Shown in pieces: positions 1-64,000 of a stretch of 64,000 nucleotides of DNA. Positions within the stretch are counted from its first letter, which is position 1. Each line of letters starts with the position of its first letter. Under the pieces are notes generated by a model. It searched no databases, was not told the DNA's origin, and worked only from the letters and a program-made list of their open reading frames with translations. The translations under genes and the position numbers were made by a program. The DNA lies in contig NW_006921541.1 of the NCBI RefSeq assembly GCF_000340215.1, positions 367,876 to 431,875 of the forward strand, written 5' to 3'. The DNA comes from Pseudocercospora fijiensis CIRAD86. Its lineage: Eukaryota; Ascomycota; Dothideomycetes; Mycosphaerellales; Mycosphaerellaceae.

Positions 1-213
1 CGATATCGAGGGTCAGTCCTGGCGTGAAGATCCACCTGCAATTGCAAGGTCCGTGGTAAGTATCGATCGGTGTCTAGGGACTGGTGCCCTCCAATCCATC
101 ATTCTCGCGAGGAAAAGTCGGAGATTCGCGACTGTGCTCGAGAAGAATCGCAAGTCTTGCTAACACATTGACCCTTTCGGCATAGGTACACTCTGCTCAC
201 GCAGCTCCAGAAT

Positions 214-1266
214 TTGTCCCTGCCGGATGTAGTTCGTCTTACAATGTATCTCGGCTACTACGTAAGCGAGGCAGAATGGCGACGCCAAGAGATAGATATC
301 AATCTGATCCAAGAGACCAAAATCAATCTTTGGGATCTGTGCTTCGGCGGCAGCGTGTTGCCAGACCTCCGCCACATCGAAGCGGACACACATCATCACT
401 CACCAGAAAAACGACCCACGACACTTGCTGAAGCTTCCAAACTCCAAAGAGCTCAGTATCGACTTCGTCGAGGTCAGTATCAAGTTAGACATTGAAGTTA
501 TACCACCAGCTAACTCTCGCATCCAGGTAGATTTTTCGATGTCGTAGCCAAGCCATTTGACGTACTTTACGGAATAAAGAAGATGGAAAGCATCAGCTTG
601 AACTGCAACCACCTTCTAGAATCCTGCGTGCTGGAGTCGCTCTTCGACTCCAACATCATCCCGCAGAATCTGACGAAGCTCGAAATCACAAACTGCCCCT
701 CCTTGCACCAGACAGTGGATCTTGCAGCATTAAGCATGCTACTCAATCGCGGTCTAAGATTGCTCCAACACCTCAAACTCCACATCCAAGGAATCAGAGG
801 CTATATGGCAGAATCCGAAGAAACAAGTTACAAGAACCACATCAACAATATCCCTCACCACCACCTCTGCAACGTCGTACGCGAAGCAGGCCAGCAAATC
901 AAACACTTAGACCTCGCCCTCCCTTTTGCATGCAAAAACATCTTCCTCCCCATCCCCCGCACCAAACGCGATCGCGTCGAACCAAGAACCCACCCACACA
1001 TCCCCTACACTCCCCCATCAACTCTTCCCGACCGCCTCATTGCCGAAGGGTACCGTCACCGGCGCCTCATCGTCTGGCATGGCATTTGTCGCGAAAGTCA
1101 TGATTGGAGAGAGATGAAAATTGCAGCTGATGATCAGGGCGAGCGTGTGAGTTGGGAGATTGTGAGTTCGGGAGATGATTGTGCCAGTTGGCATGTGGAT
1201 GGATGTTTGGCGTTGGGGTATCAGGGTGGGGATGTTTTGGTGAGGGAGGGTGGGGTGGAGGGGTAG
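214..1266 (+). CDS. Unidentified protein gene, 5' part uncertain
   Basis: I do not recognise this gene. The main exon is 527-1266 (stop TAG at 1264-1266). It joins in frame to an upstream exon ending at 472 through a 54-bp intron 473-526, which has a GTCAGT donor, a GCTAAC branch site at 509-514 and a CAG acceptor. The upstream frame stays open beyond 214, so the true start lies further 5' or outside the window, and another intron near 180-210 is possible. The product has leucine-spaced stretches (LQNLSLPDVVRLTMYLGYY; LTKLEITNCPSL) that recall leucine-rich repeats of F-box-type proteins, but no F-box is visible. The C-terminus is Gly/Asp-rich. Codon use is normal and there is no RIP damage. 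Confidence 0.55.
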
Positions 1267-2012
1267 ATTCTCTACTCTACTTTACTCTGCTCTACTCTAC
1301 GACCAGATGGTGATGATCACGACGAGATACTTGTAATAAGAGACGGGAAAGCTTTTATACAAAATGAAACAAAATTCTCAACGGCCACAGAACGAAGCTT
1401 CGAGCGATGGGAGTTACCTTTTTTCCTCCTAAATCCTTATACTACTTCCCCCCTATCTTAGCGCGAGTCCGCTTCATCTTCCCCACGCTACCTACCTACC
1501 TAAATAATCCAAACTCCTCGCTCGTACTATTAATTTAAGTCTCCGAGTACTACACTTTCTCCAAAGCCCCAACTTTCCCCTTCTATTTCTTCTATTTCTG
1601 TAGATAACCACCTCCTTCCAAATTCACAACTATAATATACAGTCTTTAACGAATTTACCCTACCGAAACTTTCCCCTCTTCCTATAGAAGCCGAGAGCTT
1701 TATATATATATAAATAACTTCGGCTAGCCAAGTCGAGTAGTAGGTGAGTAGAGTTCGTAAGTAAGAAATTTGTCACTATAGTGTTGATTATTTCAGTAGA
1801 AAGAAGTGCCAAAAGGCTTATATATCTCACGAACGACACGCGGCCGGGGGGATCTGTGAGATGGAAGCACTTCATACACACACCTCAGCTCTCGCGGCGT
1901 GTCGTGTTCTTGCGAGGTTTCGGGATGCGGAGATGGAATGCTGTCTGCGGTAGTACCGACAACTGCTCATGTTCGACGTGTCTTTCCCATCCCCTCACAC
2001 TCGACGATCCCC
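1267..2012. other. Intergenic spacer with CTCTA repeats
   Basis: No gene is seen. The stretch begins with a short CTCTA/CTCTG pentamer repeat (about 1269-1300) just after the upstream stop codon. The middle (about 1420-1800) is AT-rich, with TATATATATA near 1700 and pyrimidine-rich runs (ctatttcttctatttctg). It is locally poor in TG and CA, like a small, weakly RIP-affected remnant, but no repeat family is recognisable. It ends at the 3' end of the minus-strand tether gene. Confidence 0.5.
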
Positions 2013-4584
2013 CTAACTAGAAATCTCAACCCTCTGCCGCAAAACCCCCCTCGCATCCTGCTCACTCAACGTCTCAAGACCCAACTGCTCAAGCGCGTGC
2101 CTCGCACTCTCATTATCCATAAAAACAAGGCGTTCGGCTTGGAAAAGACTCATTTTACTTCCGGACTCCTCATCTTCGTCCCAGGCGGAAGCGTCATCCC
2201 AGGCAGAAGCATCATCATCACCTGAGCTGCTTGCTTGTACACGAGGAATTTCGCCTCGCACTGGTAGATTAAGTAGAGTTACGGCTTCTAGAAGTCTTTG
2301 CATGCCGATTTGGGATTGATTTGGTCCGACGTATCGGTCGATGGTTGAGCAAAGGGCGCGGAGATCGGTGGTGAGTTGCGTTGCACCTGCGGTGGAGAAG
2401 TGACTTTTTCCATGTAAGACGTAGCGGAAAAGGTAATCGTCGATAGCGTGGCAGATGTTTCTTGCGACTCGGCGGAGGGGTGCTTTGCCGAGGGCTTTCC
2501 GGAGAAAGGCAAAGTATTCTGATAGGAGGTTGAGGGTAGGGTCGAGCTCGGCAGAGACTGCATCGCTGTTGGGGGAGGAGGATAATGAGGCCCAGGTATT
2601 GAGGGCAGAGAATGGCTTCAGCACATTCTGCACATCGTACTTGATCGCGTCGACGAGAACTTTCTCGGCTCGGGTGCGCAGCCGGCGGTAGCTGTTGGCT
2701 GTTTCGTCAAACAGTGCGCCTTCCAATGCGCCGTCGGTTTCAGAGCCGAGTGCAGAACTGGTCTTTTGTTGGATCTCTTGCCAATTGCCGAGTGGTCCGA
2801 CTCCGCTGTCACGGTTCTTGTGGCGATAGTCCAGCTCGGCCCAGAGTTCGATGAAGAAGACATCGTCGCTCCAGTCTCGCATGGCTCGCTCGAGGTAATC
2901 GGCGGAACCAAATATTCGGCAGATCCGATCGAGGCCCTTGACACCTTGGAACTGTGCAAGTTCTTCCTTGGTCAAGCCAGTATGCACCGCTCGGCCAATT
3001 GTTGATGTGAGGCTCAGGTATGCATCGAGAGCATCTTGGAGCCTTTGATGGTATGTGTCGAAGATCTTGATCTGAATATCGATCAGAAAGTCGATGCGCT
3101 GAGTGTAGCTCGAAAGGTCGCGATAGCGTTCGGTGATGGTCTCGAGAAGATCATTCAGGCGGAGAGCAGCCTTGCTTGGTTTCGTGGTGTCTGCAGCGGT
3201 GCCATCGAAATCGATCTCGCCAGCATCGGGAGCTTCGAGAATGGCTTGGTAGCGGGAAAGAGCAAAGTCACGCTCGGCAGCAAGCCATTGCGGGAAGTAG
3301 CCGCGAGTGTCGAGGAGATAGAAAGACAGTCCTGACCAGTTTACGCTTGGCGAAGACGGCGCGTAAGAGTACGAGTCCTTGAGTACATTGTCGAAGCTAA
3401 TTACTTCCTGGACGAGGTGGCTGAGTAGGGCAGGTTGGGAGGCTACCTGGTTCGCCACGGAATCAAGCTTCTTCCTGACCATTGGCAGGAGCGCAGTGAT
3501 GAACGCAGAAGTAGCATCAATATATGCAGGAGTGAAGGCGAGATGGGATTTTCTGAAATGCTTCAGCAAGATGGGCTGGATGTTGTCCTGCACAAAGTCT
3601 GAGTACTGAGCAACCAAGTCGGTGATGTGGTTGAGGAAGTATTCCGGCTTGTCGAGTCGATTTGTTGGCTTGTTGCCAGAAAAGTGGTAGTCGAAGCGTT
3701 GTTGTAATGGGTGCACCTAAACGTGATATTAGTATTTGACTTGATGTTGGGATGGACGAGACGGAGGAAGAGAAGATCCTACCAAGACTTCAAATGGCAG
3801 CAAAGGTGATGGGTCAGTGCTTCGGTCTTTGCCAAGGTTCTGTTCTTCTGCTTCCAGATCTCTCTTCTGCAGATCTAATAGTCGGCCAATGTTGATCGCC
3901 CAGTCCTTCTGCAACGCCGCTGGGACAATTCCAGTAGCTTTTGGCCAATTCAGCTTATCTTTCTGCAGCATCCTCTCGAGGTTCTGCGACAAGGCTCGCC
4001 GTATCGTCTCTCCAAGCCCTTCTACAACACGATTGATGTGATGGAGAAGATGCGGGGCAGCACCTTCGGCAGCATCTTGCAAAGGTTTCAGACTTGCCGT
4101 GAGCTGTTGAAGCCTCTGATATGGTATTAAAGCAGCATCGTCGTCCTTTCCCAGTTTCGATTCAGACTCTTGTCTCAAGGCATCCACCTCTTTCAACAGC
4201 TCGACATATTCTGTCGCAACTTCCAACTTCCGCGAGCGTTCCATACTCTCGTCGAGCTTTTGCACCGCATCGTCGCTTGTTTCGGACTGGGTCACCATGA
4301 GCAGTCTTCGATCGATGTCCTCCTGTTCAGCGTCGAAGTCGCGGGCTTTGCGCTCGATCTCGTGTGCGTGTTGCTGTGCTTCGTTTTGAGCTTCGGCATG
4401 TTCTCGTCGAGCATCATCGAGCTGCGAGTGTCAGGCGTTGTGTTCATGATGGATACATCCTACACACCTGTTTCTTGAGGAGGGTCTGCTGTTCGTGGAC
4501 ATTTGCTAGGAGGGAGTCTAGCGATTCGAGATCTGCAGCGGACTGTAGTTTATCGTCGAGATAGTCCTGCACTCTCGGATCCAT
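2013..4584 (-). CDS. TIP20: RINT1/Tip20-family vesicle tether (Dsl1 complex subunit)
   Basis: Three exons: 4584-4468, 4421-3783 and 3716-2013, with phase-0 introns of 46 and 66 bp; total 819 aa. The start ATG at 4584 opens MDPRVQDYLDDKL. Residues 1 to ~150 are helical and charged, as expected for a coiled coil. The exon 2/3 junction restores PFEVLVHPLQQRFDYHF and is followed by SGNKPTNRLDKPEYF, the signature block of the RINT1/TIP20 family. Family knowledge: these proteins join Dsl1 and Sec39 at the ER to tether Golgi-derived COPI vesicles and bind ER SNAREs. The length fits (human RINT1 is about 790 aa, yeast Tip20 about 700). Near the C-terminus an acidic DDASAWD heptad is repeated in tandem. 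It shares a promoter with the divergent RNA polymerase gene. No damage is seen. Confidence 0.9.
3717..3782 (-). other. Intron 2 of the RINT1/Tip20 gene
   Basis: Read on the minus strand, it starts GTAGGA and ends TTTAG. Removing its 66 bp joins FEVL to VHPLQQRFDYHF in phase 0, restoring the conserved family block. This decides the exon structure against a separate short gene starting at 3716. Confidence 0.85.
4422..4467 (-). other. Intron 1 of the RINT1/Tip20 gene
   Basis: A 46-bp intron with donor GTGTGT, branch-like CCTGAC and acceptor CGCAG. It joins the LLKKQ of exon 1 to LDDARREHAEAQ of exon 2 in phase 0 and continues the helical N-terminal region. Confidence 0.8.
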
Positions 4585-5206
4585 TTTGTGTGCAGACCTC
4601 CACACGCAGAACAATATTGTAGACAATGCTTTCCGCTCCAGGAATGGCGAACTCGAATGCTCTTGCCAGATGTTCATGGTGAATCTGAAGAACAGGGAAG
4701 CAGCGGTCTCGGCTGTGGGGTTCCGATTGGCTCGACAAGCGAGCGGCACAAGGATGCTGTGAAAGCGACACGTCAGGTCAAGCTTCACGCTTCCCTTCAC
4801 GCTTCGACGCGCTTTCAGACATGCCATGCTCAGTCATCACAATCATTCTGTGAGGGCGGCGGTGTGCATCAAGCCGTCCCCATGCAGGCAGCGCGTCGAC
4901 AACGACATGCGAGGCTGCATGAAGTTGAGATGCATCCACGTATAGCGAAGGCTGATTGAATCGGGCAGAAGCGTAGGCGCACAAGCCAGACTTGTTGGCG
5001 TTACACAAACGACAGCGACAGGCGGCCGTTTGTGTGTGGGGTACGGGGCGGGGCGGGGCGGGGCGGAGGTCCGCTGAGTGCTTCCCATCTCATTCTCGTG
5101 CTTCAACTCCGCCCGCCCTCGCCCTCCATCGCGCTCAGCCAGACTTGTCCATACAACGGAGTCGACGCCGCTCCCCACCAGCGCGGCGCCATCGACAGCC
5201 AGTGCC
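4585..5206. promoter_or_regulatory. Shared divergent promoter region
   Basis: This 622-bp region lies between the two divergently oriented start codons. It holds no supported gene. The clearest motif is a GC-box-like array at 5045-5066, four GGGGC pentamers followed by GG, 141 bp upstream of the polymerase ATG. The last ~100 bp before that ATG are CT-rich (CTTCAACTCCGCCCGCCCTCG), as is common in fungal core promoters. Transcription starts are not visible from sequence. Confidence 0.6.
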
Positions 5207-8200
5207 ATGGACGTCTTCTGCTCGCGCCTCCCCCACCACATCCTTCACGCTCAGCTCCAGCGACTCTTTGCAGGACCGCTCAATGATTGTGGCGTCTACG
5301 ACTTCCACATAGAGAAGTTGCCCAACAAGGGCCTTGCCATCATCACCATCCTCGACGTGAATGCCGGCCAGGTTTTCTTGAGCCGTGAGTACACCGTCTC
5401 TCATCGCTGCGAAGAGCCATCGACCCAGCTCCAACGACTTCATCGTGGAAAACATGCATCCGCTAACCCACATATCCAGGCTATGGCGTTCCGAATGCCT
5501 CCCCCCACAACCAAATGGCCCTCATGCGCATCAGCTACGCTGGCAAATTTGTTCGACTGGAGAGAAGCAATCGCGAGCCGACCGATCTGGCAATCCAATC
5601 TCTGCGCTATATGGCAAATGAACGCACCAGAGCCCGTCTGGTCGGCGCAGCCACTCAGCGATCCAGGCCCAACGACCGTCAGGCCTCCGAATTCCGCGTG
5701 AACATCCTCCAATGCGGCTCATTCGACTACCCGAAACACGCCCAACTCAGGAGCGACGCAAACCTCCTTTTCCTCCCCCACTTCACCGACCCTCGCCAAG
5801 GTACCATCCACTTCGGACAGAAGCAAGCCATCGCCATTCTTGGTCCAGAAGGAGGCGACCAGTTGCGCTTGGATCTGCCATACAACGACTGCATCGACAT
5901 CGTCCTCGGCACCTACGAAGAGCCCTCGATTACATTTGCATTGGCGCTGCCACCAAAGATGTACGAGATCAACAAGCTTGCAGCCTCTATTCTTGCACTC
6001 AGCCTTGGCCCGAAGGATGCTGCCAAAATCCCGCAGTCCAAGAAGACTCGCATTCCCGCCATCAACAGTCAGCATGCGAAGATCGCAGGGAATTGCTTCG
6101 TCTATCGACTGCACGTGAGCGACCATAGGCAGCTGTCGAACATCAACAGCATTTTATCTCGCCACAAGAAGTCATGTTCAGTCCTCTCGGTCAAGACTCG
6201 GACCGAGTTCCCTCAAGAACCTATTGAAAACACCTTCACACGCCTCAACTACGAGCTCAGCGACACGAATCGCTTCGGTGCAAAGCCATTCAAACTGCGC
6301 TACCAGGTGGACAGGCTCGCAAGAAATGGCTTCCTCCCTCCCCAAAAGGTCATATCTCTGCTGCCTAAGATCTCTGAGCTCCTCACCTCGTACGGTCTGG
6401 AAGCCACTCTCTCCGGACTTCGCCGCTTCAGTCGAAACACCCCTTACCCTGGTCCCACGGTTGAGTCAGTCGAATTCACGATCGCCACTCTTGAGCAGAG
6501 ATTGCATGAGTTCGTTGCCCTCTACGATGACCACGCGCCAGACAACCCCTTCGAGCTGGCTAAGCGTCATGTGCACATCAACTTGATTCACAAAGTCATC
6601 GTCACTCCAGCTGGCATACGTCTCGAAGGTCCTGAGCCTGAGCCGACCAACCGCGTGCTCCGCAAATATGCCGAGAACATTGACGATTTCGTGCGAGTGG
6701 TCTTCCAGGACGAGCATGGTGGACCAGTGCGCTACGATCCCCGAACCGATCTCGCCCGCATTTACCACGAGCGCTTTAGGAACGTGCTCGATACATCCAT
6801 AGTCATCTGTGGTCGTGGATTCTCATTCCTTGGTTTCTCGCACTCTTCCCTGCGCTCTCAATCTTGCTGGTTCATGGCTCCATTTGTCAATCGCAACGGT
6901 CGACTGATCTTCGCCGAGAAGGTACTCAAAGGTCTTGGTGACTTCAGCAGTATTCGTACCCCTGCGAAATGCGCTGCTAGGATAGGTCAGAACTTCACCG
7001 ATACCAACGCCACCGTTCATCTCGAGCCAGACCAAGTATTCGACCTTCAAGTCATTGAGCGCAACGGGAGGGACTTCTCCGACGGCGTGGGCACTATTTC
7101 TGAAGCGCTTTTGCGCGAAGTTTGGCGTAGGTACGGAACTAAGAAGATGCTGAAGCCAACAGTCCTCCAAATCCGCTTCCAAGGAGCCAAGGGTATGGTG
7201 AGTATAATCACGACATAACTTGAGTCGAATTACGAATACCAAGCATGATTGCAATGCGTTCACTGAAACATGCTAACCTTGTGTCTTGCTCTTAGGTATC
7301 CTTAGATCCTCGCCTCCCAGGCAAGGCGCTCATGCTGCGCGCGAATATGCGCAAATACGACACTGAGACTTCTTGGGTGCTGGAGATCTGCGGCGCTGGC
7401 TTCAAGCCGCTGCCTATGGTGCTGAACCAGCAGTTTATCAAGATTTTTGAAGACTTGGGCATTCCGATGAGCGTGTTCCTCGACCTCCAGCGTTCCGCCA
7501 TGAAGCATCTTCGCCAGATGACTGCCCTCTCAGTGAATTCGGCCAAGCTCTTAGAGGACTCAGGTATTGCAAGAGCGACAGGCATGCCTCGGCTTATAAG
7601 AGATCTGGCCCAGATCGGCTTCGACTATCACGAGGACCACTTCCTGTATTCGATCGTGGAGATGGCGGTTGTGACGCAGCTTCGCGACATCAAGTATCGT
7701 GCACGCATCCCCGTCGAAGCGGGCGTAACGCTATACGGCATCATGGACGAGACAGGCTATCTGAAGGAGGGCCAGATCTTTGTCATCACCGAAAAGGCTC
7801 CTGAGGGTGGCAAGCACATTCTCATCAAGGATAAAGTGGTCATCACACGATCGCCGGCAATGCATCCTGGTGACATACAAGTGGTTGATGCTGTCGATGT
7901 GCCTCCGAACTCCCTACTGCGGAGGCTGTCCAATGTGGTGGTGTTCAGTAAGTGGGGAGATCGTGACTTGCCCAGCAAGCTGAGCGGAGGGGACCTTGAC
8001 GGCGATATCTACAATATCATCTGGCACGAAGGCATGGTTCCGAGGACTACCTATACCGCTGCAGACTATCCGCGTGTCAGCCCATTGGTCCTAGATCGCG
8101 AAGTGACGATCAAAGACATGTCCGATTTTTTCGTCACATTCATGGTGAGCAATCAACTTGTCAATGAAGCACGGTCAGACTAATACTCTTTACAGGAAAC

Positions 8201-9340
8201 CGACTTGCTGGGCATGATCTGTACGACCCACAAGCAGCTGGCAGATCAGCGAGAGGCTGGCTCACTTGACCCGGACTGCCTCACGCTAGCTGGTCTGGCA
8301 TCTACAGCCGTGGACTATTCCAAGACTGGCATCTCTGTCAAACACACGCAAATCCCCAGAAATGACAAACACATATTTCGACCCGATTTTATGTCTCCCA
8401 CCCCACGGGTCGTTGTGTCTAGCGAAGGCTTGGCCGATCTAGAAAAGGAGGAAGAGGTAGACGATGATGCCTTTGAAGGTCTTGACTCCGAGCGTCGATC
8501 ATATCGGTACTACCCGTCTGAAAAGACACTTGGTCACCTCTACCGCGACATCGATGAAAACCAATTTCTGCGGACAATGTAAGTCGTCCTTCCTTATGAC
8601 TGCATAGTTCTGCTTCATGACTGCATAATTCTGCCTCATGGCTGCATATTCTGCCCCATGACTGCAGCTATTAATCTCAGCCTACGACACACAACTCCGC
8701 CACAGACAGCACTCTGATCTTTGGCATCGCCTTGAAAGACACATGCTGACACTTCGCTTTTAGGCAGCAGCAGTATCGCGCAATTGCACCTCGATCTAAG
8801 ACACAGGACCTAACGACACGACTCTTGGCGTACCTGAAGCAGAATGCAGTCAACGTCTTCTGGGACCAACACACTGCTCTAGCTTCCGACATCCGCTCCA
8901 GTTTCGAGGACAGTCTCGCCGACCTCCTCTACGAATACGAGCCCACACCTCACCACCCTCTGAGCGAGACAGAAGCCTTCTCCGGCCAAATTCTCGGTCG
9001 TCAAAGCGGTCCTCAAGGCAAGCCTCTGCGCGAACTCGCCAAGACCATGACCGAGCGCTTCGAAATGGTCATGGAGCACACTCGCATGCGCATCCGTTTT
9101 GGCGATGCAGTCTACGAAACTCAAGACATCGACGACCTCCACGACCCTCGCTACCACGATCGCGATGTCGAAGCCCTGCCCCGCGCCATCGCTTGCTTGC
9201 ATGTGGCGCTCAACGAGGAAGGCTATCACGATCGTAAGATTGGGGAACTGAAGAGTTTCAAGTATGTTGCGGCTCAGATTGCTTTGGAGGAGTTGCCTAA
9301 GATTTTCCGTGGCTTTCGGAACCTGCCGATTGGCGTTTGA
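5207..9340 (+). CDS. Cellular RNA-dependent RNA polymerase (RNA silencing)
   Basis: Five exons: 5207-5384, 5480-7197, 7296-8144, 8196-8578 and 8764-9340; the joined frame is 1,234 aa plus stop. All four introns have GTRAGT/GTGAGC donors and AG acceptors, and the phases agree. The catalytic DLDGD motif of the two-barrel eukaryotic RdRP family lies at 7992-8006 (residues 865-869) in LSGGDLDGDIYNIIW. SLDPRLPGKALMLRANM just after intron 2 is also typical. Family knowledge: such enzymes (Rdp1, SAD-1, RRP-3, QDE-1) copy aberrant or target RNA into dsRNA for Dicer. Length and motif context favour the Rdp1/SAD-1/RRP-3 side over QDE-1, but this is inference. The start ATG at 5207 was chosen because it begins MDVFCSRLPHHIL and stays in frame to intron 1. 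Confidence 0.93.
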
Positions 9341-9651
9341 GGAGTTTCTATTGTCAGTTTGAGACAAGCGATGAAAAATAGGATGGATTTGTATAGATTA
9401 GAATCGCATCCAAGTGCGTGTGAGAGAGCTCGAGGTGCGGGCACAGACCTAGACCTAGACACAAGGAACGAACAAATGAATAGGCATTGCATTTTATTAT
9501 AGAACTTCTCCTTCTAGATTTATCCCCGTAAGAGCTAGTATCTAGACTAGATTCTTTTCTATTTCCCGTTTCCTACTACCCTTATTCTATTTCTACTTTA
9601 CTAGGCTTATTTCGTAATTAAGGCTCGATCTACTCCTACTTACTCCTTAGT
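9341..9651. other. 3' flank of the polymerase gene and edge of the RIP block
   Basis: The first ~150 bp are ordinary sequence, probably the 3' UTR. From about 9490 the composition changes abruptly: TG and CA vanish, and TA, CTA and TAG dominate. No gene is seen. This marks the boundary between gene space and the repeat block, which continues to the end of the window. Confidence 0.6.
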
Positions 9652-9958
9652 ACTTATTATAGTAGCTACCTAGAAAGTACCGACAAGTCCTATAAGCTAG
9701 CTACTATACTATAAAGTAATATCGGATTTAAGTTGCCTTAGTAGTAGAGGCCCCTAGCGAAGTAGATCGCCTAGTTAGCCGCCTATTTAGCCGTATAACG
9801 TAATATCTTAGGGACTCCTATAGAGGCCGTATATAGTAGAACAATACGTTATATATTAATATATAAATAATAGGACTATACTAAACTACGCGTACGTATA
9901 TACGGACGATAGTAAGCGAGATATATAGAGTCGTAGGATAGATCCGAGTAGTAAGAAG
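9652..9958 (+). repeat. LTR-like repeat, family E, copy 1 (left part)
   Basis: About 240 bp starting TACTTATTATAGTAGC match 44,044-44,283 closely, differing mainly at C/T and G/A positions. At the second site the repeat follows an AAAACGAGGGGGGC polypurine tract, so it reads as the start of a long terminal repeat whose TG end has become TA. Here it is interrupted by the element at 9,959-16,913 and appears to resume at 16,914. Because it precedes the plus-strand Gypsy coding region at 17.3 kb, it is probably that element's 5' LTR (inference). Confidence 0.55.
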
Positions 9959-10152
9959 TGTTTTAAGTAAGCAACGCGTATATAGATACTAGATATAAGA
10001 CTTAATAGGTTCGATAAAGAGCTAAGTCTATCTACGTAAATCCGAATGGTTTTGTACGGTGCGCTAAGCGCTAAGTAGTAGGTTAGAGTCGCGTAGGCCG
10101 AATACCGAATACCTAAGGCTAGCGCTTTCTACCTAGGGCGTAGCCCTTTATA
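9959..10152 (-). repeat. Left LTR of element 1 (3' LTR)
   Basis: 194 bp, beginning TGTT and ending TTTATA. It aligns end to end with 16720-16913, with mostly C/T and G/A differences. Flanked on its outer side by AGAAG. Confidence 0.88.
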
Positions 10153-10499
10153 TTACCCCCGTCCTCCTCCCTTTCTTTAGTAGGGATAGAGAGCCCTTTA
10201 TAGTTTCTATCGCTATTACTTTATCCGTTAGATCTGTACCTATCTAAGCTTCCCTAAAGTAACGCGCTCGTAGTTTCCTCTTTTACGATCGAGGTTTCCG
10301 CTACTTTCCGGTCGGGGTTGCCGTACCTAGGGTTTTAACGACTATAACTTTCTTCGCGACTGCTAAACCGCGCTCTTTTACCTGTTTACCGCCTTCTAGA
10401 ACGCGCCGTAACTGCGCTTTTAAACGCTTTACTTATAATCGCGCTTTCCTTTACTTTCGCGACTTTTACTTCGGCGCCGCTTTCTAGGAGTATTAATAT

Positions 10500-11300
10500 T
10501 TCCCTCTTCTTCTTCTTCTTCTTCTTTTCTTTATATATACTTCTACTACTACTACTACTACTAATACTACAAGTCCCTCCCCTTCCTCCTTAGTTCCCTT
10601 TATAAAATTAACTTGTTCTAGACAGCTCGTCGAATTTACTATATTAGTTGCTATAACTCTAGCGAAGACTACGCCGACTAATCTATAAGGTTCCCGTCCG
10701 ATTTATCGTAGGGTCCGCTAACTTTTCTTAAGCCCGCTAGCTTAAGGGCTTACGCTAATTGCGCTCGTAAGAGAATTGCTTACGCCCTACTATAAGTTAT
10801 CGCGATTCCCGTACCGAATCTCTCGCTAACTATTTAGTCCTTAAATGGCCTACGTAGCCTACGCTAGCTATACCCGCGCGACCCGCGCTAATATCGCCGA
10901 GAAGCACTCCGAGCTTCTTAAGGTTCTTAAGGTATAGAAAGCTCTTAAGTCTCTCTAGCCGTAGGGGTTATTATCTAGGTAAGATTCCCCGTTTCCCTCG
11001 ATAAAACCCTCGCTAACCGTTTGTTTTAGCGCTATCGCCTCGGAGGTAACGAACACCGTCGCTAATATCGTAGCTTAATAGACTTAGACGTAAGTTCCTC
11101 GCTACCCTTCGACTTTCTCTCGCTAACCTCTCTTTTTTAGTAGCGTTCCGACTACCCTCCGCCTTAGTAATAATCGTCTAGGTCCGCTAGAGGAGTAAAG
11201 GTTTCCGTAGGTTTTCTAGTAGGCTCTAGGTAGTTTCGGATATATTATTATTATTTTTGTTATAGTCCTAAGGTAACCTTCTAATTTCGGGCAGAGACCC
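10500..11300 (+). other. Antisense open region with microsatellites in element 1
   Basis: Between the chromodomain end and the 3' LTR, on the strand opposite to gag-pol, a plus frame (about 10,830-11,300, containing MAYVAYASYTRATRANIAEK) is interrupted only by TAG/TAA at positions that look like former Gln codons and is Gln/Ser-rich downstream. Upstream lie a (CTT)n run at ~10,506-10,528 and a (CTA)n run at ~10,541-10,562. Its position is the same as that of the antisense frame in the complete element at 34.4-41.3 kb, but I cannot show that the two are homologous. The reading as coding is tentative. Confidence 0.3.
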
Positions 11301-14287
11301 GACACTTACTTATAAATACCTAAATAAAATTCTTCTTAATTCTAAATTATGTTTCTCTTCTCTAGTATTCTAGTAAACCTAAGTCTAATAAGTTGGTAAG
11401 AAAATCTAAACTCTAGAAGTTAGTAAAAGTCCCTAGAATCTATAAACCCGTTACTCCGCGGAAAAAAAAAACTCTAGGTTGCCGTATTATTTCTTCCGTT
11501 TTCCTCTCTTCTTCTAATCTCCTAGAGGCCCGTCGTTCTCCTCGATTTGTCTATATTTCGCTTCGAAGTCGTCTAGCGCGGAGGCATCCGCGATATAGTC
11601 TAGGGGTTCCTACGTAGGTTTATAGTACCCGCTCTATTTTGCGAGTGCTTCTCGCCCTCGGCCTTGCTTCTTTTTCTAGATATATAGGATTTCTTCGACC
11701 TACTACTCTTTATACGTCTCGAATAAGATAGGGTCCGGCTATTCGTCGTCGGTTACCTACCCTAGAAGGGGGTCCCGGCTCGTAAGTCTTAGAAGGTCGG
11801 TATAGTATACTAGATAAATATTGCTAGGTATCCCCGAGAGTTATACTAAGATAGGCGATAATACCTCTTCTACCGTATACTTAGCGTACTTCGAGTCGAG
11901 GCTCTTCTTTAGTCTACCGGTCTAGTAATTCCTTAGGTCGAGCTAGACCTTGTCTCCGATACGATATACCGGCGCTAGAGTTCTAGTCTTGTTCGCGCTA
12001 TCCTCTTATTTCTATACGGCTTCCGCTATTTGTACTTAGTACAGATCTAAGATCTTCTTAATCTTGTCTACGAACTCCTCCGCCCGTTTCGCTATAGTTA
12101 GCCGTCTATCGATAGCTAGGTCCTCTTCTAACGTAACGAGGGAGGTAGATTCGTAACCGTAAGTCGCGAAGAAAGAGCTTATTCCTAACCTAGCTTAGTG
12201 TCTCCCGTTAAACGCTAGTTCTACTATAGGAAGCTATTAGTTCTAATCGGACTATATCTAGTTAATATAGTTCCGTAGGTAAGCTTATATATCTTAGTTT
12301 GCGCGCTCCGGACCCCCGTCGGTTTGTAGGTAGTAGGCGGAGCTTAACCTCTACTTTACGCCGAGTAGTCGATATATCTCCCTCTAGAAAGTACTTATCT
12401 AATTCGTAACTCTATCGCTAGTAATAGTACGAGGCAGTCTGTAATACCTAACCTAGTATTTTAGAAATAAAACCGCGTATTCCTCTACTTTTATAGAGGG
12501 AGTACCGATAAGCGCGATCTACTTACTAAGGCGGTCTTTAATTACCTATAGATACCGGTTCCTATCTAACTCCGGTAGGTTAGTTATAAAGTCTATCGAG
12601 ATTTCCTAGAAGAAACGGTCGGGTACTAGTAGTAGTTTTAGGAGGCCGTGTTTATATTCCCTCTATACCTTATTACGTCTATAATAGTTGTAGTTCTATA
12701 GGAATTGCCGTACCTGCTTCGACTATAGCGGCTAGTAAAAGTCGCGACCTAGTATAGAAGTAGTAGAATCCCGGCTAGGGTAGCCGTAGAGCGGCGAGTC
12801 GTAGATCGACTAGATAATCTTCGTATATAGTATATCCTACTATAGTTCCTCGGCCCCTATATCTTTATATTCGGTTTCCGTCGTCGCTAGGGCTCCTAGA
12901 ACCTAGAGCTTACCGCGGTAGCGAAGGAACCCTTTAGGATCTATTATATAATCCCCGATCTAAATTTTTGCTTTAATTTCTAGTTATAATGTTCTATATC
13001 CCTTACGGACTTTCTATACTACCGTCTAGTATACCGTATCTTTCTCGATAATACTCTTCTATATATCGTTTATCTCTAGGTCCTAGAATAGTTTAGCGCT
13101 TTCCGGTAAAGGCTACGCGGGCTCCGTTTCGTTCGCGAGTAGGGATAACGGGCTCGCCTTTATTATACGTAGGAAGCTACAAATAGTAGTACTAGAAATC
13201 TAGACGTTTTCTAGCTAGTTTAGAGAGAGGTCCGGCTCTAAGAATCTCCGGAACCTCGAAAGCTTGTCGTCTTAGCCTAACGTGTCTTATTCTCTCTTCG
13301 ATAAGGTATCCGGTAGGATAGCTTCGATTCCCGGCCGGTAGACTAGGGTAAACTAGTACTTCGCTAGTTCTTCCTACTATCGGATCTGTCTTTCGGATAG
13401 TGTTAGGACTAAAGAGGTTATACGTGATTAGTATGTAACCGGGCTCGAGTAAAGCTAGGGTCTCGATGCCTTAGGTAGGGCTTAGCGCTTAGTAGTAGGC
13501 TAACTAGCCTACCTTCCTCCTTCTCCTCCTAGTTCTCTATCGAATACTACCTATACCTACTACTACGCTATCTACCTACTAACATAACCCTTGTTACAGA
13601 TAGCTAGCGCTTTACTATAAAGTATTCTAGGTTCTTATAGTCCGTCTAAATTATAAAAGGGCTATATAATTTTAGCTCGGAGTCCTAAAACTTAATACTA
13701 GATACGACTACGAGCATTTCCTTATCGTAGATATCGTAATTAATCTCCGCTTTATTTAGTTTCTTCGAAAAGAAGCCTACCGGTCGGCGGATCCCTACCT
13801 TTTCTTAGATAAGGGCGCCCCTAATCGCGAACCCGCTATAATCCGTCTTAAGGAAAGTAGGAAGGGACGGGTCCTACTAGGTAAGTACTAGGGCGCGGTA
13901 GAACTTGTCCTTTAGCGTCTCGAACGCTTTGTCCTATTCTTCTCCCTAGGAGAACGGGGTTCCCTTACCGGTAAGCGCGGTTAATAGTGTAGAGATCTTA
14001 GAATAGTTCGGTACGAATATACGGTAGTAGTTCGTAAATCCTAAGAAACGACGAACTTCCTTTTAGGTCTTAGGTGCTACCTATTTTTATACGGCTTCTA
14101 CCTTTTCGGGGTCGGCTAATACTCCTCCTCCGTCGGCGTAGACGATAAATCCTAGGTACTTAATCTTTTTCTAGGCGAATTCGCTCTTTTTAATATCGAG
14201 GTAAAGGCCTCCGTCCTAAAGCTTCTTAAGAACCGCCCTTACCTTATAGAAATAGTCTTCCCTCGACCCGCTCGAGTAGATAACTAC

Positions 14288-14632
14288 GTTGTCTATACAT
14301 ACTAATACGAAGTCGTCTAGATACTCCTATAGGAGAGTGTTAATATACCGTTAAAATATAGCCGGGGCTCCGGACAAACTAAACGGGTATACTAGCTATT
14401 CGAACGAGCCTAGCCTAGTCCGGAAGGCCGTCTTATACTCGTATCCTTTTACTATTCTAATCTTATAAAAGGCCGAGACTACGTTAACCTTAGTTGACTG
14501 CCGGGCCTCTGTTAGGTTCCTTATAGTATCCGGGATTAGTAGGAGGGGATATCTATCTTGCTTCGTTAGAGCGTTAAGCGCCCTATAGTTATAGTAGAAC
14601 CGGAGCCTACCGCCGGGTTTCTTAACGAACAA
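14288..14632 (-). pseudogene. Reverse transcriptase fragment of element 1
   Basis: This contains the longest uninterrupted frame of the element (minus strand, 14632-14396, 78 codons). It starts FVKKPGGRLRFYYNYRALN, the classic Gypsy RT block in which FCVDYRALN is expected; Tyr replaces Cys as expected from TGC to TAC. It continues past a TAG to CIDNVVIYS at 14299-14270, where the YxDD active site has become CIDN. No functional enzyme can be made. Confidence 0.85.
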
Positions 14633-16719
14633 TATAGGCGCCGCCGCTTCGGAGTTCGCGGGTCTAATAAATCCCTTCTTTAGGAGTTCGTTAAGTAACT
14701 TTCGTAAGACTAAGAGCTCCTATTTCGATATACTATAGAGCGGGCTCTAAGGGAGCTACGGTTAGGATCCGTCTAGGTTTTTACGGAGTTCTATTATATA
14801 GTCGATACTAGGGCAATAGGGCGCTAACTTATCGGCTTCCTTTTAACAAAATAGCGTAGCTATATTACGAACCTCCGGAGGTAGCTTTTTCTTTAGCTCC
14901 TCGATCGTCGGATATTCTTTCGTCTTTAGGGCCTTTTTAATATCCTCGGCAATTATAGCGGCAAGTAGGCTCCTAGTAGCGTCGATCGTAGCGATATTCC
15001 CGCTTATATCGAATTCGCGGTAGTAACGCCCTTCGTTAACCTAATACTAGGCTCTCCCGTAATAGTACTAACGCTTTTCGGGCGCGGTCCTAACCTTGTT
15101 ATATACCTTCTATAGGTTCCCTAGGATAAGGGGGAAGGCTAATCCCGGTACGACGTAAGCGTATACCGTCTACCGGAATCCGTTAATTTCTATCTAGAAG
15201 GCGACGACTCCGACAATCTTCGCGTCCTATATCGTAGACGACGCTCCTTTTACTTCTCGGGACTCTCGGCTAATATAGCTAAGCCCGAGGCCTTTAGCTA
15301 GGCCCGTATTAATCGTAGCGTAGTACTAGTATCCTTCGTCGATAAGAGTAGAAGTTCCGACGTTATTTTCGAGGACTATATCGGTATATATAAGGTTCCG
15401 GTTTATATCCTTTTTAACTTCTTCCTATTTCCTTATCCGTACTTTATCTACTCTCGACTCCTAACTCTAAGCGAGAGTTACTCTTTTCCCGAGTCGGAAC
15501 TGCTTAAGTCCGACTAATCCTTCGCGTTTTCTAGTATAGGTTATACGGAGGTAACGCTAATCTTAGTAGGTTAAACCGGCGGTACGTACGGATAGTCGCG
15601 AATATAGTACCCGCTCGCTCTATAGTAGAAGTAGAGCCTTTTCTCCTTACGTTTCTCTCTCTCTATAAAGTCGACCTATTTAGCCCTAGGCTTCCCTACT
15701 ATTCCTTACTAACCTCCGCGGTTCTTCTTACGGAAGGCGTTCGTTTAGGTAGGGTTTATAACTACGTCCCTATCGGAGTCGACCTTCGGGTTCGCCGCGG
15801 GAGCCGTATAGGGTAGAATAACTACCGAAGGGCTCGCGGTCTCCTTCTTCCTTTCTTACTAGCGTTTCGTAGCCTATTTAAACTAGTCCGTCGATTCGAG
15901 GTTCGTTATAATTCGCTCGACTTCCTCTATATAGAGGTAGTAATCCTTAATCTTTAGTATAGCGGCGGTATAAGTCTTAGCCGCGTTCGAGAAGGTATTC
16001 TTTAAGTATCCGATTTTTATATCGTCGGTCTAGCGGTCTCCGCCTACGCTTAGTAGGAGGCCGTCGAATTCTAGCTAGTAGTCGTACTAGGGTTGTCCTT
16101 AAGTATACCTTAGGGCTTAGAGTTGCTCTAGCGCCTTAGCGGCTTCGTTACTATCCGCGAATACGTCCTCGAGTTACTAGAAGAAAGCCTCGGGATCCTT
16201 TCCTTTTATAAGGCTTCCTCTTTCCTAGAAGTAGCGCATTCTAGCGCGTTCCTTCGCCGGTAGGGTATCGTAGATAGTATCCTAGTAGTAATCTTCGGAG
16301 AGCTTTAGTTTTAACCTAGAACGAACTCGGTACGAACTTCTTAGTCGTAGTAGGTAGTCCCGAAACGTCTTAGCTTTTCCGTCCTACGATAGTAGCTTCT
16401 ATTCGCGTAACGCCGTTACATTTTAGCCGGTAGCCGAGAGGGTTTCTAGGAGTCCTTTTAGGATCTCGTTCGTAGACTAGTCTCGCGTCGTGCTAGTTTC
16501 GGCAGACCCGGCCTAGCGAGATACTTCCGCCTATTAGAGCGTAGAGCGCGTAGCTTATAGCTAGGCTTCTATTGTCTATTGCCTAGTATAGAGACTCTCG
16601 AAGGCGCGATAAATCTTATCCCTAGTTATCTCTAGCGTAGTAGGGGCAGCGTTCCCCTAGCCTTCTTACTCGGGTTCCTAGTAAACCTTAGCGTTTTCTA
16701 TAATAAAGATCGAACCTAA

Positions 16720-16913
16720 TGTTACGGGTAAGCAACGCGTACGTAGATACTAGATATAAGACTTAATAGGTTCGATAAAGAGCTAAGTCTATCTACGTAA
16801 ATCCGAATAGTTTTGTACGGTACGCTAAGCGCTAAGCAGTAGGTTAGAGTCGCGTAGGCCGAATGCCGAATGCCTAAGGCTAGCGCTTTCTACCTAGAGC
16901 GTAGCCCTTTATA
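16720..16913 (-). repeat. Right LTR of element 1 (5' LTR)
   Basis: 194 bp beginning TGTTACGGGTAAGC. It is followed directly by the AGAAG target duplication at 16914-16918. Both LTRs keep GTAAGCAACGCG near their start. Confidence 0.88.
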
Positions 16914-17240
16914 AGAAGGAACCGGAAGATAAGAAAGAGCTAGGAGAAATATATTTACTTAAGAGTAGTCAAACGAGTTCGTATACGCGCGCTACGTAAG
17001 TTAGCTAGGAAATAAAGGCGCTACGAGATAGCGGACAAGCGGGATACGCGCGTACGCGCTTAGCGCGTAAAGAAGGACCTAAAAGCAGAGGTTTGCTAAG
17101 AAGTAAGTAAGTAAGATATATATACCTACGCTTACGCCTTAGACGCGCTAGACGCCCGTAGGGCGGGATACTAAAAAAGGGGCTCTTTCTTTAAGATATC
17201 CTTCTTCCTTTCTTCGTAGTTCGTCTTATATAGATAGTAG
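16914..17240 (+). repeat. Resumption of family E LTR / leader of element 2
   Basis: Sequence immediately downstream of element 1 and its AGAAG duplication. It has no coding potential, is rich in GCGCGC/CGCGT steps and ends in a pyrimidine-rich stretch before the gag frame of the next Gypsy element. Together with 9,652-9,958 it probably formed one LTR plus leader before element 1 inserted (inference; there is no second full copy in the window to align). Confidence 0.4.
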
Positions 17241-20200
17241 CTATATTAATTTAGTACTCCCTTTAGTTTAGTTTAAAGTTTAGTATATATTCTTACTACT
17301 TAGCCTTTAACCCTTATATTACGAATTACCTTAAAAAACGCCTCTATTACGATAGATACTCCCGACGAGTAGATTTAAAATATAAGACTTAACGAAGTAT
17401 CCGATTTTTTAAGCTTAGTATAGAAGGAGATCCCCGCTATACGCGAGTAACTAGATTACGCCTATACTACCGACCTAGAACTACTCGCTAACCTACTTAA
17501 GGCCTATAAAGACGCTATTTGTTTCCTCTCGGTCTCTCGTACTAGCCTTAGTACTACTCTTAACGACGCGAATGCCTCTATTATAGAAAAAGAAGACGAA
17601 GTAGGCCGCCTCTAGTCGTAGCTCGCCTCTACTCGCTTAGGCGCCGCGGTATCCGCCTCTTACCTATTTATACCTACTTCGACTAAGAGTAAGAAACTTA
17701 GCAATCCTAAACGCTTTACTAGTAAGCGTAAAGTATACGAAGAATTTAAGATATAAGTTAAAATCCGCTTCCTCGCTAACGCCGACTACTATCTAACTAA
17801 AGCTTTAAAGACTAGATTTATATTCTCTCTACTCGGCGGCTCTACTCTCGATTCCTACTATAGCCTTTTAGAAAACGTAGAAACTACTACGACGACTAGT
17901 ATCTAGAAGGCCCTCGACGCTAGCTTTAGTAACCTAGACTATAAGTAAACTACGCGCCTAAACTTAGACAAACTTAAGTAAGCAAATGGGACCTGCTAAG
18001 AATACTGCGCTACCTAATACGAGATTAGGTACGCTAAGTAGTAAGTACCTCTCGGACGTCGCTAAGTAGATCTTCGTACGCGGTCTTAGCGAAGAAATAA
18101 TATTACAAGTCCGCGATAAAGATACAGAGACTCTAGATATTACCGAACTATACGTATTACTTATGTATATCGATAATGTAACTCGAAACTTCGTAAAAAT
18201 TATTACTAACCGCGAAGGCGCCTATACGAATACTAGCCGCTTTATATTGCCGTTCGCTATACTACCGTCGAAGTTATAGACACCTTAGACGCCGGCTTTA
18301 GTACTAGCTCCTACTGTAGCCCTAATACCGCTAGGCGCCTAGCCTACCGCCGAACCGATAGATTTAAGCGCTACCTCGCTCGGCGCCTATCTACGCGCAC
18401 CCCTAGTAAATAGTAAGCTTTCGGAAGAAGAGAAGTAGCGTCGCCGTATAGTAGGAGAATATATCTACTACGGTATAAAAGGATATATTACTCGCCTCTA
18501 TCTATCTCTCGTCGGCTAGCTAAATACGCTAACGATATAGCGAGTCGCCGCTACGAATGTTATAACTCTAGATACGCCTTTACTAGCTAGCGCTACTTTA
18601 AGCGGCTAGGGAAAAGCTTAAACCTTATATATAGTCGCTTATAAGGTTTATTCGTTCCGAAATTAAGAGTATTTACTATTACCTTTTCTTTCTCTAGCTT
18701 AGCTATAGAGAAAGAGTTAGTTTACTAGTAGCCTTTTGTAGTAGAAACGTTAATAGGAAATTAAAAGAAATTATTAAAAACTATAGCTCTTATTAATAAT
18801 AGCGCAACCGGCGGCTACTCGTTTATAGATTACGACTATACGAGAGAGCTTAGCTTAACGTTCTAAGACCTTACGTACGCTCGGGAGTTAGAGATGTTTA
18901 ACGGTACGACCGCGGCCGCTAGTAAGGTAATCTAGATCTACTACTTATCTATTATTATCGGCCTGTATACCGAATATATTATGTTTTTTCTTACGAAACT
19001 CCTAAAGACCTACCCTATTATTCTTAGTCTTCCTTAGCTTAAAAAGTATAACCCGGTTATTAACTAGGCCTCCGAATCTCTATTCTTTACGAGTAAGTAT
19101 TATATAGAGCACTACTTTAGCGAATTTAGTTCTACCTCCGAGACTCCCTAAGATCGTACTATATTCGTTATTAGCGCGGCTACCTTCTCGCGTCTTGCCC
19201 GTAATAAACGTACTTAGATCTTCGCTACGATAATATAGAATTTTAAGAAAGCTATCCGAAAGTTTAACGAAGAACTAACGGATCCGAGAACGAAACTACT
19301 AAAGGAGTATTAGTACCGACTCTACTAGTTTTCGAAGAAGAACGCTAATATTATACCGCTATACTAGCCGGATATCGACTATAAAATCGAACTAATCGAC
19401 GGCAAACCGCCGCCGTATAGCCCTCTCTACTCTATATCTTAAGATAAGCTCCTTATACTAAAGAAATGCCTAGAAGATAACTTATAAAAGGGCTTTATCC
19501 GCCCTAGTTCCTCCGAAGCTACTATACTAGTTATATTTGCCTAGAAACCCGGCGGAGGTCTCTACTTCTACGTAGACTACCGGTGCCTTAACGCTTTAAC
19601 GAAAAAGAACTACTATCTAATTCCTCTTATAAACGAAACGCTCGAACACCTTTCGAAAGCCCGCTAGTTTATTAAGCTCGACGTAATCGCTACCTTTAAC
19701 GCGATCCGTATTACTAAGAAATACGAATAGCTAATAGCCTTCCGAACCCGTTATAGCCTTTTCGAATACCTAGTCTTACCGTTCGGACTTTATAACAGAC
19801 CTAGTACGTTCTAATTATATATAAACGATACGCTTAAAGAGTTCTTAGACGCCTTCGTCTTAGTATATATAGACGATATCCTAATCTATAGTAAAACGAA
19901 AGTAGAATACTACGAATATATCGAAAAGGTACTTTAGAAACTCGAAGAAGCTAGACTATATATCGATATTAATAAGTACGAATTCTGTAAGTAAGAGGTA
20001 AAGTTCCTCGGCCTTATTATCTCTTTAGAAGGTATTCGAATAGATCCTAGCAAAATCGAAGCTATTCTAAACTAGGGAGTACTACGAAACGTAAAAGAAG
20101 TTTAAGGCTTTTTCGGTTTCGCTAATTTCTACCGGAGATTTATAAGGAATTTTAGCGGAATCGCCCGTTCTCTTATAGTACTTACGTAGAAAGACGTTAA

Positions 20201-22450
20201 ATTCGAATAGTCTCTAGCCTATTAAGAAGCCTTCGACTAGCTACGATAAAGTTTTACGACTATACTAATCCTATAGTACTTCGACTTCGATAAGGAACTT
20301 AATACGTTTAGAAACTAATACTTCTAACGGTACGACTAGCGCCGTTCTCCTTTAGCTAGCGACCCTAGAAGATACGTAGCTATCTATAGCCTACCTCTTT
20401 AAGAAAATATTCTCTATAAATATATAATTACGATATCTACGATAAAGAACTCCTCGTAATCGTTAAGGCCTTCGAAGAATAGCGCCTAGAGCTCGAAGGC
20501 TCCGAATCGCTAATCTAGGTTAGCTCGGATTATAAGAATCTCGTCTACTTTCTTAAGAGCAAAATCCTTAGCTATAGGTAAGTATACTAGAGTAAGTTTC
20601 TTTCCTAGTTTAACTTCGTAATTTAGTATACGCTCGGTAAAGCAAATTTATAGGCCGACGTACCTACAAAGCGTAATAGAGACTCGCCTTTAGATCGAGG
20701 CCCGTAGCGTAAAGAATAGTCTATCCTTAAAGAGTATAACTTAAGCTAGGAACTATACGAGCTCCTCGGAGACGACTTTACTAGCCTAGAGCCTCTTATA
20801 GTATCCTTTATACTAATAGCCGCTCCCGCCTTTCTCGGAGATAATAATAGCTTAGACGACGAAGATACGAGCTTAGAAAGCTTAGATAGCGACTAGGAAA
20901 GCGAGAAAGAAGCATAGAACCTCCTCGAACCTACCTAGCTCGAGTAGTAGCTTACGACGGCGTACGCCGAAGACGCTTTTACTAAGGGCCTAATTTACGC
21001 CTTATATAACGAAGAATAGTTATACGAGAATATTTCTCTCTCGGAGTACGAGCTCCGTAGAATTCTAACCCTAGCGCCCTATATAACGTTTAGGAATACC
21101 CTCTACGTCCCGGATTTCGAAGATTTACGCGATTAGATTATACGTTCCGCTTACGACCCTCTTAGAAATAGTATATCCCGGTCGAGCTAAGATATTATTT
21201 TAGCTCTAGAAGTAGTACTACTAGCCTAATCTATACCGAGATATCGACCGATTCGTTAAGAACTACGTAGTATACCGTAGAGTAAAAGCAGATACGCGTA
21301 AGCCGTAAGGACTACTAAAACCTCTTAAAATCCCTCTACGACCGTAGTAGTATATTTTAATAGATTTTATTATAAGCCTACCGAAAGGATCCGACTTTAA
21401 TAGCCTCTAGTTTTAAAATATACTAGTCGTAGTCTACCGCCTTACTAAACGTAAGAAGGTATTAAATGCCTATAGCCTAATAGCGAAGAATACGGCTTAG
21501 GTCTTCTACCGAGATATATAGAAAGATATAGGCCTACCTAAGTTAATTATATCTAATCGCGGCCCGAATTTCGTTGCCTATTTCTAGAAGCGCCTCTACG
21601 AGCGACTAAAAATTTAAGCGCGCCTTCTAACGGCTTACTACCCGTAGACCGATAAGCAAACTAAACGGGCTAACGCTTAGATCGAATAGATTATTAGGTG
21701 CTTCTATAATTACTATTAAAATAACTAGCTAAGATTAACGCCTTCTATTAAATTTACTATTAATAATTAGGAATTAGCTACGACTTAGACTACACCCTTC
21801 TACGCTTCGACTAGATTTTACTCCCGAACCGGTATAGAACTAGTAGAAATCGAACTAAAGCCTCCGGTAAACGATCCTAAAAGAGACGCCGATACCTTCG
21901 CTCTTTAGATAGCCTAGACCTACTAAGAGCTCTAGAACGAGATAAGATATACCTAGGAAGTATACGAGTACTACGCTAATTAGTATAGACGCGCCGCGCT
22001 AGATTACTAAGTCGGAGATTACGTTTACCTCGACTTACGGTATATTAGAACTAACCGACTTTTAAAAAAGCTCGACTAGAAAAATCTAGGACCCTTCCGA
22101 ATTATAAAAAAATCGGTACGTACGTATACGAACTAGATCTCCCCGAGAATCTTAATATTTACCTAGTTAAACACGTTATTAACCTAAGAACCGCCGGAGA
22201 AATCGCGGACCCCGAAGACATTCTACTAATTCCGGAAGCTACTAAGGCTACCGATTAGACCGAAGACGAACCGGAATCTACCTTAGGTATAGTATAGGCA
22301 ATTATCGGATAGAGCTTTAGTAATACAAACTTCGGCAATCTTAACCCTCCCGAGTCCTAGTCCGTAGAGAGAGATATAGTAGGAAGGGTACTTAGACGAA
22401 GATACGACCTAGGAACCTCTACGCTATATTATCTTCGCCCGCGATAGACC
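17241..22450 (+). mobile_element. Ty3/Gypsy chromovirus coding region, RIP-inactivated (element 2)
   Basis: Plus-strand gag-pol broken by many TAG/TAA codons. In order: gag ~17,330-18,640 with a degenerate CCHC knuckle at about 18,447-18,505 (YIYYGIKGYITRLYLS, four expected Cys/His now Tyr); protease at ~18,786-18,840 (LINNSATGG, catalytic Asp replaced by Asn); RT ~19.4-20.1 kb with an intact YIDD at 19866-19877; RNase H ~20.3-20.65; integrase ~21.1-21.9, where the second core Asp reads IISNRGPNF (D to N) and the Glu survives; and a chromodomain-like end ~22,330-22,440 (EGYLDEDTT*EPL). The 5' LTR is probably the split family E repeat; no 3' LTR is seen, so the 3' end is truncated or rearranged. 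Confidence 0.8.
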
Positions 22451-22454
22451 CCGT

Positions 22455-22570
22455 AGTAGTTCGGTTTCCGAACTACTAAACGTATATAGTTTGGTTTCTT
22501 AGCGGCGAACTAGCTCCCTAGTTCCGGTTTAGTTTTTTCGAACTATATAGATTCCTAGTTTGAACTAGAG
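22455..22570. repeat. Repeat segment with hairpin, inverted relative to 43.73-43.84 kb
   Basis: TAGTAGTTCGG and CCGAACTACTA form an 11-bp inverted repeat around a TTT loop near 22,455-22,480. The wider stretch (TAGTTCGG...TTTGGTTT...CGAACTATATA) resembles the reverse complement of 43,735-43,840, and both copies border regions with GCCGGC arrays. The function is unknown; it could be an element end. Confidence 0.35.
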
Positions 22571-22580
22571 ACTGTATTAG

Positions 22581-22905
22581 TTTTACTATAAGGACACTCT
22601 TATTCGACTGCCGGCTACGATTGCCGGCTATAATAGTAACTCTGTTACATTTACTACGCTCTTTTGCCGTTACTAGGGCGTAGTTACCGTTGCTAGGGCG
22701 TAGTTGCCGTTGCTAGGGCGTAGTTTTGCTATAAGGACACTCTTATTCGACTGCCGGCTACGATTGCCGGCTATAATAGTTACTAGGTTGTATTTACTAC
22801 GCTTTATTACCGTTGCTAGGGCGTAGTTGCCGTTGCTAGGGCGTAGTTACCGTTGCTAGGGCGTAGTTGCTATTACCGGGGCGTAGTTGCCGTAGTTGCG
22901 AAAGC
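22581..22905. repeat. 143-bp tandem duplication with 20-bp minisatellite
   Basis: A block starting TTTTACTATAAGGACACTC at 22581 recurs at 22724 (period 143). Inside and after it, a 20-bp unit GCCGTTGCTAGGGCGTAGTT is repeated about three times (around 22,666-22,726) and three to four times more (around 22,806-22,880). Each long unit also contains a two-copy GCCGGC array. No gene is seen here; it separates element 2 from the next coding cluster. Confidence 0.7.
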
Positions 22906-23039
22906 TTACCTATATAACGTTACGTAGGCGGCAACAATTAGGGCTTCGCGATATTCTTACACTTTCAACTTCTTCCTCTATACCTATACCGACAATAACT
23001 GCTATACGCTACGCCCCCGCCCCTTTCCCTTACAATAGT

Positions 23040-24440
23040 AAGAGAGAAGCGCGCCGCGCGCTAAATAGAAGATAGAACTAAAGACCGCGAGTTTGTTTTG
23101 CCTAAGCGTCTAACTAAAAAGCGTAAGACTAAAGAGAAGTACTCTACGAAGAAGAATTCCGTACGAGACCGCGAGAGAAAGGATAAGATAGATAAGGATA
23201 AAAGAGTTAAGGATAAGAGAAGAAAGGCGCGGAATAAGGCATTCTATCGATAGCTAGCGCCTATAGAAAAAAGTGAAGGTTAGAATAAGAAGACAACCTA
23301 AGAGAAGGCTAAGAGGAGGAAAGAATTGCGGCTAGTTTTCGAGCGTAAAGTTCTAGTAGCGTAAGTCAATCTAGCTAGCGGCCGTAGCTAGTAGCTATAG
23401 CCGGTAGCCGTAGCCGGCAGCTATAGCCGGCATATTTTTCTTTAACACGTTAACTAATAGCATTTAGACCTATAGCCGCTACCTCTATCGATACGACCGA
23501 TAGTAACGGAGATGTTTAGATAGCCGAGAACAATAATACTAGAGTTTAGGATACCGCGATAGAGCTTAATGCTACGAATAAAGGAACTGAAAAAAGCGAG
23601 GAGATACTATACGTCGATCTAGTAACAGGTGCAGTCTTAGGGCCTAACGCTATAGACGATAAGCGCTAGGAGTAGATCGAGTATAGTTAAAGAGACGAGA
23701 TACTAGTAAAGGGCTAAGGTATAAGTCCTATTAATCTAGAAAATCATAGTTAAAGCTACTACGAAAAGCTAGCAAGGATTAGAATCGAGACTAGTCGTCT
23801 TTATATCCTCGATATAGAGTAGAAGTTTCTTTATTAGTATTAGAGCGAAGCCTTTACGTCTATAAAGGCAAAGTAGCTTGCGATTAATGCGATCGGGGCT
23901 AGGTATCTAGGGACGGCAGAAGTGTTACTATAGGAGGAAGGGGTATAGGTAATTATTCTATGCTCGGTATATATAGCCGGCGTTCGTAGCCGGCAGATAC
24001 TAACAGTTAAATAGAAAGCGTTTCTCGAAGGCAGAGTGCTACTACTATATGAAATCTTTACTAAGGCAGAGAGGGCTTATATCCGGAATCTAAGCTGCTA
24101 GTAGGATAGGTTAGCGTTAGAATTCTCTAAATCTCTATATAAGCCTCCGAAGGATTACCTATTTTAGCGATACGGCTTTATCTCGACTACTCCGCAGGCA
24201 CCTAAAGAAGCTCGAGCGCTCTTTAAGGTCTTTACTAAGAAGCGGAAGGAGTTCGAGGATTAGGATTGGTTAATAGAGCTATTAGTTAGTCTTAGGTTTC
24301 GTAGTTAGACTCGGCCTAAGCATTTGCTTATCGAGTGTCTTATACCGAAAGAGGATAGATTAAGACTAAAAACGAGCTTAGATTCGTTAGGTATAGTAGC
24401 TCGGTTCCGTTAGTAGGAGAGAGCCGCCGTATAGAAGGCA
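23040..24440 (+). pseudogene. Unidentified gene X, Lys-rich N-terminus, intron with GCCGGC array
   Basis: No known family is recognised. Exon 1 (from about 23,040 to 23,360) encodes a very basic stretch (LPKRLTKKRKTKEKYSTKK). Intron 23361-23467 has a GTAAGT donor, CTAAT branch site and TAG acceptor; its removal joins the codon GC|A and keeps frame with IAATSIDTTDSNGDV. The frame continues to a second GCCGGC array at 23,977-23,996 (in frame or a short intron) and on to about 24,440, including RPKHLLIECLIPKEDRLRLK. Stops are TAG/TAA only, as expected from RIP. It lies directly upstream of the hAT gene on the same strand and could be an accessory gene of the same element or an unrelated host-derived gene. 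The start codon is not determined. Confidence 0.45.
23361..23467 (+). other. Intron with GCCGGC array (gene X)
   Basis: 107-bp intron: GTAAGT donor, three CCGG cores at 23401, 23414 and 23427 (period 13), AACTAAT branch site, CATTTAG acceptor. Splicing restores the frame through a GC|A codon. Confidence 0.6.
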
Positions 24441-25343
24441 AAATTCAGGTAGTTAGGGTAGCTAGGAAAGAAATTCTAGTAGTTAGGCTAGCTAGGGTAG
24501 TTAGGAAAAAAAATCTAGTAGTTAGGTAGCTAGGAAACAAAAAAAAAGGTAGCTAGCTATTTACTACCTAGCTGTTCCTAACGATACGATGCTATAAAAG
24601 AAAGGGTGTTTCCCTATAGCTACTAGTATATATCTACTACTCCTAAGTCCTTACCTTACCGTACGAAACCTTAAAACATGCCGACCGACATTGTATATAC
24701 ACTAGGCGCTATACTAGGAAGGGTAATAACGAGACGATAGTCGAAACAGTCTAGTATACGAGCGAGATTGCGACAACGTCGAGAGGAGGTCGTATACTTA
24801 CCTTCGAGCCTATCGAGTCCTAGACGACGATTAGGGCTAGATTTATCCTCTCCGAATCCTAGTAGTAGGAATTCATTATAGGGTACTACTACCTAGTCCT
24901 TACCTTTACGGAGTCTAAGTAGAAGGTTGTTCGGAGATATAAGAATATCGAGTATTAACCCGGAAATCTTCGAAAAGGCTAGCTAGGCGTATCTTTAGAA
25001 ACCCGAGTATATAGAGCAGTTCAATTAATAGGTCTATAAGATATAGTTCCCTTTATACTTACGTTCGAAGGAGTATAAACTCCGGAAGTACTCGATGCGA
25101 TAGGGGAGTAAGGAGCGAACGGACACATTCTAGAAGTTCTTTATAGAGGGGGCATTACACCGTTATACGACTTCTCGACTTAAAGGTTAACTAGTAATTG
25201 TCTATAACTTCTACGGTTTAATCTTAAAACACCCGAAACTAGGGGATAGGAACTTATCGCCTACGAACTATCTCTATTCTAAACGGTATCGGGAATCTTA
25301 AGGAGAGAGGAGAGTTAATATAGATATAGCGTTCTAGAAAGAG

Positions 25344-25461
25344 GTACGTCTTCTAAAATGCCGGCTATAGCTACCGGCTATAGCTGCCGGCTATAGCTGC
25401 CGGCTATAGCTACCGGCTATAGATTCCGGCTATAGATTCCGGCTACTTAAATCAACCGTAG
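25344..25461 (+). other. Intron with seven-unit GCCGGC array (hAT gene)
   Basis: 118-bp segment from GTACGT to CCGTAG. It contains CCGG cores at 25361, 25374, 25387, 25400, 25413, 25426 and 25439, an exact 13-bp period. Phase 0 on both sides (KE|RSS). The unit is inverted relative to the arrays in the other introns, and read on the minus strand the array ends CCGGCATTTTAG. Confidence 0.55.
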
Positions 25462-26416
25462 AGGTCTAGCTAATTATTATAGGCTACGCTTAAGGAAGCT
25501 CTAGGATTGAAGGCTACCGATTTCTCCCCCGAAGACTTTAAGCAACTAGTAAACGAAATGCTAGCTATAAACGGTCTTCCGGAAGACTTCTACGAAAGGG
25601 AGTCTATATAGAAGATATACCTATATCTTATAAACTACCCTCCCCTATTTCTCGGCGCGATAACCTAGCGTATTATATTCGAAAAGAATAAAGAGGCTAC
25701 GTTAGACGATATTCGGGAGATCCTCCGTAATACTCGCCGAGTAGCTATTGCTATTAATAGCTAGTTAAGCCGGACTATAAGAGCCTCCTTCCTCTCGATT
25801 ATGCTATACTTTATCAATTCGGATTAGAAACTCTAGGAACTTATAATCGGATTCCCTGAAATTCTAGGTTCCTATACTAGTAAGGATATAGCGAAGCTTG
25901 TCTATACGGCAATAGATAGGGTTAGCGTAATAACGAAACTAATCTCGATTACTACGGACAACGCTAGTAATAATCGAACATTGTATAAGGCGTTATATAT
26001 ACAATTCACTCGCATATGTCTTTAAAATTACTAATTGTATCGATAGGGTCGAGTACGTAGAGGAGATTATAAGGTCTATAATCTAGCTTAATCTTCCGAA
26101 TGTTAAGCTCGCTACGATTCCGGATACGTACGACAATACGTACGATAATAACGATAAAGAGGAGCCTATTAATAGCCCTAGCCCTAACGAATCGGAGCCG
26201 ACGTCGTTACTAGTTACATCCCTATAGAAGTTTCCCTACCTCGCTTATATAGTTTAAATCGCGATCCGAGCCCTCTTTAAGACGCTTAAAATTGCACTAT
26301 TAAACGACGACTAATAGAAGATCCTAGATAAGGATAAAGCAAAGTCGAAAGTCGAGAAACTTATTATAGCAATAAGACAGGATAAGGTAGAGAGCCTCGC
26401 TCTCGTTTTGTATAAG

Positions 26417-26485
26417 GTATAACTTTTATACGTAGCCGGTACCTATAGCCGGCAACCTAGTATAGTTCTAACTCTTTTTCTCTAG
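26417..26485 (+). other. Intron with GCCGGC array (hAT gene)
   Basis: 69-bp intron with an AAG|GTATAA donor, CCGG cores at 26436 and 26449, a TTCTAAC branch site and a TCTCTAG acceptor. It joins VLYK to LRRLVIYTNSSL in phase 0, and the downstream frame continues into recognisable hAT sequence. This is one of the clearest cases of the array lying inside a real intron. Confidence 0.75.
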
Positions 26486-27833
26486 CTTCGTCGTCTAGTA
26501 ATATATACGAACTCGAGCTTATAGAGATATAACCGATTCGAGGCTATTTAAAAGAACCTAATCGAGCGCCCTAAAACCGATGCCTAGAATATCGTATAGA
26601 ATAAGCGATAGCAAAAGCGGCCTCCTTAGCGCCTACTCCGTTTTACCTAAGACGTTAAGACCCGGTTCGATTCAACTTTCTATATAGTTACGAGGGGATA
26701 TACTTTACGTACCGCTCTCGAGATCTATTAGAGTTCCGAGGGTATTAAGTAGCTCGGCCTTACCGCCGCCGAATAGCGCTAAGTAGAGTATCTCGTCGAT
26801 ATTAGTAAGCATTACGCGAAGGTTACTGCTACGATTAGAAGAACCCGAGGACCGACGATCTACCTTGTCTTTACGTACTATAACTAGCTCTTTAACGAGC
26901 TCGAGGAAACCGTAGCTAAGCTAGCTAAGAAGAGCGTTCCCTAGAAAGTAGCTATAACGAAAGCTATAGACACCTCCTATACTAAGTTGCATAAATATTA
27001 TAGTACTATATTTAACTCGTTCGGAGATATCTATAGCGTTACGTACTTGCTTAACCCGGTAGAAAAGGATATATACTAGCAGAGGCCGGAATAGAAGGCG
27101 GACGAGATATAGCCGAAGCATTACTAGACTATTCTAGAAAAGATGTTCTACGAGCGTCGGAAAGAAACTAGTCTAAATGCAGCTCCTATAAAGAAAAAGA
27201 AGGTTTAGAAGGCTCCGATATTATACCTGTTTCGTAGGTAGGAAGTAGAGGCAGAAGAGGAAGTAACTACTAAAGTAAATAAAGAAGAGTTCGATCTCTA
27301 TCGGCGCGCGAGTAAGTATAAACCCGTAGGCTCGGAAAGAGGGCTAATAATCTCTAGATCTTACCGGTCTTCTAGACGAATTCGGAGACGATATTCTCGC
27401 TATATAGTAGCGGTTAGAGCCTAAGTTTCTAACGATAGCGTCGGTCGCTCGGGACGTCCTCGCTATCCCGAGCGTAGGTATAGGCTATAAGAGGTCTTTT
27501 AGTATCGCTCGTTACTAGGGCCGCTTTAATCGAATATACTCGCCTACTACCTTCGAATCTATTATAGTATTTCGATACTATCTCCTCTACTAGAATCGCT
27601 AAGGCAGGTTACTAAAGATTATACTAAAGGAGTTAATCGAGGAATTAGAAAACCTTAAGATCGAAGAAACCTAGGAACGCGAAGAGAATACGAAATTTAG
27701 TCTAAGCGAAACCCTAATTAGCGATAACGAAGAGGAGGAGGGCGGAGGTAGAAGGCGATACCGGGTCGAGAAGCGGAAACGTATATAGGCTTAGAGCAGC
27801 TTTAAGGAGACGAAGCGTTTACGTATAAGGTAA

Positions 27834-28473
27834 TATAGCCGGCGTATATAGCCGGTATATGTCCGAAATGTGTTTCGAATTCCTAGGACCTAAACAGACT
27901 AGTTGCTATAGTAACCGACCCCGCTTACCTACGGACTATTTCTAATTCTCTATTCGCTCTTCCTCTCCTTCTTCCCTTTCCCTATATTCTTAAAGATAAA
28001 CATACCTTAAGGATTCGGCTCTTCGGGCCTTCCTAAGCCGGCTGCCTCCCCTTCCTTAAGCTACTATCCTTTATTCGAATCTAACGATAACCTAATAAGG
28101 CGGTTTAATAGAAGACTATTTATTCTAGAAGGCAAGAAGCATTAATGTCTCCTTACGATTATATGCTTATTAATTTTCTAGGTCCTACCGATATACCCTC
28201 GTCGCCTAAACGCGTAGATAAATATCTTTAGAGGCTAAAGGGCAAGGGTAAAGCAAGCTAAGTATAGGGAGACCGTAGCGAGAACGAGATATCGGAAGAG
28301 TAAGGCTCTCTATAGTATATACGAAGGAAGGGGGTTCCTCGGAAAACAGTACCGAAAAACAAGAAGGCTATAGGTAGACAGGAGAAGGCTAAAAAGAGTA
28401 GGCGGACGAAGACTATCGCGAAGAAAAGTATCTTTCTATTAAAAGAAAGGGAATAAGGCAGGACTCGACGATA
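27834..28473. other. Spacer after the hAT gene, with GCCGGC array
   Basis: Begins with a two-unit array (CCGG at 27839 and 27852) just after the hAT stop codon. The 28,200-28,470 part is rich in Lys/Arg codons on the plus strand and may encode the N-terminal tail of the following H3-like gene (KGIRQDSTIKKRRFK in frame), but the start is not determined. Confidence 0.4.
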
Positions 28474-28785
28474 AAGAAGCGGCGCTTTAAACTAGGTACT
28501 ATTACCCTTCGCTAGATCCGGCTTTTCTAAAACAAAAGAGGGACCGAGCTTTTAATCCCTAAGACTCCCTTCTAGCGACTCGTCCGAGAAATTATATTAG
28601 ATTTTCGGTCTAGTATGCGATTTACGGCTAAGGCGATTAGTGCTCTTTAGGAAGCTACGGAGGCATTTCTCGTAACCGAGCTTAAGCTTTTAAACCTCCT
28701 TACTATCTATACGAAGCGGGTTACTCTTCAAAATAAAGATATATAGCTTCTAGCTAAAATTCGGCGTCGGTTTATAGCGGATTAG
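28474..28785 (+). pseudogene. Histone H3-like gene 1 (histone-fold), RIP-damaged
   Basis: 104 codons align by eye with the core of histone H3: KKRRFKLGTITLR*IR (H3 RYRPGTVALREIR), GTELLIPKTPF*RLVREI (STELLIRKLPFQRLVREI), RSSMRFTAKAISAL*EATEA (DLRFQSSAIMALQEASEA), then NLLTIYTKRVTLQNKDI*LL ([20 protein letters not shown]). Five internal stops, TAG or TAA, fall where Gln or Glu codons would sit. It has no intron at the GT|V position. The insertion in the N-terminal helix (LF*NKRGTELL) and divergent loop 1 are more like a variant or CENP-A-type H3 than a canonical one, but I cannot assign a class. It sits ~640 bp downstream of the hAT gene, same strand. The start is undetermined. Confidence 0.75.
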
Positions 28786-28887
28786 TTAGAAATTGTATTT
28801 AGTCGTTAGATTAACCTAGGAGGAGGCCTATTTTCGCATCCTTTTACCGGCTATAGGTGCCGGCTATATTTCTGATGTTATCTCCGC

Positions 28888-29405
28888 GCCGTCCCTAAAT
28901 CTAAGGTACGAAGTAGAAACCTAGCGCTCTATATTTACCCGGCTATTACAGAGACGAGCTATATTCAGATTAGTTTCTTCGTATATCGCGACCTAGCGGG
29001 TAGTAAGCGAAAGGGCGATAGAACGTTTATAATACGTCTCTATTTAGACCTAAAACATAAAGGTCCTAAGGAGCCTTAGCATCCTAACTACAAGGAGATT
29101 CTTTAGTATTAGCACTTTGATCCTCTATACTACGAGGTAGATAGTAAGCCTACGAGAGAGAAACTTTAACGAGAAATTCTCTATAATACGTAGCGCTATT
29201 ATATAGCTATAGATGCGTACTAAGTCCGGCAACTCGAAGAAGAATTAAGACAGCGTATTAGCGACCGAGGAAGAGATCGATAGTATACTAGTAGAGTCGA
29301 GGTCTTATAAGCGAAGTATAAGATAATATAGGCTCTTAGTCGTATAGAGTAACGTACTATATAAATAACTAGGCGTACTACTCTTATTCACTTACGACCT
29401 ATATC
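28888..29405 (+). pseudogene. Unidentified coding block Y between the two H3-like genes
   Basis: A plus frame of about 170 codons, broken only by TAG/TAA: AVPKSKVRSRNLALYIYPAI, then KRKGDRTFIIRLYLDLK, then HFDPLYYEVDSKPTREKL and a charged helical tail (VRQLEEELRQRISDRGRDR). I do not recognise the family. It follows H3-like gene 1 by about 100 bp with a GCCGGC array (CCGG at 28847 and 28860) between them, so it could be a downstream exon of that gene or a separate gene. Confidence 0.4.
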
Positions 29406-30077
29406 CTAGGATACTCTTCTCGTACTTTTTATACTCTTTTCTAATACCTTACCTATAAGCGCTCCGCGATAACCGAGTGAATATAAGCTATAGGGTTTCT
29501 GCTCGGTACCTTAGCCTCCGAGATAGGGCGGAGTTGAATTTAGAGCGATAGCCGGCACTCGTAGCCGGCATATAGAGACGGTAGTAGGCCTTTTCCTACT
29601 AAATAACTAGCTTGTTTAGTATAGCCTACCTAATATTTCTTATATTTACTAGCAATAGGCCTAGGTTACTTATAAGATTACTATAGCTAGTAAAGGCATT
29701 ACTAAAGAATATCTATACTATAGTAAGATACTATTATTACGCCGGCTATTTATTAAAAGGAGGCTTTCGCCTATTACTATGCCGGCTATATATACCGGCT
29801 ATATTTCAAAGTCTCCCGTACCTGCCTTTTTTAGCCGTACCTGCCTTTTTTAGCCGTGCCTGCCTTCTTTCCTTACTCTAACGTTACTATAATATAGGCT
29901 TGCGCGAAGCTTACTCTGTTGCCTAGCGATACCGCGATACTACCGCTATATTCAACCTTCGTATCGATACCTATACCTCTACGCTCTATATCTACTACCT
30001 CCGTAATACCCTCGCTCCGCGCGCGCCTTCGTATACCTTCGTAACGCACTTTTTTCCTTAATTCGACGACTTTTATA
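29406..30077. repeat. Spacer with three GCCGGC arrays and a 19-bp tandem repeat
   Basis: No gene is recognised. CCGG cores occur at 29552/29565, 29742 and 29782/29795. A CCTGCCTTTTTTAGCCGTA unit (19 bp) is repeated about three times at ~29,818-29,875. The stretch precedes the second H3-like gene and would include its promoter. Much of 29,880-30,060 is CT-rich. Confidence 0.5.
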
Positions 30078-30750
30078 ATAGCGAGTCTACTTAACTAAGT
30101 TACGACGCCTCGTAAGAAGGGACCTAGTGCTTCTACGGGTCGTAATAAGACCGGAAATAGTAGAACGAGTACAGTATATTAACGTAAGAGGGCTGCTACT
30201 ACTGCCGCTAGCTCCGGTACTAGAAAGGGCGTCGCGAGTAAGGCTCCGCGTAAGACAACGGCGGGCAAGGCTCTACGTAAGACGACAACTAGCGCTTCTA
30301 CTGCTAGTAGCAATCGTACGAAGCGTCGATAGCGCCTAGGAAGTAAGTCCTATTTATAGCCGGTAGCGTAGCCGGTAGCGTAGCCGGCAGCGTAGCCGGC
30401 ATTCTTACTGTCTTTTTACTAATCCTTCTTTAGCCGTAGCCCTCCGTAAGATTCGGCAGTATTAGAAGAGTTCTTAGCTCCTAATCCGTAAAGCTCCTTT
30501 CTAACGACTTATTCGCGAAATTGCCTAGGATTATAGAACGGACCTTCGCTTCTAAGCCTCCGCGATAGGCGCCCTTTAAGAGGCTATAGAAGCCTACCTA
30601 GTTCGTATCTTCGAATATATGTTTCTCTTCTACCTCTTTTCGGACTATACTAATACTATTTTAGCGGTCAACCTTATAGCTATCTACGCGAAGCGTATAA
30701 CGATTATAGATAAGGATTTTAAAGCACTCGATCAGATTCTAAAAGGCTAG
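30078..30750 (+). pseudogene. Histone H3-like gene 2 with long basic tail, RIP-damaged
   Basis: Exon 1 (30078-30342; the first codon ATA is probably a mutated ATG) encodes an 88-residue basic tail including KAPRKTTAGKALRKTTTS, resembling the H3 N-terminal ARKSTGGKAPRK repeats but about twice the usual length. Intron 30343-30433 (GTAAGT, TTACTAAT, CTTTAG) carries a four-unit GCCGGC array. Splicing creates the codon A|CC and the sequence RLGTVALRKIRQY, which matches H3 RPGTVALREIRRY. Exon 2 gives KAPF*RLIREIA*DYRTDLR and ASAIGAL*EAIEAYLV; then a second intron-like segment 30621-30664 (CTAAT, TTTTAG; phase off by one), and NLIAIYAKRITIIDKDFKAL. This is closer to canonical H3 than gene 1. The C-terminal stop at 30748-30750 may itself be a RIP product. 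Confidence 0.82.
30343..30433 (+). other. Intron with four-unit GCCGGC array in H3-like gene 2
   Basis: 91 bp with a GTAAGT donor, CCGG cores at 30360, 30372, 30384 and 30396 (exact 12-bp period), a TTTTTACTAATCC branch region and a TTCTTTAG acceptor. Its removal restores the highly conserved GTVALR motif, strong evidence that it is a spliced intron. Confidence 0.85.
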
Positions 30751-30947
30751 AATGTCTATATTCGAGACGGTGCTAGGTAGGATAGATTCTCTAGTAGAAA
30801 GGATATTCGTAGTGTTATCTATAAGCTTTTCTATATACGAAATAAGCCGCTATTATACGGCGCTATATACCGCGCTCTAAATACTCTCTAAGTATATGTA
30901 TATAGTATAGTATGCTTTATTGGCCGTACGGAATAGAAGTCTCCTAA

Positions 30948-31030
30948 AATCCCGTTAGTACTAAGGAGTAAAAAGGCCGGCTACGCTACCGGCTACGCTG
31001 CCGGCTACGCTACTAGCTACGCTGCTAGGT
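30948..31030 (-). repeat. GCCGGC array with minus-strand 3' splice-site context
   Basis: Units at 30977, 30989, 31001 and a degenerate one at 31013 (period 12). Read on the minus strand, the array is followed by CCTTTTTACTCCTTAGTACTAACGGGATTTTAG-like sequence, that is, a TACTAAC branch site and TTTTAG acceptor, leading into a TAG-only-interrupted frame (DFYSVRPIKHTILYTYT). The 43,605-43,660 segment is a close match. Probably the 3' half of an intron in a minus-strand gene. Confidence 0.5.
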
Positions 31031-31096
31031 TTTTCAAAGAACTAAAAGAAGATAGACATTCCGGTTGATTTGTATTAGTTTAGATTTTTATAAAAA

Positions 31097-31165
31097 GAAA
31101 ACAGGGAAAAATAAGGAAGGTTGAAGAGCCTAATAGTTATAGTTATAGGCACTATCCCTGTTTTC
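31097..31165. repeat. Inverted repeat GAAAACAGGGA / TCCCTGTTTTC
   Basis: Perfect 11-bp arms at 31097-31107 and 31155-31165 separated by 47 nt. No coding role is seen. It could be part of a small hairpin or of a degenerate MITE. Confidence 0.5.
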
Positions 31166-31199
31166 TAGAGTATATTATATACCTGCCTTCGCAACTCTA

Positions 31200-31614
31200 C
31201 CTAATACTCCCTCTAAATATCCTTATACTCTACCTACTAAAAATTCAACTAGGTACCTAGACCTGTAGCTGCCTCTATATCTTTTACTATCTTCTATAGG
31301 TTAAAGGCCTCTTCTATAGCAGCCTCTACCTCCTTATATAATACGAAGTTACTACCTGCCCTACCCTTTATATCTCCTAAATAACTAAGAGTTCTAAGGA
31401 ACGAACTAGCATTCGGCCTTAGTATAGCGAGTAACTAGTAGAACGTTCTATAGAGCTGCCTTATAGCTCTTTTATATACTATACCGATACCGAAGGAGGA
31501 GCTATCCTAGTACTTAATGTTGTCGAATAGTTTAGTAGGAAAGTGTATAAACTTCTTAAGGAGGAGGACTTCTAGGGAAATCGATAAGTTCTGCCTAGAT
31601 CTAGATAAAGACAT
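31200..31614 (-). pseudogene. Unidentified minus-strand reading frame
   Basis: The ATG at 31614 (minus) opens MSLSRSRQNLSISLEVLLLK, followed by about 120 more codons broken by TAG only (for example YLGDIKGRAGSNFVLYKEVE). I do not recognise it. It lies between the H3-like cluster and the LINE insertion and could be the 5' part of a gene interrupted by RIP. Confidence 0.35.
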
Positions 31615-31622
31615 TCTACTAA

Positions 31623-31702
31623 GCAGTTAGGGAATTGAACCGTAAACGAAAGGATGAAATTTATACCTAAGGAGTGCAGTTTCCGAACTGAACTATAATG
31701 CC
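31623..31702 (-). tRNA. tRNA-like sequence, probably a pseudogene or SINE head
   Basis: Read on the minus strand: GGCATTATAGTTCAGTTCGG resembles an A box, and GGTTCAATTCC is an almost perfect B box. AGTT/AACT can form a D stem and a TTCAATT loop is flanked by mostly paired T-stem bases. The anticodon stem does not fold and the acceptor pairs only partly, so it is not a working tRNA. It may be the pol III promoter of a short interspersed element. Confidence 0.35.
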
Positions 31703-31760
31703 TTATATGTGTGTGTATATGCTTTTGATTAGTTAGTGCCCTTAGCTAATTGTCTATAGA

Positions 31761-31774
31761 TTTGAGGTTATATA
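31761..31774. repeat. LINE target site duplication, left copy
   Basis: TTTGAGGTTATATA, identical to 43554-43567. It directly borders the GATA tail at the LINE 3' end. Confidence 0.8.
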
Positions 31775-33272
31775 GATAGATAGATAGATATTTCATTTGC
31801 CTATTGTAGTGCCTTTCGGCCTATGCAGGTCTGTTTCTATATATTGTTTTAGGTAGGAAACTAACTTAGTTAGTAAAAACCTCCCTCCTGTCCTATTTAT
31901 AAGTGCTAATCTTCCTCGTTTTCTTGTTTTCCTTCCTCTAGGGTAGACTAGTATTATAGTTGTTACCCTCTAACTACCTTGCCTGCTACCCTACCCTTCT
32001 TTCCCCCTCTTCTTCCCTCCTTCTTATCTACTCCTTAGTTTCCCTTGCTAGTGCGAATTGTTGTACAAATCCCTGTTTAATAATCTACTTTACTATCCTC
32101 TTTAGGTCTTCTTTGCTCTAGATTAGCTTATCGTATTCCCTTTCTATTGCTTTTAGTCTCTAATTACTTCTACCTTCTAACTATTAAGGGCAGACTAGTA
32201 GTATATACTTAGGGTTCTAAGATTGGTAGCTATATTAGTAAGCTCTGCTTTCAATTCCTAGGACGTTTCTTCTAAATAGGTAAGATCTAAGTCTAATATG
32301 TTTAGATCTGATTTGGATAGCTAGGCTTGCCTCGGCCCTATTTAGGTCCTTATAGAGCTAGTAGTTGTATTAACTAAATTTGATTAGTGCCTTTAGGGTT
32401 CCTAGTCTAACTTGTGTTTTGTTCTATTCCTACTCCTATAGGTATCTAGCAATTGATTCGGCTAGGCTTTGTTTCTCTCCCTTTAGCTTGTCTTCCTTTA
32501 GCCTTATATTTAGTCCCTAAAGCTCTTTCTCTAGCATTTCTCTTATTAAGACTCTATATTGCTCTAGGTCTTTAACTTTCTAGGGAGTTATTTATAGTCT
32601 GTCTCGCCTCCTAGTCCTAATGCACTAGGCTTTTATCTTATCTAGTGCCTTTTAGATAGTCTATTAGGCTAGGTATTCTATTGTCTTTGCTATATATTAG
32701 TGTCTTAGTCCCTTAAAGTATTGTTTAACTAGTAGGATCCCTAATTCTATCTCTACTACCCTTATTAGTATAGTTTTATATACTCCTAGGATTTTCTTTA
32801 GGCTTTAGGTTTAGGACCTACTAACTAGTTGCTTAATCCTCTTTAGTATCTTCTCCTAGGCTGTCTATATCTATGCTCTATATAGCATTGCTAGCTTGAC
32901 AATTGCTTTGTATATAACTTTAGCTTTCTCGAATATAGCCCCCTATATAGAGGCTATAAGCCTATTAATAGATTGTATATTAGCATCTGCCCTCTGCTTT
33001 GCCTTCTTTACTTATAGTCCCTAATTTAGTTTTGGATCTAGCTAGATCCCTAGTACCCTAAGCTCTACTAATAGTTAGGTTTTAAAGCCTTAGATAGTAA
33101 TTGATTGCTTTATATTATAGGTTGATTTAGCCTTGCTAAAGTGGATAAGCTAGTACTTTTCTAGGGCGAATTTTGCTCTATACCTCCTTACCTATTTTTT
33201 ATACTCCTAGTGCTTCTCTTCTAGGATCTTACAGTTGGTTTCTATTATCTTAGACTAGGCTAGGATGTTTGT

Positions 33273-33284
33273 GTCGTCTACAAA
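33273..33284 (-). other. LINE reverse transcriptase active site FVDD
   Basis: The minus strand reads ...GFVDDTNIL, the family's F/YxDD catalytic motif. The matching position in the second LINE copy (51005-51016) reads FVDN. Confidence 0.85.
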
Positions 33285-34247
33285 CCCTAATACTAATATG
33301 TTTTTTAATTCTAGGAGTAGGAGTAGGTCTGCTATAAAGATAAGGAAGAGGATTAGGGAGAGTGTTAATCCTTAGGGGATTCCCTTTTTAGTTAGTATTG
33401 GGTCTGATTTGAATTTGCCTAGAATAAGCTGTATTGATCTTTCCTATAGGAAGGACTAGATAAATTAGACTATCTAGTTTGGTATAGCTTTCTATTTAAG
33501 TATATATAGGAGCCTTTTATAGGAGATATTGTTAAAGGCTCCTAAGATATTAAGGGAGAGGAGGGTTACTACCTAGTTTTGACTATAGTGCTAGATATGC
33601 TTAATCTGTTCTATAATTAGTTCTATAGCTGTTAGTATTAACCTCTTCTTTCTTCCCCCTATCTAGCCTTTAGGAAGGATATTCCTTTCCTCGGTAAAGG
33701 TTATTAGCCTTTTAGCTACAATTTTTTCTAGTACCTTGCCTATTATATTAAGTAGGGCTATTAGTCTATAGGCCTTAAGCTGTATATAGTCTTCCTTCTA
33801 GGGCTTCCTTAGCACTACTGTTAGGGACTTCCTAAATAGTCTTAGGTAGTGTCCTAGTGCTAGGCTTTATAAAAAGATATTAGCGAGTGCTAGGGCTAGC
33901 CCCTTCCTATATGCTTTTAGAAGTTTGTTGTAGATCTTGTCTTCTCCTAGTGCCTTATTGCCTAGAATTTTCTTTAGGATCCTTTTAATAGTTTCGGGTT
34001 TAACCTAGGTGTCTCTTAGTATACCTAGTAGTAGAGTCTCTTATTCTTCCTCCTTTATATCTAATAGGTCTGCTTATACTTTTCTATAGAAGAAGTGTTA
34101 GCCTAGGGCTCTTGCTTTCCCTTCTATTATAGTCTACATTTGTCCTTATTAGTCTATAATGTCCGGGAATTGTAGTAGTATATCCTTATCCTGTTTAGGT
34201 CTCCTTACCTATTTAGCTATTGATAAAGACGATAATAAGATTCTTTA

Positions 34248-34347
34248 NNNNNNNNNNNNNNNNNNNNNNNNNNNNNNNNNNNNNNNNNNNNNNNNNNNNN
34301 NNNNNNNNNNNNNNNNNNNNNNNNNNNNNNNNNNNNNNNNNNNNNNN
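34248..34347. other. Assembly gap (100 N)
   Basis: Exactly 100 N, the conventional size for a scaffold gap of unknown length. It lies inside the LINE reverse transcriptase region, 101 bp left of the Gypsy LTR. Coordinates across it are therefore not true distances. Confidence 0.98.
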
Positions 34348-34448
34348 TCTTATCTTTCTTAATCTAGATCTTCTTTTCCTAGTAGGCTTTGTTATAGTTG
34401 TCCTATACTTCCTAGGTATAGGTTTGTATCTACTACCTCCTAGCCTTC

Positions 34449-34794
34449 TGTTACGGTTACTCGCGACAGATCGTTAAGTGACTTCTTATCACGTACAAGC
34501 CGAGGCTTCTTTAGAGAGGCTAACACAAGCGGGAGGCAGAGATAGAATAATTGGTATAAAGGTAATTCCAATTAGTAAGTAGGTAACATAAGTTGAACGC
34601 CTCGAGCTATAAGGGCATCCCGGCGTTCCTAAATACAAAGGAGACATCTTGTCTGTAGTCGTAAGCGACGTAAGCGACGCTGTCGCTCTCGACCGCTCCT
34701 ATCGCTCCTAGTAAGATAGAGCGATAGCTTAGCCTACTAGTCTTAGCGTCGCTCTAAGATTATATAAGGACTCTAACCAATTAGATCCGTAATA
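34449..34794 (-). repeat. 3' LTR of element 3a
   Basis: 346 bp from TGTTACGG to CCGTAATA; the terminal CA has become TA. It aligns with 40927-41272 end to end. Preceded by CCTTC. Confidence 0.92.
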
Positions 34795-34939
34795 CTATCC
34801 CCCTCCTTAAGCGGGATAGTCCCTTATTCCGGAACTTTCTAATTCTAACTTCTTTGCTATACTAAAGTTATTAAAGGACTTGTCTTCTCGTTAGCGTAAG
34901 GAAAATATCGTAAATAACATCCTTACCGACTGCCTCGAA

Positions 34940-35443
34940 ATGCCGATCCGCTACTTTTATTACGAACAGGCCGATAAATCCTACAAAGTCGATCTCCGTT
35001 CCGGTCGCTGCTCCGAGTACGCCCTATACGGCTAGTCCTATAATATACAAGTTACTCGTATAGAGTATGAAAAAATCCGGAAGGCGCGCCTAAAGATAGC
35101 TAAAGATCTCGAAGCGGCCGAAGAGGAGGAGGACCTCCTTACGCGGAAGCTTTTCGAGCACCGCGTAAAGGTCCGTCGCTTACGCAAGTCGTTGCGTATA
35201 AAGGAGGATCGGGAGGTATAAGCTCTTAAGGTAGAGGAAGCCTCTATTTAATAGGCGGAGGAGCTCGAAAGAGAGCTAGGCTCTTCGCCTATAGAGCCGA
35301 TAATATTCTCGTTGCCTACTAACGAGCCGTTTCCCCTAGATAGCCGATTATAGATGTCGCCTTATAACTAGAGTCGTCTAGATAGGACGTCCTAGCCTAT
35401 CTCTGAAATTCCTAGTAGGAGTGCCGAGAGTCTAGTATCCTAA
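34940..35443 (+). pseudogene. Antisense cysteine-cluster/coiled-coil frame in element 3a
   Basis: A 168-codon plus-strand frame, opposite to gag-pol, from ATG 34940 to TAA 35441-35443, with internal TAG/TAA only. Near its start, MPIRYFYYEQADKSYKVDLR followed by SGRCSEYALYG has Tyr at positions spaced like C-x2-C-x6-C-x8-C-x2-C, with one Cys still present; TGC to TAC by RIP explains the rest. It continues with a long charged helix (EKIRKARLKIAKDLEAAEEE; HRVKVRRLRKSLRIKEDREV) suggesting a coiled coil. Such short zinc-cluster plus coiled-coil proteins are, as I recall, common hypothetical proteins in ascomycetes, but I cannot verify that here. Function is unknown; nucleic-acid binding is a guess. 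Confidence 0.6.
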
Positions 35444-38400
35444 AGGTATATATTTTCAATGTTTCCTATCTATTTTATCTTCTAGCTAGTTGGTCTAGTA
35501 GTATGATTCTTGGCTATAAAAGACATAGTTGCTAGATATGCTATTAGAGTCCCCGCTCCTCGAGCTATACTAGTCATTTCTTTTTTGTCCGGTTTTGATA
35601 TTTTTTAATCATCTACTAACAGTTCTATAGGTTTTCTTTTGGTTCCTAGGTGTTTTCTGAATGTAGGTATCCTTTCCATTTAATAAGGTATTTCTAACCT
35701 TGCTAATCTAGGATTTCCTCGACTTTAAACTCGTTTTCTTCCTTAGGTTGGAAGTGAAATGTTTCTTAATACGGTATTTCGGCGTCTGTAGGTTCTAGTA
35801 TAGAGATATAGAATACTAGGTAGATTTTCGCGTCGTCCGGTAGTTTGAGTCGGTAATTAACTAGTCCTTTAGGCTCATTAATTAGAAATGGCCCGACTTT
35901 AACGTAGTCTAGTTTCTTAGTCGATCTCCGGGTTTTCAGATTCTTTGTTAGGAGGTAGACCTTATCCCCCTTTTTTAGCTAAGGTGCTATTTTTCGTTTA
36001 GCATTATATAGTCCCGTAATCTTTTCTTAAGACTCGGCAATTGCCCTCTGCAATTCTTTATATACCTGCTTTAAGTCGTCTAAAGCGACTATCGCTTTAT
36101 CCGCGTATAGATGCTATAAATACTGTTCCCCGAATAGCTGCGGATGTTTCCTAAAATTAGCGAAGAATGGTGTCTCTTTCGTAGTCTCAGATTGTTGGTT
36201 GTTTAGTGCAAGTTGTGCTATAGGTAGTAGCGATGCCTAATTGTTTTATGCGTAATTAACGTAGTGCCGTAAGTATACCTCTAAGGCCTAATTCTTGATT
36301 TCCGTTTAGCCGTCTATCTATAGATAGTATGCCGTTAATAGCTTATACTTAATTCCAAGTGTCGCTGTAAGCGTCTTCTAGTAGTTTGATATAAAGAGCT
36401 TGTCTCTATCCGTAATGTAGGTCTTTAGAAATCCGTAGTATCGTATAAGTCTATCTAGTACGAGGTATCCGAGTTGCTCTACCGTACTTGCTTCGTTAGC
36501 AGGAATGAAGTATATATATTTCGTAAGCCTATCGACTATAATAAGTATTATGTCGTAGCTATGTCCTATAACCGGATCCTTAGACTTCGGTAGCTTCGTA
36601 ATAAAGTCTATTGTAACTTCGTCCTATGGTTTATCTAGTAGCGTCCTGAATTAGATATATCTATATCTAGCGTGTCTATTAGCCTTGTTACGCTAGCATT
36701 GTGGACATTTCTTAATATATTCTAGGACTCGTTGTCGCATATATAGGAATCCGAAGCTTCGCTTAACTAGTTCTATTATCTTTGAAACTCTAGGGTGTCT
36801 ATTTTCTAGTCCGTCGTAGTATTGTCGTATACACTCCGTAACTCGTTCCTTAGGTACTTAGTATTTCCTATATTCGATTGGGAACTATTCTTCTATATCC
36901 TAAAGAACTCGTATAATATAGTTGAATTCTTTTATGTTAGCACTAAGGCTTCCGTCTTGGTTTGCTTTTAATATCTGCTACTGTACTGGTTCGTAACCCT
37001 CTATATAGTCGCTACGGCGGCTTAGTGCGTCGGCTCGTCCGTTCTCGCGTCCTAGGATATAGCGGATTTCGAACTTATACTGCCCTAGTAGCTCCGACTA
37101 GCGGGCCTATCTTCGGGTTAGTACTTTAGTCGTAGTAAAGTAAGTTAGATTCTTATAATCAGAAAGAATCGTAAGACTTAGTGCTCCTTCCGCGTATACT
37201 CGCTAGTATTGCAGTAATATAACTATTGCAAGTAGCTCCTTATTATAGATGTCGTAGTTCTATTCCGCGGGTAACATCTTTCTCGAGTAATAGGCTACCG
37301 GGTATCGTTTCCCGTTATACTCCTATATAAGGCATGCTCCTATAGCCCTATCCGACGCGTCTGTTTCTATCTAGACCGCCTTACTCCTATCGAATAATCG
37401 TAGCGTTAGCGCAGAAACGTATTGCTTCTTTAGCTACCTAAACGCTTCGTCTTCCTTCGTGCTCTAGTTCTATTGCTTATCTTTCTTTGTAAGCTCCGTA
37501 AGGGGTACCGCTGTCTTAGAGTAGCCCTCGATGAATTTTCTGTTATAGTTAGCTAATCCTAGGAATGATTGTACGTCTTTAACGTATATAGGCGTTAGCC
37601 ATTCCTATATTAACTTAGTTTTTTCTAGATCGATCCTAATTCCTATAGTGCTAATAATAAATCCTAGGAACTTAACTTCCTTCTTATAGAATTCGTATTT
37701 CTTAGGTATAGTCTTAAATCCTACTTAAGTAAATCGTTCAAAGACGTCCTACACTATTCGTATATAGTCCGCGAGAGCTCCTTTAGTATAGACTAAGATA
37801 TCGTCTATATATGCGATAACGTATATATCTAGAAGGTCTCGGAGGACTTCGTTTACGAGGTCTTGATATAACGCTAGGGCATTTGTAAGTCCTATAGGCA
37901 TAACCAAGAATTCGTAAAGCCTATATCTTGTTCGGAATGCTGTTATCTATTCGTATCTAGCTGCTATACGTATTGCGTAAAACGCATCGCGTAGGTCAAT
38001 CTTCGTATACTAGTCTAATCTAGTTAATCGGTCTTGCATTTCTTCGATGTTCGGTAGTAGGTACCGATTCTTAATTGTAATGTCGTTAAGTCGTCTAAAA
38101 TCGACTACTAGCCGTCCTTCGTCTAATCCGGCTTTCGGAACGAACATTACTAGTAAGGCTGCCGAGGATGTCGACTTCCGTATTTAGCCTTTTTCTAATT
38201 TCTCTTTTAGCTACTTGTCTAGGGTTTTAAGCTCTTTCTTAGACATTGCGTATAAGGGTCCCTATAGAGGCTCTTTCCTAGGCTGTAAGTGTATCTTATA
38301 ATCCTATAGTTAGTGTTTAGGTAAGGCTACCTTGCCTCTCTCCTCTTTAAAGAGTCGCTTCTACTTACTATACTCTTTAGGAATGTCTAGGTCCGAGATT

Positions 38401-39820
38401 CTAGTTTTATTCTTCGATAGTGTATAACTTCTATCCTTCCCGTAATCATTATTATAACCCTCCTAACCTAACGGTAGTGTCGATCCGGGTTGAATACGGT
38501 TCTCCGTAATTCCTATCGACGTAAACGTCTTACGAATCGCCCTGCGTTTATTAATCTCATCTGCCTACGAACGCTGCCGCTATATAGGTTGAATGCCGAT
38601 TATATAGTCGCATTCCTTAAATGTAAGTACTCCTTTTCTCTAGTCTACGACTAGGTTATACTTTCTCAACTAAGGTATACCTAATACAATGTTATAACTA
38701 GCTATATTAGTAACATCTAAGACAATCTCCTCGTAGTGCTATTAAATAGCTAGTAGTAACGGTATCGTTTCTCGTTCTATACTAGGTAGCGGTAACCTAT
38801 CTACTGCTATGAGTTTATACGCTCCTTCTCTTCTACTTCGGGTTGCGATCCCTCGGCTTTTAACGAATAATTCGGAGGCAAAGTTCCCGCTCGCTCCGGA
38901 ATCTATTAATGCACTCGTCGGGTGCCCGTTAACGATAACTTTCGTACGGAAGACTGCTATTAATGCTTAAGCGCTTTCGGTATTAAGGAACTCTCTTAGA
39001 ACGCTCTAATCTAGAGAGTTAGTCCGTTTCCCGACTAATTAGTAGCCTAACGTTGTTCTAACTAGTTACGGATCCGTAGTCCTACCGTTCGTGCTTCTTC
39101 GGTATATAATTTTTCCTCGAGGGTATCGTTATATACATCCCGTCCCTACGCTACTATAGCCTTTCGGTATTGCTAATTTAATCGCTAGACCGTCTAACGT
39201 ATATCTTGAGTAATAATCGTCCTTTCGTCGGGTAGGACGTATCCGTAGGGCGTAATTATACTTCCTATCGGTACTCGCTCCGTAATGAAGTTATAGTACG
39301 TATAGTCTATAGGTATCCGGGGGTAATTCTAGAATTTTGCCCGTAAGCTTATCTAGAAATAATTAAATTAGATAGGATCGACCTTCCGTTGTCCGTTAAC
39401 CTTTAGAAACATTTCCTCGTATTTGCGTACTAGATATAAGGCGATTGTTCGCGCTACTATAGGTATATCTATTATAAACGTAAGGATCGTATCGTCGTTA
39501 ATCCCGAATTCGTCTTTACTTTCTTTATTCGTAGTTTCTTCCTCGGTATCTAGACTTCCTTCTGAATCTTCTTACTATTCCTCCTTTTACTAAGGGGATT
39601 CCGGTACTTCTAGGATAGCTCCCAACTCCTCCCCGGGAGGGAATAAAGCTTCCGGATCTCGGTTTTCTTTATCGTCGGTATCTAAGCAAGATTTATCAAT
39701 CGTTTCTTCTTCTAACTAAGATTTCGCATCTTCTCGTACGAGTCGCCTAATCTAAGGGAAGAATCCTACTTCTACTTTAGCAGAATAATGAATTTAGTAT
39801 TAGTCGTCGTAATAGAATCT

Positions 39821-40396
39821 CTAGTAAAGGGCTCTATATACGGGTTCTTGTCGTCGTGCTATTATATAGATCTGTCGTAGCTCCTTCTTTACGACCTCTA
39901 CGTAGGTCCTCGGCGCGTTATTAATAGAGTATAGCTCTACTACTATTCGGTAGCCTTCTCTGCCCGAGTCCTTTCGTTGTATTATATTGAACTGTTCGCG
40001 TCGCACTATATTCTTACCGCGGCAGTTCCGTGCTATATAGCCTTCCTTACTATACGTATAGTAAGTCAATCTTCCTACTTTCTTAGGCGAACTCTTGCCT
40101 TTTCTTCCTTTAATTGCTCGACCCTTCTAGGTAGCGTCTAGCTCTATTAGTTGCGTACCGTAGTAGTTGTTCCCTTTTAGTTTATCGTAGGTACTATAGT
40201 TTCGTCTATTATCGTATCTAGGAGTATAACTAGCTTTTCTAGAAGTCTTAGAATCGTAACGTCGTTCTAAAGCTCGTTCGTAGAGCCTATCGTCGAGATC
40301 GATCGTAACCTTAACTAATGTTCCTATATTATCTATTTTTCTACCGTCGCGTATAAGCTCGTCTTTAACGTTATCCTTAAGACCTCGCCGATACAT
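39821..40396 (-). pseudogene. Gag fragments of element 3a
   Basis: Two open stretches, 40396-40127 and 40069-39821 (minus), belong to one gag. The first is the charged region ending near KLKGNNYYGTQLIELDAT. The second begins with a CCHC knuckle reading YYTYSKEGYIARNC, in which the first two Cys and the His are Tyr. Nucleic-acid binding would be lost. Confidence 0.8.
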
Positions 40397-40926
40397 TGTT
40401 ATAAGAGCTTCATCGTCCTAATCCGTAAGTTAGGCGTATTCCTAAAATTTGGCGGCGTAATCGGTATATAACCCCTTCTAAGTCAAATATTAGATAACCC
40501 TAACTGCGGTAGCAACTTCGTTAGAAGATCTAAAGACCTTCTTTATCGTACGCTTAAGATTTTCGTAGCTTGCGAAGATTCTATCCGAATTGTCGGTCCC
40601 GTTGCTATCTAGATAGGTCCTAAGAAATAGTTTAACCTAATGCTAAGCCCTGCCTCGTATAAACGTCGTTGCGAAGACTAGCTTTAAGTTATCTTAAACC
40701 TAGTTGAATATGAAATACATATCTATCTAGCTAACCTAGGTATCGAATTTGTCTCGGTCGCCGTAATAAAAGTCTAGCTTTCCGATCTTGAGAGAATCGT
40801 TTCCGGTATAGGTTCCGAGTGCATTGCTAGCACTAGAGGTAGTACGTCGAGTACTACCTATCTCGCTAGGGGCGGGAGTTCCCCTTCCGACTTATAATAA
40901 GGCACTTATCCTAAGGGCGTTTAAAG

Positions 40927-41272
40927 TGTTACGGTTACTCGCGATAGATCGTTAAGTGACTTCTTATTACGTATAAGCCGAGGCTTCTTTAGAGAGGCTA
41001 ATATAAGCGGGAGGCAGAGACAGAATAATTAGTATAAAGGTAATTCCAATTAGTAAGTAGGTAATATAAGTTGAACGCCTCGAGCTATAAGGGCATCCCG
41101 GCGTTCCTAAATACAAAGGAGACATCTTATCTATAGTCGTAAGCGACGTAAGCGACGCTGTCGCTCTCGACCGCTCCTATCGCTCCTAGTAAGATAGAGC
41201 GACAGCTTAGCCTACTAGTCTTAGCGTCGCTCTAAGATTATATAAGGACTCTGACTAATCAGATCCGTAACA
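40927..41272 (-). repeat. 5' LTR of element 3a
   Basis: 346 bp from TGTTACGG to CCGTAACA, with intact termini. Followed by the CCTTC target duplication at 41273-41277. Confidence 0.92.
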
Positions 41273-43553
41273 CCTTCCTTGCTACTTTAACCTTCCTTAT
41301 ATACTTACTAGTCTAGTATAGTTGCTAGTATAGTAAATGTTTCTTTGCTAGGGTATGCTTTCTAGCTACCTGTTTTAGGATTCCTATTAGTTTTTCTACT
41401 GCCTTGTTAATGTCCTCTAGCCTTAGTAGGTCCTTTGTTAAGAGTTCCTCTAGTTTTAGGTCCCTTTCTAGTTCCTCCCTAATCCTGCCCTATTAGGCAC
41501 CTTTCTAGTTAAGCTTCTCCTCTAGTTCCCTTTCCTAATTGGCTTAGACATTTAGCTTAATCTATACCGGGAAGTAGTCTAATAATTCTTCTAGTTCCTA
41601 GTTAACCCTATATCTTGTAATCCTATTCCTAATCTAATATAATATAAAGTATAGGTCTAGTATACTACTGCTTCCTCTTGCCTCCTAAGTAATTAGTCCC
41701 TTTAGGGTAACAATTTCTATTCCTTCCCTCTCTAATATGTCAATTAGTCTTCCTACTAGGAAGTAGTAAGCTAGGGTAAAGTCTAAGCCCTAGAGGGGGT
41801 AGTAGAAGTTGAAATCCCTAAGTAGGATTTAGTAGGTATTCCCCTAGATAACTCTAGGTAGTCTTTCTAGGGTTTTCAGTTAGGTACTACTTCTTAAGTC
41901 TAGTAGTAGGTTATATATATAGTAGACTTAGAGTGTACCTTAGGATGTCTCTACTTGAACTAATATTAGGTCCCTATCCTCCTATAGTATAGCCTACTAG
42001 GTTTCTATATCTATCTCTTTGCTAATATAGATGTATATCCTTAGGGCTCCCTAGTTGTAGATAATTAGGTAGTATCTTAGGTCTTTGACTATTGCTAGTC
42101 TCTTTATATATAGGTTGAGCTAGGGCTCTTAGATTGCAATAATATAATGTTCTTTTAGGTTTAGTGCTTAAAGGAAGCTCCTCTATACCTTGTCTTTGCT
42201 CTTGTTAACATTGTACTATATAATGTTCAGTAATGTTGTAATGTTTATTAAGTTTTATCTATATTATTTCCCTATAGGTTTTCCTTTAGTCTTCCCTTAC
42301 TTTAGACTAATATTTGACTAAGCTTTGTCTACCCTACTTCCTTTCCTGCAATGTTAAGGTATCTTAGTCTCCTTAGTTGCTAGTAACTCTCTTATACTAG
42401 TAAGGCCCTAAATATGAACCTATTATCTTGTCTAGACCTGTTTTATAGCACTTAGCTAGGTTGCTTCTGTACCTAGCTGCCCTAGCTTGTTATATATCTT
42501 TTTAGTATATTGATTCTAGCTTCCTTTGCCTTCCTAGCTACCTATATTCTTACTAGGTATTCTTTCGCCTAAAAGGGGTGTCTTTTAGTATAGTATATAT
42601 ATCTTGCTTCTCCCTTATATGCTTTGCATTCTTTAACCTAGTAATCCCCTATATAATAGGAGCAGGTATTAGTTGTTTTCGTACACTTAGCTACTAAGTG
42701 TCTATAGTATTGACATTTGAAGTACTGCATTATCCTATAGTTGCTTCTATATATCTCTGTTTCTAATCTTTTAAAGTCCTAGAACAACCCCTAGTCTAGC
42801 ACTATATTAGCTTGCTCTACACTCCCTATCTAGATAATTAGGGAAGACTGCTTCTTAGTCTCTTCGATTTTCCTTTTGATTTATACTACTTTTGTAATCT
42901 TAAGGCCTAGATATATAGCTTAGTTTTGTCTCTATAGGCTCTTAATATCCTGTTCTTCCTTAAAGCTTCTTATTATGCTATAGGCTATGATTATAAATTG
43001 CTATTAGGAGACCTTTGCTATTTTCCCTATCTTAGTTGTCTATTCTTTTTGTATTTCTAGCTTCTTTTTGTCCTACTCTTATACTATAAACAGCTTGATT
43101 ACCCCTTTACCTTCGTTCCTAGCCCTAATTACCTCTTTAACTGCAATTCTTTCTACAATCTCTTTCCCTATAAGTCCTTAGATTTCCTTTTACTCCTATA
43201 GGTCCGTAATATAGACTCTAACTACTGTCCTCGGGGGTTTTAGCGCCTCCTAACTAGCTACTACTGCCTAGGTGCGGTAGTTTAGGCTTATCTCCTATTG
43301 TTTCTTCGTAATCTTTGCTACGACTGTATTAGCTACCTTTGTAATAACGTAGCTTGCCTGGTTGTAGATTGCTTTCAGTCCTCTAAGGAGTTCTAAGATC
43401 ATTATCCTATATGCCCTCTTAGGGGTTCTTCTATCTTCCGCCTTTAGCACCTCCTCTACCCTAGTATATAGTGCTTTCTATTCGTCCTCCCTTCCTTCTT
43501 AACTGTCTTCCCTTCGTCTCTGATTGTTCGCTGCCATTTTTTAGCAATGCTAT

Positions 43554-43567
43554 TTTGAGGTTATATA
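43554..43567. repeat. LINE target site duplication, right copy
   Basis: TTTGAGGTTATATA, identical to 31761-31774. It borders the LINE 5' end only 16 bp upstream of the ORF1 start codon, so the 5' UTR is very short or slightly truncated. Confidence 0.8.
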
Positions 43568-44043
43568 AGTACCTTTATATAACTACGTAGCCTAAGTAGG
43601 ATTCGAAAATTCTATAAGTACTAAGGACTAAAAATGCCGGCTACGCTGCCGGCTACACTGCTAAGTCTTATAAAGGGCTTGCTTGAAGCTACGTATACAT
43701 TCGTACACTTCTTAAAAACCGATAAATTATATAGTTCGAACTAGCTACGTATATAGTTGCTTAGCAAACCAACCTAAACCAAACTAGAGTTTCGGCTTAG
43801 CAAACTAAACTAAACCAACCCGAACTACTATAGGGTCTAGCCCGCGAAGCAATCGAAGAATTCCTATAAGATTATACCGACTATACGACGATAGAAGGAG
43901 CTATCCCGGAATACTTTCTCCGAGAAGTATACAAATAGAATTTAGAATAAGGTCTCCGACCCGAACTAAGGCAAGAATACTAGTACCTATTATATATAGA
44001 CCTCCTTTAGCGTTATAGGAACTCTATATAAAACGAGGGGGGC
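43568..44043 (+). pseudogene. 3' end of a family E retroelement: coding tail and polypurine tract
   Basis: Contains a GCCGGC array (CCGG at 43637 and 43649) with flanks matching 30,948-31,030, then a segment related in inverse to 22,455-22,570. From about 43,845 a plus frame (AREAIEEFL*DYTDYTTIEG, then LRPELRQEY) is broken only by TAG until about 44,030. AAAACGAGGGGGGC at 44,028-44,042 looks like a polypurine tract immediately before LTR sequence. Confidence 0.45.
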
Positions 44044-44283
44044 TACTATTATAGTAGCTGCCTAGAAAGCACTAATAAGTCCTATAAGCTAGCCGCTATA
44101 CTATAAAGTAATATCGGATTTAAGTTGCCTTAGTAGTAGGGGCCTCTAGCGAAGTAGGTCGCCTAGTTAGCCGCCTATTTAGCCGTATAACGTAATATCT
44201 TAGGGACTCCCGCGGAGGCCGTATATAGTAGAACAATACGTTATATATTAATATACGAACGATAGGACTATACTAAACTACGC
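44044..44283 (+). repeat. LTR-like repeat, family E, copy 2 (truncated by insertion)
   Basis: Matches 9,652-9,900 over about 240 bp (GTAATATCGGATTTAAGTTG, GTATATAGTAGAACAATACG). It stops at ACTAAACTACGC, exactly where element 3b begins. At copy 1 the repeat continues past this point, so element 3b inserted into it. Confidence 0.65.
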
Positions 44284-44629
44284 TGTTACGGATCTAATTA
44301 GTTAGAGTCCTTATATAATCTTCGAGCGACGCTAAGACTAGAGGGCTAAGCTGTCGCTCTATCTTACTAAGAGCGATAGAAGCGGTCGAGAGCGATAGCG
44401 TCGCTTACGTCGCTTACGACTATAGACAAGATATCTCCTTTGTATTTAGGAACGCCGGAATACTCTTATAGCTCGAGGCGTTTAACTTATATTACCTACT
44501 TACTAATTAGAATTGCTTTTATACTAATTATTCTATCTCCGCCTCCCGCTTATATTAGCCTCTCTAAAGAAGCCTCGGCTTACACGTAATAAGAAGTTAC
44601 CTAACGATCTGTCGCGAGTAACTATAACA
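44284..44629 (+). repeat. 5' LTR of element 3b
   Basis: 346 bp, the reverse complement of the element 3a LTRs. Its far end reads GTAACTATAACA where GTAACCGTAACA is expected, a RIP-type change. Confidence 0.9.
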
Positions 44630-47600
44630 CTTTAAACGCCCTTAGGATAAGTGCCTTATTATAAGTCGGAAGGGGAACTCCCGCCTCTAGCGAGATAGGT
44701 AGTACTCGACGTACTACCCCTAGTATTAGCAGTACACTAGGAACCTATACCGGAAACGACTCCCTTAAGATCGGAAAGCTAGACTTTTATTATAGCGACC
44801 GAGACAAGTTCGATACCTAGGTTAGCTAGATAGATATATGTTTTATATTTAACTAGGTTTGAGACAACTTAAAGCTAGTCTTCGTAACAATATTTATACG
44901 AGGTAGGGCTTAGTATTAGGTTAAACTATTTCTTAGGACCTATCTAGATAGTAACGGGACCGATAATTCGAATAGAATCTTCGTAAGCTACGAACATCTT
45001 AAGCGTACGATAAAGAAGGTCTTTAGATCTTCTAACGAGGTTGCTACCGCAGTTAGAGTTATCCAATACTTAACTTAGAAGGGGTTATATGCCGATTACG
45101 CCGCTAAATTCTAGGAATACGCCTAACTTATAGATTAGGACGACGAAGCTCTAATAATAATATATTAGCGAGGTCTTAAGGACAACGTTAAGGACGAGCT
45201 TATACGCGACGGTAGAAAAATAGATAATATAGGAATATTAGTTAAGGTTACGATCAATCTCGACGATAGGCTCTACGAACGAGCTTTAGAACGACGCTAC
45301 GATTCTAAGACTTCTAGAAAAGCTAGTTATACTCCTAGATACGATAATAGACGAAACTATAGTACCTACGATAAACTAAAGGGGAACAACTACTATAGCG
45401 CGCAACTAATAGAGCTAGACGCTACCTAGAAGGGTCGAATATTTAAAGAAAAAAAGGGCAAGAGTTCGCCTAAGAAAGTAGGAAGATTAACTTACTATAC
45501 GTATAGCAAGGAAGGCTATATAATACGGAACTGCCGCGGTAAGAATATAGTGCGACGCGAACAGTTTAATATAATATAACGAAAGGACTCGGGCAGAGAA
45601 GGCTACCGAATAATAGTAGAGCTATACTCTATTAATAACGCGTCGAGGACCTACGTAGAGGTCGTAAGGAAAGAGCTACGACAAATCTATATAATAGTAC
45701 GACGATAAGAACCTATATATAGAACCCTTTACTAGAGATTCTATTACGACGACTAATACTAAATTCATTATTCTACTAAAATAGAAGTAGGATTCTTCCC
45801 TTAGATTAGGCGACTTATACGAGAAGATACGAAATCCTAGTTAGAAGAAGAAACGATTAATAAATTTTGCTTAGATACCGACGATAAAGAAAACCGAGAT
45901 CCGGAAGCTTTATTCCCTTCTAGGGAGGAGTTAGGAGCTATCCTAGAAGTACCGGAGTCCCCTTAGCAAGAGGAGGAATAGTAAGAAGATTTAGAGGAAA
46001 GTCTAGATACCGAGGAAGAAACTACGAATAAAGAAAGTAAAGACGAATTCGGGATTAACGACGATACGATCCTTACGTTTATAATAGATACACCGATAGT
46101 AGCGCGAACAATCGCCTTATATCTAGTACGTAAATACGAGGAAATGTTTCTAAAGGTTAACGGATAACGGAAGGTCGATCTTGTCTAATTTAATTATTTC
46201 TAGATAAGCTTACGGGCAAAATTCTAGAATCACCCCCGGATACCTATAGACTATACGTATTACAACTTTATTATAGAGCGAGTACCGATAGGAAGTATAA
46301 TTACGCCCTACGGATACGTCCTACCCGATAAAAGGACGATTATTACTTAAGATATACGTTAGACGGTTTAGCGACTAAATTAGCAATACCGAAAGACTAT
46401 AGCAGCGTAAGGACGAAATGTATATAACGACACCCTCGAAGAAAAGTTATATACCGAAGAAGCACGAACGGTAGGACTACGGATCCGTAGCTAGTTAGAA
46501 CAACGTTAGGCTAACAACTAGTCGGGAAACGGACTAACTCTCTAGATTAGAGCGTTCTAAGAGAGTTCCTTAATACCGAAAGCGCTTAAGTATTAACAGC
46601 AGTCTTCCGTATAAAAGTTATTATTAACGGGTACCCGACGAGTATATTAATAGATTCCGGAGCGAGCGGGAACTTTGCCTCCGAATTATTCGTTAAAAGC
46701 CGAGAGATTGTAACCCGAAGTAGAAGAGAAGGAGCATATAAACTTATAGTAGTAGATAGGTTACCGCTACCTAGTATAGAACGAGAGACGATACCGTTGC
46801 TACTAGCTATCTAATAGCACTACGAGGAAATTGTCTTAGATATTACTAATATAGCTAGTTATAATATTATACTAGGTATACCTTAGTTAAGAAAGTATAA
46901 CTTAGTCGTAGACTAGAGAAGAGAAGTACTTATATTTAAGGAATGCGACTATATAATCGGCATTTAACCTATATAGCGGTAGCGTTCGTAGGCAGATAAG
47001 ATAAACAAACGTAAGACAACTCGTAAGACGTTTACGTCGACCGGAATTATAGAGAACCGTATTCAAGTTCAACCCGGATTAATACTACCGTTAGGTTAGG
47101 AGGGTTATAATAATAATTACGGGAAGGATAGAAGTTATACGCTATCGAAGAATGAAACTAGAATCTCGGACCTAGACATTCCTAAAGAGTATAGTAAGTA
47201 GAAGCGACTCTTTAAAGAGGAGAGAGGCAAGGCGGCTTTACCTAAATACTAACTATAGGATAATAAGATATATTTATAGCCTAGGAAAGAGCCTCTATAG
47301 GGACCCTTATACGCAATATCTAAGAAAGAGCTTAAAACCCTAGACAAGTAGCTAAAAGAGAAACTAGAAAAAGGCTAGATATAGAAATCGACATCCTCGG
47401 CAGCCTTACTAGTAATATTCGTTCTAAAAGCCGGATTAGACGAAGGACGGCTAGTAGTCGATTTTAGACGACTTAACGATATTACGATTAAGAATCGGTA
47501 CCTATTACCGAATATCGAAGAAATACAAGACCGATTAACTAGATTAGACTAGTATACGAAGATTAACCTACGCGACGCGTTTTACGTAATACGTATAGTA

Positions 47601-49506
47601 GCTAGATACGAGTAGATAACAGCATTCCGAACAAGATACAGGCTTTACGAATTCTTAGTTATATCTATAGGACTTACGAATGCCCTAGCGTTATATTAAG
47701 ACTTTATAAACGAAGTCCTCCGAGAGGGCCTCCTAGATATATACGTTATCGCATATATAGACGATATCTTAGTCTATACTAAGGGAGCTCTCGCGGACTA
47801 TATACGAATAGTATAGGACGTCTTTAAACGATTTACTTAAGTAGGATTTAAGACTATACCTAAGAAATGCGAATTCTATAAGAAGGAAGTTAAGTTCCTA
47901 GGATTTATTATTAGTACTATAGGAATCAGGATCGATCTAGAAAAAACTAAGTTAATATAGGAATAGCTAACGCCTATATACGTTAAAGACGTACAATTAT
48001 TCCTAGGATTAGCTAACTATAATAGGAAATTTATCGAGGGCTACTCTAAGACAGCGGCATCCCTTACGGAGCTTATAAAGAAAGATAAGAAATAGAACTA
48101 GAGTACGAAGGAAGATAAAGCGTTTAGGTAACTAAAGGAGCAATACGCTTCTATACTAACGCTACGATTATTCGATAGGAATAAGGCGGTCTAGATAGAA
48201 ACAGACGCGTTAGATAGGGCTATAGGAGCATGCCTTACGTAAGAGTATAACGGGAAACGACACCCGGTAGCCTATTACTCGAGAAAGATATTACCCGTAG
48301 AACAGAACTACGATATCTATAATAAGGAGCTACTTGCAATAGTTATATTACTGCAATACTAGCGAGTATACGCGGAAGGAGCACTAAGTCTTACGATTCT
48401 TTCTAATTATAAGAATCTAACTTACTTTACTACGACTAAAGTACTAACCCGAAGATAGGCCCGCTAGTCGGAGCTACTAGGATAGTATAAGTTCGAAATC
48501 CGCTATACCCTAGGACGCGAGAACGGACGAGCCGACGTACTAAGCCGCCGTAGCGACTGTATAGAAGGTTGCGAACTGGTATAGTAACAGATATTAAAGG
48601 CAAACTGAGACGGAAGCCTTAGTACTAATATAAAGGAATTTAACTATATTATACGAATTCTTTAGGATATAGAAGAACAGTTCCTAATCGAGTATAGGAA
48701 ACACTAAGTACCTAAGGAACGAGTTACGGAGTATATACGACAATACTACGACGGACTAGAAAATAGATATCCTAGAGTTTTAAAAACAATAGAGCTAGTT
48801 AAGCGAAGCTTCGGATTCCTATATATACGATAACGAGTTCTAGAATATATTAAGAAATGTCTACAATATTAGCGTAATAAGGCTAATAGATACGCTAAAT
48901 ATAGACATATCTAATTTAGGACGCTACTAGATAAACTATAGGACGAAGTTATAATAGACTTTATTACGAAACTACTAAAATCTAAGGATCTAGTTATAGG
49001 ATATAGCTACGATATAATACTTGTTATAGTCGATAGGCTTACGAAATATATATACTTCATTCCTACTAACGAAGCAAGTACGGTAGAGCAACTCGGATAC
49101 CTCGTACTAGATAGACTTATACGATACTATAGATTTCTAAAGACCTATATTACGGACAGAGACAAGCTCTTTACGTTAAACTACTAGAAGACGCTTATAG
49201 CGACACTTAGAATTAAGTACAAGCTATTAACGGCATACTACCTACAGATAGACGGCTAAACAGAAATTAAGAATTAGGCCTTAGAGGTATACTTACGATA
49301 CTACGTTAACTACGTATAAACCAATTAGGCATCGCTATTACCTATAGCACAACTTGCACTAAACAATCAGCAATCTAAGACTACGAAAGAAACACTATTC
49401 TTCGCTAATTTTAGGAAATATCCGTAGCTATTCGAGGAACAGTATTTAAAGCATCTATATACGGATAAAGCGATAGTCGCTTTAGAAGACTTAAAGCAGA
49501 TATATA
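44284..49506 (+). mobile_element. Ty3/Gypsy chromovirus, inverted second copy, 3'-truncated (element 3b)
   Basis: Same family as element 3a on the opposite strand. The 5' LTR is 44284-44629 (346 bp, TGTTACGG to TATAACA). Then gag with the knuckle YYTYSKEGYIIRNC near 45,491-45,545, protease DSGA at 46653-46664, RT YIDD at 47754-47765, RNase H and integrase. It breaks off at 49506 after GACTTAAAGCAGATATATA, within or just after integrase; the chromodomain, antisense frame and 3' LTR are missing. Differences from 3a are mostly C/T and G/A. TAG/TAA stops run throughout. Confidence 0.88.
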
Positions 49507-51250
49507 GATAGATAGATAGATATTTCATTTGCCTGTTGTAGTGCCTTTCGGCCTATGCAGGTCTGTTTCTATATATTGTTTTAGGTAGGAAACCAACTTA
49601 GTTAGTAAAAACCTCCCTCCTGTCCTATTTATAAGTATTGATCTTCCTCGTTTCCTTGTTTTCCTTCCTCTAGGGTGCACTAGTGTTATAGTTGTTACCC
49701 TCTAACTACCTTGCCTACTGCCCTACCCTTCTTTCCCCCTCTTCTTCCCTCCTTCTTATCTACTCCTTAGTTTCCCTTACTAGTACGAATTATTATACAA
49801 ATCCCTATTTAATAATCTACTTTACTATCCTCTTTAGGTCTTCTTTGCTCTAGATTAGCTTATCGTATTCCCTTTCTATTGCTTTTAGTCTCTAATCACT
49901 TCTGCCTTCTAACTATTAAGGGCAGACTAGTAGTATATACTTAGGGTTCTAAGATTAGTAGCTATATTAGTAAGCTCTGCTTTCAATTCCTAGGACGTTT
50001 CTTCTAAATAGGTAAGATCTAAGTCTAATATGTTTAGATCTGATTTAGATAGCTAGGCTTGCCTCGGCCCTATTTAGGTCCTTATAGAGCTAGTAGTTGT
50101 ATTAACTAAATTTGATTAGTGCCTTTAGGGTTCCTAGTCTGACTTATGTTTTGTTCTATTCCTGCTCCTATAGGTATTTAGTAATTGATTCTGCTAGACT
50201 TTGTTTCTCTCCCTTTAGCTTATCTTCCTTTAGCCTTATATTTAGTCCCTAAAGCTCTTTCTCTAGCATTTCTCTTATTAAGACTCTATATTGCTCTAGG
50301 TCTTTGACTTTCTAAGGAGTTATTTGTAGTCTGTCTCGCCTCCTAGTCCTAATACACTAGGCTTTTATCTTGTCTAGTGCCTTTTAGATAGTCTGTTAGG
50401 CTAGGTATTCTATTGTCTTTGCTATATATTAGTGTCTTAGTCCCTTGAAGTATTGTTTGACTAGTAGGATCCCTAATTCTATTTCTACTACCCTTGTTAG
50501 TATAGTTTTGTATGCTCCTAGGATTTTCTTTAGGCTTTAGGTTTAGGACCTACTAACTAGTTGCTTAATCCTCTTTAGTGTTTTCTCCTAGGCTGTCTAT
50601 ATCTGTACTCTATATAGCATTACTAGCTTAACAATTGCTTTATATATAACTTTAGCTTTCTCGAATGTAGCCCCCTATATAGAGGCTATAAGCCTATTAA
50701 TAGATTGTATATTAGCATCTGCCCTCTACTTTGCCTTCTTTACTTGTAGTCCCTAATTCAGTTTTAGATCTAGCTAGATCCCTAGTACCCTAAGCTCTGT
50801 TAATAGTTGGGTTTTAAAGCCTTAGATAGTAATTGATTGCTTTATATTATAGGTTGATTTAGCCTTACTAAAGTAGATAAGCTAGTACTTTTCTAGGGCG
50901 AATTTTGCTCTATGCCTCCTTACCTATTTTTTATACTCCTAGTGCTTCTCTTCTAGGATCTTGTAGTTAGTTTCTATTGTCTTAGACTAGGCTAGGATGT
51001 TTGTATTATCTACAAACCCTAATATTAATGTGTTTTTTAATTCTAGGAGTAGGAGTAGGTCTACTATAAAGATAAGGAAGAGGATTAGGGAGAGTATTGA
51101 TCCTTAGGGGATTCCCTTTTTAGTTAGTATTAGGTCTAATTTGAATTTGCCTAGAATAAGCTATATTGATCTTTCCTATAGGAAGGACTAGATAAATTAG
51201 ACTATCTAGTTTAGTATAGCTTTCTATTTAAGTATATATAGGAGCCTTTT
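49507..51250 (-). mobile_element. LINE copy 2, 5'-truncated
   Basis: About 1.74 kb nearly identical to the 3' part of the LINE at 31.8-33.5 kb, beginning with the same GATA repeat tail and ending where homology stops at GGAGCCTTTT. The RT motif at 51005-51016 reads FVDN, losing the second catalytic Asp. No target duplication could be matched across the two ends: the sequence after 51250 is not the continuation of element 3b. The junction therefore reflects a deletion or rearrangement rather than a clean insertion. Confidence 0.8.
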
Positions 51251-51382
51251 TAATTATTTCCTTCGCTAATGCCCTATTGTAACTCGTATATAGGCCGCAC
51301 TATATAACTTAGCCGTCGTGCTCGACTAGCGTTAAGCTAGTATATATAGACACTCGTTGCATAACGCAACTCTAACGGCTCG

Positions 51383-51444
51383 CGTTAGGGTCGGCGGGTA
51401 TAAGTAGCTCTCCGCTTCTATTCTTACCTCCGCCGACCCTAACG
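51383..51444. repeat. 15-bp inverted repeat hairpin
   Basis: CGTTAGGGTCGGCGG at 51383-51397 and its perfect reverse complement at 51430-51444, with a 32-nt loop. It survives uninterrupted in RIP-affected sequence, just upstream of ORF A. It could be a regulatory hairpin or an element end; single TTAGGG units here are not telomeric arrays. Confidence 0.6.
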
Positions 51445-51571
51445 TATAGCGAATTTTACTAACTCTATTAGTTTATCTGCTACTCTCGGATAGTGTACGT
51501 CGTTATCGATCTATAGTCCCTAACCTCTATTATATAAGTATTACTAATTAGTATAACCTGTTATATACTAA

Positions 51572-52444
51572 TGCTATATACTAGTTACAAACTCGTCGCC
51601 TACTACCTTTACCGAGATAGTAGTCTCTACGAATGTCGAGGACTAGCTAAAGGACAATAAGCTACTAATTAAAGCCTTAAATAGCGGCAGAGACGTCCCT
51701 AAACATGTTATACTAAACCTATATAGTATCGATAAGCCTCTTCTTACGTTAGTAATAAAAAGGCTCCTTCCGTATCTAGAGAAACATTTTTTATTTAACT
51801 AGTTAAAGGGGAAGTAGAGTCGCTAGCCCGTTAAGGGGCATTATAAGGAGGAGAAAGCTATAGTATACGCTATTGCTAGCAACCTCAACTATCCTACTAA
51901 ACCTAGACGTACGCTGTTAATGCCCGAATAGTACTTTAAAGATCCTAAATAGGCTCCGAAGTAGTACGTTAGGGGAATGCTTCTATAGGACAATGTAAAT
52001 AGTCCGAATAATAAAATTTAGAGGTCTATAGTCTACTTAGTATACCGCCTTATATAGAAGGTTATAAGGGACAAGTTTACCCCGCCGGCCGGTAATAATA
52101 CTAAAGAGGAAGACGTATCCGAGAGCGAGACTAATAGATCCCGACAAACTACGCCCTCTATACCTAAGCGTAGAGCAAGTTCTACCTCTACTAGTAAGAC
52201 TAGTAGAGCCGGTCGGGTGTTTAAGAGAATAACGCTAGGAGATTCGTATAGTAGCAAGGATACTAATCTAGTAATGTCCGACGCGCTACGCCCTATTAAA
52301 GGACAGAAACCAACACTACTACTACTACTTATAGCAATAGTATAGGCTACCGAGGGTAATATAACCTATAGCAATATAGGCAGCTATGTTTAGCAAGATA
52401 GGATAACGAGACTGTCGCTTAGGCTAATAACTAGAGCCCTGTAA
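51572..52444 (+). pseudogene. Unclassified ORF A
   Basis: A 291-codon plus frame broken almost only by TAG. It starts near YILVTNSSPTTFTEIVVSTN, continues LLPYLEKHFLFN and KGHYKEEKAIVYAIASNLNY, and has a Ser/Thr/Arg-rich stretch (SIPKRRASSTSTSKTSRAGR) toward the end. I do not recognise the family; a gag- or DNA-binding-like role is only a guess. It is the first of four frames in an unclassified block. Confidence 0.4.
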
Positions 52445-52624
52445 TATAGGCATTGTAGAAGTGTAATATAAACAATATACTATACGAGGTTAATGATCTG
52501 TCTACTCTATAGAAGGAGGCCTCTTATATAGGCTCAAAACTAGCCTATAGGTGTGTAGGCCGGTTACTAGCTAATATCCCTCCCTTTCTTCGTATCTAAC
52601 TAGACACGTTTCACATTATACGCG

Positions 52625-53017
52625 CTTAAAACAAACATATATGCATCCTTAGCGCTCTTAGCTAAGGCTATTCTTAGAACAGAACTCCGTAATAATACCC
52701 CCGGGGTAGCATTAATCCTAGATACTATAATTATACAAAAACAACTTCCTAAGCAACACTATACAGACTTACTATTGCTTCAACGCGCCGTAATCCTTAC
52801 TAGCAATAACCTTATCTACTAGTCGGTTCTCGAAATCTCCTCCGCATACGTTAAAGCTATTAGTACCGAAGTACTGTCCCTCGTAGAAAGCTTAATTAAC
52901 GAGGAGGTTAGTAGCCTTTTCCGTCGCAGCTTTCTCCTAATCGTATAGATATTCCTTAAGTCCTTCGTTATTAAGCTAGAGGATCTGTTTAACTTCGTTC
53001 TAAACAACGTAACTTAA
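52625..53017 (+). pseudogene. Unclassified ORF B
   Basis: A plus frame of about 130 codons with two internal TAG (LLLLQRAVILTSNNLIY, LVESLINEEVSSLFRRSF), ending TAA at 53015-53017. It contains one copy of the CCCCCGGGG palindrome in frame as NNTPGVAL. It converges on ORF C, whose last codon begins at 53018. Unknown family. Confidence 0.35.
52690..52716. repeat. CCCCCGGGG near-palindrome, copy 1
   Basis: Core AATACCCCCGGGGTAGCATTA. The arms CTAATAATACCCC and GGGGTAGCATTAG are reverse complementary at 11 of 13 positions in the consensus. Other copies lie near 55,938, 56,367 (inverted), 60,388 and 63,627, with unrelated flanks. Confidence 0.65.
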
Positions 53018-53794
53018 CTAAGGAATCCTACTAACTAGGGCGTTAGAGATGTAGCCGAGGCCTTCGACTAAGATAGCCGTAGGGAAAGCGAATAGTACGA
53101 AGGAGTTAGAGGCTAGGAGGGCGGTTAGATTGCGGTACGCTTTAGTAACCTAAGAGACTATTAAGTTCTCGTAGCCCTTAACCTTAGTACCGTTAATAAC
53201 GCGAGAGTAGCCTAGGTTAATTAATATACGGTTGCTCTTAGTCTTTAGATTACTATATAGCAGGTATAGCATCTAAATAGAGACCTCGCACTCCTTTAGA
53301 GGGTTAAGGATCCACTCCGCCTTGCGCCCCTTACTATTAGACTAACTATCGAATATATAGTCGAGGTCGTCGTCGGTAAGGTGCTTATTAGTAAGCTTAC
53401 CGATCTTGCTTAGCGGGACTAGGCTACGAGCCTTAAGCTTCTTAACCTAGTTCGTAAAGACCTCGGGCTAATATATGCCTTCGATAATAGTAGAGTAGCT
53501 AGTCTTATCCTTAGACATAAGACAGACCTTAATACGTAGGTAACTAGTACCCTCGCTAGCTGCGAGCTTAACTATATCTTATCCGAGACGAGTAGACTCC
53601 TTAGAAGGACAGTTCTCGTAAGTACCGCTAACCTTAAAGAACTTAGTAGGCTTAGGGACGGAGATAAGCTCGTATACGTAATTAGGTCGAAGGGCGATAG
53701 CTAGGAGCTATAGGGCAGGGTACTAGCGGACGATTTAGTTGCTTACACTATAAGTTTAAAGGGCATTACGGCCTTCTTGCTTAGACTTAGGCAT
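53018..53794 (-). pseudogene. Unclassified ORF C
   Basis: A 259-codon minus frame from ATG 53794 (MPKSKQEGRNAL) to TAG 53018-53020. The few internal stops are TAG or TAA. Visible segments: PNYVYELISVPKPTKFFKVS, NKHLTDDDLDYIFDS and GRKAEWILNPLKECEVSI. The family is not recognised. It follows ORF D on the same strand after a short gap, as in a two-gene transcription unit. Confidence 0.45.
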
Positions 53795-53809
53795 GTTACG
53801 TATATACTA

Positions 53810-55507
53810 AAGGTATATCTTAAACTCTTCCTATATTAGGTCGATAAGGAAAGGAAGATGTGCTCTACGAGGCTCTTATAACTAACTAAAGACTTAAGGG
53901 AAGACGGTATTACTAGTCTAGCGAAAGCGATCGAAGGAGGTGCCTTAGCTAAGAATGCCGGTAACGAACTTGCTCTAGCGATCCGTTAGCGTAAGGGCGC
54001 GAGTAATAGTACTAGTAGTATTGAACGCGTAGAGTCCTAGAGATATCGGGGCGGCAATAGGGCGTCTAGGAAACTAGTTAGCATAGGCCTAATTAGCCTT
54101 AAGGGCAGCGAAGGCGTCTTAATTAGGAACCTCGCGACTAATCTTTAATAGGCGACCGACGAGGACACTCGCCTTAGCACTAGTATAGAGACTATAGACC
54201 TTAGCGGCCTTCTTAATATAGTTAGCATACATAGAGAACGGCTCTTCTCCTAGCTTGCTAAGGTCGTCGAGCTGTTAATAGATAGAGAGGGCAGTAGGAG
54301 CTTCGCCTATTGCGGCTTTAGGAACTATATCGATCTTAGTAATAAGGTACGCAATAGAGTCGCCCTTATAAGAACTATAGATGTTCTTAGTTAATAGGAT
54401 CGGCGAGAGCCCTCTATCTCTACGCTCGCTTAAGGAGCCTTCGGAGGAGATATCTTCTAGTAGTATATCTAGCATATTAATATCCGAGTTACTATAGTTA
54501 GTACTATAGTTAGTACTAGAAGGGGCGCTATACTTCTTAGTAGCCTTACGGAGGGCCTAGCGAGCATGTAATGCCTTCTTACGCGCTGCTTCGGCCTTAG
54601 CGCGCTCGTCCTTAACTTCCTAAGGGACCTTGCGGTTACGGGTCGAGCGACGGTCTTAAGCCTATATCTCCGTAGCGAGCGCGAGACTAGCAGCCGTATC
54701 GGCCTCTATTTCTAGGCGAAGAGCCTTGCGTTTAAGGACATTAACGATAGGAGCCTCTTAACCTTTAATAATAAAACCTGCACTATTAATACGATAGCCC
54801 TTCTCTTTTAGTAGATCCTTAGTTGTCTATACGTTAAGATCGACCTAGACAATCGCATCGTAGTACTTCTTCTAGTAGGCTATCGTAAAGTCGTTAAGCG
54901 TAAAGGATAAGTTAAGTAACTACTTGCCTACCTTCTTACTAGCGGTAGATATACGATAGATTATAGTACGGGAAAGATGCTCGGCGCCTTAACGACGGAC
55001 CTTGTACTTGTTAACGAACGAAGAGACCTGCTTAGCACGCTCTTATCTACCGTAGGCGAAGTTAATAAGGCTCTTAGGAAGACTGCTTAGTCCTCCCTAA
55101 TATTCGAAGGCCTAGTCGAGGGTCTTAAAGCGCAAACGAATCTAGGTGCCGGCCGTCTCGAGGCTATAGACGATAGGAAAGGCTTGTTCGATATCTATAT
55201 CGTTAAGAACCTCGCGCTTAAAGATACGCTTACCGATAGACTAATGCAAGTTGTTTATACCGTACGTAACTAAGACAGTAGCCTTCTTAATGTTCCTATT
55301 AATAACGCGTAGTAGGGTGCGAGCGTTCTAGATCTTCTCTTAAGGGTCTTTAAGGGCGGTAACGATCTAGAAGCAGTGCTCGAGGCTAGTTATAGTAGCT
55401 AAGGCGCTATCGGATAGGGCTTCGATCGGGACTAGTACGCCTAGGTTTAGGGCTAGTAGGTTGCTACTACTGCTAGCGCCTAGCGGATTTAGGGCGCCGG
55501 AAGACAT
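53810..55507 (-). pseudogene. Unclassified ORF D
   Basis: A long minus frame, about 560 codons, from ATG 55507 (MSSGALNPLGASSSSNLLAL), interrupted mainly by TAG. It includes INRNIKKATVLVTYGINNLH, a basic alpha-helical region (KDERAKAEAARKKALHAR) and MLDILLEDISSEGSLSERRD. It looks like a structural or nucleic-acid-binding protein, but I cannot name a family. A ten-G run lies ~90 bp upstream of its start codon. The exact C-terminal end is uncertain. Confidence 0.45.
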
Positions 55508-55939
55508 CTTAGTCGACCGGAGTAGAAAGGAGTTAGTAACGAGCTTACAAAAACGTTCGTAGCTTGTTAATAATAATTAAAGGATTTAGATAGAAGAGGG
55601 GGGGGGGTTAGGCGGTAGTAAGTTAGTTAGTATTCGAGTAGAAGAAAGAGCTTAGAAGGCTCGCCTTAAATAGGGTACGAAGGTAGCGTAGTCCGTATGT
55701 TCCGGTAAAGCAAACGGATAACGATTATATATAGACCCTAAAAAAGTGAAGCTATATACGAGACTCCTTTATTAGTAGGGTAGGCTAAAGTTTAATAATC
55801 GATCTAGCTAATTGCTAGTAGCGACTACGCGCCTTTGTTAACCTCTAGCTTTCGTAGATTCCCGCGCACTCGAAATATAACTAGTTAGTTCGAGTACCTA
55901 GTAGTAATCTATAGTAGTAAGGCTAGCGGGACTAACGGC

Positions 55940-56392
55940 ACCCCCGGGGTAGTATTAGCTTTTCTCTAGAGATGCTCGGCAACTAAGAGCAAATCGCCTA
56001 GGCCTAGCGCAGCTTATATTAGCCTATAGCACTGTCGTTATAGATGTAGCATCACCTTTTATAGTAGTAGGCATATAAACGTAGCCCGTACGTTCTTCTT
56101 TCTTCTAGACACTAAGCTTAGCGGCCTAAGGTCCCTATTCTTAGAGGCTATAGGCCTAGGTTGCTACGTCTATCTAAGAGCTAGGAAGGGAGAGGGATCC
56201 TCCCTTTCTTAGTGTCCTACGTAACTAATGCTAATTAGGGTAGGAACAATCTTCTCTAGCGGACTACCTTATTGTCGTTGCTACTTAAGGGTAGTTGCTA
56301 GAGTCTAGGAACCTAGAGGGAAGTAGTCCTAGAAGGGTAGAGGGTTAGGTTCGGCTATTTTACTAATACTACCCCCGGGGTATTATTAGGAA
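55940..56392. repeat. Segment bounded by inverted CCCCCGGGG palindromes
   Basis: CACCCCCGGGGTAGTATTAG near 55,938 and the oppositely oriented ACTACCCCCGGGGTATTATT near 56,367 enclose about 430 bp without coding potential. This could be an LTR or a small non-autonomous element with terminal palindromes; no second copy of the interior was found in the window. Confidence 0.35.
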
Positions 56393-58374
56393 AACACGCC
56401 TCGTATAGTTCTATCTAAGGAAACAAGAGCAAAGGAATAAAGTTATAGCAACATTAATCGAAAGCAAAGGCAAAGCAAAGGACAACAATAAGATAAACTA
56501 AAAGCAATAAACGAGAGTATAAACATTAGCAGGAACGGACAGTAGGTAAGGACTAAAGGTATAGGGCGGTACTATATTAATAGCGCGGAGAACGATTGAT
56601 AAGAGTAAGGAAGCAACGTAGTAGAGGCAGATAGAGGCAAGGAAGAGCAAGCAATTATTTAGTCTCGGGGTCGTTTAGCTATAATTCTAGGCGGTCTTTA
56701 TCGCTAGACTAGTTAGGTTCCTCGGAGTTAGAGTTAGATAGCTAGAAGTCTAGTTTACTATTAGAATCGGAATTAATATCGGAAACGCTCTATATATAGT
56801 TAATCCGTATATAACCCTCCCTTTGTTCTTAAGTTATTCCTAATAGCTTACTAAGACGAATCTAGGGATAGGCATAGTTCTTAGGCAGAACAGGATCTAT
56901 AATAGCGGCAGGATCCTCCTCCCGATAGGCATCTAAGGACGGTAGAGGGTCTATAGAGGTACTAACTTCCTCCTCGGTCGGCGGAGGGCGGGTAGGTTCG
57001 CGTAACTTAACGATCTTCTTTAGATTAGCCCGAGGGTAAGAGTGCTTTAAAGTAGCACTATCTAGCTCCTAAAGGAGGTATACGGAACCCGAGTAAAGGA
57101 CCTCCTTTACTCTATAAGGACCCTTCTACTTAAAGGCTAGCTTATAGGAGTAACTATACTCTAGTTCGGACGGAATCGGACCGGTATAGAAGGACTATAT
57201 CGCTAACCTTTAGAGGTTCCTAATCAATAGCATTATAGTCATTAAAATACTACTTAGCTTCCTCCCGAAGGCGACGTTGTCGAGCAAGACCCTCCTAAGA
57301 AGTCGTAGTTATATCCTTAAGAGCCTTAGCCCGTAGGGCAAGAAGATCTGCCCTAGTACGAACAGACCCCTAATCGTAAACGCCGTGCGTGCGGTAGGAT
57401 AATTTAATAGGAAGAACGGCGTCCCTCCTAATTATAAGTTCCGCCGGTATAAGTCTAGTCGTATCGATAATAGTAGTTCGGTCCGCCTAGAGAAGGGCTA
57501 GGACGCGGGTAGAAATAGGAACTAATCTGTCGCTACTATTAGTTATCTTAGACAGGGCATTAATTAACGACCGATAGCCGCGCTTAATAATAGTATTCGA
57601 TTAGGGATAGTATAGGGAGATACGAACGTTTTTCGCCCCGTACGAAACAAGTAGCGCTTAAACCTCCTTAGCTATATTGTTCGTAGTGTTATCTAAGATA
57701 ACCTCGTAAGGTATTCCCTAGCGGCAAAACAGATCCTTAAATAGGAAGGTAGCTATATTATAGGCATTAATAGCACCGCAACCTTTATAGAAATAATAGG
57801 CCTCCGGCTATCGAGAAAGACCCTCTCGAATAATATATAGGCTGTTATTGCGGCTAAGATAGACCCTATCGCTATACTACCGCTCCCTAACTAACTAGGT
57901 AGTAGGGATACGTAGCTCTCTTAGACGCTAGTAGCTGTTCCTAAAGTTGCACTTAGGATAGCTCTTATAGTAGCGGGAAATATCGGCCTATACGCCGTCC
58001 TACTAGTAGCGTCGACGAAGGACATCGAAGGTGCCCTCCGCCGCTCGGTAGCCGAGCTTATCGTAAACGGAGCGAAGGATTTCTTGTTAGGCTACTAGAT
58101 CGTTAATAATACGCTAGAGCGGTATATTAATTATAGCCTATCGCTAAAGGATGCGATCCTTAATAAGGAACCTCTAAGAATAGCGAATAACACGACGGTA
58201 TTAACTCTTTAATAGACTAGGAGCTCTCTTCGTATAGGTAAGAAAGTAGGCGATATTATAGGAGTCGTCGGAGTAGACCCTATTAAGGATATTATCCCTA
58301 TCTAGTTCGCCCGCCTTAGTATCGTCCTAGCCCTCGTCGTTAGTAGTAGGGTCTTCGTTAGGCTAGTTACTAGG

Positions 58375-58575
58375 TTAGTCGTCGGTAGTAGGCCTAGTAA
58401 TTACCGGTATAGCATTAATATAGAAGGCAGTAAAGAAGGTGCGGTTAATAACCGCGTCGACATCCTCTTCTTCTATTATCTCGGCGATGTCCTCTTCTAT
58501 AGTAGGCCTTCTAGAAAGGCTATCCGGTCTAGTATGCTTCTTACTAGGAATATAGAAGACGTCGAAATCAAACAA
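58375..58575 (-). pseudogene. RNase H C-terminal fragment of element 4
   Basis: A 66-codon open stretch: MFDFDVFYIPSKKHTRPDSL then SRRPTIEED and an acidic linker. The VxYxPGKxNxxADxLSR-like pattern is the usual end of Gypsy RNase H before integrase. Confidence 0.75.
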
Positions 58576-60384
58576 ATAGATCTAGGTAACCTACCGAGCT
58601 ATCGCAGAGTTAGGCAGGTCGGAGGCTATATAGTTAAGTTAATAGACTAGCGTCTAAGCGTCGACTTCTAGGCGGAAGAACACTCTAAAGAGCTAAGGTC
58701 GGAACTTCTTAAGAGCCTTATAGATACTAAGGCACTCTCGCTTACTAGTATCGTATCGGGCCTCGATAGGTTTCTATAGACTAGACTCGTACCGGATAGG
58801 GTAACGTAAGGAGGGCTCCTTACGATTATACTATATTAGTATCTCGCCGTAGCCTTCCCCGCTCGAGTCGATAGCAACAATTAGCAGACCTACGCCTTCC
58901 GAGTAGTTAATAGAGGTAAGCGCAGGCGCGCTAACAAGTGCCTTAGTAACCTTGTCCTTAGCGGCTTAGTAAACGGAGGTCTATTTAAACTCTATATCTT
59001 TCTTAAGCAAGGCGTATAGAGGCTTGTATACTAACGCAAAGTTTTCGACCTAGATACGGAAGTAGGAGACTACTCTAAGCTAGATCCGGACATCTTTCTA
59101 ATAGGTAGGGTCGGGCTAGGAAACAATCTTTAGGACCTGTGTATTGTTAGGATAGCGGCCGTTCTTATTAGTTACAAACCCGACAATGTTTATTCGTTTG
59201 TATAGGAGCTGAAGCTTCTCCCTATACACCGTTAGGTTAGCTCGCTCTAGGTCGTAGAGGACACTATCGAGGTTCTAAATGTGTTCGAGAAAGAACCTAC
59301 GGATGCTAGGCTCTACTTCTTTATTGTCGTACCTAGTTTTAGGGCCCTTAATGCCGATGTCGTCGAGGAAAGGTATCGCTACGTAGGAGATATAGGCCGC
59401 GAGGACTTAGTTTATAATACGAACGAACTAGGCTACGGAGTTAGTTGCCCCTTAGGGAAGGGTAGTTTGTCTATATAGCCTAAGAGGTATCTCGAAACTA
59501 GTAAGGTCCCGGCTATTAGGGTAGAGAGGGATCTAGTCGTAGCCCGAGAAAACATTAACTAGTAAGGCTATAACACAGTTAGTAAAAGCTTCCGAGAACC
59601 TATTAGTCTCCGGAGGGAGGTTAGTATCTCTAATCGTAACTGCGTTAAACTTTTGTATAGCGTTAATTAGACGGTACTTCTTTAGTTCCCTAGGAGCTAT
59701 CTTCTTCTAAACTAGGAAGTATAGGTTGCGATACGAGGCATAGGAAGGCTCTAAGGTGCTAGCCTTTATACGCTGCCGTATTATGTCCTTAACTACACCT
59801 CTTAGGCTTAGGTTTAGCTTGAACCCTAGGTAAGCCTAAGGCTTATACTCGATCGTTCGGATCCTCTATAGAGGGGCAACCTCCGGGTTAATCCTGCTTA
59901 GATGCGTAAAGTTATATACTAATACGGCTTCGCGGTTATATAGAAGCTCGTATAGTAAATCTAGTTTAAGATCCGAAAGCTCGATACTAGGTTTAATGTT
60001 CGCTAGTCTCTCCGGCGTTAGCCTCGATCCCCTAGGAATAGCGGAGAACTTTTTAGTAATGTACCTCTAGTCGTATAGACTATCCCTAGGTATTAATATC
60101 GCTTCGCGGTTAAGGCACTTTTGTCGCTAGTTAGGATTTCCGCTAGGATTGGACCTATTAGTTATATATACGCTGCCCTTTACGGGCTTAATCTTGTTAG
60201 CTACCCTCTTATATAGGGTATATATACTAACCGCTCGTAATACCCGAGCCCTCTCTTTTTAACGTTAGGCCCGGAGATTAGCGTAATAGAACAGCGCGTA
60301 AACTTTATTAGAAGTCTCCTTAAGTCGGTAGGTATATAGCTAGTAATCCTAATTTATAATTCCGGCGAAAACGTTAGATTCCTA

Positions 60385-60411
60385 ATAATACCCCCGGGGT
60401 AGCATTAGCTC
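60385..60411. repeat. CCCCCGGGG near-palindrome, copy 4
   Basis: CCTAATAATACCCC followed by CGGGGTAGCATTAG; the best-preserved copy. It lies between the gag and RT regions of element 4. Confidence 0.65.
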
Positions 60412-63400
60412 GGCGCTCTAATTAGTTAGTTCGGATTCGGGCTCGGGTAGATCCGCTTCCGGCGGCGATGCCTACGATAGCATTATTACCGAGATTCGTA
60501 TACTAGGTAGTCGTTGCACTATTATACTCGCTATCGCTTCGAGCATTCGTCTCCTTAGTATAGAGCCTAGAAACTAGCCTTGTCGTACAGAGCGGCGCAC
60601 CTCTAGATATAATCTATTTAAGCTATATTAACTTATAGCGCAGATTGCCGGTCTTACAACCGCGCTATAGCGTTTCCCGAAGAGCGCTTAGAAGCAGCAA
60701 GGATATCCTCGTAGGACTTGCAGCTAGTGTTTCCGATATAACTAGTAAACACGACTCGGTTGCCCTTCTAGTTAGCGATAGTTCCTTCCTAGGAGCTATC
60801 GTCGCAGTTACGCTAGACACCCCGGGTTATACGAGACTATAAACGACCTAGAATAATTAGCGTATTCGGGTTAGCGGCAATCTAGAAGGTAAAGGAAAAG
60901 CATATGCCGAAAGCGTCTACTATAACATTGTAGTAGGCACCTACTAGCGCAACCTCCCTATTTACTCCCTATATACTAAGGGAAATATCTCTGTTTATTA
61001 GCAGTCGGAGCTGTTTAGCCTAGCGCTCACTTATAATAAGTAACTCTAAACCATTATTAAGCATTACTAGCAACTGCTAACTATAGCTTCCGATAGTAAC
61101 TTAAATATAGATAGCGGGAACGACAGTAAAGGAACGGGTAACTACGGAAAGGTCTATATTATTAGGGATAGAGTAAAGTTCCTTAGGTCGAGGAGGTCCT
61201 ACTCGACCGATTTGTTAGCTAGTAAATCGGACAGCCTTAATAGAAACTAAAACCGAAGTAGGGTCGGTATTATTATTATCCCCTCGGCCTATCTCCTTAA
61301 TCCCCTCTTCGTTAGTATTATCGATAGTCTCCTAGCTCTCGTAGGTCACTAATTCGCCTTCTGCTAACTCCTAGGCCCCTAAAAATTTAGGAAGGAACTA
61401 TAGGGAAGAGACGTCGATATAGTCCTCTCGCCCCTATTTACGTCGGAGGGCTATAAGGTCTTTTATAAAGGTAGCATCGTTAGGAATCCGGCTCTAGAAC
61501 AGGTTAGTAGGCAAACCGTATACTAGAAGCTCCCCTATAGACACGTTAGACTTAAGGTCTAGGAACTATAAAGCCTAGAAGAGAGCATTTGCCTTTGTAT
61601 CGTAAGAGTTAGTAGGCCCGGCACTATACTTCTTTATATACCTATTAAAGCGAAAGCTCCTTAGGTCGGCTAACTTTCGTTTATAGGCCGGCGGGTTAGC
61701 TAGGCCTAGGGTACTACTAATGTCGGTAGCAACATCCTCTATATCGATATCGGGAGTCTCTAGTACCTCCGGAGTAGCTATACTAGCTCGGGTTGCACGG
61801 TCTTTAGCTGTCTAGAGTGTCTTAGTCTTAGCGACTAATTCTCGCTGTTTCTTAGCCTTATTAGCTGCCTGCTTCTTAAGTATCCTAGTAGGGGCTACCG
61901 TACTAGGGCGGGTAGGGTTCTACGGGCTCTTACCCTTACCCTAGGACTAGGTTTAGGACGACTAAGTTTAGGACCTTATAGCAGCGTAGATATCTATACT
62001 ATTCTTAGTAACCGCGTAAACATTAGTAACTGCGTCCGGGTCCTAAGACACAAAGTTGACTTTAATAGGCTTAGTAGTACTATTACTACTCCGCTCCTTA
62101 ACCTGTTTTGCCCTAACCTTCTAAGTTTCTCGTTTAGCAATAGCGGCGAGGGTACTGTTTCTAGTATCCTTAAACTCGATCTTGCTACTATACTTCTTCT
62201 CTAGAAGACTCCTAAGTTAAGGCAGCTTCGGAGCTCTACGATCCTACTCGAAGTTAATCTTATCGCCGGTATCGGTATAGTAGAACCGACTATTTACTTG
62301 TATAACGAGCTTCCTCTTAAGAAGCTCTTTCTAGATAGGGCAGTCTAATTAAACATATTTGAAACCGCCGCATATCTAGCACTTGCTATCTAAGTTAGAA
62401 TAGATCTTCCGTATAGTATAGACGTCTACTAAAGGGGCCTTAGGGTAGTTAGGATCGGAGATCTAGTAGACCGGTAGCATATCCTTTAGTATACTAGTAT
62501 TAATAACCTCCCTAACTCGCTATAGTACTTTCGCATTAAGGTTAAGCTAGGCTAGGGACTTAGCTAAGTCCGTAACGTCCTAAGAGTACTTAGTAATAGT
62601 AGGAGTTACGGTCTTAGGACCGCTCTACGACTTAGGAAGGAACTTAGGTCCTTTGCTTTCCGAGGCGTCGCTCTTTACCTAAGCTAGGTTATTCCTATCC
62701 TCGCCGTAAATGAACTTCTTCGTATCGGCGGAGCTATTAATATCGTCCTTAACAGCCTCTAGAACCTCTTTATACTTCCTAAAGGTCTCGGGATTAGCTT
62801 CGCTAAGCTTGTAGCGACGGAAGACACGCTTAGCCGTAGACTACGGCAACCCTTTAAGGAGTAGCCTCGTTCTCTAAGAATTCTCGAGGTCCTACTAGTT
62901 AATACCGTCCGCTAACTTAACAAACTCGCGGACGTACTCCTTTAGGTCGTTATCTTCGGTGCGCCTCTCTATATAGAGGTTCTTAAGCTACGTACGACTG
63001 CCTTTAATACGACGGCTATCGCGATCCCGATACTCCCTTATAAAGGCCTGCTTAAAGACCTCCTAGTCGGTATTAGACTTGTCGTCCTTTTCTAGGTAGC
63101 TAACTAGGGTTCTAAGGGTTCAGTAAAGCTTAGTAATAGTAGTCCTTGTAAGGGACCGGACCTTGTACTAGTCCGACTCCTCTTCGAGTCCGTACTTAGT
63201 TAAGTTGTCCTTAAAGCGTTCTACGTACGCTATAGCGTTCTACCCTTCGAATAAGGGGTTCCTACTGCTTCCCGGCTCTAGCGGGCGGCGCCTATTCTAA
63301 CGGAGAAGGTTAGTTTACTCTTAAATTATCTTTATAACGATATTGTAGAGGGCCTCGGGCGTAGAAGGCTCGATAGCCCCTAGTTCGATAGCGCTTATAA

Positions 63401-63623
63401 CAACTAGTCGTCGCCTGATTTCTTCGTTAATAGGGTCCGGTAGGTTATTAGATTCCGAAGATTCCGCTAATTCGTAATGCTCGCTTTCGCTAGAGCTTAT
63501 TCGATTGTTATAAAGTAGTTAAAATGAAATGCTATAGGAAAGTGTTTTTAGTGTATATTGTAGGTTTGGTTTGTTTCGATATTGCTATACGAGAAAATAG
63601 TATACTAGGCTGTTTTCTTCTAA

Positions 63624-63650
63624 TATTACCCCCGGGGTAGCATTAGAGTT
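63624..63650. repeat. CCCCCGGGG near-palindrome, copy 5
   Basis: CTAATATTACCCCCGGGG followed by TAGCATTAG, located just outside the gag start of element 4. The sequence that follows to the window end is not similar to that after the other copies. Confidence 0.6.
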
Positions 63651-64000
63651 TAGCCTCCTAGGGGTCGCCTAGATACCCCTAGGAGCTTTAGTTTAGTAAA
63701 TTTAGACAAAAGCCGCTCGGAGGAAGGAACTGCAATCTCTATTTATACCTAGATCCTAGAAACTAGCTACTTTACTAACTATCGTTATTTCCTTTAGCTA
63801 GGCGGGGGGCAGGGACCTTCTTTTTCTAGTAGAAGGCTAAGTACTATCCGAACGAGGTAGCGAATCCCGAAACAATCTACCCGGTTAATAGGGGAACTGT
63901 CTAGGTATCCGACCTGTAATCTAGAAATTGCTATCGTATAGATAGTCTTAGCAAACTAAGCAAGGCCGATAGGTAATTAATCTATCTCCTCCTTAGGCGG
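63651..64000. other. Unassigned RIP-affected sequence at the window end
   Basis: No gene or repeat family is recognised. TG and CA remain rare and TAG is frequent. It could be the leader or LTR of element 4 continuing beyond the window. Confidence 0.35.

Follow-up and report, generated by a model that had tools for sequence, protein, structure and literature searches.

The DNA analysed here, a stretch of 64,000 nucleotides from Pseudocercospora fijiensis CIRAD86 (the window), contains one dead copy of a published, high-copy fungal hAT DNA transposon with two histone H3 variant genes, which we call H3-1 and H3-2. We favour, at a probability of about 0.55, the reading that both H3 genes were kept as coding genes while the element lineage was mobile, and that each insertion was destroyed later by RIP. 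The element itself has already been described (PMC6710886); what is new is an intron in H3-2, insertions and deletions of the kind expected for coding sequence and a transposase dimerisation domain, and from these comparisons we have moderate confidence that the element encoded histones rather than carrying histone debris. A sequence-only reading of this DNA had suggested that a mobile element, possibly a hAT, carries the H3 variants, or else that a duplicated H3 had been trapped and mutated by RIP; the first suggestion is supported, as both genes lie between the inverted repeats and occur together in 19/19 copies. Beyond that suggestion, it can be seen that both genes are inside the hAT element's own ends, that H3-2 has an intron and that the family is high-copy.

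The H3-carrying hAT element and its copies

The element in the window is made up of 22445-31774 and 43554-43839, with inverted repeats at its ends and an 8-bp target duplication, GCCCGCGA, at 22437-22444 on the left and 43840-43847 on the right. The left terminal inverted repeat (22445-22464, + strand) is placed by the identical start of copies that have different flanks, and the right repeat at 43820-43839 closes the element; the repeats are of the type TAGACCCCGYAGTRGTTCGG, and the two in the window are identical at 18/20 bases. Comparison of copies shows that the main part (22445-31774, + strand) is separated from the 3′ end (43554-43839, + strand) by a later insertion at 31775-43553 that is not part of the hAT, and the two flanking parts overlap by 14 nt when matched to an unbroken copy. 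Remnants of a reverse transcriptase, a chromodomain and a Tf2-1-like SH3 domain lie on the minus strand in the first part of this insertion. Matching 8-bp flanks were found for the window, L012, L017, L026, L009, L013, L018 and L021, and also for L010, there within one base of the end. Where both ends were mapped, the element measures 9,517-9,938 bp in subfamily A (n = 6), 9,132 bp in subfamily C (L021) and 8,600 bp in subfamily B (L010). The ends and the target duplication are features of hAT elements and fit the published family.

The genome (73,937,190 bases in 30 contigs) was searched with the Pfam Histone profile, and 150 of the 772 candidates were scored. In-frame stops were present in 148/150 scored matches, the two exceptions being the host H3 gene on contig 6 and a gene on contig 5 that reads as CENP-A. 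We compared 20 loci, namely these two host genes and 18 loci with H3-like repeats that were taken from the listed profile matches and picked to cover different length classes. The window and the 18 repeat loci give 19 copies in four subfamilies: A (the window and 10 further copies), B (L010, L015, L016, L022 and L023), C (L020 and L021) and D (L027, which is homologous in its 3′ part only). H3-1 and H3-2 are both present in 19/19 copies, 18 of which had been selected by a histone-profile match, and they lie on one strand, downstream of the transposase. Drawing on the 150 scored H3 candidates, 14 of 40 scored H3-2 places were matched by eye to H3-1 places on the list, and the two then lie 1.66-2.40 kb apart. 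All copies examined are dead; no intact (living) copy of the element was found in this genome, and no H3 transcript was seen.

The stops in the H3 genes had been put down to RIP. Damage of this type was indeed found, with a TpA/ApT ratio of 1.88 in the element vs 0.56 at the gene-rich left end of the window, and at seven fold codons CAA or CAG is kept in some of the 19 copies where others read TAA or TAG. This change would explain many of the stops, not all, the others facing GAG, AAG, GAC, AAC or other codons.

The transposase and other element frames

A hAT transposase had been proposed beside the H3 genes, and one is present, though frameshifted and broken: it runs through several frames at 25465-27605 (+ strand), with a dimerisation region at about 27348-27605 that gives a weak Dimer_Tnp_hAT match (E 0.07) in the joined read-through of the window. 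Of the 84 genomic matches to this domain (PF05699), five precede a listed H3-1 by approximately 1.0 kb, four of them above Pfam's cut-off, and a protein search with the transposase returned one distant match, which carries PF05699. For DUF659, 22 genomic matches were found, none of them adjoining a listed H3, and there was none in the element of the window, where RIP damage may mask it. Translated in six frames and scanned with Pfam, the element in the window gave only Histone and a sub-threshold CENP-T_C match. Upstream of the transposase, 23601-25380 may hold further reading frames without a Pfam match; transversion rates between subfamilies are low there (4-7% for A-B and 1-2% for A-C).

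Both genes encode H3 folds

H3-1 has a basic N-terminal tail at 28146-28494 (+ strand) and a histone fold at 28495-28785 (+ strand). The candidate ATG at 28146 is missing from some copies, and the tail carries a 1-nt deletion that is private to the window copy. H3-2 has a tail-encoding exon at 30090-30342 (+ strand), for which a start codon was not found, and continues after an intron with a histone fold at 30434 to about 30747 (+ strand) that has a 16-residue insertion. Both folds were assigned from Pfam, PDB, structure models and identity. With stops read as X, the frame holding both H3 genes matched Pfam Histone at E 1.8e-38, the H3-2 fold of the window matched at E 2.9e-19 and H3-1 of the sister copy L013 at E 1e-23. 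Against PDB sequences the two genes matched histone H3 (best E 1.8e-24 and 9.4e-25), which bears out the earlier claim that each stretch translates, through stops, into an H3 fold.

The predicted structures show the H3 helices, with an additional helix at the 16-residue insertion in H3-2; the models are modest (mean pLDDT 77, pTM 0.48) and the input alignments contained H3s. Their best structural match was nucleosomal H3 (E about 1e-6), with TM-scores of 0.45-0.52 and rmsd of 10-18 Å among the matches listed.

The two genes had been described as strongly different from each other, and their folds are indeed only 44-57% identical. The H3-1 fold is 83.5-90% identical between subfamilies, 51-57% identical to host H3 and 44-50% to host CENP-A; for the H3-2 fold the corresponding values are 66-85%, 58-71% and 49-57%. 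An origin from CENP-A was considered and rejected, as the element H3s are no nearer to host CENP-A than they are to H3, either in identity or in the tree described below. Host and element proteins share the histone fold, whereas the tails of the element proteins are longer.

H3-2 has an intron and a repeated tail

Comparison of copies identified an intron of 91 nt at 30343-30433 (+ strand) of the form GTAAGT...CTAAT...TTTAG. The donor GTAAGT is present in 19/19 copies and the TTAG end in 18/19, the exception being L014, in which an 11-nt insertion displaces the end; the length of the intron ranges from 69 to 116 nt among the 19 copies. When the flanks are joined they read ..RLGTVALRKIR.., in register with ..KPGTVALREIR.. 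of host H3. Intron 2 of host H3 interrupts the Gly codon and the H3-2 intron the Thr codon that follows; the two share their phase and are offset by one codon. H3-1 lacks introns at the positions used in host H3. We also considered whether the 16-residue insertion is a second H3-2 intron; this was rejected because it is in frame, free of indels in all copies and without a good donor.

That the second gene has a long H3-like tail, as had been noted, proved real when the exons were compared. A unit resembling KTTAGKAPR, in which 7/9 residues are those of host H3 positions 9-17, occurs once in 4/11 and twice in 7/11 subfamily A copies. None of the 8 B, C and D copies has the unit under this strict pattern, but looser repeats, for example KQTTGKAPRKTTAGKTPRK-like runs, occur in the tails of the B copies. 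Shuffles reached the best 9-residue agreement with the host tail in 3 of 1000 cases for L013, 5 for L010, 122 for the window and 462 for L020, and the likeness to K9-R17 therefore exceeds composition shuffles in 2/4 tested copies.

Coding constraint between subfamilies

As RIP makes transitions, measures that are blind to it were used, namely indels and transversions. All 11 coding indels are multiples of three, compared with 3/13 in the H3-2 intron (Fisher p 1.5e-4). The 11 comprise four H3-1 events common to several copies and seven events in the H3-2 exon, five of which are shared and two private. When four private H3-1 indels are added, 12/15 are multiples of three (p 0.007 vs the intron). 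Five further indels in the first part of the H3-1 tail of L027 (8, 15, 20, 13 and 13 nt) were excluded because L027 is non-homologous there; counting them as well gives 13/20. No indels were found in the fold of H3-1 or H3-2 among the copies.

Transversions were counted between subfamilies that are few and not independent, with A represented by the window, L009 and L012 and B by L010 and L023. In the A-B comparison there were 83 transversions at 1913 sites of the transposase, 10/285 in the H3-1 fold, 30/309 in the H3-2 fold and 26/201 in the intergenic stretch 28815-29690; in A-C the counts were 6/291 for the H3-1 fold, 14/298 for the H3-2 fold and 83/707 for the intergenic stretch. The H3-1 fold is thus slower than intergenic 28815-29690 in both A-B (p 1.5e-4) and A-C (p 8e-8), whereas for the H3-2 fold this is true of A-C (p 4e-4) but not of A-B (p 0.31). 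By this measure the H3-1 fold is conserved like the transposase, and the case is less clear for H3-2. However, 30800-31774, which is not known to be a gene, changes as slowly as the H3-1 fold in A-C (15/939), but not in A-B (33/298), so that low change alone is no proof of coding, and it was because of this stretch that we lowered our confidence in selected H3 cargo to the value given above.

An excess at third codon positions was seen in A-B, both for the two folds (11/8/21, p 0.03) and for the transposase (25/18/40, p 0.01). It was absent from A-C (H3-1 4/0/2, H3-2 5/4/5), and over all subfamilies it was not significant (7/1/6, p 0.11; 14/11/20, p 0.25; folds together p 0.08). We consider that the indel pattern and the kept intron provide the stronger evidence for coding and the transversions the weaker.

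Alternative explanations

The published account of the family (PMC6710886) reads the H3 genes as an intronless host H3 transcript or retrocopy that was captured passively, carried along in functionless copies and inactivated by RIP, the mode of capture being inferred there from absent intron sequence. It agrees with the lack of an intron at host positions in H3-1 and with the stops in nearly all scored matches. The H3-2 intron, being present in 19/19 copies, contradicts origin by transcript capture for that gene on the sequence evidence, and passive carriage is also disfavoured by indels that keep the frame and by the low transversion counts between subfamilies; we regard this account as a serious possibility that probably does not hold. 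A different concern, that the similarity is due to chance or that ordinary host H3 pseudogenes merely neighbour a hAT, found no support and is excluded by the Histone matches (E 1e-19 to 1e-38) and by the position of both genes inside the ends of an element with which they recur in different flanks. Neither lone host H3 homologues nor mere chance similarity, the outcomes that would have spoken against H3 cargo, were seen.

The two genes might instead have separate origins: H3-2 would derive from a genomic H3 gene with introns in the host line, and H3-1, perhaps through horizontal transfer, from a different H3 lineage that had already diverged. A first protein search with H3-1 led to intact divergent H3s; its best relative was P0001 (E 3e-26, 45% identity over 76%), an intact metagenomic H3-like protein on an unplaced contig of 1189 bases. 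An H3-1 profile search, in which the best 7986 candidates by common words were scored, was dominated by long plant and animal H3 gene models. In a tree of 24 rows, 14 of them database rows picked from 108 matches, each of the two element genes has a clade of its own (100/100 in both cases) and P0001 groups with H3-1 at 95/91; H3-1 and P0001 have in common the unusual ..AKLRRRF.. end, while P0001 is three residues longer in loop 1. The position of the H3-2 intron near host intron 2 also fits two origins. Against this, 14/21 inner branches of the tree are weak, P0001 was chosen for it as the best match, with long-branch effects possible, and its contig is short and unplaced. We hold two origins to be a tentative idea, more probably wrong than right.

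A possible role for the element H3 proteins

If H3 cargo was selected, the mobile lineage would have encoded its own H3 variants, with H3-2 spliced, rather than dragging along a dead retrocopy; both genes would have been kept as protein-coding during the divergence of the subfamilies, and every insertion would then have been destroyed by RIP. The H3 proteins may have acted for the element in chromatin, for instance as components of nucleosomes. In filamentous fungi H3K9 methylation is associated with silencing, and the K9-R17-like repeats of the H3-2 tail suggest that it might offer itself to, or compete for, host H3K9 methylation. A more elaborate proposal is that the hAT lineage long encoded a functional pair of divergent H3s, one spliced, acting against or through H3K9 silencing, with the K9-R17-like segment of the H3-2 tail multiplied nine residues at a time to serve as a decoy or to mark the element's own chromatin; this we think improbable, if worth stating.

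Were the H3 genes selected, a eukaryotic DNA transposon would have used histone variants of its own, the pairing of hAT and H3 reported from two Dothideomycete orders would reflect an adaptation that recurs rather than a pair of accidents, and transposon manipulation of host nucleosomes would be testable in living relatives, such as through H3L of Pyrenophora. The H3-2 intron would in addition correct the published origin by transcript capture for at least one of the two genes.

Comparison with published systems

Dhillon et al. (2019; PMC6710886) described an H3-carrying hAT family in Pseudocercospora fijiensis and the Cercospora/Sphaerulina clade, with 784 H3-like copies in 471 hAT elements and the original H3 on scaffold 6. 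The element in the window belongs to the same family, as judged from the features described there: a length of about 9.5-9.9 kb, 20-bp inverted repeats, 8-bp target duplications, RIP damage, a pair of H3-like sequences with a 16-residue insertion in the second one, and a host H3 on scaffold or contig 6. Several points differ from the published description as far as it covers them. It gives no intron, whereas here H3-2 has one in every copy and H3-1 has none at host positions; it gives DUF659 and no dimerisation domain, whereas we found a dimerisation match beside five listed H3-1 genes and no DUF659 there; it gives no internal repeats, whereas arrays of AGCCGGYA are present here; its length range does not extend to subfamilies as short as 8.6 kb; and its passive retrocopy stands against the coding constraint seen here.

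A separate hAT with an H3-like gene, H3L, has been described in Pyrenophora tritici-repentis by Manning et al. (2013; PMC3538342), where H3L is transcribed, as seen in ESTs. Likened to ours from its published description alone, that element also has an extra ORF and a divergent H3-like gene between inverted repeats, but it is about 5.6 and 2.3 kb long, largely intact and has one H3 gene; Dhillon et al. (PMC6710886) report no sequence similarity between their element and this one. By analogy, transcription of H3L makes a role for H3 cargo more plausible. A literature phrase search for transposon-encoded histones, covering few subscription papers or preprints, found none.

Internal repeats and neighbouring genes

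The motif AGCCGGYA occurs 31 times in the window compared with 4.6 expected, the largest count in 100 shuffles being 11, and 30/31 sites are inside the hAT element (22609-31006 and 43635-43654). The sites are mostly arranged head-to-tail with a 13-bp period (12-bp nearer the 3′ end), between the genes and in the H3-2 intron. In each of six further copies, 24-28 AGCCGGYA sites were counted inside the element and 0-1 in the flanks examined. It is possible that these arrays are bound by the transposase or that they represent a mobile minisatellite. Just within the left end of the element, at 22578-22893, a 143-bp tandem unit that contains 20-bp repeats is present twice.

Two genes were also recognised near the left end of the window. 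A RINT-1/TIP-1 family gene lies at 2013-4298 on the minus strand (PF04437 E 2.8e-187, ORF 2013-3716), and an RNA-dependent RNA polymerase gene at 5078-9367 on the plus strand (PF05183 E 1.1e-62, ORF 5515-7218) adjoins the RIP-degraded block.
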